Shown here piece by piece: positions 1-64,000 of a stretch of 64,000 nucleotides of DNA. Source of the DNA: Lunularia cruciata. Lineage: Eukaryota > Streptophyta > Marchantiopsida > Lunulariales > Lunulariaceae. Position numbers and translations under genes: made by a program. Every line of letters starts with the position of its first letter. The first letter of the stretch is position 1. The notes below the pieces were generated by a model. The model did no database searches. It was not told the origin of the DNA and saw only the letters and a list, made by a program, of their open reading frames with translations. Location of the stretch: assembly GCA_948567375.1 (NCBI GenBank), contig OX419757.1, positions 74,655,836 through 74,719,835 on the forward strand, written 5' to 3'.

Positions 1-694
1 TTTATCTTGTGCGGCTTGGGTTGCATTTATAGTTTAAAACTGATCTAATATTGCATCCTTGAATTTTTCCCATGTCAAAATTGGTGCAACAATCTATCGT
101 TCCATTCACTCCATTTGGAATCACCACCAAAGTTTTGCCACACCATCTAATTGGCTAGAGGCCAAGAGAATCTATTTCCGTTCATCTTGAAGATTGGTGG
201 TTCCAAAGTAACGTTCGTACTCAAACACAAAATTCCCCATTGTGCCCGAAAGATTCTTTCCTTCAAACACCTTTGGTTTTGGAAATCAAATGCAATCTTC
301 TCCATCTCGAATTGGCACTCTCTCTATATGTTCTCATCATTGCTGATCTCATTCATCCAACAATTGAGTAAGGTGCTTGATTTGTTGCTACATTGCAAGG
401 ATAACATCCAGTATTGCTGCCATAGCTACTACTCTATCCTACAACTCCCAATTTATCTAATTGATTAGCACATAAATGCCACACGTCCACCGTTCTCCAT
501 AAGTTACAACCAGAAGTATCAAGGGTTCCTCAAGCACGATGATCATATGTAGAAAATCTTGCCCAAAGCACGAGGTGATGAATCGTGTGAAATGATGCTT
601 GGGTAATATCTGGACATGAAAATCCCAATGGTTGGGCGGAAGTGGATTTGGTGGTCCATAAATTCCATCCATCCCATTCTTGCTTTGATGTCAT
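1..694 (-). mobile_element. LTR-retrotransposon leader and gag-like fossil
   Basis: On the minus strand, the 695-1110 LTR is followed by a degenerate primer-binding site (about 682-693) and then a leader plus gag-like coding remnant that runs off the left edge. The leader is repeated at 1111-1357 next to a second LTR, which supports reading it as element interior. It is decayed with several breaks. The family is not certain: the gag-like part resembles Ty3/gypsy more than copia, but no polymerase is in view. Confidence 0.5.
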
Positions 695-1110
695 TGTAAA
701 AGACCACCACCGAGGAGAGAAATAGGAGAATGGAAACTCACATTGGGACACTTGAACGAGGGAAAACTTTGAATGCCCTAGCATGAGCTTTGGCTTTGGT
801 ATTTATAGGTAGCATACAAAGTCCTTGAGAAGCTTCTCAAGAAGCTTCCACAAACCGCTTTCTTAGAGTGCAAGCCAAGTTAACTAGGAAGCTTCTCAAG
901 AAACTTCCTTTTAGAAGCCTTCTACTTGGCGTGCAAGCTAAGCTAGTTAGAAGCTTCTAAAAGCTTCCTTCTAGAAGCTATCTGATTGGGGTGCAAGTTA
1001 ACTAGTTGGGAAGCTTCTTAAGAAGCTTCCGAGATGCTTCTAGAATATTCTAGAATAATTTGGCTTATTCTTTACTTTGTTAGCCTTACTAAATACGTCA
1101 CTAAAATTCA
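695..1110 (-). mobile_element. LTR copy 1, rich in heat-shock-element cores
   Basis: This 416-bp block starts TG and ends CA on the minus strand. It matches 1358-1759, and more weakly 3120-3527 in inverted orientation. On the minus strand it carries at least seven GAAnnTTC cores (mostly AGAAGCTTCT), some paired as GAAGCTTC-TCAA-GAAGCTTC, followed by a TATAAATA box near 805-815. Clustered GAA/TTC units are the binding site of heat-shock factors. The layout, HSE cluster then TATA inside an LTR, resembles the heat-activated plant copia family ONSEN, although the sequences are not claimed to be related. Fossil LTR. Confidence 0.6.
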
Positions 1111-1357
1111 TATTTTTACACTACCCCTAATCTATCTAATTTATTAACACATAGAAGTAGCCCATCCACTGTTCTCCATAAGTTACAACCGGAAGTAATA
1201 TGGTGATCATACGCATAAATCATATCCAAAGTGTGAGATGATGAATTGTGTGAAATAATGCTTGGGTATTACTTGGACACAAAAATCCCAATGGTTTGGT
1301 GGAATTGGATTTGGTGGTCCATAAATTCCATCCATCCCATTCTTGCTCTAATACAAA
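1111..1357 (-). mobile_element. Second copy of the element leader
   Basis: It repeats the leader seen at about 455-694 and ends at a better preserved primer-binding-like site (1344-1357, resembling the complement of the initiator tRNA-Met 3' end). With the flanking LTRs it gives the order LTR-leader-LTR-leader. This suggests recombination or tandem insertion of related elements. Confidence 0.55.
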
Positions 1358-1759
1358 TGTAAAAGACCGAGACCGAGGAGAGAAATAGGAGAATGGAAAT
1401 TCACATTAGGACACTTGAATGTGAGAAAACTCCAAATGCCTAGCATGAGCTTTGGCTTTGGTATTTAAAGGTAGCATACAAGGCCCTTGAGAAGCTTCTC
1501 AAGAAGCTCCTTGAGCTGCTTTCTTAGAGTGCGGACCAAAGTTAACTAGGAAGCTTCTCAAGAAACTTCCTTCTAGAACTCGCCTACTTGGCATGCAAGC
1601 TAAGCTTGTTGGAAGCTTCTAGAAGCTACCTACATGGGGTGCAAGTTAAGCTAGTCGAGAAGCTTCCCAAGAAGCTTCCTAGATGCTTCTAGAATATTTT
1701 GGGCTAATTTGGTTTATTCTCTACTTTGTTAGCTTAACTAACTACGTCGCTAAACTCCA
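1358..1759 (-). mobile_element. LTR copy 2, rich in heat-shock-element cores
   Basis: This 402-bp block has TG...CA ends on the minus strand and is clearly homologous to 695-1110. The same series of GAAnnTTC cores is present, and the TATA region near 1470-1480 is slightly changed. The two copies differ at many positions, so the insertions are old. Fossil. Confidence 0.6.
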
Positions 1760-1779
1760 TATCAAGACAAACTCCTCCA

Positions 1780-3060
1780 TAGATAATAGGCCTACCCCTC
1801 TGCACAAGATTGGTATAGAAGTCTATCTATGTTCCAAATCCCTCATCATGTACTCAAATGTCCATGGTCCAATGATATCACCAAAGACTCTCATAATCCT
1901 TCTATCAAAATCTCACATACGTGATAAAAAAGTCAAGGAAGGGAGAACCTTGCATAGAAGGTAAGTCAATCAACATGCAATACTAGTGGAGAGTATACTA
2001 AATGCCACTTGTGGATCTCCTAATAGAGAAAGGTCATCCACATAGAGAATATAATCTACAAGAGCAATGTCTAAGAAGCAAATGATAAAATCCTCAGATC
2101 CTACTAGCACTCCAAGAATACATACTCCATTTGTAGATGTGACACATCCCTTTGGAAGCTCAAGGTAGGAAGGGATACCTGAAGGGGACCATGCTTTGCA
2201 CTTTTTGCACCTTTTTTCTCAAGCATACAAGATGTAGCTCTGTAGTCAGATGATCAAAGGCCTGCCTAATCTGATCTACATGGCCCACAATGTATGTATC
2301 TTTTGCTAAGGAGTGAAATACACAACCTATTATGGCCAAAATAGTAAATAAGATAGCTCTAAATTAAGCCATGGCAAACAAAGGTCCCCCTAAAGGATCT
2401 TCCTATCATGTACCAACAATTGACTCCCAGATAGTGATGCCTCCTATGACCACCCATGTAGGTAGTAAAGGGAAGTAAAAGAGCCATAAAACAACCGCAC
2501 AAAAGGAATGAGACTCACCAAGGATCCACCAGCCTCCTTAAGCTCTCTAAAGATGGATGCACGAGAAACATTATTAAAAGTATTCTCAACATCCACATGT
2601 AGGATAACCCACTCCATATGGATATCCGGGAGTGCCTTGATGCCTAGGGAAATAGCCTTGCAACCACCAAATGTAGTTACTCCAAACTTTGATGTCGATT
2701 GAGATGCTCTCCAAAGTGAGATTGATGTTGAAGGACAATGGTGTGGCTAACCAAGCGCAAAAATATCTCTCCAATAACAATCGGTCTAATGCTCCCCATG
2801 CACTTCTCCATCATGAGAAGTCTACTAGCCCTAACACTTGACTAATTGACATAAGAATATCTCCCCTTGCTATTGCTACCATCTCAACTTGGTAAATCCA
2901 TTAGAAAGATCATATGCCTAAAAGTAATCTCTAAGATGCTCATATACGATCCTTGACAAAGCCTCTCAAGGAGAAGTGAGGAGCAATGCACTAAGTTTGT
3001 GCAAAAAGTGATCAAGACATAAAATCAGGCTGATAATCTAAAACCTCTAATGGTACTCAC
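1780..3060 (-). mobile_element. LINE-like reverse-transcriptase remnant
   Basis: Minus-strand translation gives scattered RT-like blocks in order. The first is HVDVENTFNNVSR, a palm motif of the D-x-x-NAFN-x-VSR kind. Then comes SLAKDTYIVG, which occupies the place of the LADDTHIVG catalytic block, with Lys where the first catalytic Asp is expected. Next is KCKAWSPSGIP, and last GDPQVAFSIL. These blocks are typical of a plant and algal non-LTR-like RT family. Stops and frameshifts are frequent, so the copy is dead. A related fragment lies at 30300-31200. The family name is inferred from motif memory only. Confidence 0.55.
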
Positions 3061-3119
3061 TCTCTTGCCATAGGATGTAGTAACAATAGGGAAGAGATAG
3101 TGTAACAATACGGAGATTG

Positions 3120-3527
3120 CCGACAAGTTAGTCAAGACTAACAAAGTAGCAAGTAAGCCAAATTAGCCAAGAATTATAATAATATTTTAGAAGCATCTAG
3201 TAAGCAACTTGGTACCTTCCATGTATTGGTTAATATACACGCCAAGTAGGTGGCTTCTAGAAGGAAGCTTCTTGGGAAGCTTCGCGACTAGTTTAGCTTG
3301 CATGCCAAGTATGCGGCTCCTAGAAGAAAGCTTCTTGAGAAGCTTATTAACTTGGCTTGCATCCTAAGAAAGCAGCTTTTAGAAAGTTTCCTCATAAGTT
3401 TCCCAAGAGCCTTGTATATTTTCTATAAATACCAAAGCCCAAGCTCATACTAGACATTGTGATTTTTCCTTCATTCAAGAGTCCCAATGGGATTTTCCAT
3501 TCTCCTATTTCTCTCCTCAATCTTTCA
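3120..3527 (+). mobile_element. LTR copy 3 (plus orientation), HSE-bearing
   Basis: It is the inverted relative of the LTRs at 695-1110 and 1358-1759. GAAnnTTC cores lie between 3240 and 3400 (for example GAAGCTTC near 3265 and 3330), with CTATAAATACC near 3421-3431. The right end ...CTTTCA fits the LTR 3' end; the left boundary is approximate. No recognisable primer-binding site follows, so it may be a solo or truncated LTR. Confidence 0.5.
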
Positions 3528-4470
3528 CATATAGTTTCATCAATGGGACTATCCATAGACAAAGGGTATAGTACTAGTGCTGCTCTACTAAACTCTCCCA
3601 CTTGAGTGGACCATGTGGTATCTTGTGGTAGAATATATCTCCTAAAATATGCAACCCTAACTGACTCCTCTTGTAGGGCAGCCCGCTCGGAATAACCCAA
3701 AGATACAACCCACATGAGATGCTAACCACTCTCATGACTCAGTAGGTATCCTTGGAATGGTCAACGAAGAGATAGAGGAAGTATGTGTAATCCTGAATGT
3801 CATTGTTATCGATAGGTCACTCGCCTCATGTGGGCATGCCAAGTGGTCCAATCGTAGTCCTTGTGTATTCTTCACACATGGGTCTTTACCCCTTACAAGG
3901 TGAAGCCTCGATGACACATCGGGCATGGTGTATCCTAAGCCGCTCTAGTGAGCCTCACTTAGGGAAGTGTAGCCATGGCTAGCACAAGAATAATGATCAT
4001 AACACACGATGTTCCTCTCCATATCTCCCCATACCTACAAAATTACATACTCTCACATTCCAACCCACATGAGTAAATACAATATCTCCAAACCCTAAAA
4101 ACTATAAACCCTCGTAACTTTCATTTTTCATCTCAAAAATTTTCTAACTAAATTCCCATAGAACTCAAGCATTAATACAAAGAGATTAGAAATGAAAATT
4201 CTTGAAATGGAAATTCTTGACTCATCTCTTTCAATATATAATAAACGCTCTAAAACCTAAAAACCTAAAACAATTGATAACTTTCTATTCTATTCTCCAT
4301 AGCCTTCAATCTAGATACCGCTGGAATCAAATTGAAAAAGAAATTGAAGGTAAGGCTCACTCATGTGATTTATAGCTGTTTAATCTAGGTTTCAATAGAA
4401 TCAAAATTGAAAAGCAAATAAAATCTACTATCACTTGTGTGATTTATGTATGTAAACTCTCTAAAACTCT
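3528..4470. other. Stretch without a recognised gene
   Basis: Minus-strand open frames of 64-107 codons exist here but match no family I recognise, and they overlap the LTR end. Probably decayed repeat DNA grading into an AT-rich spacer. Confidence 0.5.
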
Positions 4471-5025
4471 AGAATAACCTGCGCTCCTTGTCTCCTCTCT
4501 CGTTCTCTCTCCTCCCCTCTTACTACTTGGGTAGGTAAAAAGTTAGTGAATGGATTTGAAAAAGTACCATAAATGCTTTCAGCAAGTTCTACAACGGATC
4601 AATATTACAGTATTACTGTTGGCACATGTGTACTTCATCTGCAACCAATATCATCGCTTTAAATTCTGAAAAACCTAAAAATATTTATTATTTTTTAATT
4701 AATTCTTCATCTAAGTGCCAATAAATTAAATACTAACCAAAAAAATAGAAATTAAAAATAAATAAAATTAACTATTCACTCCTCACATCACATGTGATAT
4801 ATCCAAAATCAGTTCTCGAAAATAACCTTGCCTCCTTTCTCTCTCTCCCGTTCCCTCTCTTCTCCTACTACTACTCACGTAGGTAAGAAGTCAGTGGATG
4901 GATTCAGAAAGCGTACCGTAAATGCTTTCAGCACGTTCTACAACTGATAAGTACGACGGTATTACTTGTAGGCGCGGGTGCCTACTTCAATCGCCACCAA
5001 CATCGTGCGCTCAATGATCTTGGAT
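4471..5025. repeat. Direct repeat, about 200-bp units, period about 348 bp
   Basis: A unit with a CT-rich start (TCTCTCTCC tracts), then GTAGGTAA..AGTCAGTGGATGGATT-like sequence and ATGCTTTCAGCA, occurs at about 4473-4675 and again, diverged, at about 4821-5025. AT-rich sequence separates the copies. Function unknown. Confidence 0.5.
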
Positions 5026-5299
5026 ACGCCATATACTACTACGTTACGCTATGGTACCCTGCATTGGAGCTTCCAACAGGTTAGTCTGGATCGAACAGTG
5101 GACGGAATGTGTGAGGATCATCGGTGTATGGATGAGTGAGGGATGACGTGATTCCGTGTGCATGTGCCTATATCAGTGCATGGGCGGAATGTGCATATTG
5201 TTGGAGTATGGATACCCTGATTCTATGAACATGATTCGTACGTTGATGATGGATGGACGGATGGATGCCCTGTCATGGTTGGGAGAAATGTCATAAGGA

Positions 5300-5690
5300 A
5301 TGGGATTCATGTATATGATTCAAGATGGATTACGGGAATTATCGCTTTCTTACTTGAGAGAGCTGGCCGTCCAAGGGAGACCTACAAGTGGTAAGTTTGT
5401 AACTGACTGCATACATGCCACTTGTGTGCGTATCCTGTACGGCGATATTTTGAGTGGAAACAGGATGAATGCAATATATATCATTGACACTATCAATGAA
5501 CTGGACACCTTCAGACGGTCAGGCGTCTATGTAGACCTTTTGCTCGATCGTGATGCGGGTTAGTTCAAGGTCGGAGTTAGGAATCTGTGCTTGTGTTTCA
5601 GCGAGAAGAACGCGACGTTTCAGTGGAAAGATGACTCCTTCGCCCAAAAAGGCTCACCTGCATCGATGTTCGACAATGGATCGTATTTCG
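5300..5690 (+). other. Possible exons of an unrecognised gene
   Basis: An open frame from 5300 is interrupted by a good donor-like GTAAGT at about 5391. A later open stretch, about 5600-5690, is bounded by a TTTCAG-type acceptor and a GTAAGT donor. The coding look is modest and the peptides resemble no family I know. The link between the two stretches is not shown. It could be a small gene or chance. Confidence 0.2.
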
Positions 5691-5789
5691 AAGTAAGTGG
5701 AAGCTACCGAGTTTGTCCTCTCTCTCTATTCCCTCCGGATCTTTGGGAAGCTCAGTTATCGTCTGCGAACCTTCTAAATTCGTTTGGAT

Positions 5790-6210
5790 TTACCCTTTGA
5801 TGCAGAAGTGTGTTTTGCGTCAGTCAGTCCGGACTTTGGTGTAGGTGGACGTATATAAGTTGTATCAGGTCAATCATGCACTGGACCCAGGGTCCAATGC
5901 AGAGGTGTGTTATAAGCGCGGTTCTGCATCAAACAGTCTGGTGGTTGGATGTTGGGACTTAGTTAAGCCATACCAATCTAGTCTTGCACTGGATCCAGAG
6001 TTCAATGCAGAATTGTGTTTTGAGCGCGCTTCTGCATGAGCAGGCCAGTATTTGGATGTTGTAAGTGGACTCAATTAAGCCATATCAGTCTAATCCTGCA
6101 TTGGACCTAGGATTCAATGTAGGCCTGCTTCTGCGTCAAGCAGCCTGGTATTTGCTTGTCGCAAGTGGAAATATTGAAGCCATATCAGTCTTATCGTGCA
6201 CTGGACGTAT
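5790..6210. repeat. Tandem repeat, about 100-112 bp units, 4 copies
   Basis: GCA(C/T)TGGA landmarks recur at 5878, 5986, 6098 and 6198. Each is followed by a CAATGCAG block and preceded by AAGCCATA(T/C)CA(G/A)TC. A degenerate unit precedes the first landmark. Stops occur in all frames across the array, so it is a non-coding minisatellite. Confidence 0.65.
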
Positions 6211-8821
6211 ATCAAAACGATGGCTGATGTCTGTACTATAGCTACAGAGGTCTTTACGAAACCTGTTATCCATCGTTTATAGCATTCGTGCTAAATGTTA
6301 GACGGGCAGACCACCCACAGTTCAAAGAACTTCCAGGGAAAAATTCGCTAACTTGTATCGTAGCGGGAAATTAGAGATACTTTTGTTTCAGTTTCGTCCA
6401 TTTTGAGTGGGCTTCTGATGTGTCCCACATGCATTCTGCTCAAGATACTGCTTATCAGGAGTATCACCTGAGTCATCGAATCTCTGACTCCCAATGTCCA
6501 GTGAAGAAGATCCACATGGATACTTGTGGAACAGTTGCTTCAGACTTTTAGGCTCGAATTTCCGTTTTAAGTGTGATCGGCTGCAAAGTAAATTAAGGTT
6601 TCCGACAACTTCCTTGCTAAGTTCCGAGCCATTGTTTAGCCTTGGAACTTGTGCTTCATTTAATAACACCAGCAGTTAAGAGTCACAAAGTTGTTCGGAA
6701 AACTAAATTTTAATTATGGCTTGATTACTTCGTTCTCAGGCAAGTCATCTGCTGTGTCAACTTCGGAAAGCCGTTAGTATCACTAATTTTCTGCTAAAAT
6801 GGTGTCCTCAGGCAAGTCTGCACCTGGTGGGTTGTAATTGCAACTCGCTTTTACTCTGGTGCAAAAGAAGCCGCAGCGATGTTCAGAACTGGTGAGGTGT
6901 CTCCACTTCACTATCAATATTATCTGGGCAACTTCTACAAAATCTTCATGCTAAGCTATTATGAATGATGCATAATTTGAGGCTGACACTCGTGATTGTC
7001 ATTCTAGAAAAGCGGAGTGACGAACGCAAGCTACAAATGCCGATCGAGGAGAGTGACCGATTCTGGCTACTCTGCACGGAGTACTTCTAGAGTGACTTGG
7101 AAACTCTATGGGAACAAATGGAAGTCCTTGCGCCTTGACACATGATATTAAGAAGAAATTTGGCAAGTTGTACACCAAACTGAAAAATGGAGCCAACCTT
7201 GGAAGAGAATCACAGGTTCCTGTGAAGAGATCTGAGCTTTGTAAAGCTAATGTGAATATACTGTACATGTATAACCACACCATTTGCATGTAGAACATAT
7301 CATAGGAATGAAGATGATCCTGGTAAGAAATAAAAGTATACTCCCGGTCAAAAGTTTTGGCTCTCATGGAGCGCATGCCATTGGTTCCGTTACAAAATGC
7401 ACCCTTCAACATTTACTACCAGCATGCCTCCTACTTGAGATGTCACACAAGTCGATCAGTTAATAAATTCAACTTGAGCATCAAGAGGAGCACCTTCATA
7501 CACGGGCATTACCACAAGGAAGCTAATAACACCAGAGAACTCTTAAGTATGCTAGTTCAAAAGATCATTTCAGCTAGGAAAAGCAACCACTGGAAGCAAA
7601 TCATCAATCCTCCTCAATTCTGTCTTGAAATTCATCGCTCAAAACAAGTCATCCAGGCAGAGAACATAAGATCCAACAGGAAAATAGTGCAGAAGTCGTA
7701 ATTGGACGGATGAAATAGGCTTCGAATAAACTGCCCATGCTGAACTAAGAACTCATCTCAGTTCTCCACGTCCAAAAAATCGGAGCAGATGGTGCCATCT
7801 GCGCAAGCACCACTAACAGCAATCTTCGAGATAAATGGACAAACGATCTACCCGGGCCATGCGAATGAGAGGTGACAAACTCAAAAGCGCCTCCTGCATA
7901 GTCCAGAAATATCAGACCAGCACTACGTTTACTCTGTATCAACAAAACCAGAGAAAAGGTGGCGGGAGTTTAGTCCAATACATAGTGTAACTCAAGCAAG
8001 ACGAGACATCTTCATTGGGACTTGACAGCCTTCTATAATGGAAAGCAAAAGCGTGTCGAAACACCCGACAGACAGATTGGAATCGTTACAGCGAAACGTT
8101 TTCCGTATTTAAAAGTTCAGTTTTATCTGTAATTCATGTAATTACAAGCGTGACTGCCACGACATTGTCAAACGCAACAACGTCAAGCTAACATTTACAC
8201 TCCCATGACGAAGGTCGTTGGCTGCAATTTCACCTCTACGATGAGCAAGACGGTCACATCAAGCTCTGGGCTAGCTTTATGTTCATGACTATGTCTTCCA
8301 CGTCAAAAACTCCCCGTACATATAGATTTGTGAAAGCGGCTAGAATATACCTCAACTCCAATTCTTGAGACTGGAGTATTGCTGTGAAACATCTGATAGA
8401 AATTGCTACTGCTGAATTTTACAATGGTAGACTTTGCTGATGGAGCCTTTACCAGATCTTGCACCAGATCAAGTATGCGCTCGACGATAAAAAGAACTAC
8501 CGCTGGTAGTGAAAGCGACTCCTTCAGGTTAAAGCTGAGTTCAGAAAAGGTAGGACATTCTTCTAGAAGGTAGGGTATGGTTTAAACTAAGACAGGGACA
8601 AGGGACAAGAATAGATCCTGAATGGAGATTCTAAGTAATTTCTACGTCATAAGCTACGATCTGATCAACCTGAAGCCAAGTACTTTACCTTTTTTGGTTT
8701 TTCGTGTGCATATCCAGAATCATCGGGTTGGCTTTCCAGGGGCTGGATTAATAATTCACAGGTTTTTGAACTTGCCCTAATTTAACATATGTGCAGCGGC
8801 GCTGCAGCCCTCAGCTGATCC
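6211..8821. other. 2.6-kb stretch with no gene I can support
   Basis: Several open frames of 60-137 codons occur on both strands, but they overlap each other and show no recognisable domain. Splice-site-like GTAAGT and polypyrimidine-AG pairs are present, so an unrecognised spliced gene cannot be excluded. Confidence 0.4.
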
Positions 8822-10298
8822 TTATGTTGGGTAGTCGGAGTTGATTCCAAAAATTCGGACCTTGTGCATATTTGGGAACTTGGCGATCAACAGCACGAAC
8901 ACTGCAATAGTATTTAGCAGCAAGACTGGACTTCTGTAGTCGGTTGTGTGAGATGCTATCAGGTACCTGCAAACAAGCGACTTTAACCATTAGTGCCATA
9001 TCAGCGCTTCCAGAAATATGTGCTGGACTTCGATTTTCGCATCCAATGACATGACCATCAGAGATCTCCAAATGCAGACGGTGTTCGACATCTGCGTTCT
9101 TCTTGCTACACATATGGTCTGTTTGCAGGCCCGTGGTCTAAACACACAAAGTTTTGAGGACACCTGGGGCACGTGGGTCAACAGACAGATATCCAGACTC
9201 GGACGAGGGAAATGCCCTAAAACGTTGCCATACCCAGAATTCCAAATTACTTCCAGAATCCAGCATTTAGGCATTGACAGTGTAGGAATACAAAGATCAA
9301 CCAATGATTGTCATTAACTTGAAGCCCCCGAAGGTAATAACAACGAGGTTAAAAGTACGTATTGGCGTTTAACTCGTGCAATCAGCAGCCGCATAAGAAG
9401 CAAACACCCCATAAGGGAAAAGGGTTCCAAACAGTGAAACTGCATCATTAGGGTTACAGAGCATTCCAAGGCCAAAGGAAGGAAATCAAACTCGACAATA
9501 CTCCTACACGAAGACCTTCTAACTCACCTGAATCAGCACAATTCAGCATCACATGAACTAGAGAACTAGCATTCATTCACTTCACGTTACTACCGAGCAT
9601 ACAAACAAAACCCGGACTTTTCGAATTCTGCATTCGAGCACAACAAGAAAGACGCTGGCGCACAGGAAACTAAGATGATCGACATCATATCAGGCATATA
9701 CTTCCAAACCAAACACCCGTTGATCTTAGGTGAACGGTTCAAATTTCGAAAACTTACAGGACAACTGGCACCACAGTCAAAAATTTGCGGTTGCGAGTAA
9801 GCTGTCGCCCATTGTCTACTTGCTCCCACCAGGTTAACTTGTTGTACATCCCTTGATCCTCAGCAAAAGGAGAACCCTTCTTCCAATGAAAAAATCTGTA
9901 CGTTACCTGTACCACCAAAAGAGGAATCTCCGCACCATCAGTACAAGGCGAACCCCACAATTAACGCTCATTGCCATCTACTTACTGCCAAACGATAACG
10001 CAAGAGCTCAATCGAAAACGAGCAGATCATCATCACGACAACGCACCGCGAAGTGAGTCAAGTTGACGACAGTCCACGCAGTGCCTGCTGAACATCTAAA
10101 AACCGAGAGGATCAGCAGCCAGCCGATGAAGATGATAAGAAGGTAAGTCGTCCACACGCCAGGGTACAAGAACCACTCGGTGTTCTTATTCAGATCAGGT
10201 GGTGGCACCACCTTGACGTACAAATTCCCCACTCCCGGGACCCCTCCATCCAAGTCTCTCCGAGAAGATCCACTCCTGTGGAACAATCCATCCGCCAT
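8822..10298 (-). CDS. ORM1: ORMDL family protein (regulator of serine palmitoyltransferase)
   Basis: ORMDL/Orm proteins sit in the ER membrane and restrain serine palmitoyltransferase, the first step of sphingolipid synthesis. Three minus-strand exons join cleanly: 10298-10047, 9906-9758 and 8966-8822, with GT-AG introns of 140 and 791 bp and stop TAA at 8824-8822. The product is 181 aa. Residues 27-46 carry the family start (YVKVVPPPDLN..NTEWF), followed by YPGVWTTY at 45-52, FHWKKGSPFAEDQG at 90-103, LTWWEQVDNG at 108-117, LTRNRKF at 120-126 and FPNMHKVRIFGIN at 164-176. Hydrophobic segments lie at about 49-67, 72-92, 126-140 and 147-163. Usual length is about 153-160 aa; the extra is a Gly/Arg-rich N-terminus of about 25 residues. 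The start at 10298 is the ATG nearest the conserved core; an in-frame ATG at 10424 would add a low-complexity tail and is unlikely. The symbol is a family name, not a verified orthologue. Confidence 0.93.
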
Positions 10299-10330
10299 CT
10301 CCCACACAACAGCCCGCGCGTTTATGCACA

Positions 10331-10377
10331 CCCCCTTCCCTTCCCTTCCCTTCCCTTCCCTTCCCTTCCGTTCCCCC
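10331..10377 (-). repeat. (GGGAA)n microsatellite in the ORMDL leader; possible G-quadruplex
   Basis: The plus strand reads as a run of TTCCC repeats; the ORMDL sense strand therefore has eight runs of three or more G, mostly spaced by AA. The run begins about 33 nt upstream of the proposed ATG (10298), so it would lie in the 5' UTR. Four or more G3 runs with 2-nt loops satisfy the usual G-quadruplex rule. A role in translation is inference. Confidence 0.7.
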
Positions 10378-10640
10378 TCGATTACAATACCACCTACAAA
10401 GCTCCTTCTTCTTCGTCGTCTCAAAATCCCCTCTCTCTACTCGCCTCTCCTCGTACTGCTCCTCCTCCTCTCTCTCCCTTCGCTGCTCCTCTCCTTTCCT
10501 TACGCCTTTCGTCGTCTTTTTCTTCTTCCCTTCTTCTTCCTTCCCTTCCTCTCCTCTCCTCTCCTCTCCTCTTCCTTCTTCCTTCTTCCGCTCCTTCAGA
10601 CTCTACTCTCTCTCTCTCACTCTCGTTCGTCTTCGAAATT
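10378..10640 (-). promoter_or_regulatory. Purine-rich ORMDL upstream/leader tract
   Basis: About 250 bp are almost pure pyrimidine on the plus strand (TTCTTC, CCTCTCCT and TCTCTC runs), so GA-rich on the ORMDL sense strand. GA/CT-rich tracts are common around plant transcription starts. No clear TATA box is seen. The transcription start probably lies within or just upstream of this tract. Confidence 0.45.
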
Positions 10641-10689
10641 CCCTCTGCCCGCAAGTCACAAAAGATGCTCACGGTATATCCTTTCCCTT

Positions 10690-11880
10690 TCTAGAAAGAG
10701 CAGGTTCGCCGAGCCACGGACTTGACTCAGGTCGATGCACTTTTTCCTGTTCACAATTCTCGACTCTCACCGGAATTTATATCATAACAACCATAGCCCC
10801 CCGAGTTCTTTTATTAGTGCTTTGCTATCTTCGGTGGCAGAAATGCTCGGCGTCCTTGTTCTGGTTTAATTTGGTGGCTTGAGAAGAGGGAATACCTGAA
10901 ACAAGGTAAGTGGGAAGAAAACGTACGCTTTTAGATTGCATAATGCATGAATAACCTTATGTTTGCAGCTGAAGTTTGATTCTAAGTTAGGGAAACTAAT
11001 TGGCTGATTCCTCTCGGAGTTTTCTTCTTTTCTTAAATGTTTGGATCACACTCCTTTCTGAAAGATAGTTACATTTATAAGTGGAACAAAAATGCGTTGT
11101 TTTAGATTGCATTATGTATGTATAAGGGAACAAATAACCTCATGTTTGCAGCTGCAGTTTAATTCTAAATTAGGGAAACTAATCGGCTGATTCCTTTTGG
11201 AGTTTTCTTCTTTTCTTAAAAGTTTGTATCACACTATTTTTTTATAGTCTTGAAATCATGCTGTGGATATATAAAGTTTTATATATAAAGTTTCCCTAGT
11301 ATGATCATCCCCATATGACTATATAAGTTTCTCTAGTTTAAAATCAAACTTCAGCTGCAAAGGTTAGGTTGTACGATATGTTCAATGCAAAGTAAAATAA
11401 GACGTCTTTTCAGCTTACTTTGTTCTAGATACTCCATTTTTTTAAGCTACCAAATTAAACCCAGAATACGAACACATGCATGAGTATATTGCACGTACAA
11501 CGAGCATTTCTGCCACCGAAGTGAGCAAAGCGCTAATAATAGAACTCGGTGGGAATGGTTGCTTGTGATAAACTACATTGAGAGTCGGGAAATGCATCGA
11601 CCTAAGTTAGAGAGGCCAGCGAACCTGTTCCCTAAAAAGGGAGAGAAATGTAAACCCAAAAGCATCGACCTAAGTTAGAGGCTCGGCGGACCTGCTCTTT
11701 AGAAGGGAGAGAAATGTGAACCGAAAGGCAGCGACCTAAGTTAGAGGCTCGCCGAACCTGCTCTCTAGAAAGGGAGAGAATTTCGAACTGAAAGGCATCG
11801 GCCTGAGTTAGAGGCTTGGCGAACCTGCTCTCCGGAAAGGGCATTGGTTAGAGGCTCGGCGAACCTGCTTTGTATGAAGG
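10690..11880. repeat. Foldback (large inverted repeat) element, about 1.2 kb
   Basis: The left arm (about 10690-11030) and right arm (about 11340-11880) are inverted copies. Shared blocks include AGAGCAGGTTCGCCGAGCC, TCGATGCA, GAGTTCT(T/A)TTATTAG, CTTCGGTGGCAGAAATGCTCG and GTTTAATTTGGTGGCTT, the last two slightly diverged. The middle also holds a direct repeat (about 10945-11050 and 11110-11240). No coding capacity is evident, consistent with a foldback or MITE-like element. It lies immediately upstream of ORMDL. Confidence 0.7.
11580..11875. repeat. Tandem units inside the right foldback arm
   Basis: A unit of about 60-75 bp, built of CGACCTAAGTTAGAGGCTCG, GCGAACCTGCT and GGGAGAGAA blocks, occurs four to five times in the right arm but only once in the left arm. 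The expansion therefore followed formation of the foldback. The minus-strand open frame across it (11632-11844) merely translates the repeat. Confidence 0.7.
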
Positions 11881-13929
11881 GAGAAGGATATCAGATCACA
11901 TATACGGAGTAAAGGAGTTTATCTACGGACAATCGATAAACATGTGAATCCTTCGAATATATTAAATTGTAGATTGGTATGACAAACCAAATAGTGTAGC
12001 ATAGTTTATGGGATTCCATTCAAAATAGTTCTATGTCCAAGAAATTCATGGCATGGTATTGGCACTCAACAAGCAAGGCATCCCTAGGCCGCGACCAACT
12101 TGCTTTAATTGGTAGTTTTATAGTGTAACAATACTTTAGGCATTGGTGTCATTTGATTTTCCCGGTTATAAATATTGAATTTGAGAAGTAAGAGCGCTAT
12201 TTGAAGTGAACGAGGTTGGCTCAGACTGTGTGGGGACTTGCTTAAATATTTTTATTAATTTCAGTTAAATGAAGTCTTTCTCATAAATTTTATCTTGATA
12301 GAAAATTTAAATAAAATTTGCATTTGTCCTTGTTAAGAAGCATATTTTTCACCATCCCCTCTTTACTCTTGCTATTTCAAGCAACTGAATGTATGATTCT
12401 CTAATACTCACAAGAATCTTCCAAGGGTCCTATCATCAAATGTTCCAAGGTCCTATCTCTCTACCATCTATGACTATAACATAGTGTATTACACTTCTCG
12501 GAAGGCACTATGTTATTGGAGGAATGATTCAGACTACTTAGCCTTCCAATTTGTGATACTTAACAATACTTAACAATGCTTAGGCTTGTAAAAATCCATT
12601 CCTGGCCTATGTAGAGCACCTAGAGGTCCATTCTCTAGTTCCACATGAATGATTCCTTCACTCCAATGCTTACACTTATGCGCCAAGATTCATCATGACT
12701 AAGTACGTAAGCATTCATATAAAGAGCGGACACATACACTGACTTGACAGTCTTGATTGTATAACCTCATTATTGCAATGGAAAGTTGCACCAAACAAAC
12801 CTTATAAACATTGGATCTAAGCTCTATATACATTTCTTACTTAGCCACCAAACAGATCTAGTGGCTACAAATGGTTGAAAATCTTCTAATTACGCCTTGT
12901 CCTCACTAATAAGATTTGTATCTTATCTTAATCTAATCTCCAACTAGGAGCGTCTGAAATGGCACTTCCACCTCAATAGATGTTTTATAAGCTATTACTC
13001 ACAATTTATAGTAGACCTAACATCTTATAAACCTTATACAAATATTTCAAGAAAGATTAAGAAAAGAGTATTCAAGTTGAGAAATTTATCATATTCACAA
13101 AAATTTGATATAAATTTCATGCAAAATAATTAACCTTAAGAAAATACTATATGAGATTTTACGATGGGTCACTTTTCAAAACCAAGTGCATTTTCCTTAG
13201 TTCATAGAGCGTGTATGTTGAAACATCAGATTGAATAACAATTTTAAATGAACTGACTACAATTGCTTGAAGAACACGATTTTGGAATTAAATCTTGTTA
13301 CAAAAATCTCGTTAGACCATTTAGAAAGAAGCGGATCAAATCATGCTAATTTTTCGTTAGTTATTTTGCATCCAAAAGATACTTTGCCTTGTAAAATTCT
13401 AAAATAATTCTTTTTGTCATTTTACATATCTCATTTGACATATGATCATCCTACGTTTTAGAATATTGTTTGCGATAATCATGACATCATCAGATATTTG
13501 GAGACAGGTACTACATTTTAATGAAAAAGCCATGTCAGTACGCTATTTAAACTAATAAAGATATATTCTCCCCAAAATCTTGTCACAAGTTCTCCAAAAA
13601 GGATACCAAAATGGAGTGCATTCCGTTCACGCTGTACATCCTATAGAGGTCGTAGAGTCACTGTGAAACCGCTGCAACCTCTGTGACCATGATCAGAGTT
13701 CAGATCCTTGTTCGTGAAGGTGAGCTACTGCGAATTTGTTCGAATTGACCTTACACTCAGATCACACGGTAAACGACAAGCTTACAATTTTGATTCATAT
13801 GAAAAGAAATGGTAAATCCATGGGATTGATGTACTCAGTTGCCTGAACCCGGTTCTTTCCTCGGGCTGGTCGGTTGTGTCTGCGTTTCTCTTTCTTTTTA
13901 TCTTGCCAGATGCAGATATTATCCGAAGA
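11881..13929. other. AT-rich spacer, nothing recognised
   Basis: There is no open frame of note and no familiar repeat. Base composition is strongly AT-rich. I see no gene here. Confidence 0.5.
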
Positions 13930-13984
13930 ATGATTTAAAATCAGAAACGTGCGCTAATATGATTTAAAATCAGAAACGTGCGCT
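13930..13984. repeat. Direct repeat, 26 bp, period 29
   Basis: ATGATTTAAAATCAGAAACG followed by TGCGCT occurs at 13930 and again at 13959 with no mismatch in the 26-bp core. It is a small tandem duplication. The core contains GATTTAAAATC, itself a near-palindrome. Confidence 0.8.
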
Positions 13985-14378
13985 TATTCGTCGGACTTTG
14001 AGAACATGATGATTTGACATTTGGGCAACAGTTCACTTTCGTGAAGGTTTCCTATGGATCCCGAAGTATATATTTTACAACAAAGACAGCATTCACACAG
14101 TTCAGGATTCTTGTGAATGAAATCTATTTGGGTAACTCAGTAGGAGAGACAGGAGTTTGAGGAAGTAGAGTTTCTAGTTGGATTGCATCCTTCCATCCTA
14201 TCGCGACGACCTGCAGACTGGTAAGATTTCTTACGCTAGATCTCGTCTTCGGATTCCAATTGAATTTAGACTACAGACCACTTGTTAGTGTTCGAGGATG
14301 TACGTTCATGTCAATTACCTGAGTGGTGAACTTTGTTTGTTGCTGTAGATCATTGAGTTCTCAGATATCGTCGCCAAC

Positions 14379-14630
14379 ATGAACCCTTACTCTGATGACT
14401 CTTCGCCGGTTGTTGACAGCGATGGAGGAGACTCTTCAGTTGTCACAGTTGTCACAGACGAGGTCATCCAGGAAAAGAATGACCATGAAGGCCAGATCAT
14501 ACTGCGTACTTCCAGGAAGAAATCCAAGAGAAAGATGGTTGTCACGAGGAAAGTGATGATTTACTTCAAAGTCGACGGGACAATCGATCATCAAGTCGAC
14601 GTAACGAATAGGCCAGAATATAATAATTGA
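14379..14630 (+). CDS. Hypothetical acidic/basic small protein, 83 aa
   Basis: I do not recognise this protein. The open frame runs from ATG 14379 to TGA 14628-14630. The first half is Ser/Asp-rich and acidic (residues 4-37); a Lys/Arg cluster (RKKSKRK, residues 46-52) follows and could act as a nuclear localisation signal. Upstream, CTGGTAAGATTTC near 14218-14231 and TTGCTGTAG ending at 14349 would form a GT-AG leader intron, and AATAAA follows near 14804. These signals make a real short gene plausible but not proven. Confidence 0.35.
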   Translation: MNPYSDDSSPVVDSDGGDSSVVTVVTDEVIQEKNDHEGQIILRTSRKKSKRKMVVTRKVMIYFKVDGTIDHQVDVTNRPEYNN

Positions 14631-14804
14631 TAACAAGATCGTCCCGACTGCTCTGTATGCGTTCGAAGTTGCCATTCTCAGGTACTAAGATGAGATGCAA
14701 TCGTGTTACATTTTGACCTAATTTGGGAAGACTGTTTATCTGTCTTTTGTCACGTCGTCTTTCACAGAATCCTCTGTGTTTCTGCAGGCCATGATCTATC
14801 TTCA

Positions 14805-15110
14805 ATAAAATTGATATGGAAATAAGACGCCACTAGCAACATATCATTAGCATGCCACATATGTGAATCAATACGCCTGTCACCCCATGAAGAACCCATC
14901 TACTCCGTCAATCAACCGCATGCGAAATTTCACTATTTGTCTCGGAGTCCTGATTTATTATGGCAGTCGTCTTGCTGAATCATGGGTTGGTTAGTCTGTT
15001 GCCCAACTTTGCATTTCCAATTTGATTCGGGGCCAGAAGCCGTGAAGCTTCTGTCACCGGATGTGGGCAAATCCACTAGGAACTACACTTCAAGTGCTGA
15101 CTGCTTAGGA
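14805..15110. other. Spacer with no recognised gene
   Basis: It contains no convincing open frame or familiar repeat. Confidence 0.5.
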
Positions 15111-15186
15111 TAACAAGATGGATTGGACGACCCCATCAAGCCGAACAAGGAAAAGACATAGGGGTAAAACGGGGCTTAACCCCAAT
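15111..15186. repeat. Dispersed repeat R, copy 1
   Basis: It is a 70-75 bp block with GACCCCATCAAGCC, then AAGG(A/G)(A/G)AGACA, then GGTAAAA(C/T)GGGGCTTAACCCC. Related copies lie at 25424-25500, 27061-27208 (two), 31935-32005 and 32816-32889. The end is a near-perfect GC palindrome. It could be the U5-like end of a non-autonomous LTR element read on the minus strand, but this is not shown. Confidence 0.6.
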
Positions 15187-15930
15187 AATAGATGCTAAGG
15201 TGACGGTGCGCTTACTGCAAGCCGTTACTATTGTGTGTCATCCTACTTGTGGGAATAGCCCGTCGGAAAGCGAAAATCCAACTTCATACGGGCGTCCGTA
15301 CCGGAACTATTCTACTACCGACTTCCGTCAAACGCATGCCTCCGTTCCAACCAAGAGATTGCATCTATGGGAGTTTTGTAAATCTCCAGAAGTTCAAGAG
15401 GGTTAAATTTAGAAAATATTGCAGGTATGTAGAGTGAGTGTTTAGCATGAAAGTGGTTGTTTATCTGAAATTTGGTTTATGGAAAATATTGATCAAATAG
15501 GATAAATATATGATTAAATTGAAAATTTACAGTGTTGTCTGAATTGGTTATCTTCTCGGGGGCGCTTACCCCGAGTATACTTTTTTTCCCCACTCAAACT
15601 CATTGCACCTCTCGAGAGCGGAGCACAAGGTATTGTGATATTGGGACCTCCTTATCACTCACCATAAGCACTTGGTAAAAGTCAGAATTTGGGGTTGTGT
15701 ACTAGAGAAATAAAGAATTAAATGGACGAATTGTTTCACCCTTCGTTCTGATACAGAAGACGGTGAAACTGAAAGAATCGACAACACAGTAGAGAAAAAC
15801 AAGGCAATCACTTAAAATGACAAGGACGGCAAGACCCTATCCAACTTTACAAGGATAAAAGCTAAAGTGGGACTAATCTCCAGTAGTATCGGACATTATC
15901 GTGCTGCATCTTAGGGCATCTAAGATATCT
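15187..15930. other. Spacer between repeat blocks
   Basis: Two overlapping 68-codon frames at about 15200-15437 have no recognisable similarity. Otherwise nothing is seen. Confidence 0.4.
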
Positions 15931-15939
15931 GATATATTT

Positions 15940-16070
15940 ATTTATAATTGGAGCATTCGGAGAAGCAGAACCTCATGTGATCTCTATTATTCGGAGAAGC
16001 ATCAGCTAATGTGATTTCTCTTAGTAATGGTATAACGACATTATAACTATTTGGATACATGTCATTCACA
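15940..16070. repeat. Short repeated block related to the 27.3-kb array
   Basis: ATTCGGAGAAGCA occurs twice (about 15954 and 15990), each followed by a TGTGAT(C/T)TCT block. The preceding ATTGGAGCATT also occurs at the 27.3-kb array. As there, it lies to the right of a repeat-R block. Confidence 0.45.
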
Positions 16071-16599
16071 TAAAGAAAGTGTGTAGTACATATATGCTTA
16101 TATGGAACAACATTCGGGAACTTTGATGTTCAAAGTGTTCTCAACAATTTTAAAGACTTAGATTAGATAATTCACCTCTTGCCACTTGCAGAAGAACCTC
16201 GGACAACCTCCGAGCCAAATCCCCTTTTCCCTACTAAAAATGTAAGGATGGTGTATCTCCTATTTTATAGAATCTTTTATAGTTTACGTAGATTAAAATT
16301 GAAAGAATAAATTAATATTTGGAGGTGCGGTGAGATACCGGAAGCTCAACTAGGTTAAGAGTAGAGAAGGATTTTAAATTTAATAAAAAATATCTTAGGT
16401 CCTCAAAGATTAAATGTAGTCATAAGAATGCTTACTTCAAACCCTACTCTCAAGAATTGTGATAGTCTTGTGCCGGGTTACTTAAGTTGCCAAAGCAAGT
16501 TGGCGTAGACATTCTAGCTTGTAATCTACACATCTCGCGTTCCTAGACAAGTACAGCACACGGGATATGTTTGCTATTGTTTTATTGTCAGTATTTTAG

Positions 16600-19500
16600 A
16601 CGTACAATGCAGCTTCTATCAATGAATACTTTCATTTTTCCAGTCCTAGATCTTGCATCTCAAATTGGGTCTTTAAGTACTCCTTAAGATGGGACACTAG
16701 CTTCTCACATCTACCAGTGATAATGACATCATCTACATAGATGGTGATTATCAAATCCTGAGCTGCTTCAAACCATACAAGGTAGGATCAGAAAGACAAA
16801 TATCAAACCCATGAGCTACCAAGAAGGAAGTACTCTTTGCATACCAAGCCTTAGGTGCTTGCTTCAAGCCATAGAGTGCTTTTTGTAGCTTGCAAACTTG
16901 AGATGGAAATTATGAGTCCCTAAAAACTAGGTGGTTGCACCATGTCAACTTTCTCCTCAAGATTTCCATTGAGAAATGAGTTCTTGAAAGCCATCTGGTG
17001 TAATTGCCAAGCTCGTTGAACTACAATTGCAACCACTATATGAATGGTTGTCATCTTGACAATAGGACTAAATGTCTCATCATAGTCCATGCCAATTGCT
17101 AAGCATCATTTTTTTCCACCAAGTGTGCCTCGTACATGTTCATAGAGCTATTAGAATTATGCTTCATAAGGAAGACCCATCTATGATAGATAGCCTTATG
17201 ATCATAAGGTAGATCCACCAAATCCCATGTGCGTTAGTGGTAGAGAGAAAAACTTCATGCAAAATATTCCTAATAGGGTGTTTCATCCATTGAGACTATC
17301 TTGGACCAAGTACTTGACTGGTCACCTCCCCTTGCACTGGTTTTGATGTGGTATTCACAAAGATGATATCCTACATATGTGTATTGTGTGTAGGTACAAG
17401 CATGTGCTAGACGATGGTTTATCATCCTCACTAGTAACAACTCCATCAGAAGGGATTACAATTTTAGAGGCACAACCTCTTGAACTATCTAATTGAGGCG
17501 TAGTTTGAACAACCTCTCTAGGTGCTCCCATAGGTACAAAGGAAAACAATGGAAGTAGTCCTCCTTGAGCTCTCAATAAGTGGTATAGAATACCAAAGAG
17601 TGAGAGCTAACACAAACTAAGAGGAAATTTCACCAAAGATAACATCCTCGCTAACATAGAACATTAGAGTTGTGGGACTATAACATCTATACCCTTTGGA
17701 ATCTAGAGCGTATTCAAGGAAAATGCATTTCTCAACCTTTGGATCTAACTTCTTACACTTCTCACTAGGAATGTGTACATAACAAGTCCAACCAAAGACC
17801 TTGAGGAAGGAATAGTCAGTCCTATTGCCTATAAATGCCTCCAAAGGAGTACATGAGTGAATTGTAACATTTGGTGTGCAATTCATCAAATACATTGCAC
17901 ATGAAACAACTTCAACCCAATAAACCTTGACCATGTGCTTCTCATTAAGCATGGTTTGCTCTACTTCAGCTATGTGACAATTCTTTTTCTCTGCAACCCC
18001 ACTCAATTGTGGACTGTAGGTGCCCATCTTCTATCTCAAGATGCCTTGATCTCTCAAGTATTGGTCAAATTTGAGAAAAAGAAACTCTCCTCCTCCATCA
18101 GTTCTCAATTTAAGGGAACTAAAACCAAATTGTTTCTCTATTAGTCTTTGGAAAATCTAAAATGCTAAAAGGATCTATATAGAAGCCTTGCTTTTTAGAA
18201 AGCAGACCCAAATCCAGCAAGAGTAGTCATCAATAAAAGACACAAAGTAATGACAATCACTTAAGCTTGGTTTTGAAGCAGTCCATACATTGGTATGAAC
18301 CAATTCAAGGAGTTTGCTAGCATGCCTACCACCTTTGCTTTTAAAGGGTTGTCTAGCCTACTTGCAAAACTAACATGCTTCATATATTGTAGAAGTATCA
18401 AACAAAACAATTTGGTCAACCTAGTGACCAAAATAGAGGAAGGAAGACATTTCAATCTCTGAAGATTCATATATCCAACTTGCTTGTGCCAGATAGCAAT
18501 GGCAGGCACAAGTAGACCACTTTGTCCATTCATGAGATATTGCAAGGTAGGTACAAAAGCATCAAGCTTAAGCAATCTGCCATTCCTACTACCTTGTGCT
18601 ATAAGGCTGCCACTAATATTTTCAATAAATCATTCATCTTTGTTGAAGTGCACTTGCATACCTTGCTCTACCAATTTTCCTTAGGTAACAAGTTTTTGGA
18701 TATGGTAGGCACATGAAGAACATTTTGCAACCCTTGGAGTGAAAAATGAGCAATAGAGAGTGAAGTGTGACCTGTATTTTAAATTTGGTGCTTGGTGTCA
18801 TCTCCTATCACCATGTATCTGGGCATCTCCACATTTGAGAGGTAGTGAAGCATTCTCAATGTGGTGTCATGTGACTGGTGACATTTGAATCAATCACCCA
18901 ATCAACTTCAGATTGGAACATTGTGTAGGTCTTATGAGCGATGACTAACAATTGCTCTTGGTCTTTTGTGCAAGCATAACCTTATTTCTGCATTGGTCAT
19001 TTTGCTTCTTGAAGCAAAATTTAGCAACATGCCCTTGTTGGTGATAATAGCTATAAGTACCAGTATTTTGTCCCCTAGTATTTTGCATCTATTGTTGCAT
19101 TGCTCCGTATCCACCCCTACCTTGATTGCCAGCATTGTGAACACCACCTCTTGTAGAATGCTTGCCTTGACCCCTATCTCAAAATCCTCTAGTGTCTACA
19201 AAATACAAGCTTTATAGGACATTAGATGAGGAGGAGCTAAAACTCTACAACAATTTCAACTCCTCACCAAGTAGCATCGTAACTAACTCATTCCACTTGG
19301 GAAGCAGCTCTCGGGTAGAAATCAATGTCATGAACTATTTGTAGTATGATATAAGACCTTATAGCATACCTCTTATTAGCATAGTTGGATCAATTATAAC
19401 CTTTATAGATCCAACTTGATCCACCAATCTCTTCATGTGGTTAACTTAATTGTTAATGAACATTGAGCTTTTCTTAGGCATATTGAAATGTTGTAGCAAT

Positions 19501-20165
19501 TGTAATTTCCTAGCCTCTATTCCAAAATGAAACAAATTGGGCAGAGCATCCCAAGCTATTTTGGGTGAAGTGAGGTCCTGAATATGACCTATCATTGACA
19601 ATGAAACACAAAATGCATTGTAATAGATTGCTTGGAATGATCTATGTGCCCTTGCTGCATATGTTGCTTTTGATGATCCATCACAAACCATCAAAATCAG
19701 TTTTTTCTCCTCCTCTGTTATGAGACTCCATAGCCCTTGACCTTGTAGGAACATATGCTTGCAAAATTTTGAAATAGTCCAATTGAGCTTATCGAGCTTC
19801 TCTCCAATGATCATATTCTTGGACTCCACCATTACTACAATCATAGAATTGTAGCACTTGTATGCATGAGAAAAATCAAGAAATGCACCATGGTAGGTCT
19901 ACAAAATGGACCAAAATGAGTAATATCTTGATGGAAAACACATAGCTCTAACTTGTAGAGTCCAAAAAATTTGTTTCTCAAAAGTGACCTTGCCCAATAC
20001 TAGAGTGGAGAAATGTCTGCCAACTCCAATTAACAAGAAATTTCCACAAGGACAAAATGACCAATTGCAAATTCTTGCCTTTGGTCTCACCATAGATACC
20101 CTATAGCTCCAACAAATGTAGTTTGGCCTTCCAAATAGACCAGGGATGTTCTCAAAAGGTGTTGC
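16600..20165 (-). mobile_element. Ty1/copia fossil I (minus)
   Basis: In minus-strand order, gag-like sequence (about 20165-19440), integrase (about 18100-17600) and reverse transcriptase (about 17400-16600, with a YVDD block) are recognisable. Gag-integrase-RT order identifies Ty1/copia. The 3' part (RNase H and LTR) is not found, and no 5' LTR is seen. The element is heavily broken, with well over ten disruptions, and is old. Confidence 0.75.
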
Positions 20166-20174
20166 CAATGGCAG

Positions 20175-23100
20175 GATGACCTCTAAATGTCACTAAAATG
20201 GGGTATCTACCAAATTCAATGACAAAATCAAAGTTAAAATGTTTGATGGACAAGATTTTTGGATGGTGGAAACTTCAGATCAAGGACTACCTCTATCAGA
20301 GGGATTTGTATACTCCTCTTGAAGGAATGAAACTAAAAAAATGTAGATGTTGATCATGAGAGTGATGCAACATGGAAGATGTTGGATTGAAAAGCACTTG
20401 GTGTAATTTCTCTAGGCTTGACAAAGAAGACCAAGTATCACATTGCTAAAGAGATGTGACAAAGAGCTTCTGGGGGAGATAATTACTCACCTTCTACATC
20501 TTTGACGACTTTGTAAGTGGAAAATTTTGGGAGAAATCAGAAATGATTTAAGCACAAGTACTATGGTAGATTGAAGTCTAGGGAAAGGACAAGAAGCACG
20601 GCAACAATATCAAATAGTGAGTTTTTGTATTGTAATCAACCTAGGAATAGGAGGCATCAATGTGAGGATTATAAATCAAAGCTGGAAGAAGACAAAGAAA
20701 ACATAAATGTGGTTAATGAAGAATTACATTTGGAAAACCTATGCTTAGTTACAAGTTTAGATTCAATCACAAACAAGGTTGTAGATGTAATTTTCTAAGG
20801 ATACAAGAAACCCCAAGAGAAACAAAAGAGAAGAAACACAACAAAAACACAAGACTTAATCCCTCAATACTCCCATGCCGAAAGGAACACCTTGTCTTTA
20901 TTATATAGCAAAAAGGAACCACTTAAAGAGAGCTACACCCTTGGATCAAATACATGGATTGGTGATATGTCAGCAAGCTCTACCCTTATATTAGCTACAT
21001 GGATTGATGATATATTTTATCCTTATCTTATTTGGTCAGTCAAACAAGTTGACCAAATTTGACCAAAGGGAATCTTTGGGAAATCTTCATGTAGAAAGCT
21101 CAAAACAGCATGGGTGAAAAATTGGTGGAAAGCTCTCAACAAGACAAACAAAGAGGAGAAGGAAACATCTTTCCCAATGCTTTGAAAGGGGAATCTTTTA
21201 TTTTTCAAGCCTAATTCATCCATTTAGGCCTCTAAAATTGGCTTTGAAGTTTTCAAGGTGTTTTTGGTCTCTGCCATATTAGTGGAAGTACTCTCTTGGT
21301 GACACCTCTATTTGATCTACTTAGACCATCATATGTAACATCCTTCAAGATATTACCAAGCCAATTTCTACCTCTAGATAATATGTCTAGTTAATGATTT
21401 TATTGTAGACTATGGAGCTTCATTTCATTGTACTTCAAAGAAAAGCTTGCTTAGCACTTATTGTAATGGTGATTTTGTACAAGTCATTGTAGGAAATGGT
21501 CAAAGGTGCTCAATAGTTGGGAAAGGAATGATCATGATCAAGCTTCCCAATGGAGCAAAGCTTATCTTATGAGATACAAGACATGTTCCTCAATTGGAGA
21601 GAAACCCTATATTAGATAGCAAGCTTGATGAAGGAGGTTTTTTTAGGACACTTGGAAGTGGAGAATGGAAGATAATATCTGGAGCACATTTAGTACCAAA
21701 GGTGAAGCATATAGGTACACTTTACCTTCTCCAAGGAGACAACATTGAGAATTTGGTGATAGCAATTGTGGTTTCAAAAAATCCATCAACACTATGGCAT
21801 CAAATATTATGAAACCTTGGTAAAAAAGGTATGAAGTAGTTACACACAAGATATTTAATCTCAGTTTTGAAGAAAATTGAGTTATAATTCTATGAAACCT
21901 ATACGTATAGAAAGCAAAAGGCAATCAGTTTTAATTTAGAAGGTAGACAAAGCAAAACCAAGAAGTTAGAGTTGGTACACACCAATGTATGTAGTCTACC
22001 TCAAGAGCTTTCATATTGAGGCAAGAGGTACTTTGTCACTTATATTGATGATGCAACCAAGAAGACTTGGGTTTATGCTATCCATGAAAAATCAGGAAAT
22101 TTCAATGTGTTTAAATTGTGGAAAACAATATTTGAGAAAATATATGTGTTTGACAACGGAGGAGAATACAAAAGTCAAGAATTTTTAAAATTCCTTGAGC
22201 CAAGAAGGCATTTATGGCATCAAAATAATTCCAAGAACACCCAAATAAAATAGCATAGCTGAAAGGATGAATCAAACAATTTTGGAACAAGCAAGATGTA
22301 TGAGAATACATGTTGGATTACCACTCTTTTTTGAGCAGCAACGGTTGAAACGGTTGTGTTCTTGATCAACAAAACTCCTACTAGTGCACTAAATGGAAAA
22401 TCTACCAAGGAAGCATGGATAGGTAAGAGGGTAAATTATTCCTTCTTAAGGGTATTTGGTTGTTTAGCATACTTCTTGATTGACAAAAAGAACAGGAAGA
22501 AACGTGATGTAAAGTCTCAAAAATGCACTTTCATTGGTTATGGGAGTGATGAGTATGGTGATGTGATGAATATAGGCTTTGGGATTTTGAAACTAAAAAA
22601 TTCATAAGAAGTAGGAATGTGAGATTCCATGAGAGTAAGATGTCTACAGATTGTGAAGATGTTCAACAAGCAATGATTGAACCAAAGTATGTTGATTTGG
22701 ATATTGAGTCCAAGAAGAGTTTTTCAAAATATCCACTTGCTCTTGCAATCAAATTCATGAGGAATTCAACAAGAATGAAGACTCTAATGACCAACAAGGT
22801 CATCAAGAGGGAAGCAAGGAACCTGAGGAGCAAAAAATTATTGAAAAGCAAACAAATCCAACACCAAGGAGATCAACAATATTGAGAAAACCACAGGTTA
22901 TTTTTTATCCATCTACAAATATAATTTCAAGTCACATATGTATATTACTTGGGGGAGCCAAACAACATATGAGGAAGTTAGAAATGATATCTCTTTTATG
23001 AAATGGTATTATGCTATGAAAGATGAGGGTATATTGAATAAATATGAATAAATATTGAATATGAATATAGTAGTTATGAAGGATCTTCATCTAGAATAGC

Positions 23101-24436
23101 TTTATGTTACAAGATAATGTCTTCATGGTGAGCTTGATGAAGAACTATACATAGTACAAACATAGGTTTTATAGCAAAAGGCAAGGAATATCTAGTTTTT
23201 GAATTTGAGGAAGAATATGTATGGGCTAAAATAGGCCCCGCAACAATGGTTCTTGTGGTTTGATAATTTCATTCAAGAAAAAGATTTTACAAGATGTGAA
23301 GTTGATCAATGTATTTATCTTAGAGTTTTTGGTGATGGAGATATACAATATCTCTCTTTATATGTGCATGATATGCTTGTAGATAGCTCCAATATAAAGA
23401 GGATAGTAGAACTGAAAAAATGCTGAAATCTGAATTCTCTATGAAAGATTTAGGTGAAGCTAAGAAGATACTTGGCATGAATATTGTTCAAGATAGGAAG
23501 AACACAAAGTTGTGGTTGTCATGGGAAGACTATGTCAAGAAGGTGTTGAAGAGATTCATTATACATAATGCACAACTAGTATTAACTCCTCTCAAAAGAC
23601 ATTTCAAGCTCTCAAAGGACCCATACCCAAGAAATGAAGTTGAAAGTGCCAAGATGTCCAAGGTTCCATATCAATCAGCAATTGGAATCCTAATGTATGC
23701 CATGATGAGCACAAGACCAGACATTGCACAAGATGTGGGGAATGGTAGCAGATATATGTAAAATCCAAGCAAGGAGTATTGGAATGCTATCAAATGGATG
23801 CTTAGATATCTAGTTGGTACATCTACTTATGTTGTCTGTTTTGAAGGGAAATCCTAAGAGATACAAGGCTATGTAGAGTGATGATCATACAAGAGATCAA
23901 GATAGTGGAAGAAGCACTACTGGATTTATTTTTACAATTGGAGGTAAAACTATAAGTTGGATGTCAAGATTACAAAAGATAGTGGCACTATCTACAATGG
24001 AAGTAGAGTATGTGACTATCACAAAGGAAATCAGGTGGTTTACAAGGATACATGGAAGAGCTACATTAAAAGCAATCCAACAATACAACCAAATTATGAG
24101 CACTCTTTGGAGTGACAGTCAAAGTGCAGTACATGTGGCAAAGAATGCCTGTTACCATTCTAGAACAAGACATACCAAAAGAAGAAACCATTTCATCAGG
24201 TCACCACTCAAAGGAAAATGAGTTGAAGCTCAAGAAGATTGAAGGCTCAAAGAATCATGCTGATATGTTTACCAAGGTTGTAGGTCAAGAAAAACATATT
24301 TTTTACAGTTCCAATAAAAGTTTTGTTTTAAAAAAATGATGAAGTAGAGTTATAGAATTTTGTGTGCATTGTCAATTGGAAGCTAGGAGCTTCAATGGGT
24401 ATTGATGTCTTTCACATTAATTTAGAGGGTGAGTTT
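20175..24436 (+). mobile_element. Ty1/copia fossil II (plus)
   Basis: Gag-like sequence (about 20200-20800), protease (about 21390-21450), integrase (about 22000-22600), reverse transcriptase (about 23100-23760) and RNase H (about 23960-24220) occur in copia order, followed by a purine-rich tract and the candidate 3' LTR. It abuts fossil I head to head at about 20170. Many breaks; old. No 5' LTR recognised. Confidence 0.8.
20790..21350 (-). mobile_element. Nested solo-LTR-like insertion in copia fossil II
   Basis: About 560 bp interrupt fossil II between its gag and protease regions. Read on the minus strand it starts TGTTACATATG and contains a TATATAATAAAG promoter-like/polyadenylation-like block (near 20899-20911), as LTRs do. 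Target-site duplication was not resolved, so exact ends are approximate. Confidence 0.45.
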
Positions 24437-25308
24437 TGTTGAGCATTAGTCTCCCACTACACATGAAAGAGTGTGTTCTCTTGATTGAAGATCAAACATG
24501 AAGATTAAATTGAAGTTTCACAAAAGGCGATGCCCTTTGAACTATAACACCCATTTGTGCATGTGGTTGGTATTGTGATATTTAGCTTGGTATTACAAAT
24601 ACTTGAGAGATATTATTTATATAGAGATAAAGGATGGCTCTACATTAGTCATGATTAGCTAACGTCAGTCATAGCTAAGATAGGGGGGACCTTACTTTAG
24701 AGGAAGTGAAAAAGATGAGCACCACTATTTCAGATTCTAGTGTGTTGACTTAGTATTATTCCTAGGTGTTTGGTTTTGAGGAAAGAGTTGAGAACTCTTG
24801 GGCATGCAAGTCTTTTTGTTTTGGATTCTTCTATAGTCCAAGGATAGCCCATGTGAAGGAATCCTTGACTTAGTGGTTGAGTCAAGATAAGATCACATGC
24901 TAGTCTTCTTGGAGTTGGGGTTCCTTGTCTTCTTAGTCCATGGTGCGCTACCATAATAGCCACCAGAGGTTCATCTTGAGTGAGAGACAGGCCGGCTCAC
25001 ACAACCGGCTGCATTATTCTATTAAAAATAGAGTCCTACAGATTACTAACAGGTTGTTGATACAAGAACACTTGAGTACTGTATTGAGAAGCTGCAAAAG
25101 AACATAGACATGGAGACGAAGCAGATCTATCTTGTGATAGATCAATGATTTTCTCAATCTGTAAGCGTTCAGCCAATCTAGTGGAACTAGCAAAACGACT
25201 CTACAAGGGGACATAGCCCACCTTGGGTGAACCTCAATAAAAAATCTGTGTCTTTTCTGTGATTATTTCCTGTGTTTATATGTTGCTTGAGTATGATGAG
25301 TCTTAACA
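24437..25308 (+). mobile_element. Candidate 3' LTR of copia fossil II
   Basis: It begins TGTTGAGCATT directly after a purine-rich TTTAGAGGGTGAG tract and ends near GTCTTAACA, giving short inverted termini TGTT(G/A)A...TTAACA. No matching 5' copy is found in the window, so the ends are inferred from termini and position only. Confidence 0.5.
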
Positions 25309-25423
25309 GAAAGTACCTCAACCTTAATAAAGTCTAGGAGGTCAAACCACTAGATATAGACCTATAGGATGTTGGGACGTCTTTGTTTCTTTATATGAGT
25401 GAGAGAATGCTACCGCATGTGAT

Positions 25424-25500
25424 AACAAGAAGGATGGGACGACCCATCAAGCCGAATGGCTTGATGGGGTCCTTCTATTCGGCTTGATGGGTCTTTCTTT
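25424..25500. repeat. Repeat R copy 2 with a 17-bp perfect hairpin
   Basis: GACCCATCAAGCCGAAT (25441-25457) is the exact reverse complement of 25477-25493, with a 19-nt loop that itself contains another inverted GGCTTGATGGGGTCC copy. It shares the CCCATCAAGCC core of repeat R. Confidence 0.8.
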
Positions 25501-25918
25501 AAATAAATGGTTTTGGTTTTGCTTGTGCACCTTTTACTCTCACTATAGAAGTATATGTTGAAGTTGCCGATTGCTCAGCGTGTTCATTTCGAGTTATTCC
25601 CGGTAAGCTAGAGAATATAAGCAACAGCGTGAAAGACGGATTCCCGCTGTATTAATAAAACACCGGTTTGAAGAAAGTTGTGTGAAGGCTAGCTGGAGTT
25701 GAGTTGCACTAGGTTTACTGCTTGGCTGCGCTCTTGTCTGCTTCTCCTGACACAGCAAGTTTTGCTTTCAATCCCTGGGTCTACTAAACCTTTGGTAGTT
25801 GACAGCCGAAGTTAGATGAGAATCCTGGGGTGCTATGATCTCATAACCGTTAAGAACTGAAGTGCTAAGGGCTTACAAACTGAAGTTCAGCACAATACAA
25901 GTACTGGGACATTCGAGA

Positions 25919-26090
25919 AATGTGTTCAATTTCTCGTTTCTGTATTTAGACTTTACATCGACTTATGAATCTACTTTTGGAGCCAGTAGTCTGGCTCTCA
26001 CATGAATGTGTTCAATTTCTCGTTTCTGTATTTAGACTTTACATCGACTTATGAATCTACTTTTGGAGCCAGTAGTCTGGCTCTCACATG
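25919..26090. repeat. Perfect 86-bp tandem duplication
   Basis: The 86-bp unit at 25919-26004 is repeated at 26005-26090 with no difference seen by eye over at least 82 bp. The identity implies a very recent duplication (or an assembly artefact). No coding content. Confidence 0.85.
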
Positions 26091-27060
26091 ATGCACAAGC
26101 TGCCTATCTGGAGCTAAAGGGAACGGACTTGGTGGGATCTTTTGTATCCAAATTGCAGTAGCAGTCTATTCTAAAATAAAATGGTCTAGGAATATACTCT
26201 GCTCTAAGCACATGCTAGACACCTCGAACATGGGATCAGAAAAGACTAGATGTATCATTTACGTTGATTTTTGGAGTCAGGTGCAAATTGAATACGATTA
26301 TTTCCGACCTGAGAACATACACGATATATCCACATGTGCATCATTCAGACCAGAGCTTGGGCAATGTTTTCTTCCTTTTTAGAGCTGATTGCTCATAACA
26401 TCTTCAATCAAGGTTCGAAATTCTTTTAACCGTTTCATTTGAAGGTTTTTCTTACTCATTTAAAATGGCCTTTTTGTACGGTTTGTACTTTACTTCCAGA
26501 GTCAACAGACATAATCTTTATACACCTTTGTACGTCAGAGTTTCTCTTGATTGGAATTCCCAATTGACTGATGTAATTCCAAGTATGATGTAGATAGGCA
26601 CTTAAATCGACTATTATAACCTTAAAAGTGGTTCATTTCTTGTATATTTCTTCTGCAACCTCTTATACCTGAAATAACTGCAATCTTTAGAAGAGGTTTT
26701 CCTCATGTCTTGTCAAGGATGGAATGAAACGCTTTTCATATTTCTTTCTCACATTCTACGGTAGGAGGAAGATACGAAGCAAATGTTTGTTCAACATTTA
26801 GGTGCAGGGATCAACATCTAGGCCCCCAGCGTTTTGAATATTTCATTGCTCTCTTGGAAATGTTCTAACGAAGACCTTGTGCATCGAGATGATGAATACT
26901 CAGAGGCATGTATCATCTGATATACACGATTCCCTTAGCAATAAACTCGAATCAAAAGTTTAAAAACTATGATCTTCTACATGTGAGATCGTTACAAGGG
27001 GATAATAAATCTTATACGCAGACGCTGCACTACAAACAGAGGAGGAAACATACACACGCA
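26091..27060. other. Spacer with no recognised gene
   Basis: No convincing open frame, RNA gene or repeat was found in about 970 bp. Confidence 0.5.
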
Positions 27061-27208
27061 TGTTAACAAGAAGGACTGGAAAACCTCATCATGCCCAACA
27101 AGGATAAAACATAAGAGGTAAACTGGGGCTAAGTACCAGTTGCATCCGAAGACCTCATCATGCTCAACAAGGATACAACCTTAGAGGTAAAATGGAGCTA
27201 AGCACTGA
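27061..27208. repeat. Repeat R copies 3a and 3b (tandem)
   Basis: Two successive degenerate units each carry CCTCATCATGC(C/T)CAACAAGGATA and a GGTAAA(C/A)TGG(G/A)GCTAAG block. They correspond to the 15111-15186 block and lie just left of the hairpin array, as copy 1 lies left of a related block. Confidence 0.6.
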
Positions 27209-27289
27209 AAGCATTGGAATGCAAAATTTTTCTTATCGCATTTAAGGGGTCACGTTAGTCAAATAATTTACATGTCATTGGAGCATTTA

Positions 27290-27620
27290 AAGGGAGCACT
27301 ATTTAGTGTATTTACTCTCTTTCAGATTACACTAGTCCATGCTCTCATTGGAACATTTAAAGAAGCACCCTTTAGTGTAATTGCTCTCTTCTGGATTACA
27401 CTAGCCCATGCTCAAAGAAATATTAATTAGTGTGATTGCTCTCTTATGGTTACACCATCTAGAGATCTTGCTCATAAAGGGAGATTACTCTCTTTTGGAT
27501 TACACTAGCCAGTGATATATATAGTGTGATTATTCTCTTAAGGATTACACCACCTAATATTCCACTATCACTTAGTATGTTTTCTCTCCTATGCATTACA
27601 TCAACTAGTTCTCTTTATAG
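27290..27620. repeat. Tandem array of hairpin-forming units
   Basis: About six degenerate units of 45-70 bp share TAGTGT(A/G)ATT-GCTCTCTT-nnGG-ATTACACTA. The best unit (about 27371-27402) has TAGTGTAAT and ATTACACTA as perfect 9-bp inverted arms around a 12-nt loop. Loop sequence and arms are conserved between units while the spacers vary. No open frame. Confidence 0.65.
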
Positions 27621-29420
27621 AGCAATGACATATGTTATCTAAAATAAGCCATTGAATATGAAAGTGAAAATAATACTCTTTATTGTCTAGTGTGGTAAGT
27701 TCTTGCTTAGCCAATGCTCTCTATGGAGCAATGAATACCCGTTGTCTAACATAAACCACAAAATAATAAAGTGAAAGTTGTAGTCTGTGTTGTCTAGTAT
27801 GGTGAAGTCTAGAGCAATCCAAGACAAGTGTGTCAAATACATATCCATAAGTATCTATAACCCAATATAACTACGAGGCTAGAGGAACAAAGAAGTTATC
27901 TTGTTGAATATCTCTATACTTTGAGACTTTGGTATTGCACCTCCGCTCATCATACTATAACACCCTAGTAAACACACTAGTTACAATATTATTTAGTGGT
28001 ATTGAGTTAGTTATGGTTAGCTAAGTTTAACAATAAATTAGAGGTGTCTAAAAGATAGAATGGCTAAATAGGAGGAAAGATCTAATATTCAATTGTTGGA
28101 TACTCAATGGACCACCCAAAGAATTTTAAAGTAGATTATATTAAAGTGAGATCTCCTAAGAGATTTTTCTTTTAGAGTAGGATCTCGTAGGAGATTTAAT
28201 ATTAGATTATATTAGGGTGGAACCTTGTTAGGGAATTAATATTAAAAATAATTAGAATGGATGTCCATCTTGGACTTTGTATAGTCAAATTGACTTGGTA
28301 TATCTGAGATTCCAAAATTCTATTGGTTTGACCAAGGTAGATTTAACTTGACTTTAAAACAAAACTGTAATTTTCAGTTAAGATTTTAAATTCTAAAAAA
28401 TATGCTTAAAAGCTCCCTCAAGAGTAATGTGAAACTACAAACATGTGGGAAGAGGATGAAATTAGATGAATATCAAACAAGGATTCTAGAAATAAAAGGT
28501 AGTATGTTATTCATGGATTGAGGAGCCTCATGGAAAGGAGCAGCCATAAAGAGCAGATTATATGTAGACCAACTCATAATTCAGACCAAGTGAGGATCCA
28601 TGTCATAGGACAAGTATATAGCATATATTTTAAGAACCACATCATGCTACAAACCACATAAAGTAAAACAATAGGTTATACATATTTAGTAATATATTTA
28701 GAGTAGAACATAGAGGGTACAAGAATTAGTAAAAACTTAATGCAACCCCTTTGAAAAAAACTTAGGTTAAGAATAATATAAAATCTAGGGGTTTGGGGAT
28801 TTTACACTATATCTTGACACTCTTTATACTACTTATCACTGTTACAACACTAACATTATGTTCATTAAGTGTTCCTTAACCATATCTTTGTCTTTGTATA
28901 ATTTTTCCTTAAGTGTCTTCTACTTTTGTACCATACCTCAATTCTCTTGTGTAGTTGAGTACACACTTTACATAAGGCATTTTAGGTAAAATAGAAAGTT
29001 AACCAAGTTACCAAGGCACTTACGGTGGTCACTCTGGCAAGTATATAAGGAAGGGCTTAAGAGATGGATGATATCTGTTTCTTAGTGAGCTTGGAGTGTA
29101 GAGTGAGTCAAAGGAATGAGGCTTTCTAAGCATTGACAAATAAAGAGTGAGATTTTCTACTTGAGAGCATTACTATTATGATTGTCGCTCTTGGAGGAAC
29201 CTCACTTTGGAACTGCTCTATATGAGTATTAATGAAGGATATCTTTTGTTGATACTGGTGAAGCCTTTCTTTATGATCTATTTTGGAGGAGCTTTGGTAT
29301 ACAAGAAGGATTGCATGAGGAATGAATGAGGGATTAGTTTTTTTGTTTTATCCTTGATGGTGCTTGATAACAAATTTTCCTTCTTTCTAATGTATAGTGG
29401 AAACTCAAACTATCACAAGT
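27621..29420. mobile_element. Probable LTR-retroelement debris
   Basis: An AT-rich non-coding stretch ends near 29.42 kb in a promoter-like segment (TATATAAGG near 29043) and a TGGTATTC block at about 29421 that recalls a degraded primer-binding site, as at the right end of a plus-strand LTR. Boundaries cannot be set. No gene seen. Confidence 0.35.
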
Positions 29421-29689
29421 GGTATTCTTAAGTGAGAGACAAGCTAGATACAATTTTTGTTTGTGGCTCATCTAAGAGAATGAATAATCATTCTCTCCAA
29501 AATTGCACTATGTGTGAGATCCATAACAAAAACATCTACTATTGTCACATCTTTGTCTTGGATCATTACAAATCTTCCCTAACTTGTGTTGTCTACAATG
29601 TATACTAATGCTCCTTCCAAGTGAAGTATGCACTTTTCACTTACCATTCAAAATACTATATCTCTGATAATATCATGGGTTGTTATCCT

Positions 29690-29911
29690 CTATCCTCCAA
29701 AATAATAATAATTTATATGGATATCATTTGAGGTGGTATTACATTCATAGGTGAGTAATAGAGATATAGATAAGTGGACCAAACTTAGGTGGAACCTTTT
29801 TGTTATTGATAAAATCATTGATGTGGGTTTGAATGCCCTAATGCATGATAGAATTAAGACCCAATAGCTTGTACCCTTGCTAGAGCAAAAGCAAGACATG
29901 CTCTGATAACA
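29690..29911 (-). mobile_element. Degraded retroelement start (primer-site-like)
   Basis: The minus strand reads TTGTTATCAGAGCATG at about 29897-29912, close to the plant initiator tRNA-Met primer-binding site, followed by a short open frame (29899-29690) without recognisable domain. It is interpreted as the 5' end of a fossil LTR element whose LTR would lie to the right. Confidence 0.4.
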
Positions 29912-30299
29912 AGAGGAATGAATGTATCAACTAGAAGAGAATATACAACTTATTGAAATTATTGTTTATCCACCAAGGAGTACTACAAATCACTAGTCTA
30001 ATCAAAAGGCAAGGAGGAAAATGATAGAAGATCATCTATGTTTGAAGGAATAAACTATCTCTTGTTTGCAACAATAGTACTTGGAGAGAAGAGGATTCTT
30101 CCTCTACCTCTATCACATACATCTCTAAGAATGGCCTATCAATAATGACAAAATAAGATGAATCAAAGATGATTGAGAGTGCCAAACTACAAAACAACAA
30201 TATAACTACTATCTCATTAGATAGTAGAGTTACCCCTCAACAAAAAATTGAAAGAGATGTTTTTCTACATGCCTAGTTCCTTTTCATATAGTTAAAAGT

Positions 30300-31200
30300 C
30301 TCAAGTCTAATGTTATCACCAAACACTCTCTTGGTCTTCCTATCAAAGGTTTTTTCTGGTGATAAGAAGGCCAAACAAAGAAGAACCATACAAAGTAGGT
30401 ATGTAGGTTGGTCAACAAGCAATACTAGAAGAGAGTATATCAAATTCTACCACTAGATCCCTTAGTAACAGAAGGTCATCTTCATGAAAGTTATCTTTTA
30501 CAAGGGTTGCATTTAGAAAGCTTGTGACAAATTTCTTAGACCTTATTTGCACTCCAAGAATACATAGGCTTTTTATAAATATAATACACCCATTTAAACG
30601 TTTGAGGTGATGAACAATGCCTAAAAGAGACAACCCAATATTTTGACTCATACACTTTGATTCCTTGAATCTCAAACCTACAAGATAATCCAATCCAAAT
30701 AGATATTTAAGAGTACTTAATGCAAAGAGATACAAACTCATAACTTCTTAGTGTAGCAACGTTGAACTTATATGGACTAAGATGTTGTTAGAAATAAGAA
30801 TGATGGCAAAGGATAATGGTATGACTAACAAAATACAATAAGACCCGTCCAATAACAATCAATCTAATACTCTTTGTATCCTTCTTAGTATCTTTCCTTT
30901 CACTATGGCTACATCCACTTGGAACAAGTCCATAAAACTACTAGAGTGATTATCTATCTAGACGCTATCTCTAAGATGCTCATAAACTATCATTGACAAC
31001 CCCATGAGTAAAGGAGGTGGAGTACATCATACATATACAAATACCAATCCATCAAGAATAATAACTCCTCAAGCTAATACTCCAAAACCTCTAATGATAT
31101 TCTCTCTTGGTGGGAAATGGAGTAAACATGAGGAGGAAATAGTCTCATCAATAGAACTAGTTATAAACAAAGAGTGTAGAGCTCATGCTACTTTGTAATA
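30300..31200 (-). mobile_element. LINE-like RT remnant, second copy
   Basis: Its nucleotide sequence parallels parts of 1780-3060: the CACTCCAAGAATACATA block, the AGAAGGTCATC block, CCAATAACAATC, and CTCTAAGATGCTCATA in the same order. The minus-strand open frame 30741-30412 carries the region before and around the GDPQVAF-type motif in decayed form. Dead copy with internal deletions. Confidence 0.55.
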
Positions 31201-31880
31201 CTCTCTAACCTGATCCAAGATCACACACCCTTATAACCAAATACAATTATATTATATAATATTAAAATTAATAATTTCAACAGAACCAATTCATAAAAAC
31301 TAAGAAATTAAATGCAAAAATTCACAATCCATCATTCTCATATCACCTAATCACGTGAAACACTTAAAAATATCTAATTACATTCAAATCTGCCTACATA
31401 ATTCTACGTCGTTTCACTTTGGATAGCAATATAAATATTAGCAGAATCTAGAAATGAAAAGCATTACCTATTTACTTGTAATATATAATCTAATGTACAA
31501 TTTAAAATTGATAAACTACTCTTGCGCACTTTTCTCTCTCCCCTGTACTCTCTCTCCGTCACCCTCTCCCAAGCAGAACCTTTACATCATTCTTTGTAAT
31601 GGGTTTGTAGCCCATTACAGCCCAATCGGAGTAAAATAGGCAACTGAGACAAAGAAGTTGGTAAAATAAAAAGTATTCTGCAAAGCTGCTAATTTCCACC
31701 TGCTTTACACACAGCCATTTGGCATTGATTTAAATGGTATTTGACTCCATTTCACGTCATGGGTTTTATCCTTGTACTGCTTGATCTTATCCTTCTTGTT
31801 ATCTTATGCCATCATCTATTTGACTTCTTGTGTTTTGTCATTGTACGGCCTGATAGTGTCTTCTCTATCCTTGTTGTTAG
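31201..31880. other. Spacer with no recognised gene
   Basis: AT-rich, then CT-rich (CTCTCTC runs near 31530-31570). No gene is supported. Confidence 0.45.
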
Positions 31881-32040
31881 ACTATGCGGTCGCCCTTCTG
31901 AAACTTCAAGCAGGAGAAAGCGACCGCGTAGAAGAAACGAAGGATGGGAAGACCCCATCAAGCCCTACAAGGGAGAGACAAAGAAAAGGTAAAATGGGGC
32001 TAAGCCCCAAATGGGGTCGCCCTTCTGAAACTTTAAGTGG
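31881..32040. repeat. Repeat R copy 4 flanked by 22-bp direct repeats
   Basis: GGTCGCCCTTCTGAAACTT (about 31888) recurs at about 32015, bracketing a repeat-R block (31935-32005). Just inside, GCGACCGCGTAG (31919) is inverted relative to CTATGCGGTCGC (31881). The block ends in TGGGGCTAAGCCCCA, a perfect palindrome around one base. It looks like an insertion or a tandem duplication rather than a gene. Confidence 0.6.
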
Positions 32041-32269
32041 AGTACCATCCCCTCGGGTCTAGTCCAGACTTACATAGTTTTGTACTGATGACGTTTTGAC
32101 TGTCCGCCTTCACATTCGCCATTCTCTATCACAGCCTTGGCATCAAGTGGATCCTTTCTTGCACTGTGCCACTCCATTAACAACTTGGAGAACAGTCGAA
32201 TCTCACAAGGTGGGGCAGTTTTTAAAGTTTTTGAAGTTAATTATCTTGTAGTCGCTAATTTGAGCATGT

Positions 32270-32341
32270 GGGCATTTGGTCTAGTGGTATGATTCTTGCT
32301 TTGGGTGCAAGAGGCCGCGAGTTCGATTCTCGCAATGCCCC
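32270..32341 (+). tRNA. trnP-UGG: tRNA-Pro (UGG)
   Basis: The 7-bp acceptor stem GGGCATT/AATGCCC, D-arm with GGTCTAGTGGTA, anticodon stem CTTGC/GCAAG with loop TTTGGGT (anticodon TGG at 32302-32304) and T-arm GCGAG-TTCGATT-CTCGC are all intact. There is no intron and no encoded CCA. The sequence is the standard cytosolic plant tRNA-Pro; the internal A and B boxes (TGGTCTAGTGG, GTTCGATTC) are present. TTTT occurs about 20 nt downstream as a possible Pol III terminator. Confidence 0.97.
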
Positions 32342-32799
32342 CAACCCGGTTCTTCCTGAACGCTGTTTTCGACGAAAAGCGTTGGTTGGAAAATTCATTC
32401 CCTAAGGGGGTCTTCAGCGATCTCGCACGCTACGCACACCACTTTTACTTCTGAACTCTGTTTTTCGCTAATAATATCAGTTGGAACATTGCTCTACTTA
32501 TCGGCTGGCACACTGCTTTCCGAGGTCCTGTATCACATTTTAAAGATCGATGAAAACTCACCTAGTCTGAATGAGATGTCCGTCAAGTAATTTATTCCCA
32601 GCATGAACTGCTGAATCGGACACAAAAGTAAACTTTGAAGTCTTCCAAGCCAAGACTACAATAGTGATAAATGCTCACCAAGCATGAAATGTGCAAAAGA
32701 TTCGAAATTGTAACGGATGTAGACTGACATAAGAAGTATCGCATAAAGTAATGACTAAGAGGCATATGGCGTTTCCCTCATTCATATATAGTAGAAAAG
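32342..32799. other. Spacer with no recognised gene
   Basis: Nothing recognised apart from the tRNA's downstream flank. Confidence 0.5.
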
Positions 32800-33170
32800 G
32801 CGACCGCGTAGAAAAAGCGAAGGATGGGAAGACCCCATCAAGCCGTACAGGGAGAGACAAAAAAGGTAATATGGGGCTAAGCCCCAAAAGAAGACCACCT
32901 AGAACACATGAAAGGTGGATTTTGATGCACACCTAAAATACCTAAAATATCAAATATCACACCTAAAATATCAAATATATGCATGTTGTAAGGTCTACTA
33001 ATTACTGGAGCCTCTAAGTGATGGCTCTTATGAATTACACCGATCAATAAGGTTCGGCCTATATACTATTGGCCCAATAAGGTCTACAAACTATTGGAGT
33101 AACCCAAAAAACATCACCCATAATGATTGATCTCCTATGAATTGGACCAGCCGGTATAGAGCATTGACAC
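32800..33170. repeat. Repeat R copy 5 and adjacent related block
   Basis: GGCGACCGCGTAGAAAAAGCGA plus the GGGAAGACCCCATCAAGCC and TGGGGCTAAGCCCCA blocks match copy 4 closely. About 33000-33170 to its right shows short units (TATGAATTACACC, CTATTGG, TATGAATTGGACC) that resemble the spacing and wording of the 27.3-kb array. This repeats the pairing 'R block followed by short units'. Confidence 0.6.
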
Positions 33171-33599
33171 ACGCTTCTATATGTATACTTTCATATACAT
33201 TCATTCATGCTCATTCATATACATACATTCAATCTTATTACTGTTCTAACGCATGCCCTAGTTACTTGGAAAAAGACTTCGGCATGTTCTGCCCAAAAGA
33301 TGCCGCTGATTTGGTTTCAAGTCCCCTAGAGCTTGTAATACCAATGAGAAGATAGATAAATGGCATTTGCCTGTTACCACGATTTCATGTCCTCATGCTA
33401 GTTGACCCAAACAGTGGCATATCTAGAGATAGCAATGTCATCTCTTCATTACGCGTCCATTTGGTCGTGTTAGCCACTATCTTACTACGGTGTGATCGAC
33501 TACATAAACGTTGTATCCTTCTTCCTACCACAAGACATTTCTATCGTTCCTCCGATTCATACTTCACTCCTCGTGCCTTCGCTTTTGCTCTTGATCAAC

Positions 33600-34022
33600 A
33601 TGAAGAGACCAGCTGTTGTGGTGCTTCTAGCGCTGGTGATGCTGACAGGCGTTTCGTCACAATTGACTTCGACGGGTTGGGTTCTGTACGTTGTTAATCT
33701 CACAAACCGTCCGTTATTTATTGATCTTTGCGTAGCAACTGGTTGTGTTCCAAAGAGTCCTCGACTTGGTTATGTTTGGAACCCAAGTTCCACGCGCAAG
33801 CTGCAGAGTGAATTCTTGTTCAGCTATCTGAGAATCAGGGATAATCTCCCTTCAGGCCCTGCAGATCAAAGTCTGTGGGGAAGGCAACTCTGGCCCGGTC
33901 AGTTGGACGGTGCGAATAATGCCAACATTCTTACCGTATCTTACAATCCATACAATCGAACCCAAGCTTATGTACGGTTCTCTGACAAACAAGGAAGAAA
34001 CGTTCTTCTTGGCAAATTCTAG
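33600..34022 (+). CDS. Small secreted protein of unknown family, 140 aa
   Basis: I do not recognise the family. From ATG 33600 the first 20 residues form a clean signal peptide (Lys-Arg start, hydrophobic VVVLLALVMLTG, cleavage likely after VSS), so the product should enter the secretory pathway; the mature part is about 120 aa. It has two closely spaced cysteines (44 and 49), a possible N-glycosylation site (NLT, 32-34) and Trp/Tyr-rich stretches such as WGRQLWPGQLDG. No transmembrane segment follows the signal. An in-frame ATG at 33492 exists, but starting there would bury the signal sequence. Single exon; stop TAG at 34020-34022. A 24-bp GC-rich palindrome follows about 107 bp later. Confidence 0.6.
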   Translation: MKRPAVVVLLALVMLTGVSSQLTSTGWVLYVVNLTNRPLFIDLCVATGCVPKSPRLGYVWNPSSTRKLQSEFLFSYLRIRDNLPSGPADQSLWGRQLWPGQLDGANNANILTVSYNPYNRTQAYVRFSDKQGRNVLLGKF

Positions 34023-34128
34023 AGTCAGTCTTCTGCTTACTACTTCGTGATATTGCTTTCAAGTTAGCTTAAGTACATGACCTAAGTAGATTCAGTGTAG
34101 AGTTGACAATGTCTCTGGTACCATAAAA

Positions 34129-34152
34129 AGGGCGAGCGCCGGCGCTCGCCCT
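34129..34152. repeat. Perfect 24-bp GC-rich palindrome
   Basis: GGGCGAGCGCC (34130-34140) is followed at once by its exact reverse complement (34141-34151), and the flanking A/T pair extends it to 24 bp. There is no loop. It lies in the likely 3' region of the secreted-protein gene; in RNA it would be a very stable stem. Confidence 0.85.
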
Positions 34153-37100
34153 CTTGTTCGATGAACATCCCCACTGCTACAATCATTTCTTTAGGTCGTA
34201 AACGCTCCCAGAGTGCAGTAGAGGTATCTATGTATTGTATACAAAGCAATCGAAAAAGTAAAGGTATGATTGATGGCGTACCACCCTGTTTGTACGAAAC
34301 CAGTGCACATGCCCAATAAGATCTTACAATCTGTATTATTTCTCTCTCTGCTCCGATATGGAGGTCACATGGCCGAGGTTAGAATTTGTCAGAGATGATC
34401 GAAGCCTAAAGTAAAATGCACACCAACACAGCGAATATAGAGATGTTCTCTTCGACAAGGTCGCAGAATTGGTCGAAGCGCATGGACTGCTGTATTCTGG
34501 ACTCTTGACATCGACATGTAGAGGATCCCGGAAGATAGGAACAGTTCAAAGAATTTGTTGCAGATTCGGCTCTTGAATAAAATCTGCGATTGAGCTTTTG
34601 AGCGATTGAGCTTATCTTCCTTTCCCCTCGTTGTCATGACATTACACGACTCCAGGCAACTGCATGGTCAAAGTGTATGCTCACATAGCTACTCTGATGG
34701 TTTGAATAGTTGATGGAAGATGATGTAAAAAAAGCGTGGCACTGTTGATCTTGTTTGATACCATTGATCTTGTTGGATACCATTGGGCTTCATTCTTTGA
34801 CTTTCTTAGTGATTACAAGATTGTGATGGAAATCACAAGATCACAAAGCACCAGAAGGTTAACTTCTCATAGGATTAACTTAAGTGAATCCTAAGGTTAA
34901 CTTTAGTATCAACTGTCACTAGATGTCATTCACATTCTAAAGAAAAAGAGGCAGAGGAGCTTATGCTCAGACTGAGGGGGTTTCAAAAACAAAATTTATG
35001 GGAACTTTACAATGGGTAGCTCCCGTGGAATAGTTTTGTAGAATATTTTATGGGAACCCTTAAAACAAAACTAGCACAAAAATGAAAGGGTCCGGAAACA
35101 TTTCTTACGGGTTACGGGTGTTGAAATTTACCGGCCCTTTCATTTAGGTGTGGGTAACGGGATGAATTAAGCGAGGCTTTTGAGTAATAACAGTTAGTAT
35201 TTAAGTATGCTGAGGGTCAGATCGTGCCAAAATTGCCACGTGTCAGGACGGAAACAGTCAGTGACATATTTTATCCGAATTTCAAAAATGAACTCCTAAT
35301 TAAGTTTTATCAGAGGTCCGTAACAAAGTTGCGGGTGACCTTTTTCATACCCTGTAAATTCTTTTCACTATGAACCAGTTCCCATAGGCCAGATCGCATA
35401 CCCCCTTACCCACCCCGTACAGGATATATCTGCACCTCCCATTAAGTTTATTTACGATATCTTTACGGACGTGCAAAATGCGTTTTTAAAACCTCCCTGA
35501 GTATGCTGCAACATAGCTAGAGGTATGAAGGTTATCTCAAACTTTCACAAACTGTCAAATTTTAACTATGATCTAGGCAATCATAGTTGGAAATTATGGT
35601 GGAAGAACTAAGTGAAATTTGATAAGGTCTATCTGCAATGCCTCCAACCTAATCTGATTCAAAAGCTATCTAATCACCATATTTATATTTAATTATATAT
35701 TGCTTAAAGCATTATCTGTATTTGCGTCACAAATAGCTTCACTTAAGGTGTTGAGACCCTAGGAAATTGAATTAAAGTTAAGTCAATATCGTATTATTTT
35801 TGCTCTCTTTACACATTATCTGCTTTCTGCGATAATTAAGACAGACTTCTATTTCTATTCTTCTTGATATTGTTGTATTATCTCCCGCACTAGCGTTTGA
35901 CTACTTTCTCGAAACTAGAGTATCGCGAACTTCAATCTCATTGGAAGATAACGTAATAACTATACTACAAATAAGCAGTGAGATCTGAAAGAAGAACTCT
36001 TTTAACATGTGGATATAAAATAATTGAATATAAATCAAATAACAGGATATCAAATGTTCTCATGATTAAATGATTTATCCTCGTGGTCAAATAATATATG
36101 CCTACATTTTTATCCTCCTCATTTTATCAATTAGATTAAATCAATCAGTTTAACCCTAATTTCTAATAGTTTCAGAATAGGATAGATCAAATCTACTTTG
36201 CAATCAATGTTTATTACATTTGGTTCATATTCGAAGGTGTTCTCTTTCTAAAGACCGGGGACAAAGGGGTTGAAATTTACAGATTCCTCATCTTTTAAGT
36301 GCATTAATTCAGTGTCCTTCAGATTAGGTATTCTAGAGAGTTCGTCTGAGTCCAAAAACTCAATGTCCATTGAGTTTTAAGTTTAACTGTTTCATATAAG
36401 CTTCAAAAACTAGTATAATTTAATCCTTTTTACCAGGCAATGAGAAAAGGAGGAGTTGCGTATTTAGTGAATGGAATCATAGTAGATGATTGAAGGATGA
36501 AAGATTTTAACTTGATGGGATTTAATATTACAAGACGAAAAAGATAGAGAAGATAATATAGATCATAGACAATAAGAAGAGATTATAGTAAAAGAGAAGA
36601 AATGTACAGAAATTGAATTTAGAATACATATCTATAGTTTATTGTTTATATTTGATTGCATACAGATATAATTTCTTCCTAGATAAAGAATGAGTTTTCT
36701 AACCGAATATTCTATTCTAGAGGTTCCTAACACTTTCCGGCCGATGAATAGTTTAAGTATTTTATTTGATCAATGAATCTTAGGCACCTCTTGAACAATT
36801 TTTTCGTATTTCCTAGAAATAATCTTTTTGATATTTCCGTCTAATGTTTTTTTATATTAAGCATTATAGATTCAGAATAATCTAATAAAATAATTTACCT
36901 GAAGAAGACTATATTTTGATTGAAAAGGTGAATTTCCTGGCCGGTATTTAAGAATCTTTAAGAATTTTAAGAAGTAAATCCTTAGATTGTACTAAAGATT
37001 TCCTCGTCCATGCCAGCAAGGTAGAAATTTTAGAGGAAAATTTCGTCTCTTACGTATAGTCTCATGCTTCCTACATAAAGAGAGGAAATATAGATTAAAC

Positions 37101-37980
37101 TTTCAGAATAAAGTCTGCATCTTCTATGAAACGTTCAATAAGTATAAATTCAAAGAAGAAAAAAGAAATTAACATGAGGACTCAAATCTAGACTACGCTC
37201 CTAACTAGCCACGGGCAAGGAAAAATACACATGAGAATTGGCAAAGATCAATCTTTAGACAGGAAACTTCTTGTGTGAAAATATCAAACCTTCTATAAAC
37301 CTACTTTATTCAATTTTTCTTTGTTTCTACACATTGGATGTCTGAACCCATATACCTAGGAAAATGCTGCTTCGGTGGAATATTATTATCTTGCGTTGTG
37401 ATTCACTATCTGAATCTATTTTATTTAATTCTACCCAAAAAAGAAATAAATATTTAACAGAATTAGACGGGTGGGATCGGTAAAATAAAAAGTAATGCAT
37501 AATGGCGAAATGCAAAATTTGACTCATTTGTGCCTCCCCGAGTGATACTACTCGACACTTGATTAACCACGTATTGCTTTACATATGAAAGAATTAAACT
37601 AAGCACGTTTATTAAGCAAAGCTAGTTCAGTACGGTGGTCGGTACAGGTGCGGTCATACAGCACGCAACAGGTGCGTTCATTGACAACAGCGTAGCAGAG
37701 GTTCTTATTCTCTTATCTCTACGACACGTACGACCGCACAAAGTACATTCTCGGTTGATCTGGCGCTCTCGCGAAGCTCCATGAAACTTTTGCCTTGTCA
37801 GCAAAGAGCCCTCTCTGACGGGGCAATCACACGTACAGCACTTTTGAGACTACGTAGAACAGGGAACCATCCGAGTGGTACTGCGTTGTAACTGCATTCT
37901 ATGATCGGACTCGAGCACTGGGATCGTAGTACTGTAATACTGTATTTTCGCCGTTAGGAAAGGCAATCTAAATTATCGAC
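34153..37980. other. 3.8-kb AT-rich stretch, nothing recognised
   Basis: Only short open frames with no similarity occur. No transposon ends, RNA genes or tandem arrays were recognised. It could contain old, fully decayed repeats. Confidence 0.5.
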
Positions 37981-38000
37981 CGATCTCGAATCTGGTCGGC

Positions 38001-38102
38001 TTCTGGACTATTCCAGCGGCTGCGAAATGGAACATTCTTCTGCGCCGAAGCGGGCGCGTGAAGGCAGAAAGTTCTGGATAGAAGTACGTAAGAGTATAAA
38101 TT
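38001..38102 (+). promoter_or_regulatory. HSP20 promoter: heat-shock elements and TATA box
   Basis: Heat-shock-element cores precede the HSP20 gene: TTCTGGACTATTCC at 38001-38014, GAACATTCTTC at 38030-38040 and GAAAGTTC at 38067-38074, with a further TTCTGG/GAAG at 38072-38083. A TATAAATT box lies at 38095-38102, about 190 bp upstream of the ATG. This is the classical heat-shock-factor promoter layout. Confidence 0.75.
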
Positions 38103-38294
38103 GGAGGCAGTAGCATTTCGTCAATCACTTTGAGAAGTGCAACTCACTTATAATCTACGACATATCAAGACAACTCTCTGCAAATTGCAATTATATTTGC
38201 CAGTATTGTCTGCGAACTTCAATCTCCGCAAGCATTAGCTCGTATTCAACTTGGTTCAGTGATCGATTGGATTTCGAGGCTTTGCCATACGAAG

Positions 38295-39215
38295 ATGGCG
38301 ATGATTCGAGGTGGATCAGGGAGCGTTTTCGACCCCTTCTTTTCAAACAGCATCTTTGATCCGTTTGAAAACTTTCCGCTCTTTTCGTCACGCGCGTTCC
38401 CTCCGTCCATGCGAGACGTGAGCTCCGTCGCCAACACTCGGGTGGATTGGGTGGAGACGCCAGAAGCCCATCTTTTTAAAGCAGATCTTCCTGGTATGAA
38501 CACTTGGCCCTCCAATGCTCGCTCGCACTCCGATGATTTTCCTTCGGATCATCGTTGTACTTTTGGTCTATCTTGTACATCTTGTTGCGAATTTTCGTGG
38601 TACCTCCTTTTACAATAACCTTTTGCTTCAATGTTCAAAAGCAAGGACCTTCCTTTGAGTTTTCGCAGGATCCTGCGTGCTGTGTCGTAGATGAGCTTTC
38701 TAGTTCGTCATTACAATTATGCAGAGCTTGCCTGCCTACAATTATGTAGAGATTCTAGCACGTATAATAGTTGTGGTCCGTGTTTGTATCTTGTTTTACT
38801 GAACGAGTTCCAACCGGTTTCCCGTAGCATTCTCGCATTTGTATTTTATGAACGGATTTTACCGCAGGATGTGCTCTGTTGTCAATTGACATACTATTAA
38901 GCAATTTTGATGACTGACGTGCGCACTATGAAATTTCAAGGTTTGAATAAGGAAGAAATCAAAGTTCAAGTATCGGATGACAAATTTCTGAGCATAAGTG
39001 GAGAGCGCAGCAAAGAGCAGGTGAACGAGAAAGACTCATACCGTCACGTTGAACGTTCATATGGCAAGTTCCACAGGCAGTTCAAGCTGCCAGAAAATGC
39101 CAAGGCGCAGGAGGTGTCGGCCAAAATGGAGAACGGGGTTTTGACAGTCACAGTTCCGAAAACTGAAGTAACCAAGGATACACCACAAGTGCGGAATGTT
39201 GCTATTGGCAACTAG
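38295..39215 (+). CDS. HSP20: Class I cytosolic small heat-shock protein (HSP20)
   Basis: ATP-independent chaperone that binds unfolding proteins during heat stress. Two exons, 38295-38493 and 38941-39215, with a 447-bp GT-AG intron, give 157 aa. The N-terminal VFDPF..FDPFENF (11-27) is the class I signature; the alpha-crystallin domain spans about 47-140 and includes ADLPGLNKEEIKV (63-75) and NGVLTVTVPK (131-140); a C-terminal V-x-I (153-155) serves oligomer contacts. The start at 38295 is preferred over 38259 because MAxIR is the usual class I beginning. AATAAA occurs at about 39420 and 39450. An intron is unusual for class I plant sHSP genes, which are mostly intronless. Upstream HSEs agree with the assignment. 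Confidence 0.95.
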
Positions 39216-39599
39216 GCTTTTAGGTGTGTTAGTTCTCTCGCCTTGAAGCGCACACATAGAGAGCTCTGGATAAGGTACCTCATGATCGAAGGAGGTCGCT
39301 TTGAAAAGGTAGCGGATGGTGACAAGTCCATGGAAGGATAGAAAATGTCTTGAACAATTGGCAGATCAAAACATAGAGCCACAAAGAATATCTTCGATAG
39401 CGATCACGATTTATTCCCTAAAATAAATGTAGAGATCGATATCCTGTTAATAAAACGATTGGTCTGACTATTAAATCTGTCTCTGGAGTCTTGCAGATAG
39501 GGCTTGCTTTACAAAACGTCACATTGTTGCGAGTTCGTCCCTTGGATAGTCTCTTTACATTGCAGTGCGGTAGATTGTCCGTGAGAGACCGAAACATTT

Positions 39600-39850
39600 C
39601 AATTCTTGCCAATTTTGACTCCCTAGATAGCTATTACAGTGCGGCAGGCATCTGTCGAGGCCGCGCTAAGTTAAATCAGTGTCTAGTGATCGAGCCCGAA
39701 CTAAGTTAAATCAAACATCCGGTGATCGAGGGAACTCAATCTTGCCATTTTGGCTCCCTTGATACCCATTGCAGTGCGACAAGCGTTTGTCGATGACGCA
39801 CTAAGTTGAATCGACATTTTGTGATCTGACCGAGGTATCGTTTGTCACCC
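39600..39850. repeat. Direct repeat, period about 136 bp
   Basis: CTTGCCA..TTTTG(A/G)CTCCCT...ATTGCAGTGCG(G/A)CA block at about 39604 recurs at about 39740, each followed by (C/A)TAAGTT(A/G)AATC and GTGATC. Diverged copies; function unknown. Confidence 0.55.
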
Positions 39851-41147
39851 TTAGGAGGCAACCACTGCTGTACGGGGTTCCTAAGAGGGACCAAACATAA
39901 GTTTAACAGGATCCCGAAGCTACATACACCTGCGGCCTTAACAACATTCTCTATCTTTTATGCGCGGGTCGCTTAAATTTGCACATGTGGATGTAGGTAG
40001 ATATATCACTTTATGAGAAGTCATAGGCATTGTGTTACATGTTAATCACAATTGATCCCTTGAAGTGGAAGTCGTCCATTACATATTGCATGTACCCAGC
40101 ATCAGTGCTCGTTACATCAAGGACGCAAAAATTTACTCAATGTTCACTTGTCCGCCTTACCACCGTACTGTCTTCCGTAAATAACCTGGACTCCAACGCT
40201 GTCAGTCTGCAAAAGAAAGATATACAACATTCCTCCTGACACCGCATGCCATCAGACGACTGAGATGAATTAAATACGATGAGTGGCTCAAGACCTTACG
40301 GAACACGGGACATCGCGGCAAGGTTGTAATCAGCGTCTGGACATGTTCAGATCCCGGCAGAGATAGTGGGTTTGGGTTTTGCCGAAGCTTGTGTATATCT
40401 GCTCCTTCGAAGAGTGCTTGTTGATTGAGCGCTGAGATCTTTAGTGTCCAGATTAGAGCAAGAGAAACGGAACGTGGGGAGGTTGAAAACAGTCTGTCCA
40501 CAGAAATATAGTAGCACATCAAAGCACACTTATATACTCCCTCGTGTTGCTTGAAAGATAGGGAGTAGGAAAGACACGGAAGATTCTGATAGGGAGAAAG
40601 ATCTGAAAGTCAGCTTAGTACAATAACTTTACAGGTAGATGGGAAAGTGCCTCCTGAGCTTCCAAGGTCGCAGAATCTCCGCCGCATCGAGATTCAAGAC
40701 CTTAGTAGTGCAATGGGAGGTTCGAGATCCATGCTTTTACTGCCGACTTAGATGGTATAAGGGAACATATGCATGACTAGAAGGTGACTATGTGGGTAAT
40801 CCGATAAGGCAGACTTCCTCCATTGAGCGGACCGTCAGAATCTGTCGTCATTTTGCTTAGATGTTCGACTTACATGTTACAAGGAGCTTTCTTAGTCACT
40901 CGCTGTGTGCAGAAGAGGTCGAAAATGGATGATCGCAATGAACTGACTTTTATAATATTTTGACCGTTGTCCTTTTCAGACATCCATTAGGTAATAACGA
41001 CAAGAGGAATCTTGCTAGGTGAAGTTTCTGTGGAATGGTTAGATTACTTAAACTGGCAGCCTACACAAAGTGCCTCCCAGGTTTGTGGAACTGACTTGTA
41101 GATTCATGCAATCCTTCTTAGTTTAGCTTCAAGAGTTCTATCACACT
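39851..41147. other. Spacer with no recognised gene
   Basis: Open frames here (up to 106 codons) lack recognisable domains. The last part probably includes the promoter and leader of the RFC3-like gene. Confidence 0.45.
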
Positions 41148-44100
41148 ATGGCTCCCGGGGCGAACTCAAAGAGCTCATCCCGGTCGGCAAGCTATTCCTA
41201 CTCGAGCAATAGCTCCGGTCAGTGGCCATCACCTGTATCACAAAGCCCTTCGACGGACATTGGTAATGCCAGCTTCGAGAAAGATAGATTGCTTGGTTGT
41301 CTACTGAGAGGCTGCGGGAACAAAGTCGAATCCCATCCGTTGAAGCCTCAAAGAAGAAGCGTGTCTAAGGATGACTTCTCATCTACTTACAGTAACGGTG
41401 TTCGCCGTTTATGGGCAGATAAGCACAGACCGACTTCGCTCTCTGCTTTTCAATGTCACGCTCAACAAGCCTTATACCTGAGGCAGCTGGTGAGTGGATC
41501 ATCCTGACATCACCCAAGCTCTTGAACTTTCCTGTTTCTTCATGTAGTTAGAAGAGTTTTCGTACAGGAACATGTATTGTGCAGAAGAATCAACTTGAAG
41601 GACTGGTGCAGTAATCCAGAGTCCTAGGTTTACTAATTGCTTCACATACATTGCTTTGTTTTTCTCCATTACAAACAGATGCTCTTCTATCCAGAACACT
41701 TTGTCGTTCGGATAGCATGTTCCTGAATTATGATGTGATGCTCACACCTTCCTGAGGTATCTGATTTGTAACTTCATTTCTTTTGAACCTTCCGTAGATA
41801 TCTCAAGGCAATTGTCCGCACCTTCTATTACAAGGACCTTGTGGTTCAGGAAAGAAAGCTCTTGTGATGGCCATGCTACATGAAATATTTGGTGAAGTAA
41901 GGGTAAGTGCGAATGATTCATAAACTCTTTACTCTTGAACTCCGGACAAGTTTGCACATACCTGCTATTGGACCCTAATCTTGTATTTTTTATTTTTCTT
42001 CCAGGTTTTAGCACCTGCTCAGTTAATTTGCAAACTAACAGTTTTGTGTTCTTTATATTGCAGTGCCAGGTCGAGACGAGAGCTTTCCCCGTCAAGGTAC
42101 TATGAGTGAAAGCTGGATGTGCTTAGGAGCAGTCGATGAGTTTGTACCAGCTGATTACACGACGGAGATTCAAAGTTTATCGGGTAAATTTACCGAGTTT
42201 GCTCACATTCGTGTACTCTTTGCGGTTGCTGATATGATGAACTTGGTAACTCGTTGACGTGAATAACAGGCAGGACCTGCACTTAAAGTCAATGTGCCCC
42301 TCAGTTCAAGCAAATATCATGTTGATATCAATGTGAGCAGCCTCGGCGCATACGACAAGGATATCTTGCCGACTATCATCAAGGAGTTGAGTCTCAGCAC
42401 CGAAAGGATTCTGAACAGTCCTGTCATCAGCCAAACAGAGTTCGGTTACAAAGGTACTTCAATCGTGATGGTGATGGGGTTGAAGTCCGTTCTTCGCTTA
42501 TTCTTCAACAACGTCGGTACATTGTAGTTTGTCTAAGACAAGACAGAGTCAATCACACGGGGTAGTTCTCTGTATGTTGATACATTTCGTGGTGGGGAAA
42601 TCGCACATGACTCTTAGAACCGGAGGTCTAAGGTTCCACTATGAGGAGAGTACGAGCGTTAAATTGTCAACGATAACGTTCTAAGCAAGTGTCTTGGGAT
42701 TGTGTGTAGTGTTCGTCATCCACTGTGCTGAGAAGCTATCCACTGAGGCTCAACATATCCTACGCCATCTCATGAATAGATATGGAGATACCTGCAAGAT
42801 CATTCTCTGTTGTAACGAGCGGGATGTTCTAGACGAGGGCATCAGAGCACGCTGTCAGGTTCTGGACGTCGGGGCGCCAATTTACGAGGAGGTATCTAGT
42901 CTTTTCCTGATGATTGGTTTCCAGCGTTTTCTGGTAGCTACTAGCATGTGTTCCTTGGAAACCTTTCCAGCTCTATGAGTCATCATCATGGTATGTATAA
43001 CGGAAGCAGTGTGGCCTGGCGTACAGATAACCGAGGTACTAAATTGCATTGCAAGAAGGGAGGAAATAGTACTACCCAGAGCTCTGGCAGCGCGAATCGC
43101 ATATCACTGCAAACAAAACTTGCGGCAAGCAATTATTTCGCTTGAGGCCTGCAAAACTTACCAGTATGTCTAAAGTCCAAGTTGCAATACTCAGTACATT
43201 GGAAGAAAATGGTTTTTGTTGTCTTTCCATTCATGTGTCGCTTTGTAATACTTCTTGTAACGAATCCATTCAGGTACCCCTTTACTTGTGATCAGCCGGT
43301 CCAGACAGGGTATTGGGAAGAGGACATTATACAAATTTCTACTGAAGTGGTTCAAGAACCGACCCCAAAGAAGTAAGCTGCAAGTAATTTATATATATTA
43401 TCTCATGTTGACTGTTCAGGAATTGAAGAACTTCTAGATGTATCGATTAATCAACCATTGTGTACCAGGTGGTTTGGAAACTGAAATTTCTCTTGTTCCG
43501 TCGCGAGTGTAGGCTCTTCGAGGCTCGTGCGAAGATGCAGAATCTGCTACTCAACTGCGTGCCACCTTCTCTTATTCTTCAGGTAACTGCAGTGTCACTG
43601 ACGAGATCTGTACATCTCTATATACGTCGACACTTTCCAGTTATTTCATCTTCATGAAAAATCCTCATCCTCACTTGATTATTTGTATCTGTTTGTAGAA
43701 ACTCGTGGAGGAAGTATTGACGAGAGTTGATGCGCAACTAAAGAGACTAATCTGTCAGTGGGCGAGTTTCTATGTGAGAACATATATCATTCCGAAGTTC
43801 GTAGAGATGCTCACACGTTAGCACAGCTACTCCTGACACTTCACAGACGTTCTAAAACTATCATGCTATCAGGCCTCCTCGTTGCAAGTTCTTTGACTCT
43901 ATCCAACTCTTACAGAGTTGGATAGATTCGTCCTCATATACCCATATCCAACTCTGTAAGAGTTGCGGAAATGAACGTTCATGGAGAAGAGTATGCAACT
44001 TATGGGACCCACAGCTTTAAGTTGTCATCTTTAAACCCCGTGTAACAGGTCTTCTTCTTGTTGCTTCCAGGAGACTCGAATGCCGTCAGGAGCTAAAGCA

Positions 44101-44441
44101 ATATTTCAACTTGAGGGTAACTATATCCGCACCATCAACTAATATGAGAAATGTAATGTAACAGTGTTGATAGAGAGTTCCTTTGCAGCTAGGTTCGCTA
44201 CTGGGAGCTCCAGTAAATCTTCTTCATCTGATAGATTTCACTAAAGCTTTGCTAATCATAGGCAAAGTTTTGTGCACGAGTGACAATGTCTTCCAACGTT
44301 ATTGGTATGATGATTTTTTGTGCAGCTTTTCTGGCGAAGTTCATGAGCATATACAAAAACCATCTCAACTCGAGGCCTAGGCAGCAATTTATGATAGAAA
44401 ACGGGTATGAATCTCCTAAAGGGAGTAACCATACTATATGA
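41148..44441 (+). CDS. RFC3-like AAA+ clamp-loader family protein, 462 aa
   Basis: Replication factor C loads the PCNA clamp; this protein is related to subunit 3 but diverged. Eleven exons with GT-AG borders keep one frame: 41148-41489, 41798-41902, 42064-42096, 42270-42453, 42710-42891, 43027-43163, 43274-43372, 43513-43582, 43699-43773, 44071-44116 and 44326-44441. Features: a Ser-rich N-terminal extension (1-85), the RFC-box-like LWADKHRP (about 88-95), Walker A GPCGSGKK (127-134), the Walker B position reading VFVIHCAEKL (222-231) where RFC3 has a NExDKL acidic pair, and IRARC (266-270) for the SRC motif. The C-terminal collar has LAARIA..NLRQAI, WEEDIIQIS and FLAKFMSIY blocks. RFC3 is usually about 350 aa; the extra length is the N-terminal tail. 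Loss of the catalytic Glu suggests weak or no ATP hydrolysis. Confidence 0.85.
43898..43926. repeat. Hairpin in intron 9 of the RFC3-like gene
   Basis: The 13-bp arms TCTATCCAACTCT and AGAGTTGGATAGA are separated by 3 nt (TAC). A partial third copy, TATCCAACTCTGTAAGAGTTG, follows at about 43946. A snap-back mutation is the simplest origin. Confidence 0.8.
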
Positions 44442-44622
44442 TCTTATTAAGTGTACAGTTGACGACACAGAGACCGTAGAAATCTTACTGCTCAGTTTTC
44501 CCACGGTGACAGATAGTTTGATCATCCATAGATTCTTGTGATATGCGTAGGACCTACCTGCTTAATGTGTACAGTCCCTACTCTTCTCTGTACAGATCTA
44601 TATCCCGACCACCCTTCTGAGC

Positions 44623-44646
44623 AGTTTTAACTATATAGTTAAAACT
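44623..44646. repeat. Perfect 24-bp palindrome AGTTTTAACTAT/ATAGTTAAAACT
   Basis: There is no loop. It lies about 180 bp after the RFC3-like stop codon, so possibly in the 3' UTR or just beyond it. Confidence 0.85.
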
Positions 44647-44998
44647 AATCCCTATCTGCACATTACCTTCTTGCTTCGCTGTCAACTCTGATTCCTGCAC
44701 CAGGTCCTGATAATCCATATTACAGCAGAACATGTATAGTTTCTAGAATTCCTGTGTAAATACTAGTTTATGAGCCCCAAACAGAGGACGACACTGTGAG
44801 ATATTGACACTCTGCGCTTTCTTCCCACCCAGCTGTATATACTACATAATTTTGCTCACTCTATGTACTTTTATTTAAGAATTATTCAAAGATTATTGAA
44901 AATTGATCTTTTCTTTACGTTCCATATTCATACCATATCTGTGAGTACTCTATCGTGTCTTGAACACGACAACATATACGGGACTGTCCATATTCATG

Positions 44999-45033
44999 TT
45001 GCCACGAATCAGTGATACACTGATTCGTGGCAA
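44999..45033. repeat. 16-bp-arm hairpin with 3-nt loop
   Basis: TTGCCACGAATCAGTG (44999-45014) and its exact complement (45018-45033) flank ATA. Outside, CATATTCA (about 44989) and TGAATAT (45037) extend the pairing after a short mismatch, giving a small hairpin of miRNA-precursor or MITE size. Confidence 0.85.
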
Positions 45034-45299
45034 AGTGAATATATGTAGATAGAGAAATTCAGTCTGACGTTGTAGGCAATCAGAGTCCAGCAGTTATGGT
45101 ACTATGTCCAGCAGTTAGCAAGAATATGCCTTGGATATTTTCTAGAGAGTACTTCGAAACATTTTCACAGAAACAGGTTTTTCACCATTTCTGGACATAA
45201 TACATGCCTCAGTGTTCACACCATGTGGATTGTGCCTAAAAGTGAGAATCACTTGCCTTACGAATAGAACGGGCTACAGTTTCACTCTGTTTACCTGGA

Positions 45300-45870
45300 T
45301 ACTGCAGACAGTTCTCAAGCGTATTTAGGGCGATGAGATTTGAAAGCTATCAATTTAGTCGAACAGATCTAAATGTAGCCAGCAACCCGTGGCCCACACG
45401 ATTTGGAGAGCGCTACCCAAACACTGGTTGAGCATGTCTGGATCTACAGGTATGAGCACAGTAAACTTTCGCGCAAGGTAGTAATGTCTAAATGATCTAT
45501 AGTAGGGTATGAATTGTCTCTTCAGTCAAACATGCACAGAAGACCAGCTGCAAGGTGCCAATGATATATCCCATCTTCACATAGATTGAACACCTGAAGA
45601 CAAGGGGAAATAGAAGTGCAGATGGTCTGTTCCTGGAACATTGCTAAAGTGCCCTCTAGACACTCTTAGGAGACACGACAAATGGGAGCCTTGAATTGCT
45701 GTCTATGTGGAGGAATAAAACGTCTGGTATGTAGTACCTTTGACCACAACTCATGGCAGAGGAAGGGTAGAAACATTGATTCTTTCTTGATCTACATATA
45801 CAGGTTTGAGCTTTGAGACAAGACTCGTCTATACCTTGAAAGTGGTCGAAAGAAAAATTCAAAACAGAAA
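45300..45870 (+). repeat. Duplicate of the upstream flank of the 48.9-kb metallothionein
   Basis: The order ATT(T/C)AGGGC-ATG-GAT, CATGAGCACAGTAA, AATGATCTA, GAATTGTCTCT, CATGCACAGAAGACCAGCT, GAAGACAAG and GGCAGAGGAAG matches 48260-48735 with the same spacing. No MT exon follows, so it is a promoter-flank duplication without its gene, or a dead duplicate whose exons are gone. Confidence 0.6.
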
Positions 45871-46925
45871 GTTACACCATGACGCCCCACCGTTCAAATC
45901 ACAGGTTCTTGGAACTCCAGGTTCGCAGAAGTAGAATAATTTTCACCTCTTGCACAGTCTGGTAATAAATTATTGTTCCCCGCGGTTACAACACGCAACC
46001 CAAATCTGCAGCGGCAGAGTTTTTGACGGGATTAGGCGAGATTTGTGTTGAATGGATAGCAGCAAGAAATTGAGGTGCGTGAAAGAACCCTCACAACTAT
46101 TCACATTCACACTAAGTTTACGGTAGAGCTATCGCATAGCCTAGGGAGCCTCACAAATTCACAGATGCTTCCACAAACCGATGGCATTCGTTCAGCAACC
46201 CGTTGGGGTTGAACAGGGAACCAGCATATGTTTGGCCTGGCTCGCAGTGTGAATACCATTCAACTTGCGATCAGATTCTAGACGTTCAGGGATCTGCGGA
46301 TCCTGTAAGGCAGATCGTCAACACTTGGACTGTAAACTTTTCAAGTTTCACAATCAGCAGAACATTTAAAGGTGGAATTCTAATCGCACAACACAAATGT
46401 TTCTAGGGACGAGAGTTAAACGAGCATTATCATTCCAGGGGATTACTCTGTATCTGCCGGGAGAAAGTTACAATCTTCTGTGACCTGACACCTTCAAGAC
46501 CTGAGAGAAGGTTCACTAATGCTTCTACAAGTGTTCGAGCTTCCCGACTTCCTCGACAGTTTTATCGATCTACCAGTAACCAATCTTATCAGAAGCCGCG
46601 AACTGATGGCAAGTCTATATTCTGTCATCCAATTTCCGAGATTACAAGATAAAGCTGAAGAAATGGTTCCTAGTGCAATGGTGTGAGGTGAAGCCGTTAC
46701 ATGTTCAAACGTAGAAAATTTATTTCAATCTGTCATCTGTGTCAACATCTCACTCTAGATACAAAGCTTCGACATCCGATAGTGCGATGCGACATCAATC
46801 AAGTGCAGCTACCGCGAGAAAAACTGCAACCAGCAGTTTCCCATAACTCAGAACATACCAGACTGCCAAGGGAATGAACTTGGCCAAAGTCTTCACATTA
46901 TTTGAGTATAACACCATTGCTTTTA
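45871..46925. other. Spacer with no recognised gene
   Basis: No MT exon or other coding region is recognised. The short open frame at 46203-46406 has no known similarity. Confidence 0.45.
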
Positions 46926-47644
46926 TCATGTGCAGTTGCAGGGATTGCATGAACAATTGTCACCGCACTTGCATCCTTCGTAGACGCCCTCAAAACTGCA
47001 AATCCGATTGTTCAGATATATGTTAGATCAGAGTAAAGTCCGGAGTAAACTAAGCAGACTCTCAGAAACCACTCGCTATCCTCTAGCTGTGCTTCAGAAT
47101 TTATAAGTACTCCTTATCAGGCAGGTACGTGGACGTGGTGTGTATACTTGTCTGTTTCTATCGCAGCAAACAGCCATCTACCTTACATGTGTTACTGAGA
47201 AGGAGAATCATACTCTGTCATCTCAGAATCGAAGATGGCCATGGATCTCCTGGCGCTGCAGCTGTCAACGCGAAAAGCACGATCAAAGACATGATTTTCC
47301 GTTCATGCACCAGGCTGCTCTTTACACATTCCTTCTGACAAGAGATTATCTTAACTAAGCTGTAGTTGTTAGATCTACACTGAGGCGGTCCGCATAGAGT
47401 AAAGAATGAATGCATGTGTAATGGATGAATAGATAGACTGAAAACTGTCTTGGCTGGATGATTCCGTCTAACATAGACATTTGACCCTCATACCTCTTCC
47501 ACGGGCATGAATTTGCATGTGACAGTTCTGTCCAAAGAAATACTTAGCGAACAAAAGCCCATGTACTGACTAGCACTCCTACCTGTTGCCACTGCTGCAC
47601 TTGCAGGAAGCGCCGCATGAGCAACTGTTTCCGCACCCTGACAT
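46926..47644 (-). CDS. Metallothionein, array member 1 (minus), 59 aa
   Basis: Cysteine-rich cytosolic protein expected to bind Cu, Zn or Cd through thiolate clusters. Three minus-strand exons: 47644-47583 (62 nt), 47261-47214 (48 nt) and 46995-46926 (70 nt), joined by phase-2 GT-AG introns. Twelve Cys in two sets of six: C4, C8, C10, C14, C16, C22 and C45, C47, C51, C53, C56, C58. Exon 1 is one codon shorter than its paralogues (a Gly after Ser7 is missing). The linker carries Arg-Arg and Phe-Asp-Ser-Glu. It ends in Thr rather than Lys. Divergently oriented to the member at 48920. All splice sites and cysteines look intact. Metal specificity cannot be read from the sequence. Confidence 0.88.
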
Positions 47645-48919
47645 CTTGAAATGTTTGATGGAACTTGGTGAAACTCGGAGAAGAGAAACAAAGATCTGAA
47701 TGGAATATGTCTTGATTGAACAAGCAGGAAAGCGAGAACGTTTGAGCTGTGCGGGGTGCTGCTGCTGAAGATTTCGACGCCTATCTCAGCTTAAGTACCC
47801 ATTGCACAACTAGTAAACCCCGGCCATTGCAGGTTCACAGGCAGATTGTCATGATCATATCACAATTCTACATCCATCACATTTGCACTCACCCATCAAT
47901 TTCCACATTTTCAGCCCTTCGTGGCTTGAGGTCATATTTCCAGTCCAAAGTGTGACAAGAGCACGCTTTTCGCTCAACCAGACTAGCCTCCGGCGACTGG
48001 TTACAGCTTATCCTCTCCCAGCTTTATCTACTGTATCTATTAGTTAAATTTCTCTGAATAGTGGATAGGTTTTGTTTTTCGCGTCCATTGAATTCCTCTT
48101 ATAAAGTTTATTTCGAAATTGCTGATGGAAGTTCGCCAAGGCTCAAGAACTATTCAGAACTGCTAATACCTTGATAGAAAGAGCCGTCAGAAAATACGCA
48201 CAATAGTGACACTCTGTTCAAGACGACGCGTATAATTTCATAATGCTTACATTTCTCAGGCGTATTCAGGGCCATGGGATACAGCTTGTTAGTTGATTTG
48301 ACCAGATCTAGATTCGCCCCGAACTCTGACTCAGCTCAATCTAACACGGTCAGTATTTGCTTCTCTGTGCTTGCATGGTGTAATCTACAGTCATGAGCAC
48401 AGTAATTTCTGTATAGGAAGTGATAATGTAATGATCTACAGCTACATGAATTGTCTCTGTTGCGCAAACATAACATGCGCAGAGATCAGCTAAGTGGTAT
48501 TAACAGTGTATCTAGATCTCTGTCACATTAGCAAGTTGAATTCCTAACTTCAAGACAAGAGGAGTTGGACTAGACTTGTAGCTGACTTTTCCTTGGAAGA
48601 TGGCTAAAGCATCTTCTTAGGAGGCAAGGCACTAAAAACTTGAAGTTGCGACTGCAGATGAATGAGAGATTGGTATTAGTATGGCTACTACGTTAACCAC
48701 AAATTGACGTATCTCAAGGCAGAGGAAGTGCAGAGACAATGAAACTCATGTACTATCTTTCATCCGCATTCGGGAAGTCTAAATGACACCAGTGAAGGCG
48801 CTGCAATCTTCCCCACACAGCTCGAGCCTTCTAGTTTGCCTGCTTGTTGTTTAATATCAAAATCCATTTTATTTGCTTCGCTCCAGTCTACTACTTCAAG
48901 TTCTTCAGATGATTCTAAG
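47645..48919. promoter_or_regulatory. Shared divergent spacer of MT pair 1
   Basis: The 1.28 kb between two head-to-head MT starts should hold both promoters. On the member-1 side the TATA position of the other minus-strand genes is occupied by TACTTAAG (about 47791-47798), a weakened box. TGCACTC at 47884-47890 fits the metazoan metal-response core TGCRCNC but may be chance. The member-2 side lacks a clear TATA. Confidence 0.5.
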
Positions 48920-49851
48920 ATGTCAGGCTGTGGAAACTCTGGTTGCTCATGCGGTGCTTCCTGCAAGTGTAGCGGTGGAAACAGGTAAGTTTCAGGTTTA
49001 TCGCACTCAGTGTATGTTCAGATCTTTTCACCATTAGCTAAAAGGTCATTTGTTTGAACAAGGGAAGGCCCCTGGTGTACCCCAGAGGCTTTCCCTCGTT
49101 TTGAGCGCTTGCAAATATACAAAAACATGGATCATTCTCAGCACATCACTCATTGCAAATTACAAAAGCAATGAACCATGTAAATTCACGGATTCTCTTA
49201 CTGGCTTACTTACTGGCTTTAGTCTAGCAACGTCATGCTTTGAGCATATTTTGAATGGCTTTGACTGACTGCTTGTTCGACAAATCTTTTTGTTACGACA
49301 ACTTCTGCGCCAAGATGTCCATGGACAACTTCGAGTCCGAAAGGAGAGGGTATGATGCATCGATGCTCGCTGCTTTCAAGTGTTCTTTAAGTGCCAGATA
49401 AAATAAACTGAAGAAGAGCTATTGTATGGATGCTTTAACCAGAAAGACAGGTGCGATATTCTCAAGAATTGCAAATTTAGAGTCGAAGAAAGGAAACACC
49501 TTGATCCGGTGACTGACTTTTTCAGATGGCTGATCTCCTCTCAATTTTCATCTGATCTCAATTAATGCGAAGAAAAAGGACGAAAGCTAGAAAGCACTAA
49601 TTTCTCTTCACTACCAAGTGACTCCATCGGATCTGAAAGAGCAGATATGTACCCGTTAGGAAGTCGTGACGGTCAAACTCTTCCCCATCACTAGTCAGTT
49701 TGCAGGAATCCTGTAGAGTACTGAAAGTAATGCATGATTCACTCTCTATTTAATACTCCCAATCTTATCTACTGTGTGCAGCTATGAGGGCGCCAACGAA
49801 GGATGCACGTGCGGTGAAAAGTGTTCATCCAACCTTTGCAACTGCAAGTGA
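48920..49851 (+). CDS. Metallothionein, array member 2 (plus), with damaged middle exon
   Basis: Exon 1 (48920-48984, donor GTAAGT) gives six-Cys-type start MSGCGNSGCSCGASCKCSGG. Exon 3 (49782-49851, acceptor TGCAG) gives the C-terminal cluster, but the first Cys of the usual CSCNPC is kept and the second is Ser (TCC), with Leu for Pro. The linker exon is recognisable at about 49305-49349 (45 nt, donor GTATGAT intact) but has no AG acceptor at its start; the nearest AG (49313-49314) would shift the frame. Because exon 2 is normally 48 nt and bounded by phase-2 introns, splicing exon 1 to exon 3 keeps frame and would yield 44 aa with 10 Cys and no linker. AATAAA at 50078-50083. Either a linker-less MT or an incipient pseudogene. 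Confidence 0.6.
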
Positions 49852-51256
49852 GAAAAATATATCCACATATAGGCTTCTGGATCCTTCACGCTTCTAATCA
49901 CGGCAACTGCTATTGCTGGTTGCATATATAGAGATGTTCATGTTCCAGTCAGCTTAGATATGCAAAACATAAATTCCCATGGATTTAATTACACTCGCAA
50001 GGATTTAATTACGCTCGCATATATGACGATGACTCCCTCGCGTAGATCTTGTATGTACCCAACAGTTTGAACTGACCAATAAAATGGAACCAGTGATTGC
50101 CTGATTCAACTGTCTGTCGCAGAAGTATGCTACGAATTATGTTTCCGTTCTTTCTTGTGTCTAAGATTGTGATGTGTTTAAGATTGTCTATGAAGTATCG
50201 CAATTGTAGTTGTTTTAGTGTTGTTATAGTACAATGGTCTTCGAGACTATGTCGTTGATCTCGTGGAACTATAGATTATGGACCTATCGAATTACAGATC
50301 ACCAGAAATTGGTCGTTGGGATTTTGGAATAGATTTTCAACGTCTCGCAGAAATAATTGATCCTGGCACTTGGTACACTAGCCAAAACTGCTGTCCCAGA
50401 TTCTCATGGGAACAGGTAAAATTCTAATCGATAGCAATGAAACAAGGAAACTAACTTAGGTGTGATGCGAATGCCAGGAGTGATTATATTTCGAACTTTG
50501 AAATCTCCCGCTTCTTTCGTTATCAACACGTTAGATAGAACACTGTTTATGAGGGCTCCGGCGGACAGATGTTTAAATCGAAAATTCCATTGAGGTTTGG
50601 CCGTTTGGCGGACGGTCTCACAAATCGAATGACAATCATTTCGCAGTTTGTTCAGATCGAAGCCTTAAAAACGAAATCATACTACACTGGGCCACGCTGA
50701 CATGCATCAGCAATGTAGAACCGCTACTGCCTTTACCGCAATTCAGCAAGAACTGTATTTGCCCCGATTCATTACAACATTCTCCTGATGTCGGGACGTT
50801 TAATGGATAGCTTCCACCAATCGATTAAGCTTTGTCGACAGCGTCCAATCCTCTCTAATTTCCATGACTATGTAAGTTCGAAGGTTTACACGTTATCTGA
50901 AGCTTTGAGTTTGAGCTTCGAACGAACTTGCTCTGTCATTGATTCTGACATCGCTGTACTGAAACCAAGACATATCCTATATCTATTTCTGTGGGCGAAC
51001 TGTAATATGAACGTATGAATTTATTAGATTGTATCAAGTTTATGAACACCGTGCTTCTTACACAAATCTCCGAGATTTTTCTCCATCTGATCCATCTAAC
51101 TGACCGGACGAATCCGATAGGAAGTCAATCACGTGTAACTAAGACGAGAAATGATTTACACGATGTACCTCTGCTGAGAACCTACAAGGCTGCCAAGATT
51201 TGCCAAACCGTCTCACACCAAGGTCGAGATTTACATATACAAACATATCTTTGTTA
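49852..51256. other. Convergent spacer between MT pairs 1 and 2
   Basis: No recognised gene. The polyadenylation signal of member 2 (50078-50083) lies here. Short open frames show no domain. Confidence 0.5.
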
Positions 51257-51997
51257 TCATTTGCAGTTGCAAGGGTTGCATGAACAAGTCGTCCCCGCAT
51301 TTGCACCCTTCGTTGGCGCCACAAAACTGCGAAATCAATGGTTTGATACAGGTTAAATCCTGGAGTACAGTAAGGAGTAAACGAAGCAGAGCCTGAGAAG
51401 GTCCTCGCTTCACTCCAGTATTGTTTCAGAGTTGAATCATTGGTGCATGTTCGTAGCTCTGCCATATACATCAAATGATTGTTACTGCTATATGAGAATC
51501 ATACCCTGTGATCTCGGAATCGAAGATTCCCATGGACTTCTTAGAGCAGCAGCTGTAAAAAGCGAACAAACTTATCAATTGCACAGAAACTAGAACGGCA
51601 TGCTGTTAGATTCCTTGGCATAAGAGAAGTGCATGCTTTTCATACAAATGAATCACAACATAGATAGAGCGATAGAAGAAACTGAAATATGCTGTTCCAG
51701 AACCAGAACCACTAGTAAAGAACCCGTATAGAGATACTGGTTCTATTCAAAATAGACAGTGATCTTATCACCTTTCCACGGACATCCGTTCTGCTTTTGC
51801 TGGTCATTAGTCAGCAAAAGCAGATTGGATTATTCTACTGGATGGCATAAATAAGTTATACCTCTGATGACATAAATAAGTTCAGTCAGACGAATTGCAT
51901 GACGGGAAAATTTGCATGAGGACTTGACTTACCTGTCGCCGCTGCTGCAGTTGCAGGGAGCGCCGCATGAGCAAGCAGCCATTCCGCAGCCCGACAT
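51257..51997 (-). CDS. Metallothionein, array member 3 (minus), with shifted C-terminal segment
   Basis: Exons 51997-51933 (65 nt), 51552-51505 (48 nt) and 51326-51257 (70 nt) have intact GT-AG borders. Exon 1 differs from its paralogues (MAAC for NSGC, Pro and Asn near Cys15 and Cys17). In exon 3 a one-base loss near 51319 and a one-base gain near 51287 offset each other: the frame is restored, but about 13 codons between them are read differently, giving VAPTKGANAGT instead of EG.NEGCKCGDN and removing C46 and C48. The product is 60 aa with 11 Cys (C23-C24 doubled), ending normally in CSCNPCNCK. It should bind fewer metals in its C-terminal cluster. A copia element lies directly upstream of its TATA box. 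Confidence 0.8.
51784..51830. repeat. Hairpin with 19-bp arms (2 mismatches)
   Basis: The inner 13 bp TCTGCTTTTGCTG (51790-51802) and CAGCAAAAGCAGA (51812-51824) pair perfectly; ATCC/GGAT extends the outer stem. The loop is 9 nt. It lies in intron 1 of MT member 3. Confidence 0.85.
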
Positions 51998-52134
51998 GTT
52001 GGATGAATGATAAAACTTGGTGAAACTAGGAAGAAGAATTTAGGTCTGAATGGAATAATTTTGATTGAATAAGCAGGACGACGAGAAGGTTTCAGATGTG
52101 AGCCGCTGCTGAAGTTGGCGTTCTCCTATCTCAG

Positions 52135-52142
52135 TTTATATA
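52135..52142 (-). promoter_or_regulatory. TATA box of MT member 3
   Basis: TATATAAA on the minus strand lies 138 bp before the ATG, matching the box of member 5 (62860-62867, 141 bp before its ATG). The copia target-site duplication starts at the very next base. Confidence 0.8.
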
Positions 52143-52147
52143 CTCTA

Positions 52148-52604
52148 TGATGAGAACCTTTCTTCCTAGTCTTTGAAGTAGATGGTCTATCCTCAGTCAT
52201 TCTGACTTTGATGTATCAGACATCCTAGCACTCAGCTTTCCTAGTCTCACCAGAGTAGACACTCCTAATTGCACTCGGCAATATTCAACTCACTCTCTCT
52301 CTCAGAGCCTTCAAAGATAGTACACAACAGCACTCACGCAGCATGAAAGGTACCCCAGTGGGAAGCAGCATAAAACACACCCTAAACAAGGTACAAGGTG
52401 CTGGGAATGATCCTTGTATGAGAACTTACCTTAACATGAGTAGAGAGCACTCATATATATACAAAAGCAAGCTCTAGCAGGTTGCTTTGCAGAGCCCTAA
52501 TTGAGGCTGCGCCCTCACTTCACCCTAATCATGTATCTAGTCTAATCATGTATCTAGCCTAGTCATGTATCTAGTCACTAAAATAGAGATTATCACAACT
52601 AACA
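52148..52604 (-). mobile_element. 3' LTR of copia element III
   Basis: 457 bp, the partner of 56776-57232 with about five differences by eye. It holds a TATATATGA box (minus strand, near 52453-52462), so it could start transcripts running toward MT member 3, about 300 bp further on. Confidence 0.92.
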
Positions 52605-55600
52605 CTCACACTTAATGAGAGTTTAGTACTATTCCCATTTCTGCAGCACATTTTATGTGTTTATCTTTAGGTAATGCTTTTGTAAACACATCAGCTGTCA
52701 TCTCCTGTGTAGGACAGTAAACTAACTTCACTACATTCTCCTTCCCTTTCTCCTCTACAAATCTTCTTCTAATCTCAATATGCTTAGTCCTTGGGTGATG
52801 TACAGGATTTTTGCTAAGTGCTATACTTCCTGTATTGTCACATTACAATGTAGTAGGACTCTCCTGCTCAAAACCCAACTCCTTAAGAAGTCTCCTGTTC
52901 CAGATGACTTCTTAAGTAGCATTTGAGGCAGCCATAAATTCTGCCTCAGTAGTAGACAGTGCAACAGATGTTTGTTGTTTACTACGCCAGCTAATTGCTC
53001 CACCACTTAGCATGATAACATATCCACTAGTTGATCTACTGTTATCCGTGTCATCTCCCCAACTAGCATCTCTATATGCTTCAAGTGTAGAAGCAAGTAT
53101 GTTTCCTTGCTTTCTGTACTCCAAGAATGCATCTTGAGTACCCTTTAAGTACCTAAATACTCTCTTTATACCTTTCCAATGTACTTGTGTAGGGTTGCTA
53201 GTATATCTAGCTAGTGCTCCCACTGCATAGCAGACCATGGTCTTGTACAGACCATGATAAACATTAGAGAACCAAGAGCACTCTGATACAACACTTTGTC
53301 ACAGAGATTCATCTCCCCATCTATGATTCTGCTGTGCTTCCACCCTAGATCAAGAGGTGTAGAGACAAGATTCGCCTCTGTCATCTGATACTTAGCTAGT
53401 ATGGATCTCACATACTGTGGTTAACTAATTTGGATCCATCCTGCTTCTCTATCTCTGCTCACTTTAATTCCCAAAACAAGTTTTATAGGACCAAGAATAG
53501 TCATCTCAAAAACAAAACACAAGAAATCTATCACTCCTTTGATAGATTCACTGTTCCCCAACAGTAGTAGATCATCTACATATACAGCTATGTATACATC
53601 ATCTCTAGTATACACACTCATGTCAGAATCTGCTCGTTTGAAATCTTGCTCTCTCAAGTATGAGTCTAGTTTCTCATGCCAGGCTCTAGGAGCTTGCTTA
53701 AGACCATATAAGGCCTTCTTAAGAAAGCATACTTTTCCTTTGCCTTCAATATATCCATCTGGAACATCCATGTAGATAGTCTCTCTCAAATCTCCATTGA
53801 GAAAGGTTTTCACATCTAACTGCTCCACTTCCCAATCTCTCTTTGCAGCAAGAGCTAGAAGCATGCGAATAGATCCATACCTGGCAACTGGTGCAAAAGT
53901 TTCTGAATAATCTATTGATGCTTTGTGATTGAAGCCCTTTGCAACAAGTCTTGCCTTGTACTTCAGGATCTCATTCTCAGCTCCATGTTTGACCTGGTGG
54001 TAAATCAGCTAGTACCCATGTACCATTAGTCTGAAGAGACTTCTTCTCTTCTGCTATAGCCAACTCCCACTGACTCGAATCTGGTCTGAGCAAAGCTTGC
54101 TGTAAAGTGTCTGGATCACAATCTTCATGACAGATGTAAGATTCATCTAACATCTCTTCTGATAGAAAGCCAAGTCTGTCAATAGGTTTTCTATCTCTCT
54201 GTGATCTTCTTGGCTCTGTGCCGAGAAGTTTCATGTCATCTTTTGACATCTCCGGAATCTCACTCAAAGATTCTGCATCTGCAGTCTGCTTTTGGGAGTG
54301 TTCTTCTGTAGTATCAGAATCAGATACCACAGTCTGTTTAGGCCTTCTTGTGTACACCTTCAGACTCTCCTTTGGTGAACCATTAGCTTCAGGTAGAGAT
54401 TGCTCTTCTGATGATTTATCTGAAAAACTGACTCTGCAGCTTGGGAAGATAGGTCGATCAGGCTGATCATACTGATCAGCTTGCTTTTGCAACTCATCAC
54501 TGTTCTCACTCCAAGTCCTCAATTCATCAAAGAGTACATCTCTACTTCTGATGATCTGTCTAGACTTAGGATTGTATAGAAGATATCCTTTCAGTCCCTC
54601 TTCATATCCTACAAAGAGCATTCTCTCAGCTTTCTTCGTGAACTTCCTCCTTTGCTCCTTGGGAATATGAACATAGGCAGGACATCCAAAAACCTTCAAA
54701 GCTGAAAGATTAGGTTTCTTACCACTCCAGCATTCTTCAGGAGTTCTTCCTTGCAATGCTGTGGTACCATTGATATTTCTAAGGTAATTTGCAGTGCTAA
54801 TTGCAACACCCCAAAACTTTCTCTCCAGCTTGGCATGTTGGAGCATGGCCAATGCTTTGTCCACCAGTGTCCTATTTAACCTTTCTGCAACTCCATTCTG
54901 TGCAGGACTGTCTCTGGCTGTACAGTCAAGAAGGATTCCTCTCTCTCACAGAAAGGAGAGGAGTTCCTCATTCCTGTATTCTCTGCCTCCATCTGTTCTC
55001 AATCGCTTGACTTTCCTCCCAGTCTGCAACTCAGCCATGGCTACAAACTTATGGAATTTTTGCAGCACTTCATCCTTGCTTTTCATGAGATAGATAAAGC
55101 TCTTTCTATTGTAATCATCCACAAAGGAAATGTAGTAGGCTACTCCACTCAATGACTTCTCAGTCATGTATCCCCATACATCAGAATGTATGACATCTAG
55201 AACACCAGAAGCTCTAGATGAAGATTTCTTGGGGATAGGAGCCTTGTGTGCCTTACCTTCTGCACACCCAATGCAGAACTAGAGTTTTCCTTTGGGATCC
55301 AGTTTCAACCTATCCACTACCTTCTCTAAAGCATATAGGTTTTGCGATGACAAGTGCCCTAACCTCAAATGCCACAGATGGATATCATTTCTGTTTTCTG
55401 CTACCAATGCAGAATTAGAACAATCAGCTTCCATTAACTTGAACAGCTTCTCTTTGGCAGTGCCATATCCAAGGACCAGCTCTCCTTTCTTCAAAGTGCA
55501 TTGATTTCTGTTGCTTTCAAACAGAACATCCACTCCATGCTCCATGAGGCGATGTACTGATATCAAGTTCTTGGTGTAATCTGGAACATAGAGCACATCT

Positions 55601-56760
55601 TCCAAATAGCTCTTACAAGAACTTGTGTAAGATCTTCCCATGAAGGCAATAGGAACTTTGCCGGTTCCTAACACTGGATTTAGAATCCCAGGCCCACAAC
55701 GAACACTCTTGGGAATCTTCAAAGGTTGAAGAGTTGAGAACAACTCCTTCTGGTAACAGATATGAGAGGTGGCTCCAGAATCCAAGAACCATCCAGAACT
55801 GTTTGTGGACAACTGCAATTCTGCCAACATTCCACAATCTAGCTCTTCTGCTGAGTACCCCTCCTCATTGCTTTTTATCTCATTGCACTCCTCTGTGTTG
55901 TAAGCTAAACTCGGAAATTTTTGACCTCTTATTGGTTGAGGTCCCTTTCCTACCTTCTTCAGCTCTTGTTCTCTCCTTTCTCCTCTCTTGGGACATATAG
56001 GTGCAACATGACCTTTCTCATGACAGAAATAACAGATCATGTTAGCAACACTACTAACCCCTTTACCAGATTTGTCACTTTGGATTGCTCTGGTTTGCTC
56101 ACTCTTCTATCTGGCACTCTCCTTGACTGAGAAGAAGCACTGAACAGAGCAGAATCTCCCAAATCATTAAACTTCATCTCTAGGTCCTCTCTATCTCTGC
56201 TAAACACCAGCAATTTGTTTATCACATAGTCCCATGTGACAACTTCAACAGGTAGAACTTTTAGAGCTACTTTGATAGGCTGGTAGCTTGGAGGGAGAGT
56301 CCTCAAGAGATGGTTGATCTCATATTTCTCTGTAAGTGGACACCCATCCTCCTTGACACTCTTGAAGACCTTCTGTAACTTTGACAAGTGCAAAGTAAAG
56401 TCTTCACCATCTGCAAGTTTAGTGTTCCACATCCCATCCCAGATCCTACTGGAACTTTCCAGCCTCTCAATAGAGTAAAAATTCTTGAGTTTGAGCCAGA
56501 TCTCCCAACTCCAAGCATAAGTGTCTACTAGGTCTCTGATTGGCTCTTGCATAGCCCTTAGCAGAAACCTCCTAGTAGTAGAATGCTTGATTCTCTCCTC
56601 CTTGTTGGACTCAAGCTCATCTATATCATGAGCTTCTAATGCCAAGTCCAAACAGTCATAACTGTCTAGGATACACTTCACATCCAAAGCCCAGGCTTTG
56701 TAATTAGTGTTTCCTAGTTTCTCTAGGTCTCTGAGTTCTCCTATCAACCCCAATGGTGAT

Positions 56761-56775
56761 TGTGGGCCCATAACC
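56761..56775 (-). other. Primer-binding site matching the anticodon arm of initiator tRNA-Met
   Basis: Directly after the 5' LTR the minus strand reads GGTTATGGGCCCACA. Its complement contains GTGGGCCCATAACC, the anticodon stem-loop of plant initiator tRNA-Met. A site there requires a 5' half-tRNA cut in the anticodon loop, as known for Drosophila copia and yeast Ty5. Most plant copia elements instead pair with the tRNA 3' end. The ATG inside the site is in frame with gag. Confidence 0.85.
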
Positions 56776-57232
56776 TGATGAGAACCTTTCTTCCTAGTCT
56801 TTGAAGTAGATGGTCTATCCTCAGTCATTCTGACTCTGATGTATCAAACATCCTAGCACTCAGCTTTCCTAGTCTCACCAGAGTAGACACTCCTAATTGC
56901 ACTCGGCAATATTCAACTCACTCTCTCTCTCAGAGCCTTCAAAGATAGTACACAACAGCACTCACGCAGCATGAAAGGTACCCCAGTGGGAAGCAGCATA
57001 GAACACACCCTAAACAAGGTACAAGGTGCTGGGAATGATCCTTGTATGAGAACTTACCTTAACATGAGCAGAGAGCACTCATATATATACAAAAGCAAGC
57101 TCTAGCAGGTTGCTTTGCAGAGCCCTAATTGAGGCTGCGCCCTCACTTCACCCTAATCATGTATCTAGTCTAATCATGTATCTAGCCTAGTCATGTATCT
57201 AGTCACTAAACTAGAGATTATCACAACTAACA
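56776..57232 (-). mobile_element. 5' LTR of copia element III
   Basis: 457 bp, TG...CA, abutting the CTCTA target duplication at 57233-57237 and the primer-binding site at 56761-56775. Confidence 0.92.
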
Positions 57233-57237
57233 CTCTA

Positions 57238-57918
57238 TATTTGCCCTCGGTCGCTATATGAGACGTGAGAACCCATCAATATCCACATAGATTTACTGAA
57301 AGGAGGTAAGGACCCACAGCTGCTGAATTGACAAAAGGACACACAACTCTTGGCACTGGACAGGATCATAACCTAAATAGCTGGATCTTGACTAGCCAAA
57401 TCGGACAAAGCTAAAGCTAACTTATACTATCGCTACATGAAATCGACCGTGCAACACAAACCTACGGAGAACTAATCACTATTGCTATCAACAGTGAATC
57501 ACTGAGTTTCACGTACCGTACACATGGTATGATACTTGGACTCGAGAAACGGGAAACTTGGTCTAGCTAGTAATGCACGTGGTTCTTTGAACACATGGCA
57601 GTTGCCCTCTAGGTCTTTCAGAGGGCAAAGCAAATCAAAGCTTTAGAGTACTAGGAATAATGGTGGATAATATCCATAGATTTGGGGTATCAAGTGGATA
57701 GTACCTTTGACCTTAAACTCTTTTCTGTAATTGAGGACAAGGAAGTGCGGAGATCCGTCTGCAATCACAGGGAAGCTTCATAGCGAGTATATAAGATCAG
57801 CCTGCACATTGCACTCCTCAGCAACGCTCGCAAAGCAAATCCTCTGGCTTGTCTGCTTACTCAAAAAAATTCCACTCCATTATCTTAGCTCCAGTCTGCT
57901 TGTTTCAACGCTTCAAGA
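57238..57918 (+). promoter_or_regulatory. Promoter side of MT member 4 (remaining half of divergent spacer 2)
   Basis: TATATAAG at 57788-57795 lies 124 bp before the ATG. About 90 bp further up, a block TAGTACCTTTGACC..., GAGGACAAGGAAGTGCGGAGAT is shared with the flank of member 6 (about 63620-63680) and with 45735-45770. It is the best candidate for a common regulatory element. GTAC occurs twice at 57515-57523, but this 4-mer is common by chance. Confidence 0.6.
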
Positions 57919-58721
57919 ATGTCTGGCTGCGGAAACTCTGGTTGCTCATGCGGTACTTCATGCAAATGCAGCAGTGGAAATGGGTGAGTCCCATGCTCTG
58001 TCACCATATTATGCTTAAAGTTTTATTGATAGGTACAATCTCACAGGTTAGACTGATCATTGACGGATTGGAAACAGACATTTTGAGAGAATCAACGTGA
58101 AATAGGAATGCAATATCTGTCCATCAGAATTCTGTTGTATATGCTTTTTTACAATTTGAGGATGCAGAACTACTTTCAAGAAATTCCATCCTATTTGAAA
58201 AGTGAAATTGCATGTAATAAGTGTTCAGTTCTTGATAACAACGAAGTGGGCTCAAATCTTCTTCCCTAAGGCCTGTTTTTGTATTTTCTTTCCTTGAAGA
58301 TGCTACTCCAGCAAGGCCATGGACACCATTGATTCCGAAATGAGAGGGTATGATTCTCCGTCTTCCTCATTCTGTTTCTGCTAGAAGCCAGCGGACAGTG
58401 CGGCCAGAGTATTTAGCTTATATCTAGAAGTCTCTAGATACAACGAATTGTGCAGGAGGCAGTCATCTAAGGCAGGACGTTCCAGTACTACCTCTACTAG
58501 TAGATTTCAGGAGATGCAAGTTTTCCACTCGTCCAGTCTGCTGATATAACTCTCCTCTCAGAGAGATCATGATCTCCACAGAAGGAACAAATCACTCAAG
58601 GGTGGAGGTTTATTGTATCTAACATTATACGGATTTCAACTCCTGTTGCAGCTTTGAAGACACCTACGAAGGATGCAAGTGCGGCGACAACTGTTCATGC
58701 AACCCTTGCAACTGCAAGTGA
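57919..58721 (+). CDS. Metallothionein, array member 4 (plus), 60 aa
   Basis: The cleanest copy. Exons 57919-57983, 58300-58347 and 58652-58721 (65, 48, 70 nt) with GTGAGT/GAAG and GTATGA/TGCAG borders, all phase 2. Twelve Cys: C4, C9, C11, C15, C17, C23 (spacing C-4-C-1-C-3-C-1-C-5-C) and C46, C48, C52, C54, C57, C59 (C-1-C-3-C-1-C-2-C-1-C). A 22-residue Cys-free linker (24-45) is encoded mostly by exon 2. Such two-cluster proteins chelate Cu(I), Zn or Cd in the cytosol. AATAAA at 58876-58881. It does not fit the four standard angiosperm MT types well, since its linker is short. Part of the divergent pair split by the copia insertion. Confidence 0.92.
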
Positions 58722-59128
58722 TAAAATATGTTTCTTGTATAGGTATATATATATAGGTCTGGACAGGAGATTCCTCATGGTTTCTCGAGCTTCGTTTCGA
58801 GAATGACAATTCCTAAGTTGAATTAGAGACCAGGAAATCTGGTCCAAGATGTAAACTTTCAATCCTACAATCTGCAATAAAGCATCTTCACATCAGGCGA
58901 AAGCAGAATATTCTGTGTACTGTATCACCATCAAATCCTATGGAAGACTGCATGCATATATATTATGCTCATCTTCACTCGTATAAATGCGCAGCACACC
59001 GTATGAATCTGCACTTCATGTACTGCTGACATGATTGTGAGTGGTAGTGGTATTTTTATATGTTAATACGTGTAATGATCGCTATTACAATCAACTCTTT
59101 TAAGGTTTCTCAATTGATTTCATCAAGA
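58722..59128. other. 3' flank of MT member 4
   Basis: Contains the AATAAA at 58876 and no other recognised feature. Confidence 0.5.
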
Positions 59129-59174
59129 CCTTTCTCGATGAAATCAAGACCTTTCTCGATTTCATCGAGAAAGG
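59129..59174. repeat. 17-bp-arm hairpin with 12-nt loop
   Basis: CCTTTCTCGATGAAATC (59129-59145) and GATTTCATCGAGAAAGG (59158-59174) are exact complements. The loop repeats the AAGACCTTTCTC block, and GATTTCATCAAGACC precedes it, so the structure arose by local copying plus inversion. Confidence 0.88.
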
Positions 59175-61060
59175 CTTAAATGAATATAAAAGAGATGAAA
59201 CTGTAGATGTGTAATATCATTCAATAATAATAATAACTCTTATTTGCTCTAAACCTTATAATCCCAAACCCTAGGTTACAGTCAAGTTTAATCAAGCGTA
59301 GTTATAATCAAGTCACAGGAACATACATCTTACCCTAAATTTAGGAGGATTTCCTTGGCACATTCATTCACAAGAGTTACCCGTCACCCGCAACGAGTCC
59401 TGAATGATTTTGTGAAACATATTGCTGGAACATTAATATGTTCTTCCGTTGCATAGTGAATAGTAAACCTAAATCAAAATTCAACCCCTCAATGTTCAGG
59501 TGCCGCTTGCAGTAATTATAGGTACATTCAGTTTCAAATTTCCTTGACTCTGTCACAGTATTTCACTGTTGCCGAATTAAGTAGACCCTGCCCTGCTGTA
59601 TAGCAGCACTCGAGATTGTGCAGATAGATTTAAGCCATGTCGTTTCATTTCTTTTCTTGCAGCCAAATATACATTTAAAAAATATATTATAACTGATGAA
59701 ATTTCATATAGTTTATAATTTTATTTATGATTTATCTACAAGCAGTAACTTTGAAATTGTTCTTGTTATCATTATTAAGGATCCTCATTGCACCTAATAA
59801 TCTTTTTAGAAAATTATAAGTATATATATCATAGATATGTACTAGGTTTTGAAATAATTGAATAAAATTTAAATAAAAAAGAGATTCAATGTCTAATATA
59901 TCCACCAACATAGATAATAGATTACTAATTATAATGAATACTTATTATAATTCTTTGTGTGTCTCTCATCTTTTCGGGCTCGCATGTCCTTGCTTTTGCA
60001 TCTAAGGCTTTGGAACGTCGCAGGAAAGCACACATGAATTGATGAGCATTGCATGCGTCTTTCTTACATTTCATCTCAGAATGTGAAATCAAAACTCGAT
60101 TTCAACTTACCAACGGACGTAGCTCCGGTAATCCGAATGTAAAGGGGAGACGGAAAATGCCATTTTAGTTCAATTTTGCCCCGTACGTTGATGGACCCGC
60201 TGGCAGGGCATAAATTTCTACCTGTAAACTCCTCCACCTCGGGTGCAGTAGTATATGTGGCAAAATTTTGTACATCTCAAGTGTGCAAGATTGAGCAGAG
60301 TGCCCTTTTAGTACTATATTGCACCACATATCACTACATGCACCAAATTATCTATGCCATATGTAGAAGCAGTTTTCTCCCAGCATTTCAAGCAGTCCTT
60401 GAAAGAAGAGGAGAGCAAGACTGACGAGGGTTCCTCTTCAATAGCGAATTCCGGCACCAAGTTATTGGTGCCATATGTAGAAGCAATTTTCTCCCTTTCT
60501 TGAGTAGAAAAAATCTAGTGAGAGTAACCTGTATATGAGACTCGCATGTGGAAACAATGATATGTCGAGTATGTACAGCCAGAGTTTATGCAAACGAAAA
60601 TGTGTGATGTTTTGTCAGCATGCTGAACAGGATCGAAACAGTGCAGTTTACGAACTGCCTAACTCCAGCAACTTGCAGACCAAAAGGACATCCACAATGG
60701 AAGAAACTGCAGAAAAGGAGCAGGCAGAAGAATGCAAAGGTCAATGTGGGTCGATAAGGTATGAAAAACTAAGCAACACTGTGAAATGCAAAACGCTCCC
60801 AAGATGAAGCCATGGTTTTACTGGAAGAATGAAGAAAGTCTTTAAATAATGAAATGAAATATAAAGCGCCCGAAGAGCCAACGAGTCAAAAGGTTTAGAA
60901 ATATAATACAAAACACGTATAAAATGTGAACCTAGTGCATCTGACCAATATGTAACAAATTGGTTTGATATAAATTAATCTATCTCATATATTTCACTAA
61001 CATTAAAGTTTCAATTTGTGAGAAAATTTAGAAATCACTACAAATAAAAAGAATATGAAA
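59175..61060. other. AT-rich convergent spacer, nothing recognised
   Basis: A degenerate 25-bp direct repeat (CCATATGTAGAAGCA..TTTTCTCCC) lies at about 60358 and 60471. Open frames at 60176-60424 and 60535-60807 show no domain. Confidence 0.45.
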
Positions 61061-61324
61061 GAACAGAGCTCAATGGAGTGCAAGATCCACTTTTTCCGCT
61101 TGGCAGAATTTGAGAGCCACTTGTAATGATAAATAGTGAAAAAAAAAGGAAAGAAATGATAGTTCTTGCATGTCTAAATTGGCTCCAAGAAAGAACAGGG
61201 CTGAATGAGGCCCAAGATCCACTCTTTCCACTTGCTGAATTCGAGAGTCAATGGTAGTGCCAAATTGTGATAGAACGTATGAAGGAAATTATAGGTCCTG
61301 CGTATCCAAATTGGGAGGTCATTG
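61061..61324. repeat. Diverged tandem duplication, period 132 bp
   Basis: GAACAG(A/G)GCT(C/G)AATG..G..CAAGATCCACT(T/C)TTTCC(G/A)CTTG begins at 61061 and 61193. The copies share their full length with moderate divergence. Confidence 0.65.
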
Positions 61325-62023
61325 GAGCAACTAGTTATTGCTACAGGAACTAACATGATGTAATAATCTTTCTCCCACTCAGATATAGACTAATTGATAC
61401 CAAAAATCTTATTAAATTTCTAAACTAGATAAAAGAAAGGAGTTACAGAAGATGCGGACGAGGACAATACTTACCAGCAATCACTAGAGTACAAGCAATA
61501 ATAGAATGATTTATACAAGAATAACGGAAAGTTGACATCCACACCAATAATCTCAAATCTGTGAAAACAATATAAACTTATCGCATAAACTAATTATCGT
61601 GTCTAACTATATAAAAAATATCATCCAGTAATCCATGTCTCCCAAGCTTTGACAATGTATTGTATTGCGTGTAGTATTTTTCATCCGATTTTGGTCTTAC
61701 AGAACAAAAGGTAACACATCCCATGTCTCCAAATCCAACGATGTGACATATTATTATTTAATGAACACTGATGTTTTATTTCAGTCTGTCAACATCGAAA
61801 CATCTTGATTTCATATACAAGTCTGTGACAATTGATCGCCAGATCCTGGACTAGATGACTGGACGCAGCCTGATGTTCCTGTACATCATGTAAATCGAGA
61901 AAGACTGCTAGCAGCAAAGCAAGGTACTTATTATCCAGGCCATATGAAATAGCCAAGGTGATGAACCTGGCGATATAGCACAATAAGGTGGAGACGTATA
62001 TAGAAGCAAGAATACTGATACTA
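61325..62023. other. Spacer with no recognised gene
   Basis: Nothing recognised other than the 3' flank of MT member 5. Confidence 0.45.
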
Positions 62024-62719
62024 TCACTTGCAGTTGCAAGGGTTGCATGAACAATTGTCACCGCACTTGCATCCTTCGTTGGCGCCCTCAAAACTGCAAA
62101 ACCAATGCTTCAAACACATGGTAAATGGTATAGTAGGAGTAAATAAGAAACACAATCTTAAGATTCACTCGCCAAACTGTCTTAGTGAATCTTAATCAAT
62201 ACCAGGCATGAGCGTGCACGTTATTAACATTATTTCAGCAGCAGGCATTGCCTTTTCCATTTCTTTGGAATCAATGTTTATGAGTTGGGAGATCCATACC
62301 CTGTCATATCGTGATCGAAGAAGGCCATGGACCCCTTGGAACAGCAGCTGTCAGCAATGAACAATCATAATAATACATGATTTTCTGCACAAACACAAGC
62401 ATGCTATTCCCGCCCAAATGTCTACTGAGTAGATCTGGACACGTAGCACTCCGCATATATTCGTGCAAAGGAAATATTCAAACAGATGGAAAAGTGGGAT
62501 CGTCTGTCTTCTGGGCTGGTTCTATTGAAAATTGGAAATTGAGGTGGTGATGTCTCACCACCTCAAAGCAGATGCATCGAGTTTCTGGTGACTGTTCTCC
62601 TAACGCGCATGAAATGCATGCATCGTGACCAGATTCCATGGACAGACCACATACCTGTTACCGCTGCTGCACTTGCAGGAAGCGCCACATGAACAACCAG
62701 AGTTTCCGCAGCCTGACAT
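62024..62719 (-). CDS. Metallothionein, array member 5 (minus), 60 aa
   Basis: Exons 62719-62655, 62346-62299 and 62093-62024 (65, 48, 70 nt), phase-2 GT-AG introns. Thirteen Cys: the twelve of member 4 plus C24, giving a Cys-Cys pair at the start of the linker as in member 3. Linker residues include KGSMAFFDHDMT, with two His/Asp-type side chains that could add metal ligands. The C-terminal cluster is identical to member 4 from GCKCGDN onward. It is intact and likely functional. TATATAAA (minus) lies 141 bp before the ATG. Head to head with the member-6 pseudogene. Confidence 0.92.
62158..62195. repeat. 12-bp-arm hairpin, 14-nt loop
   Basis: TTAAGATTCACT (62158-62169) and AGTGAATCTTAA (62184-62195). 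It lies in intron 2 of MT member 5. Confidence 0.8.
62539..62566. repeat. 12-bp-arm hairpin, 4-nt loop
   Basis: TTGAGGTGGTGA and TCACCACCTCAA flank TGTC. It lies in intron 1 of MT member 5; the matching intron of member 3 also carries a hairpin (51784-51830), of unrelated sequence. Confidence 0.85.
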
Positions 62720-62859
62720 CTTGGAATGTTTGATAGGAGCTTGATGACACTAGGAACAAAGTTACAGATTTGAATGGAATAGATTTCGATTGAACAAGCC
62801 GGAGAACTAGAAGGTTTGAGCTTGGTGAGTGCTGCTGAAGATTGTGCAATTCCTCCGAC

Positions 62860-62867
62860 TTTATATA
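62860..62867 (-). promoter_or_regulatory. TATA box of MT member 5
   Basis: TATATAAA on the minus strand, at the same distance from the ATG as in member 3. Confidence 0.78.
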
Positions 62868-63491
62868 CTCGTCTGACTCAGATGTCTATGTCCACCCTCC
62901 GCCAGTAGTGGCCAACGTGGAGATCGAACTCACAGCAAAATCCATATATGATAATTCAGAAAGGGTGAGGACTTATCTTTAGCTCAACTGTTCATAAGGA
63001 GACATGTAACTCGTGTCCCTTGACCGGACCAGTCCGTGTAATATATTTTAACTTCTTCCGACCTATTTCTTTGTTTCGGGTGTGCAGAGAGCTAATGGGA
63101 GTTCCCACTTCCGTATTTGGCAAGCAGCCATGGTAAATAGCTCATGTACGTTAGCGCATCTTTCCTATTGATGTAAGAAATTCAACATAGATTGAGGGGT
63201 TTCGCAGAGGCGTATGACATTGCACTTGTATCCAGTCCATGAATACGTACTTGTTTCCATGTATATCAGAGATCTATTTCGTTGTGCCCGTCGCCGAAAT
63301 GTCATGAACGTATGGGCACAAGTGCTAGCTACAATAGATCACTCCGCCTCGAATAATCATAAACATGTGTGAATACAAGTAGAGACCCAAGGAAAGGACT
63401 GGTAATGCCGGTCGTTCGTGGCTTCGGACACAGCGAAAGTGACCTCTAGCCATTCTGAGAAGGCAAGCGCGGTTTAGTGTGAATTACAGTT

Positions 63492-63650
63492 GCTGTGAAT
63501 AATTGGTGGAGAAGATCCATAGATTGGGTAAGGGTATAGGTATAGTGTTTTGACCACCAGCTCACGTTATTTACTGTGAATAATTGATGGAGAAGACCCA
63601 CAAATTGGGTGACGGTATAGGTATAGTATCTTCGACCACCGATTCTCGTT
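63492..63650. repeat. 81-bp tandem duplication upstream of MT member 6
   Basis: TGTGAATAATTGGTGGAGAAG starts at 63494 and TGTGAATAATTGATGGAGAAG at 63575; both continue through GGTATAGGTATAGT and CGACCACC/TGACCACC. The duplicated block contains the conserved GACCAC element shared with member 4 and the 45.7-kb copy. Confidence 0.75.
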
Positions 63651-63904
63651 CATTAAGGCAAGGGAAGTGCTGAGATCGCTTTTACGCCAATCACAGGGGA
63701 GTTTCATCTTGATGTTTGGTGAGTATATATTCAGCTTGGAAATTGCAGTCTTCAGCAACACAGCACACCTTCTGGTTGTCTGCCAACTCCATCTATATGC
63801 GCAAAGTAAATCCTCTGGCTTGTCTGCGTACTCTACAAAGATTCAAGTCCATTATCTTAGCTTCAGTCTGTAGTTTCAACGTTGAGTCACTATCCACTTC
63901 AAGA

Positions 63905-64000
63905 ATATCTGGCTGCGGAAACTCTGGATGCTCATGCGGTATTTCCTGCTAATGCAACTGTGTGGAAATGGGTGAGTCCCATGCTCTGGCACCATATTAT
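63905..64000 (+). pseudogene. Metallothionein, array member 6 (plus), exon 1 pseudogene, runs off the window
   Basis: The sequence aligns with exon 1 of member 4, but the start codon is ATA (63905-63907), an in-frame TAA follows the fourth cysteine codon, and the last part is shifted by inserted bases. The donor GTGAGT (63972) and the downstream 20 bp are conserved. Upstream, a TATATAT box near 63724 and the shared block remain. Later exons lie beyond the right edge. As read, it cannot make an MT from this exon. Confidence 0.8.

Follow-up and report, generated by a model that had tools for sequence, protein, structure and literature searches.

Small-protein paralogues standing head to head and separated by roughly 1 kb of intergenic DNA are described for maize Def1/Def2 (PMC5301941), and the CUP1 arrays of yeast are described as a case in which local duplication raises metallothionein (MT) copy number (PMC4232551). 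The array from Lunularia cruciata resembles both in these respects. Measured against the account of the maize genes, it differs in having three pairs in a row, one of them split by a Copia element and all of them only putatively bidirectional in activity; the CUP1 repeats, as that source presents them, are tandem duplications, whereas the copies here alternate in orientation, are diverged and are partly damaged. By description only, the nearest comparison may be the four MT-like genes reported in Physcomitrella (Pakdee 2019, in PMC8070800), a lineage outside the four angiosperm types. For plant MTs more broadly, the account in PMC4382971 gives type 1 proteins Cys only as Cys-X-Cys in both terminal domains and type 2 proteins N-terminal Cys-Cys and Cys-X-X-Cys motifs. 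Among the open-licence papers listed, no title or opening of an abstract describes an array of head-to-head MT pairs, and two peptide strings from the window (the whole 64-kb stretch of DNA that was analysed) had no match in the open-licence papers searched. The locus shows one divergent unit three times, each copy at its own stage, and is a compact case for the behaviour of paired paralogues. For now its main value is as a well-documented instance of birth-and-death among metal-binding genes, and it resembles a gene family growing old more closely than an established amplifier of dose.

Copies, their preservation and family membership

Six MT copies form three divergent pairs (g1-/g2+, g3-/g4+ and g5-/g6+) in the 64 kb:

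46926-47644, minus strand: g1, MT gene (exons 47583-47644, 47214-47261, 46926-46995)
48920-49851, plus strand: g2, damaged MT gene (exons 48920-48984, 49302-49349, 49782-49851)
51257-51997, minus strand: g3, altered MT gene (exons 51933-51997, 51505-51552, 51257-51326)
57919-58721, plus strand: g4, MT gene (exons 57919-57983, 58300-58347, 58652-58721)
62024-62719, minus strand: g5, MT gene (exons 62655-62719, 62300-62347, 62024-62093)
63905-64000, plus strand: g6, MT pseudogene (exon 1 and the start of intron 1, truncated at the end of the window)

HMMs built from the copies recovered exon 1 six times, exon 2 five times and exon 3 five times across the 64 kb, with worst E-values of 1.4e-18, 1e-12 and 3.7e-21, respectively, and next matches at 0.0058 or above. 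Copies used for training match by construction, but a motif scan and tblastn give the same places. The order is - + - + - +, confirming the alternating orientation proposed in an earlier note on this DNA, in which the minus genes were located by exon 3 and the plus genes by exon 1. A three-exon model applies to five of the six copies, g6 being truncated at 64000, and exon phases agree across all five full models, in which exon 2 is 48 nt long and in phase 2 at each end. Alternation alone is weak evidence, because six randomly oriented copies would alternate strictly with a probability of 2/64; the case for pair duplication rests on homologous spacers. The convergent spacers show no mutual similarity at E 0.01 and are not a repeated unit, positions 1-46800 hold no MT traces besides a relic at 45299-45779 (E 1e-4), and an Rfam scan of the window returned a tRNA and nothing else.

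Only g1, g4 and g5 look intact. The first encodes 59 aa with 12 Cys, its frame and splice sites intact and a TATA match absent, while g4 (60 aa, 12 Cys) and g5 (60 aa, 13 Cys) have TATA-like boxes at 57788 and 62862-62867, respectively. Damage takes a different form in each of the other copies: g2 has AA instead of AG at the exon 2 acceptor, has lost one C-terminal Cys and lacks a TATA match; exon 3 of g3 carries two single-base indels of opposite sign that compensate in frame, with 11 Cys remaining; and g6 has ATA in place of the start codon and an in-frame stop within the Cys domain. The distribution of one damaged copy per pair is not evidence, because it arises in 8 of the 20 ways of placing three damaged copies among six. 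Values of dN/dS are below 1 in 10 of 10 gene pairs (0.13-0.22 among g1, g4 and g5) and are highest in comparisons with g2 (0.33-0.53). The earlier note mentioned neither the damage nor the Copia insertion within pair 2 nor the relic to the left of g1.

In the broad sense the five full models are MTs, with 59-60 aa, 11-13 Cys in two Cys domains and predicted metal binding. Three proteins were submitted to Pfam, where PF01439 scored 25.5 bits for g1 against a curated cut-off of 23, 21.3 for g4 and 21.6 for g5; this family is Metallothio_2, comprising plant MT types 1-3. The C-terminal domain, CxCxxxCxCxxCxC, corresponds to the end of the family, but the N-terminal C-x4-C-x-C-x3-C-x-C has one Cys outside the CxC pairs and the short linker contains 1-2 Cys. 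This lone N-terminal Cys, found in g1-g5 (first gap x3 in g1), departs from the exclusive Cys-X-Cys pattern of type 1, and the exon 2 linker, with one Cys (g1, g2, g4) or two (g3, g5), departs from its Cys-free central spacer. Neither Cys-Cys nor Cys-X-X-Cys, the marks of type 2, occurs in exon 1 of g1-g5. A solved-structure search with g5 only gave a single weak match, the EC protein (E 2.2).

Spacers, core promoters and the Copia insertion

The divergent spacers and the elements within or near them are as follows:

47645-48919: divergent spacer of pair 1, 1275 bp
51998-57918: divergent spacer of pair 2, containing the Copia insertion (831 bp without it)
62720-63904: divergent spacer of pair 3, 1185 bp
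52148-57232, minus strand: Copia-type LTR retrotransposon (LTRs 52148-52604 and 56776-57232)
52137-52142, minus strand: TATA-like box belonging to g3, with the Copia end 5 bp away
45299-45779, plus strand: relic of an MT spacer, plus side (matches 48240-48742 at 62.6% over 532 alignment columns)

A separate copy of the core promoter and 5' leader belongs to each gene, and TATA-like boxes were found at four of the six. The TATA-to-ATG leaders are alike in all 10 gene pairs tested, also across strands, and within each spacer they are inverted relative to each other (z 10.2, 12.9 and 6.0), which fits an origin by inverted duplication. Homology extends to the plus-distal parts of the spacers between pairs 1 and 2 (z 12.5) and pairs 2 and 3 (z 15.5), and to the minus-distal parts between pairs 2 and 3 (z 8.6). 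The whole divergent pair was thus probably the duplicated unit, as the earlier note had proposed. No distal spacer similarity was detected between pairs 1 and 3 (148 and 65 of 200 shuffles reach the observed value), and these two are linked only via pair 2, the relic and the proximal parts.

Local alignment of the relic to the three spacers gave z values of 42.8, 5.2 and 4.4, reached by 0, 0 and 1 of 200 shuffles; the scores of its reverse complement were reached by 97, 173 and 45 of 200. BLAST returned a 38 bp match to the region upstream of g6 and none upstream of g4, and no MT exon was found beside the relic, which is a probable trace of a fourth pair.

The Copia element is young. It is flanked by a CTCTA target duplication (52143-52147 and 57233-57237), and its LTRs match over 460 columns with 5 mismatches, the match taking in 3 flanking bases. 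Its coding frame is interrupted, and Pfam assigns its minus-strand ORFs to Retrotran_gag_2, Pol_BBD, gag_pre-integrs and SH3_retrovirus. If the spacers drive both genes, this insertion would be a natural experiment on promoter sharing.

Relatedness by strand and by pair

The phylogenetic check covered exons, promoters and spacers, using unrooted trees. The topology grouping copies by strand was best in 12 of 12 quartets, both alternative trees being rejected in only 4 of the 12 and no alternative in the three coding-only quartets. In the combined exon and promoter alignment the within-pair topology was rejected (deltaL 69.5, p-AU 2.3e-39), this being the tree of neighbours as closest relatives that the earlier note had set against its own proposal. 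Exon 3 alone gives no strand clades, its copies grouping across strands. The minus copies align along whole genes (64% over 1022 columns and 61% over 1112 columns), and intron 2 is similar in all three minus pairs (0 of 200 shuffles each); similarity between g3 and g5 is not significant in intron 1 and the 3' flank (33 and 19 of 200 shuffles). The introns and 3' flank of g2 and g4 are not alignable (z 0.5-0.9). TATA-to-ATG identity is 0.71-0.74 for all three minus pairs and ranges from 0.49 to 0.83 among the plus copies.

The closer likeness within strands claimed in the earlier note thus holds for the best tree of every quartet, but not for exon 3 alone or the g2-g4 introns. Its three marks of the minus members fared less well: the doubled Cys is present in g3 and g5 and missing from g1; FEG..NEG is in frame in g5 only, with FEGVYEG in g1, a frameshift in g3 and YEGANEG in plus-strand g2; and the KSM linker, as K.SM, is found in g3 and g5 but also in plus-strand g2, g1 having RRSM.

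Origin and present state of the array

The array is quite probably an old one that arose from an inverted MT pair and is now in birth-and-death. A single MT gene, together with its core promoter and 5' leader, would first have been copied in inverted orientation; the resulting head-to-head pair would then have undergone tandem duplication at least twice, and probably three times because of the relic at 45299-45779. Under purifying selection the Cys exons would have been retained, and decay would have affected introns, spacers and three of the copies. For g1, g4 and g5 the predicted products are small thiolate proteins of the cytosol, about 60 aa long, whose two Cys domains would bind Cu, Zn or Cd; each of these genes would be driven by a separate promoter located at one end of a spacer of roughly 0.8-1.3 kb.

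We regard as unlikely a working array in which each spacer is one shared promoter co-inducing both members and the whole raises MT dose. Taking TATA boxes as a proxy for transcription start sites (TSSs), those of pair 3 lie about 856 bp apart and those of pair 2 would lie about 555 bp apart if Copia were absent, within the limit of 1000 bp between TSSs that PMC2648788 gives for bidirectional pairs, and spacers are conserved between neighbouring pairs. However, every pair has a damaged member, g1 and g2 have no TATA match, the boxes of pair 2 now lie about 5.6 kb apart through Copia, and none of eight cis motifs, MRE-like and GTAC among them, is enriched in the spacers (tested as consensus strings; at least 36 of 200 shuffles reach the observed count). 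The higher dose and coordinated metal induction suggested in the earlier note accordingly find no support in the sequence, with three of six copies damaged, TATA-like boxes at four of six and the pair 2 promoter split. It is similarly doubtful that the damaged copies are remodelled rather than dead, g2 by skipping exon 2 and g3 by indels that swap part of its Cys domain. Skipping leaves the frame of g2, because exon 2 has 48 nt and phase 2 at both ends, and would join the two Cys domains directly in a predicted product of 44 aa; in-frame skip products exist in all five full models, the frames of g2 and g3 are open and dN/dS is below 1 for every pair involving either. Set against this are the high dN/dS, lost Cys and absent TATA match of g2, a cryptic AG 13 nt inside its exon 2 that would cause a frameshift, and the lost Cys ligands and interrupted promoter region of g3. 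That each pair might combine one standard MT with one variant (g2 as a direct fusion of the two domains through loss of the exon 2 acceptor, g3 with its C-terminal domain re-framed), and that a newly placed Copia LTR might drive g3, is very improbable.

An independent or mixed origin, in which the minus copies spread or gene conversion of the gene body made them alike, plus copies are older and alternation is partly accidental, also has a low probability. It would account for alignable minus introns beside unalignable g2-g4 introns, for leader identity that is uniform in minus and wide in plus copies, and for the grouping of exon 3 across strands, but it is opposed by the homologous spacers (both sides between pairs 2 and 3, the plus side between pairs 1 and 2) and by the relic, which has the same orientation and place. 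Descent from a duplicated inverted pair remains our preferred reading. The plus side looks older or faster, because the introns and 3' flank of g2 and g4 are unalignable whereas the minus ones can be aligned, a feature that plain pair duplication does not predict.

Copy number, gene models and the state of each copy

A motif scan of the whole window recovered metallothionein (MT)-like Cys domains at 46.9, 47.6, 58.7 and 62.0 kb, and further copies were tied to these domains through repeats. The complete MT set found with exon HMMs comprised 6 exon 1, 5 exon 2 and 5 exon 3 copies, and upholds the geometry described in an earlier note, namely three head-to-head pairs (g1/g2, g3/g4 and g5/g6, minus member first). 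Of g6, the window contains only the first exon. Gene models built from splice sites common to the copies have exons of 62–65, 48 and 70 nt and two phase 2 introns, and encode products of 59–60 aa with 11–13 Cys. Exon 2 (49302-49349 in g2) has 48 nt and phase 2 at each end in all five models, so its skipping preserves the frame and would join one Cys domain to the other. The proteins resemble the plant MT family PF01439 in their C-terminal domain (cut-off exceeded by one of three submitted proteins), while their Cys pattern fits neither type 1 nor type 2 as defined in PMC4382971. Head-to-head pairing of paralogous genes is already known from plants.

Frames and splice sites are intact in g1, g4 and g5. 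All MT splice dinucleotides (n = 20) are GT/AG except the exon 2 acceptor of g2, which is AA (1/10 acceptors), and g2 has also lost one C-terminal Cys. In exon 3 of g3 one base has been deleted and another inserted, with the frame regained, the C-terminal domain partly replaced and 11 Cys left; g6 has ATA where ATG is expected and a stop inside the Cys domain. In g3, g4, g5 and g6 a TATA-like box precedes the start by 131–184 bp, and none was found upstream of g1 and g2. Among the five full copies dN/dS was <1 in all ten pairs, with values of 0.13–0.22 among g1, g4 and g5 and 0.33–0.53 in the four pairs with g2, the synonymous distances being rough and based on few sites. With three of six copies damaged, one promoter region interrupted and enrichment in none of the tested motifs, the sequence lends no support to the earlier proposal of a dose-raising, co-induced array, a verdict that expression could yet alter.

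Relatedness of the copies

Duplication of whole pairs, the origin previously suggested, predicts grouping by strand, and the rival topology joins the neighbours within each pair. In combined exon and promoter data, to which g6 contributed exon 1 and promoter only, plus copies grouped with 97% bootstrap support (200 replicates), and a topology uniting the members of each pair was rejected (deltaL 69.5). Plus-copy grouping reached 80% with five-gene exons, 93% with exon 1, 89% with promoters and 62% with exon 2, each taken alone; exon 3 by itself gave no grouping by strand. Strand topology was favoured in all 12 mutually non-independent quartets (3 coding, 9 promoter), both alternatives being rejected in four (p-AU <0.05), one alternative in one more, and none in the remaining seven, which include all three coding quartets. 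The close relation of g4 and g6 was the strongest signal among them. The proposal of pair duplication stands.

Minus genes are alignable end to end (g1–g5, 64% over 1022 columns; g1–g3, 61% over 1112). In shuffle tests, comparisons among them gave intron 2 similarity in 3/3 and 3' flank similarity in 2/3; intron 1 was similar in g1–g5 (0/200 shuffles) and g1–g3 (4/200), with no similarity in g3–g5 (33/200). The sole plus pair with introns, g2–g4, showed no similarity (38 to 63/200), and the lowest value among 12 cross-strand intron comparisons was 17/200. The 145 bp upstream of the start were similar in 10/10 pairs (0/200 each). Pair duplication leaves the depth mismatch between strands unexplained.

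Divergent spacers, a relic and the origin of the pair

The intergenic features are as follows.

45299-45779, relic left of g1
47645-48919, pair 1 spacer, 1275 bp
51998-57918, pair 2 spacer, 831 bp without Copia
52148-57232 (-), Copia LTR retrotransposon in the pair 2 spacer, 5085 bp, ORFs on the minus strand, 5-bp target duplication CTCTA
62720-63904, pair 3 spacer, 1185 bp

The plus-side spacer half is similar between pairs 1 and 2 (z 12.5) and pairs 2 and 3 (z 15.5), with no similarity between pairs 1 and 3 (z 0.6). The minus-distal part is similar between pairs 2 and 3 (z 8.6), marginally so between pairs 1 and 2 (7/200 shuffles) and not between pairs 1 and 3. Both the plus-side final 200 bp and the minus-side first 130–150 bp are similar in 3/3 comparisons. 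The two ends of each spacer are mutual inverted copies (z 10.2, 12.9 and 6.0), so that every MT gene has a separate core promoter and leader; the MT pair itself would most simply have been born by inverted duplication.

The relic shows a 62.6% match to 48240-48742 across 532 columns, with weaker similarity to the remaining two spacers (z 5.2 and 4.4), in sense orientation only; BLAST gave a 38 bp match to the g6 upstream region and none to that of g4. It sits where, had another pair existed left of g1, the upstream region of its plus member would be expected; exon HMMs found no MT exon left there at E <1.

Within the pair 3 spacer, 63490-63632 contains a pair of direct repeats of 62 nt (81 bp apart, 85% alike), and the pair 2 spacer has a single stretch of related sequence. 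An adjacent direct duplication of ~126 bp (61057-61182 and 61189-61314; 75.6% identity) lies in the convergent spacer that separates pairs 2 and 3.

Copia insertion and other features in the window

The Copia LTRs show 5 differences in 460 aligned columns, which makes the insertion recent relative to the array. The coding frame is split among several ORFs and appears interrupted. Because these ORFs lie on the minus strand, the 3' LTR is directed at g3 and lies 5 bp from the TATA box of that gene (52137-52142); that the LTR drives g3 is possible but unsupported.

Other features in the window are listed below.

10011-10436 (-), ORMDL family, partial match
17620-18030 (-), another Copia-type fragment, SH3_retrovirus domain
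22562-24221 (+), ORFs resembling the 17620-18030 fragment, by eye only
32270-32342 (+), tRNA-Pro (TGG) gene
33474-34019 (+), open frame of 182 codons, possible signal peptide by eye, no Pfam match
38154-38615, ORF just upstream of the HSP20 exon, resembling its N-terminal part by eye, no Pfam match
38901-39212 (+), exon with HSP20 domain
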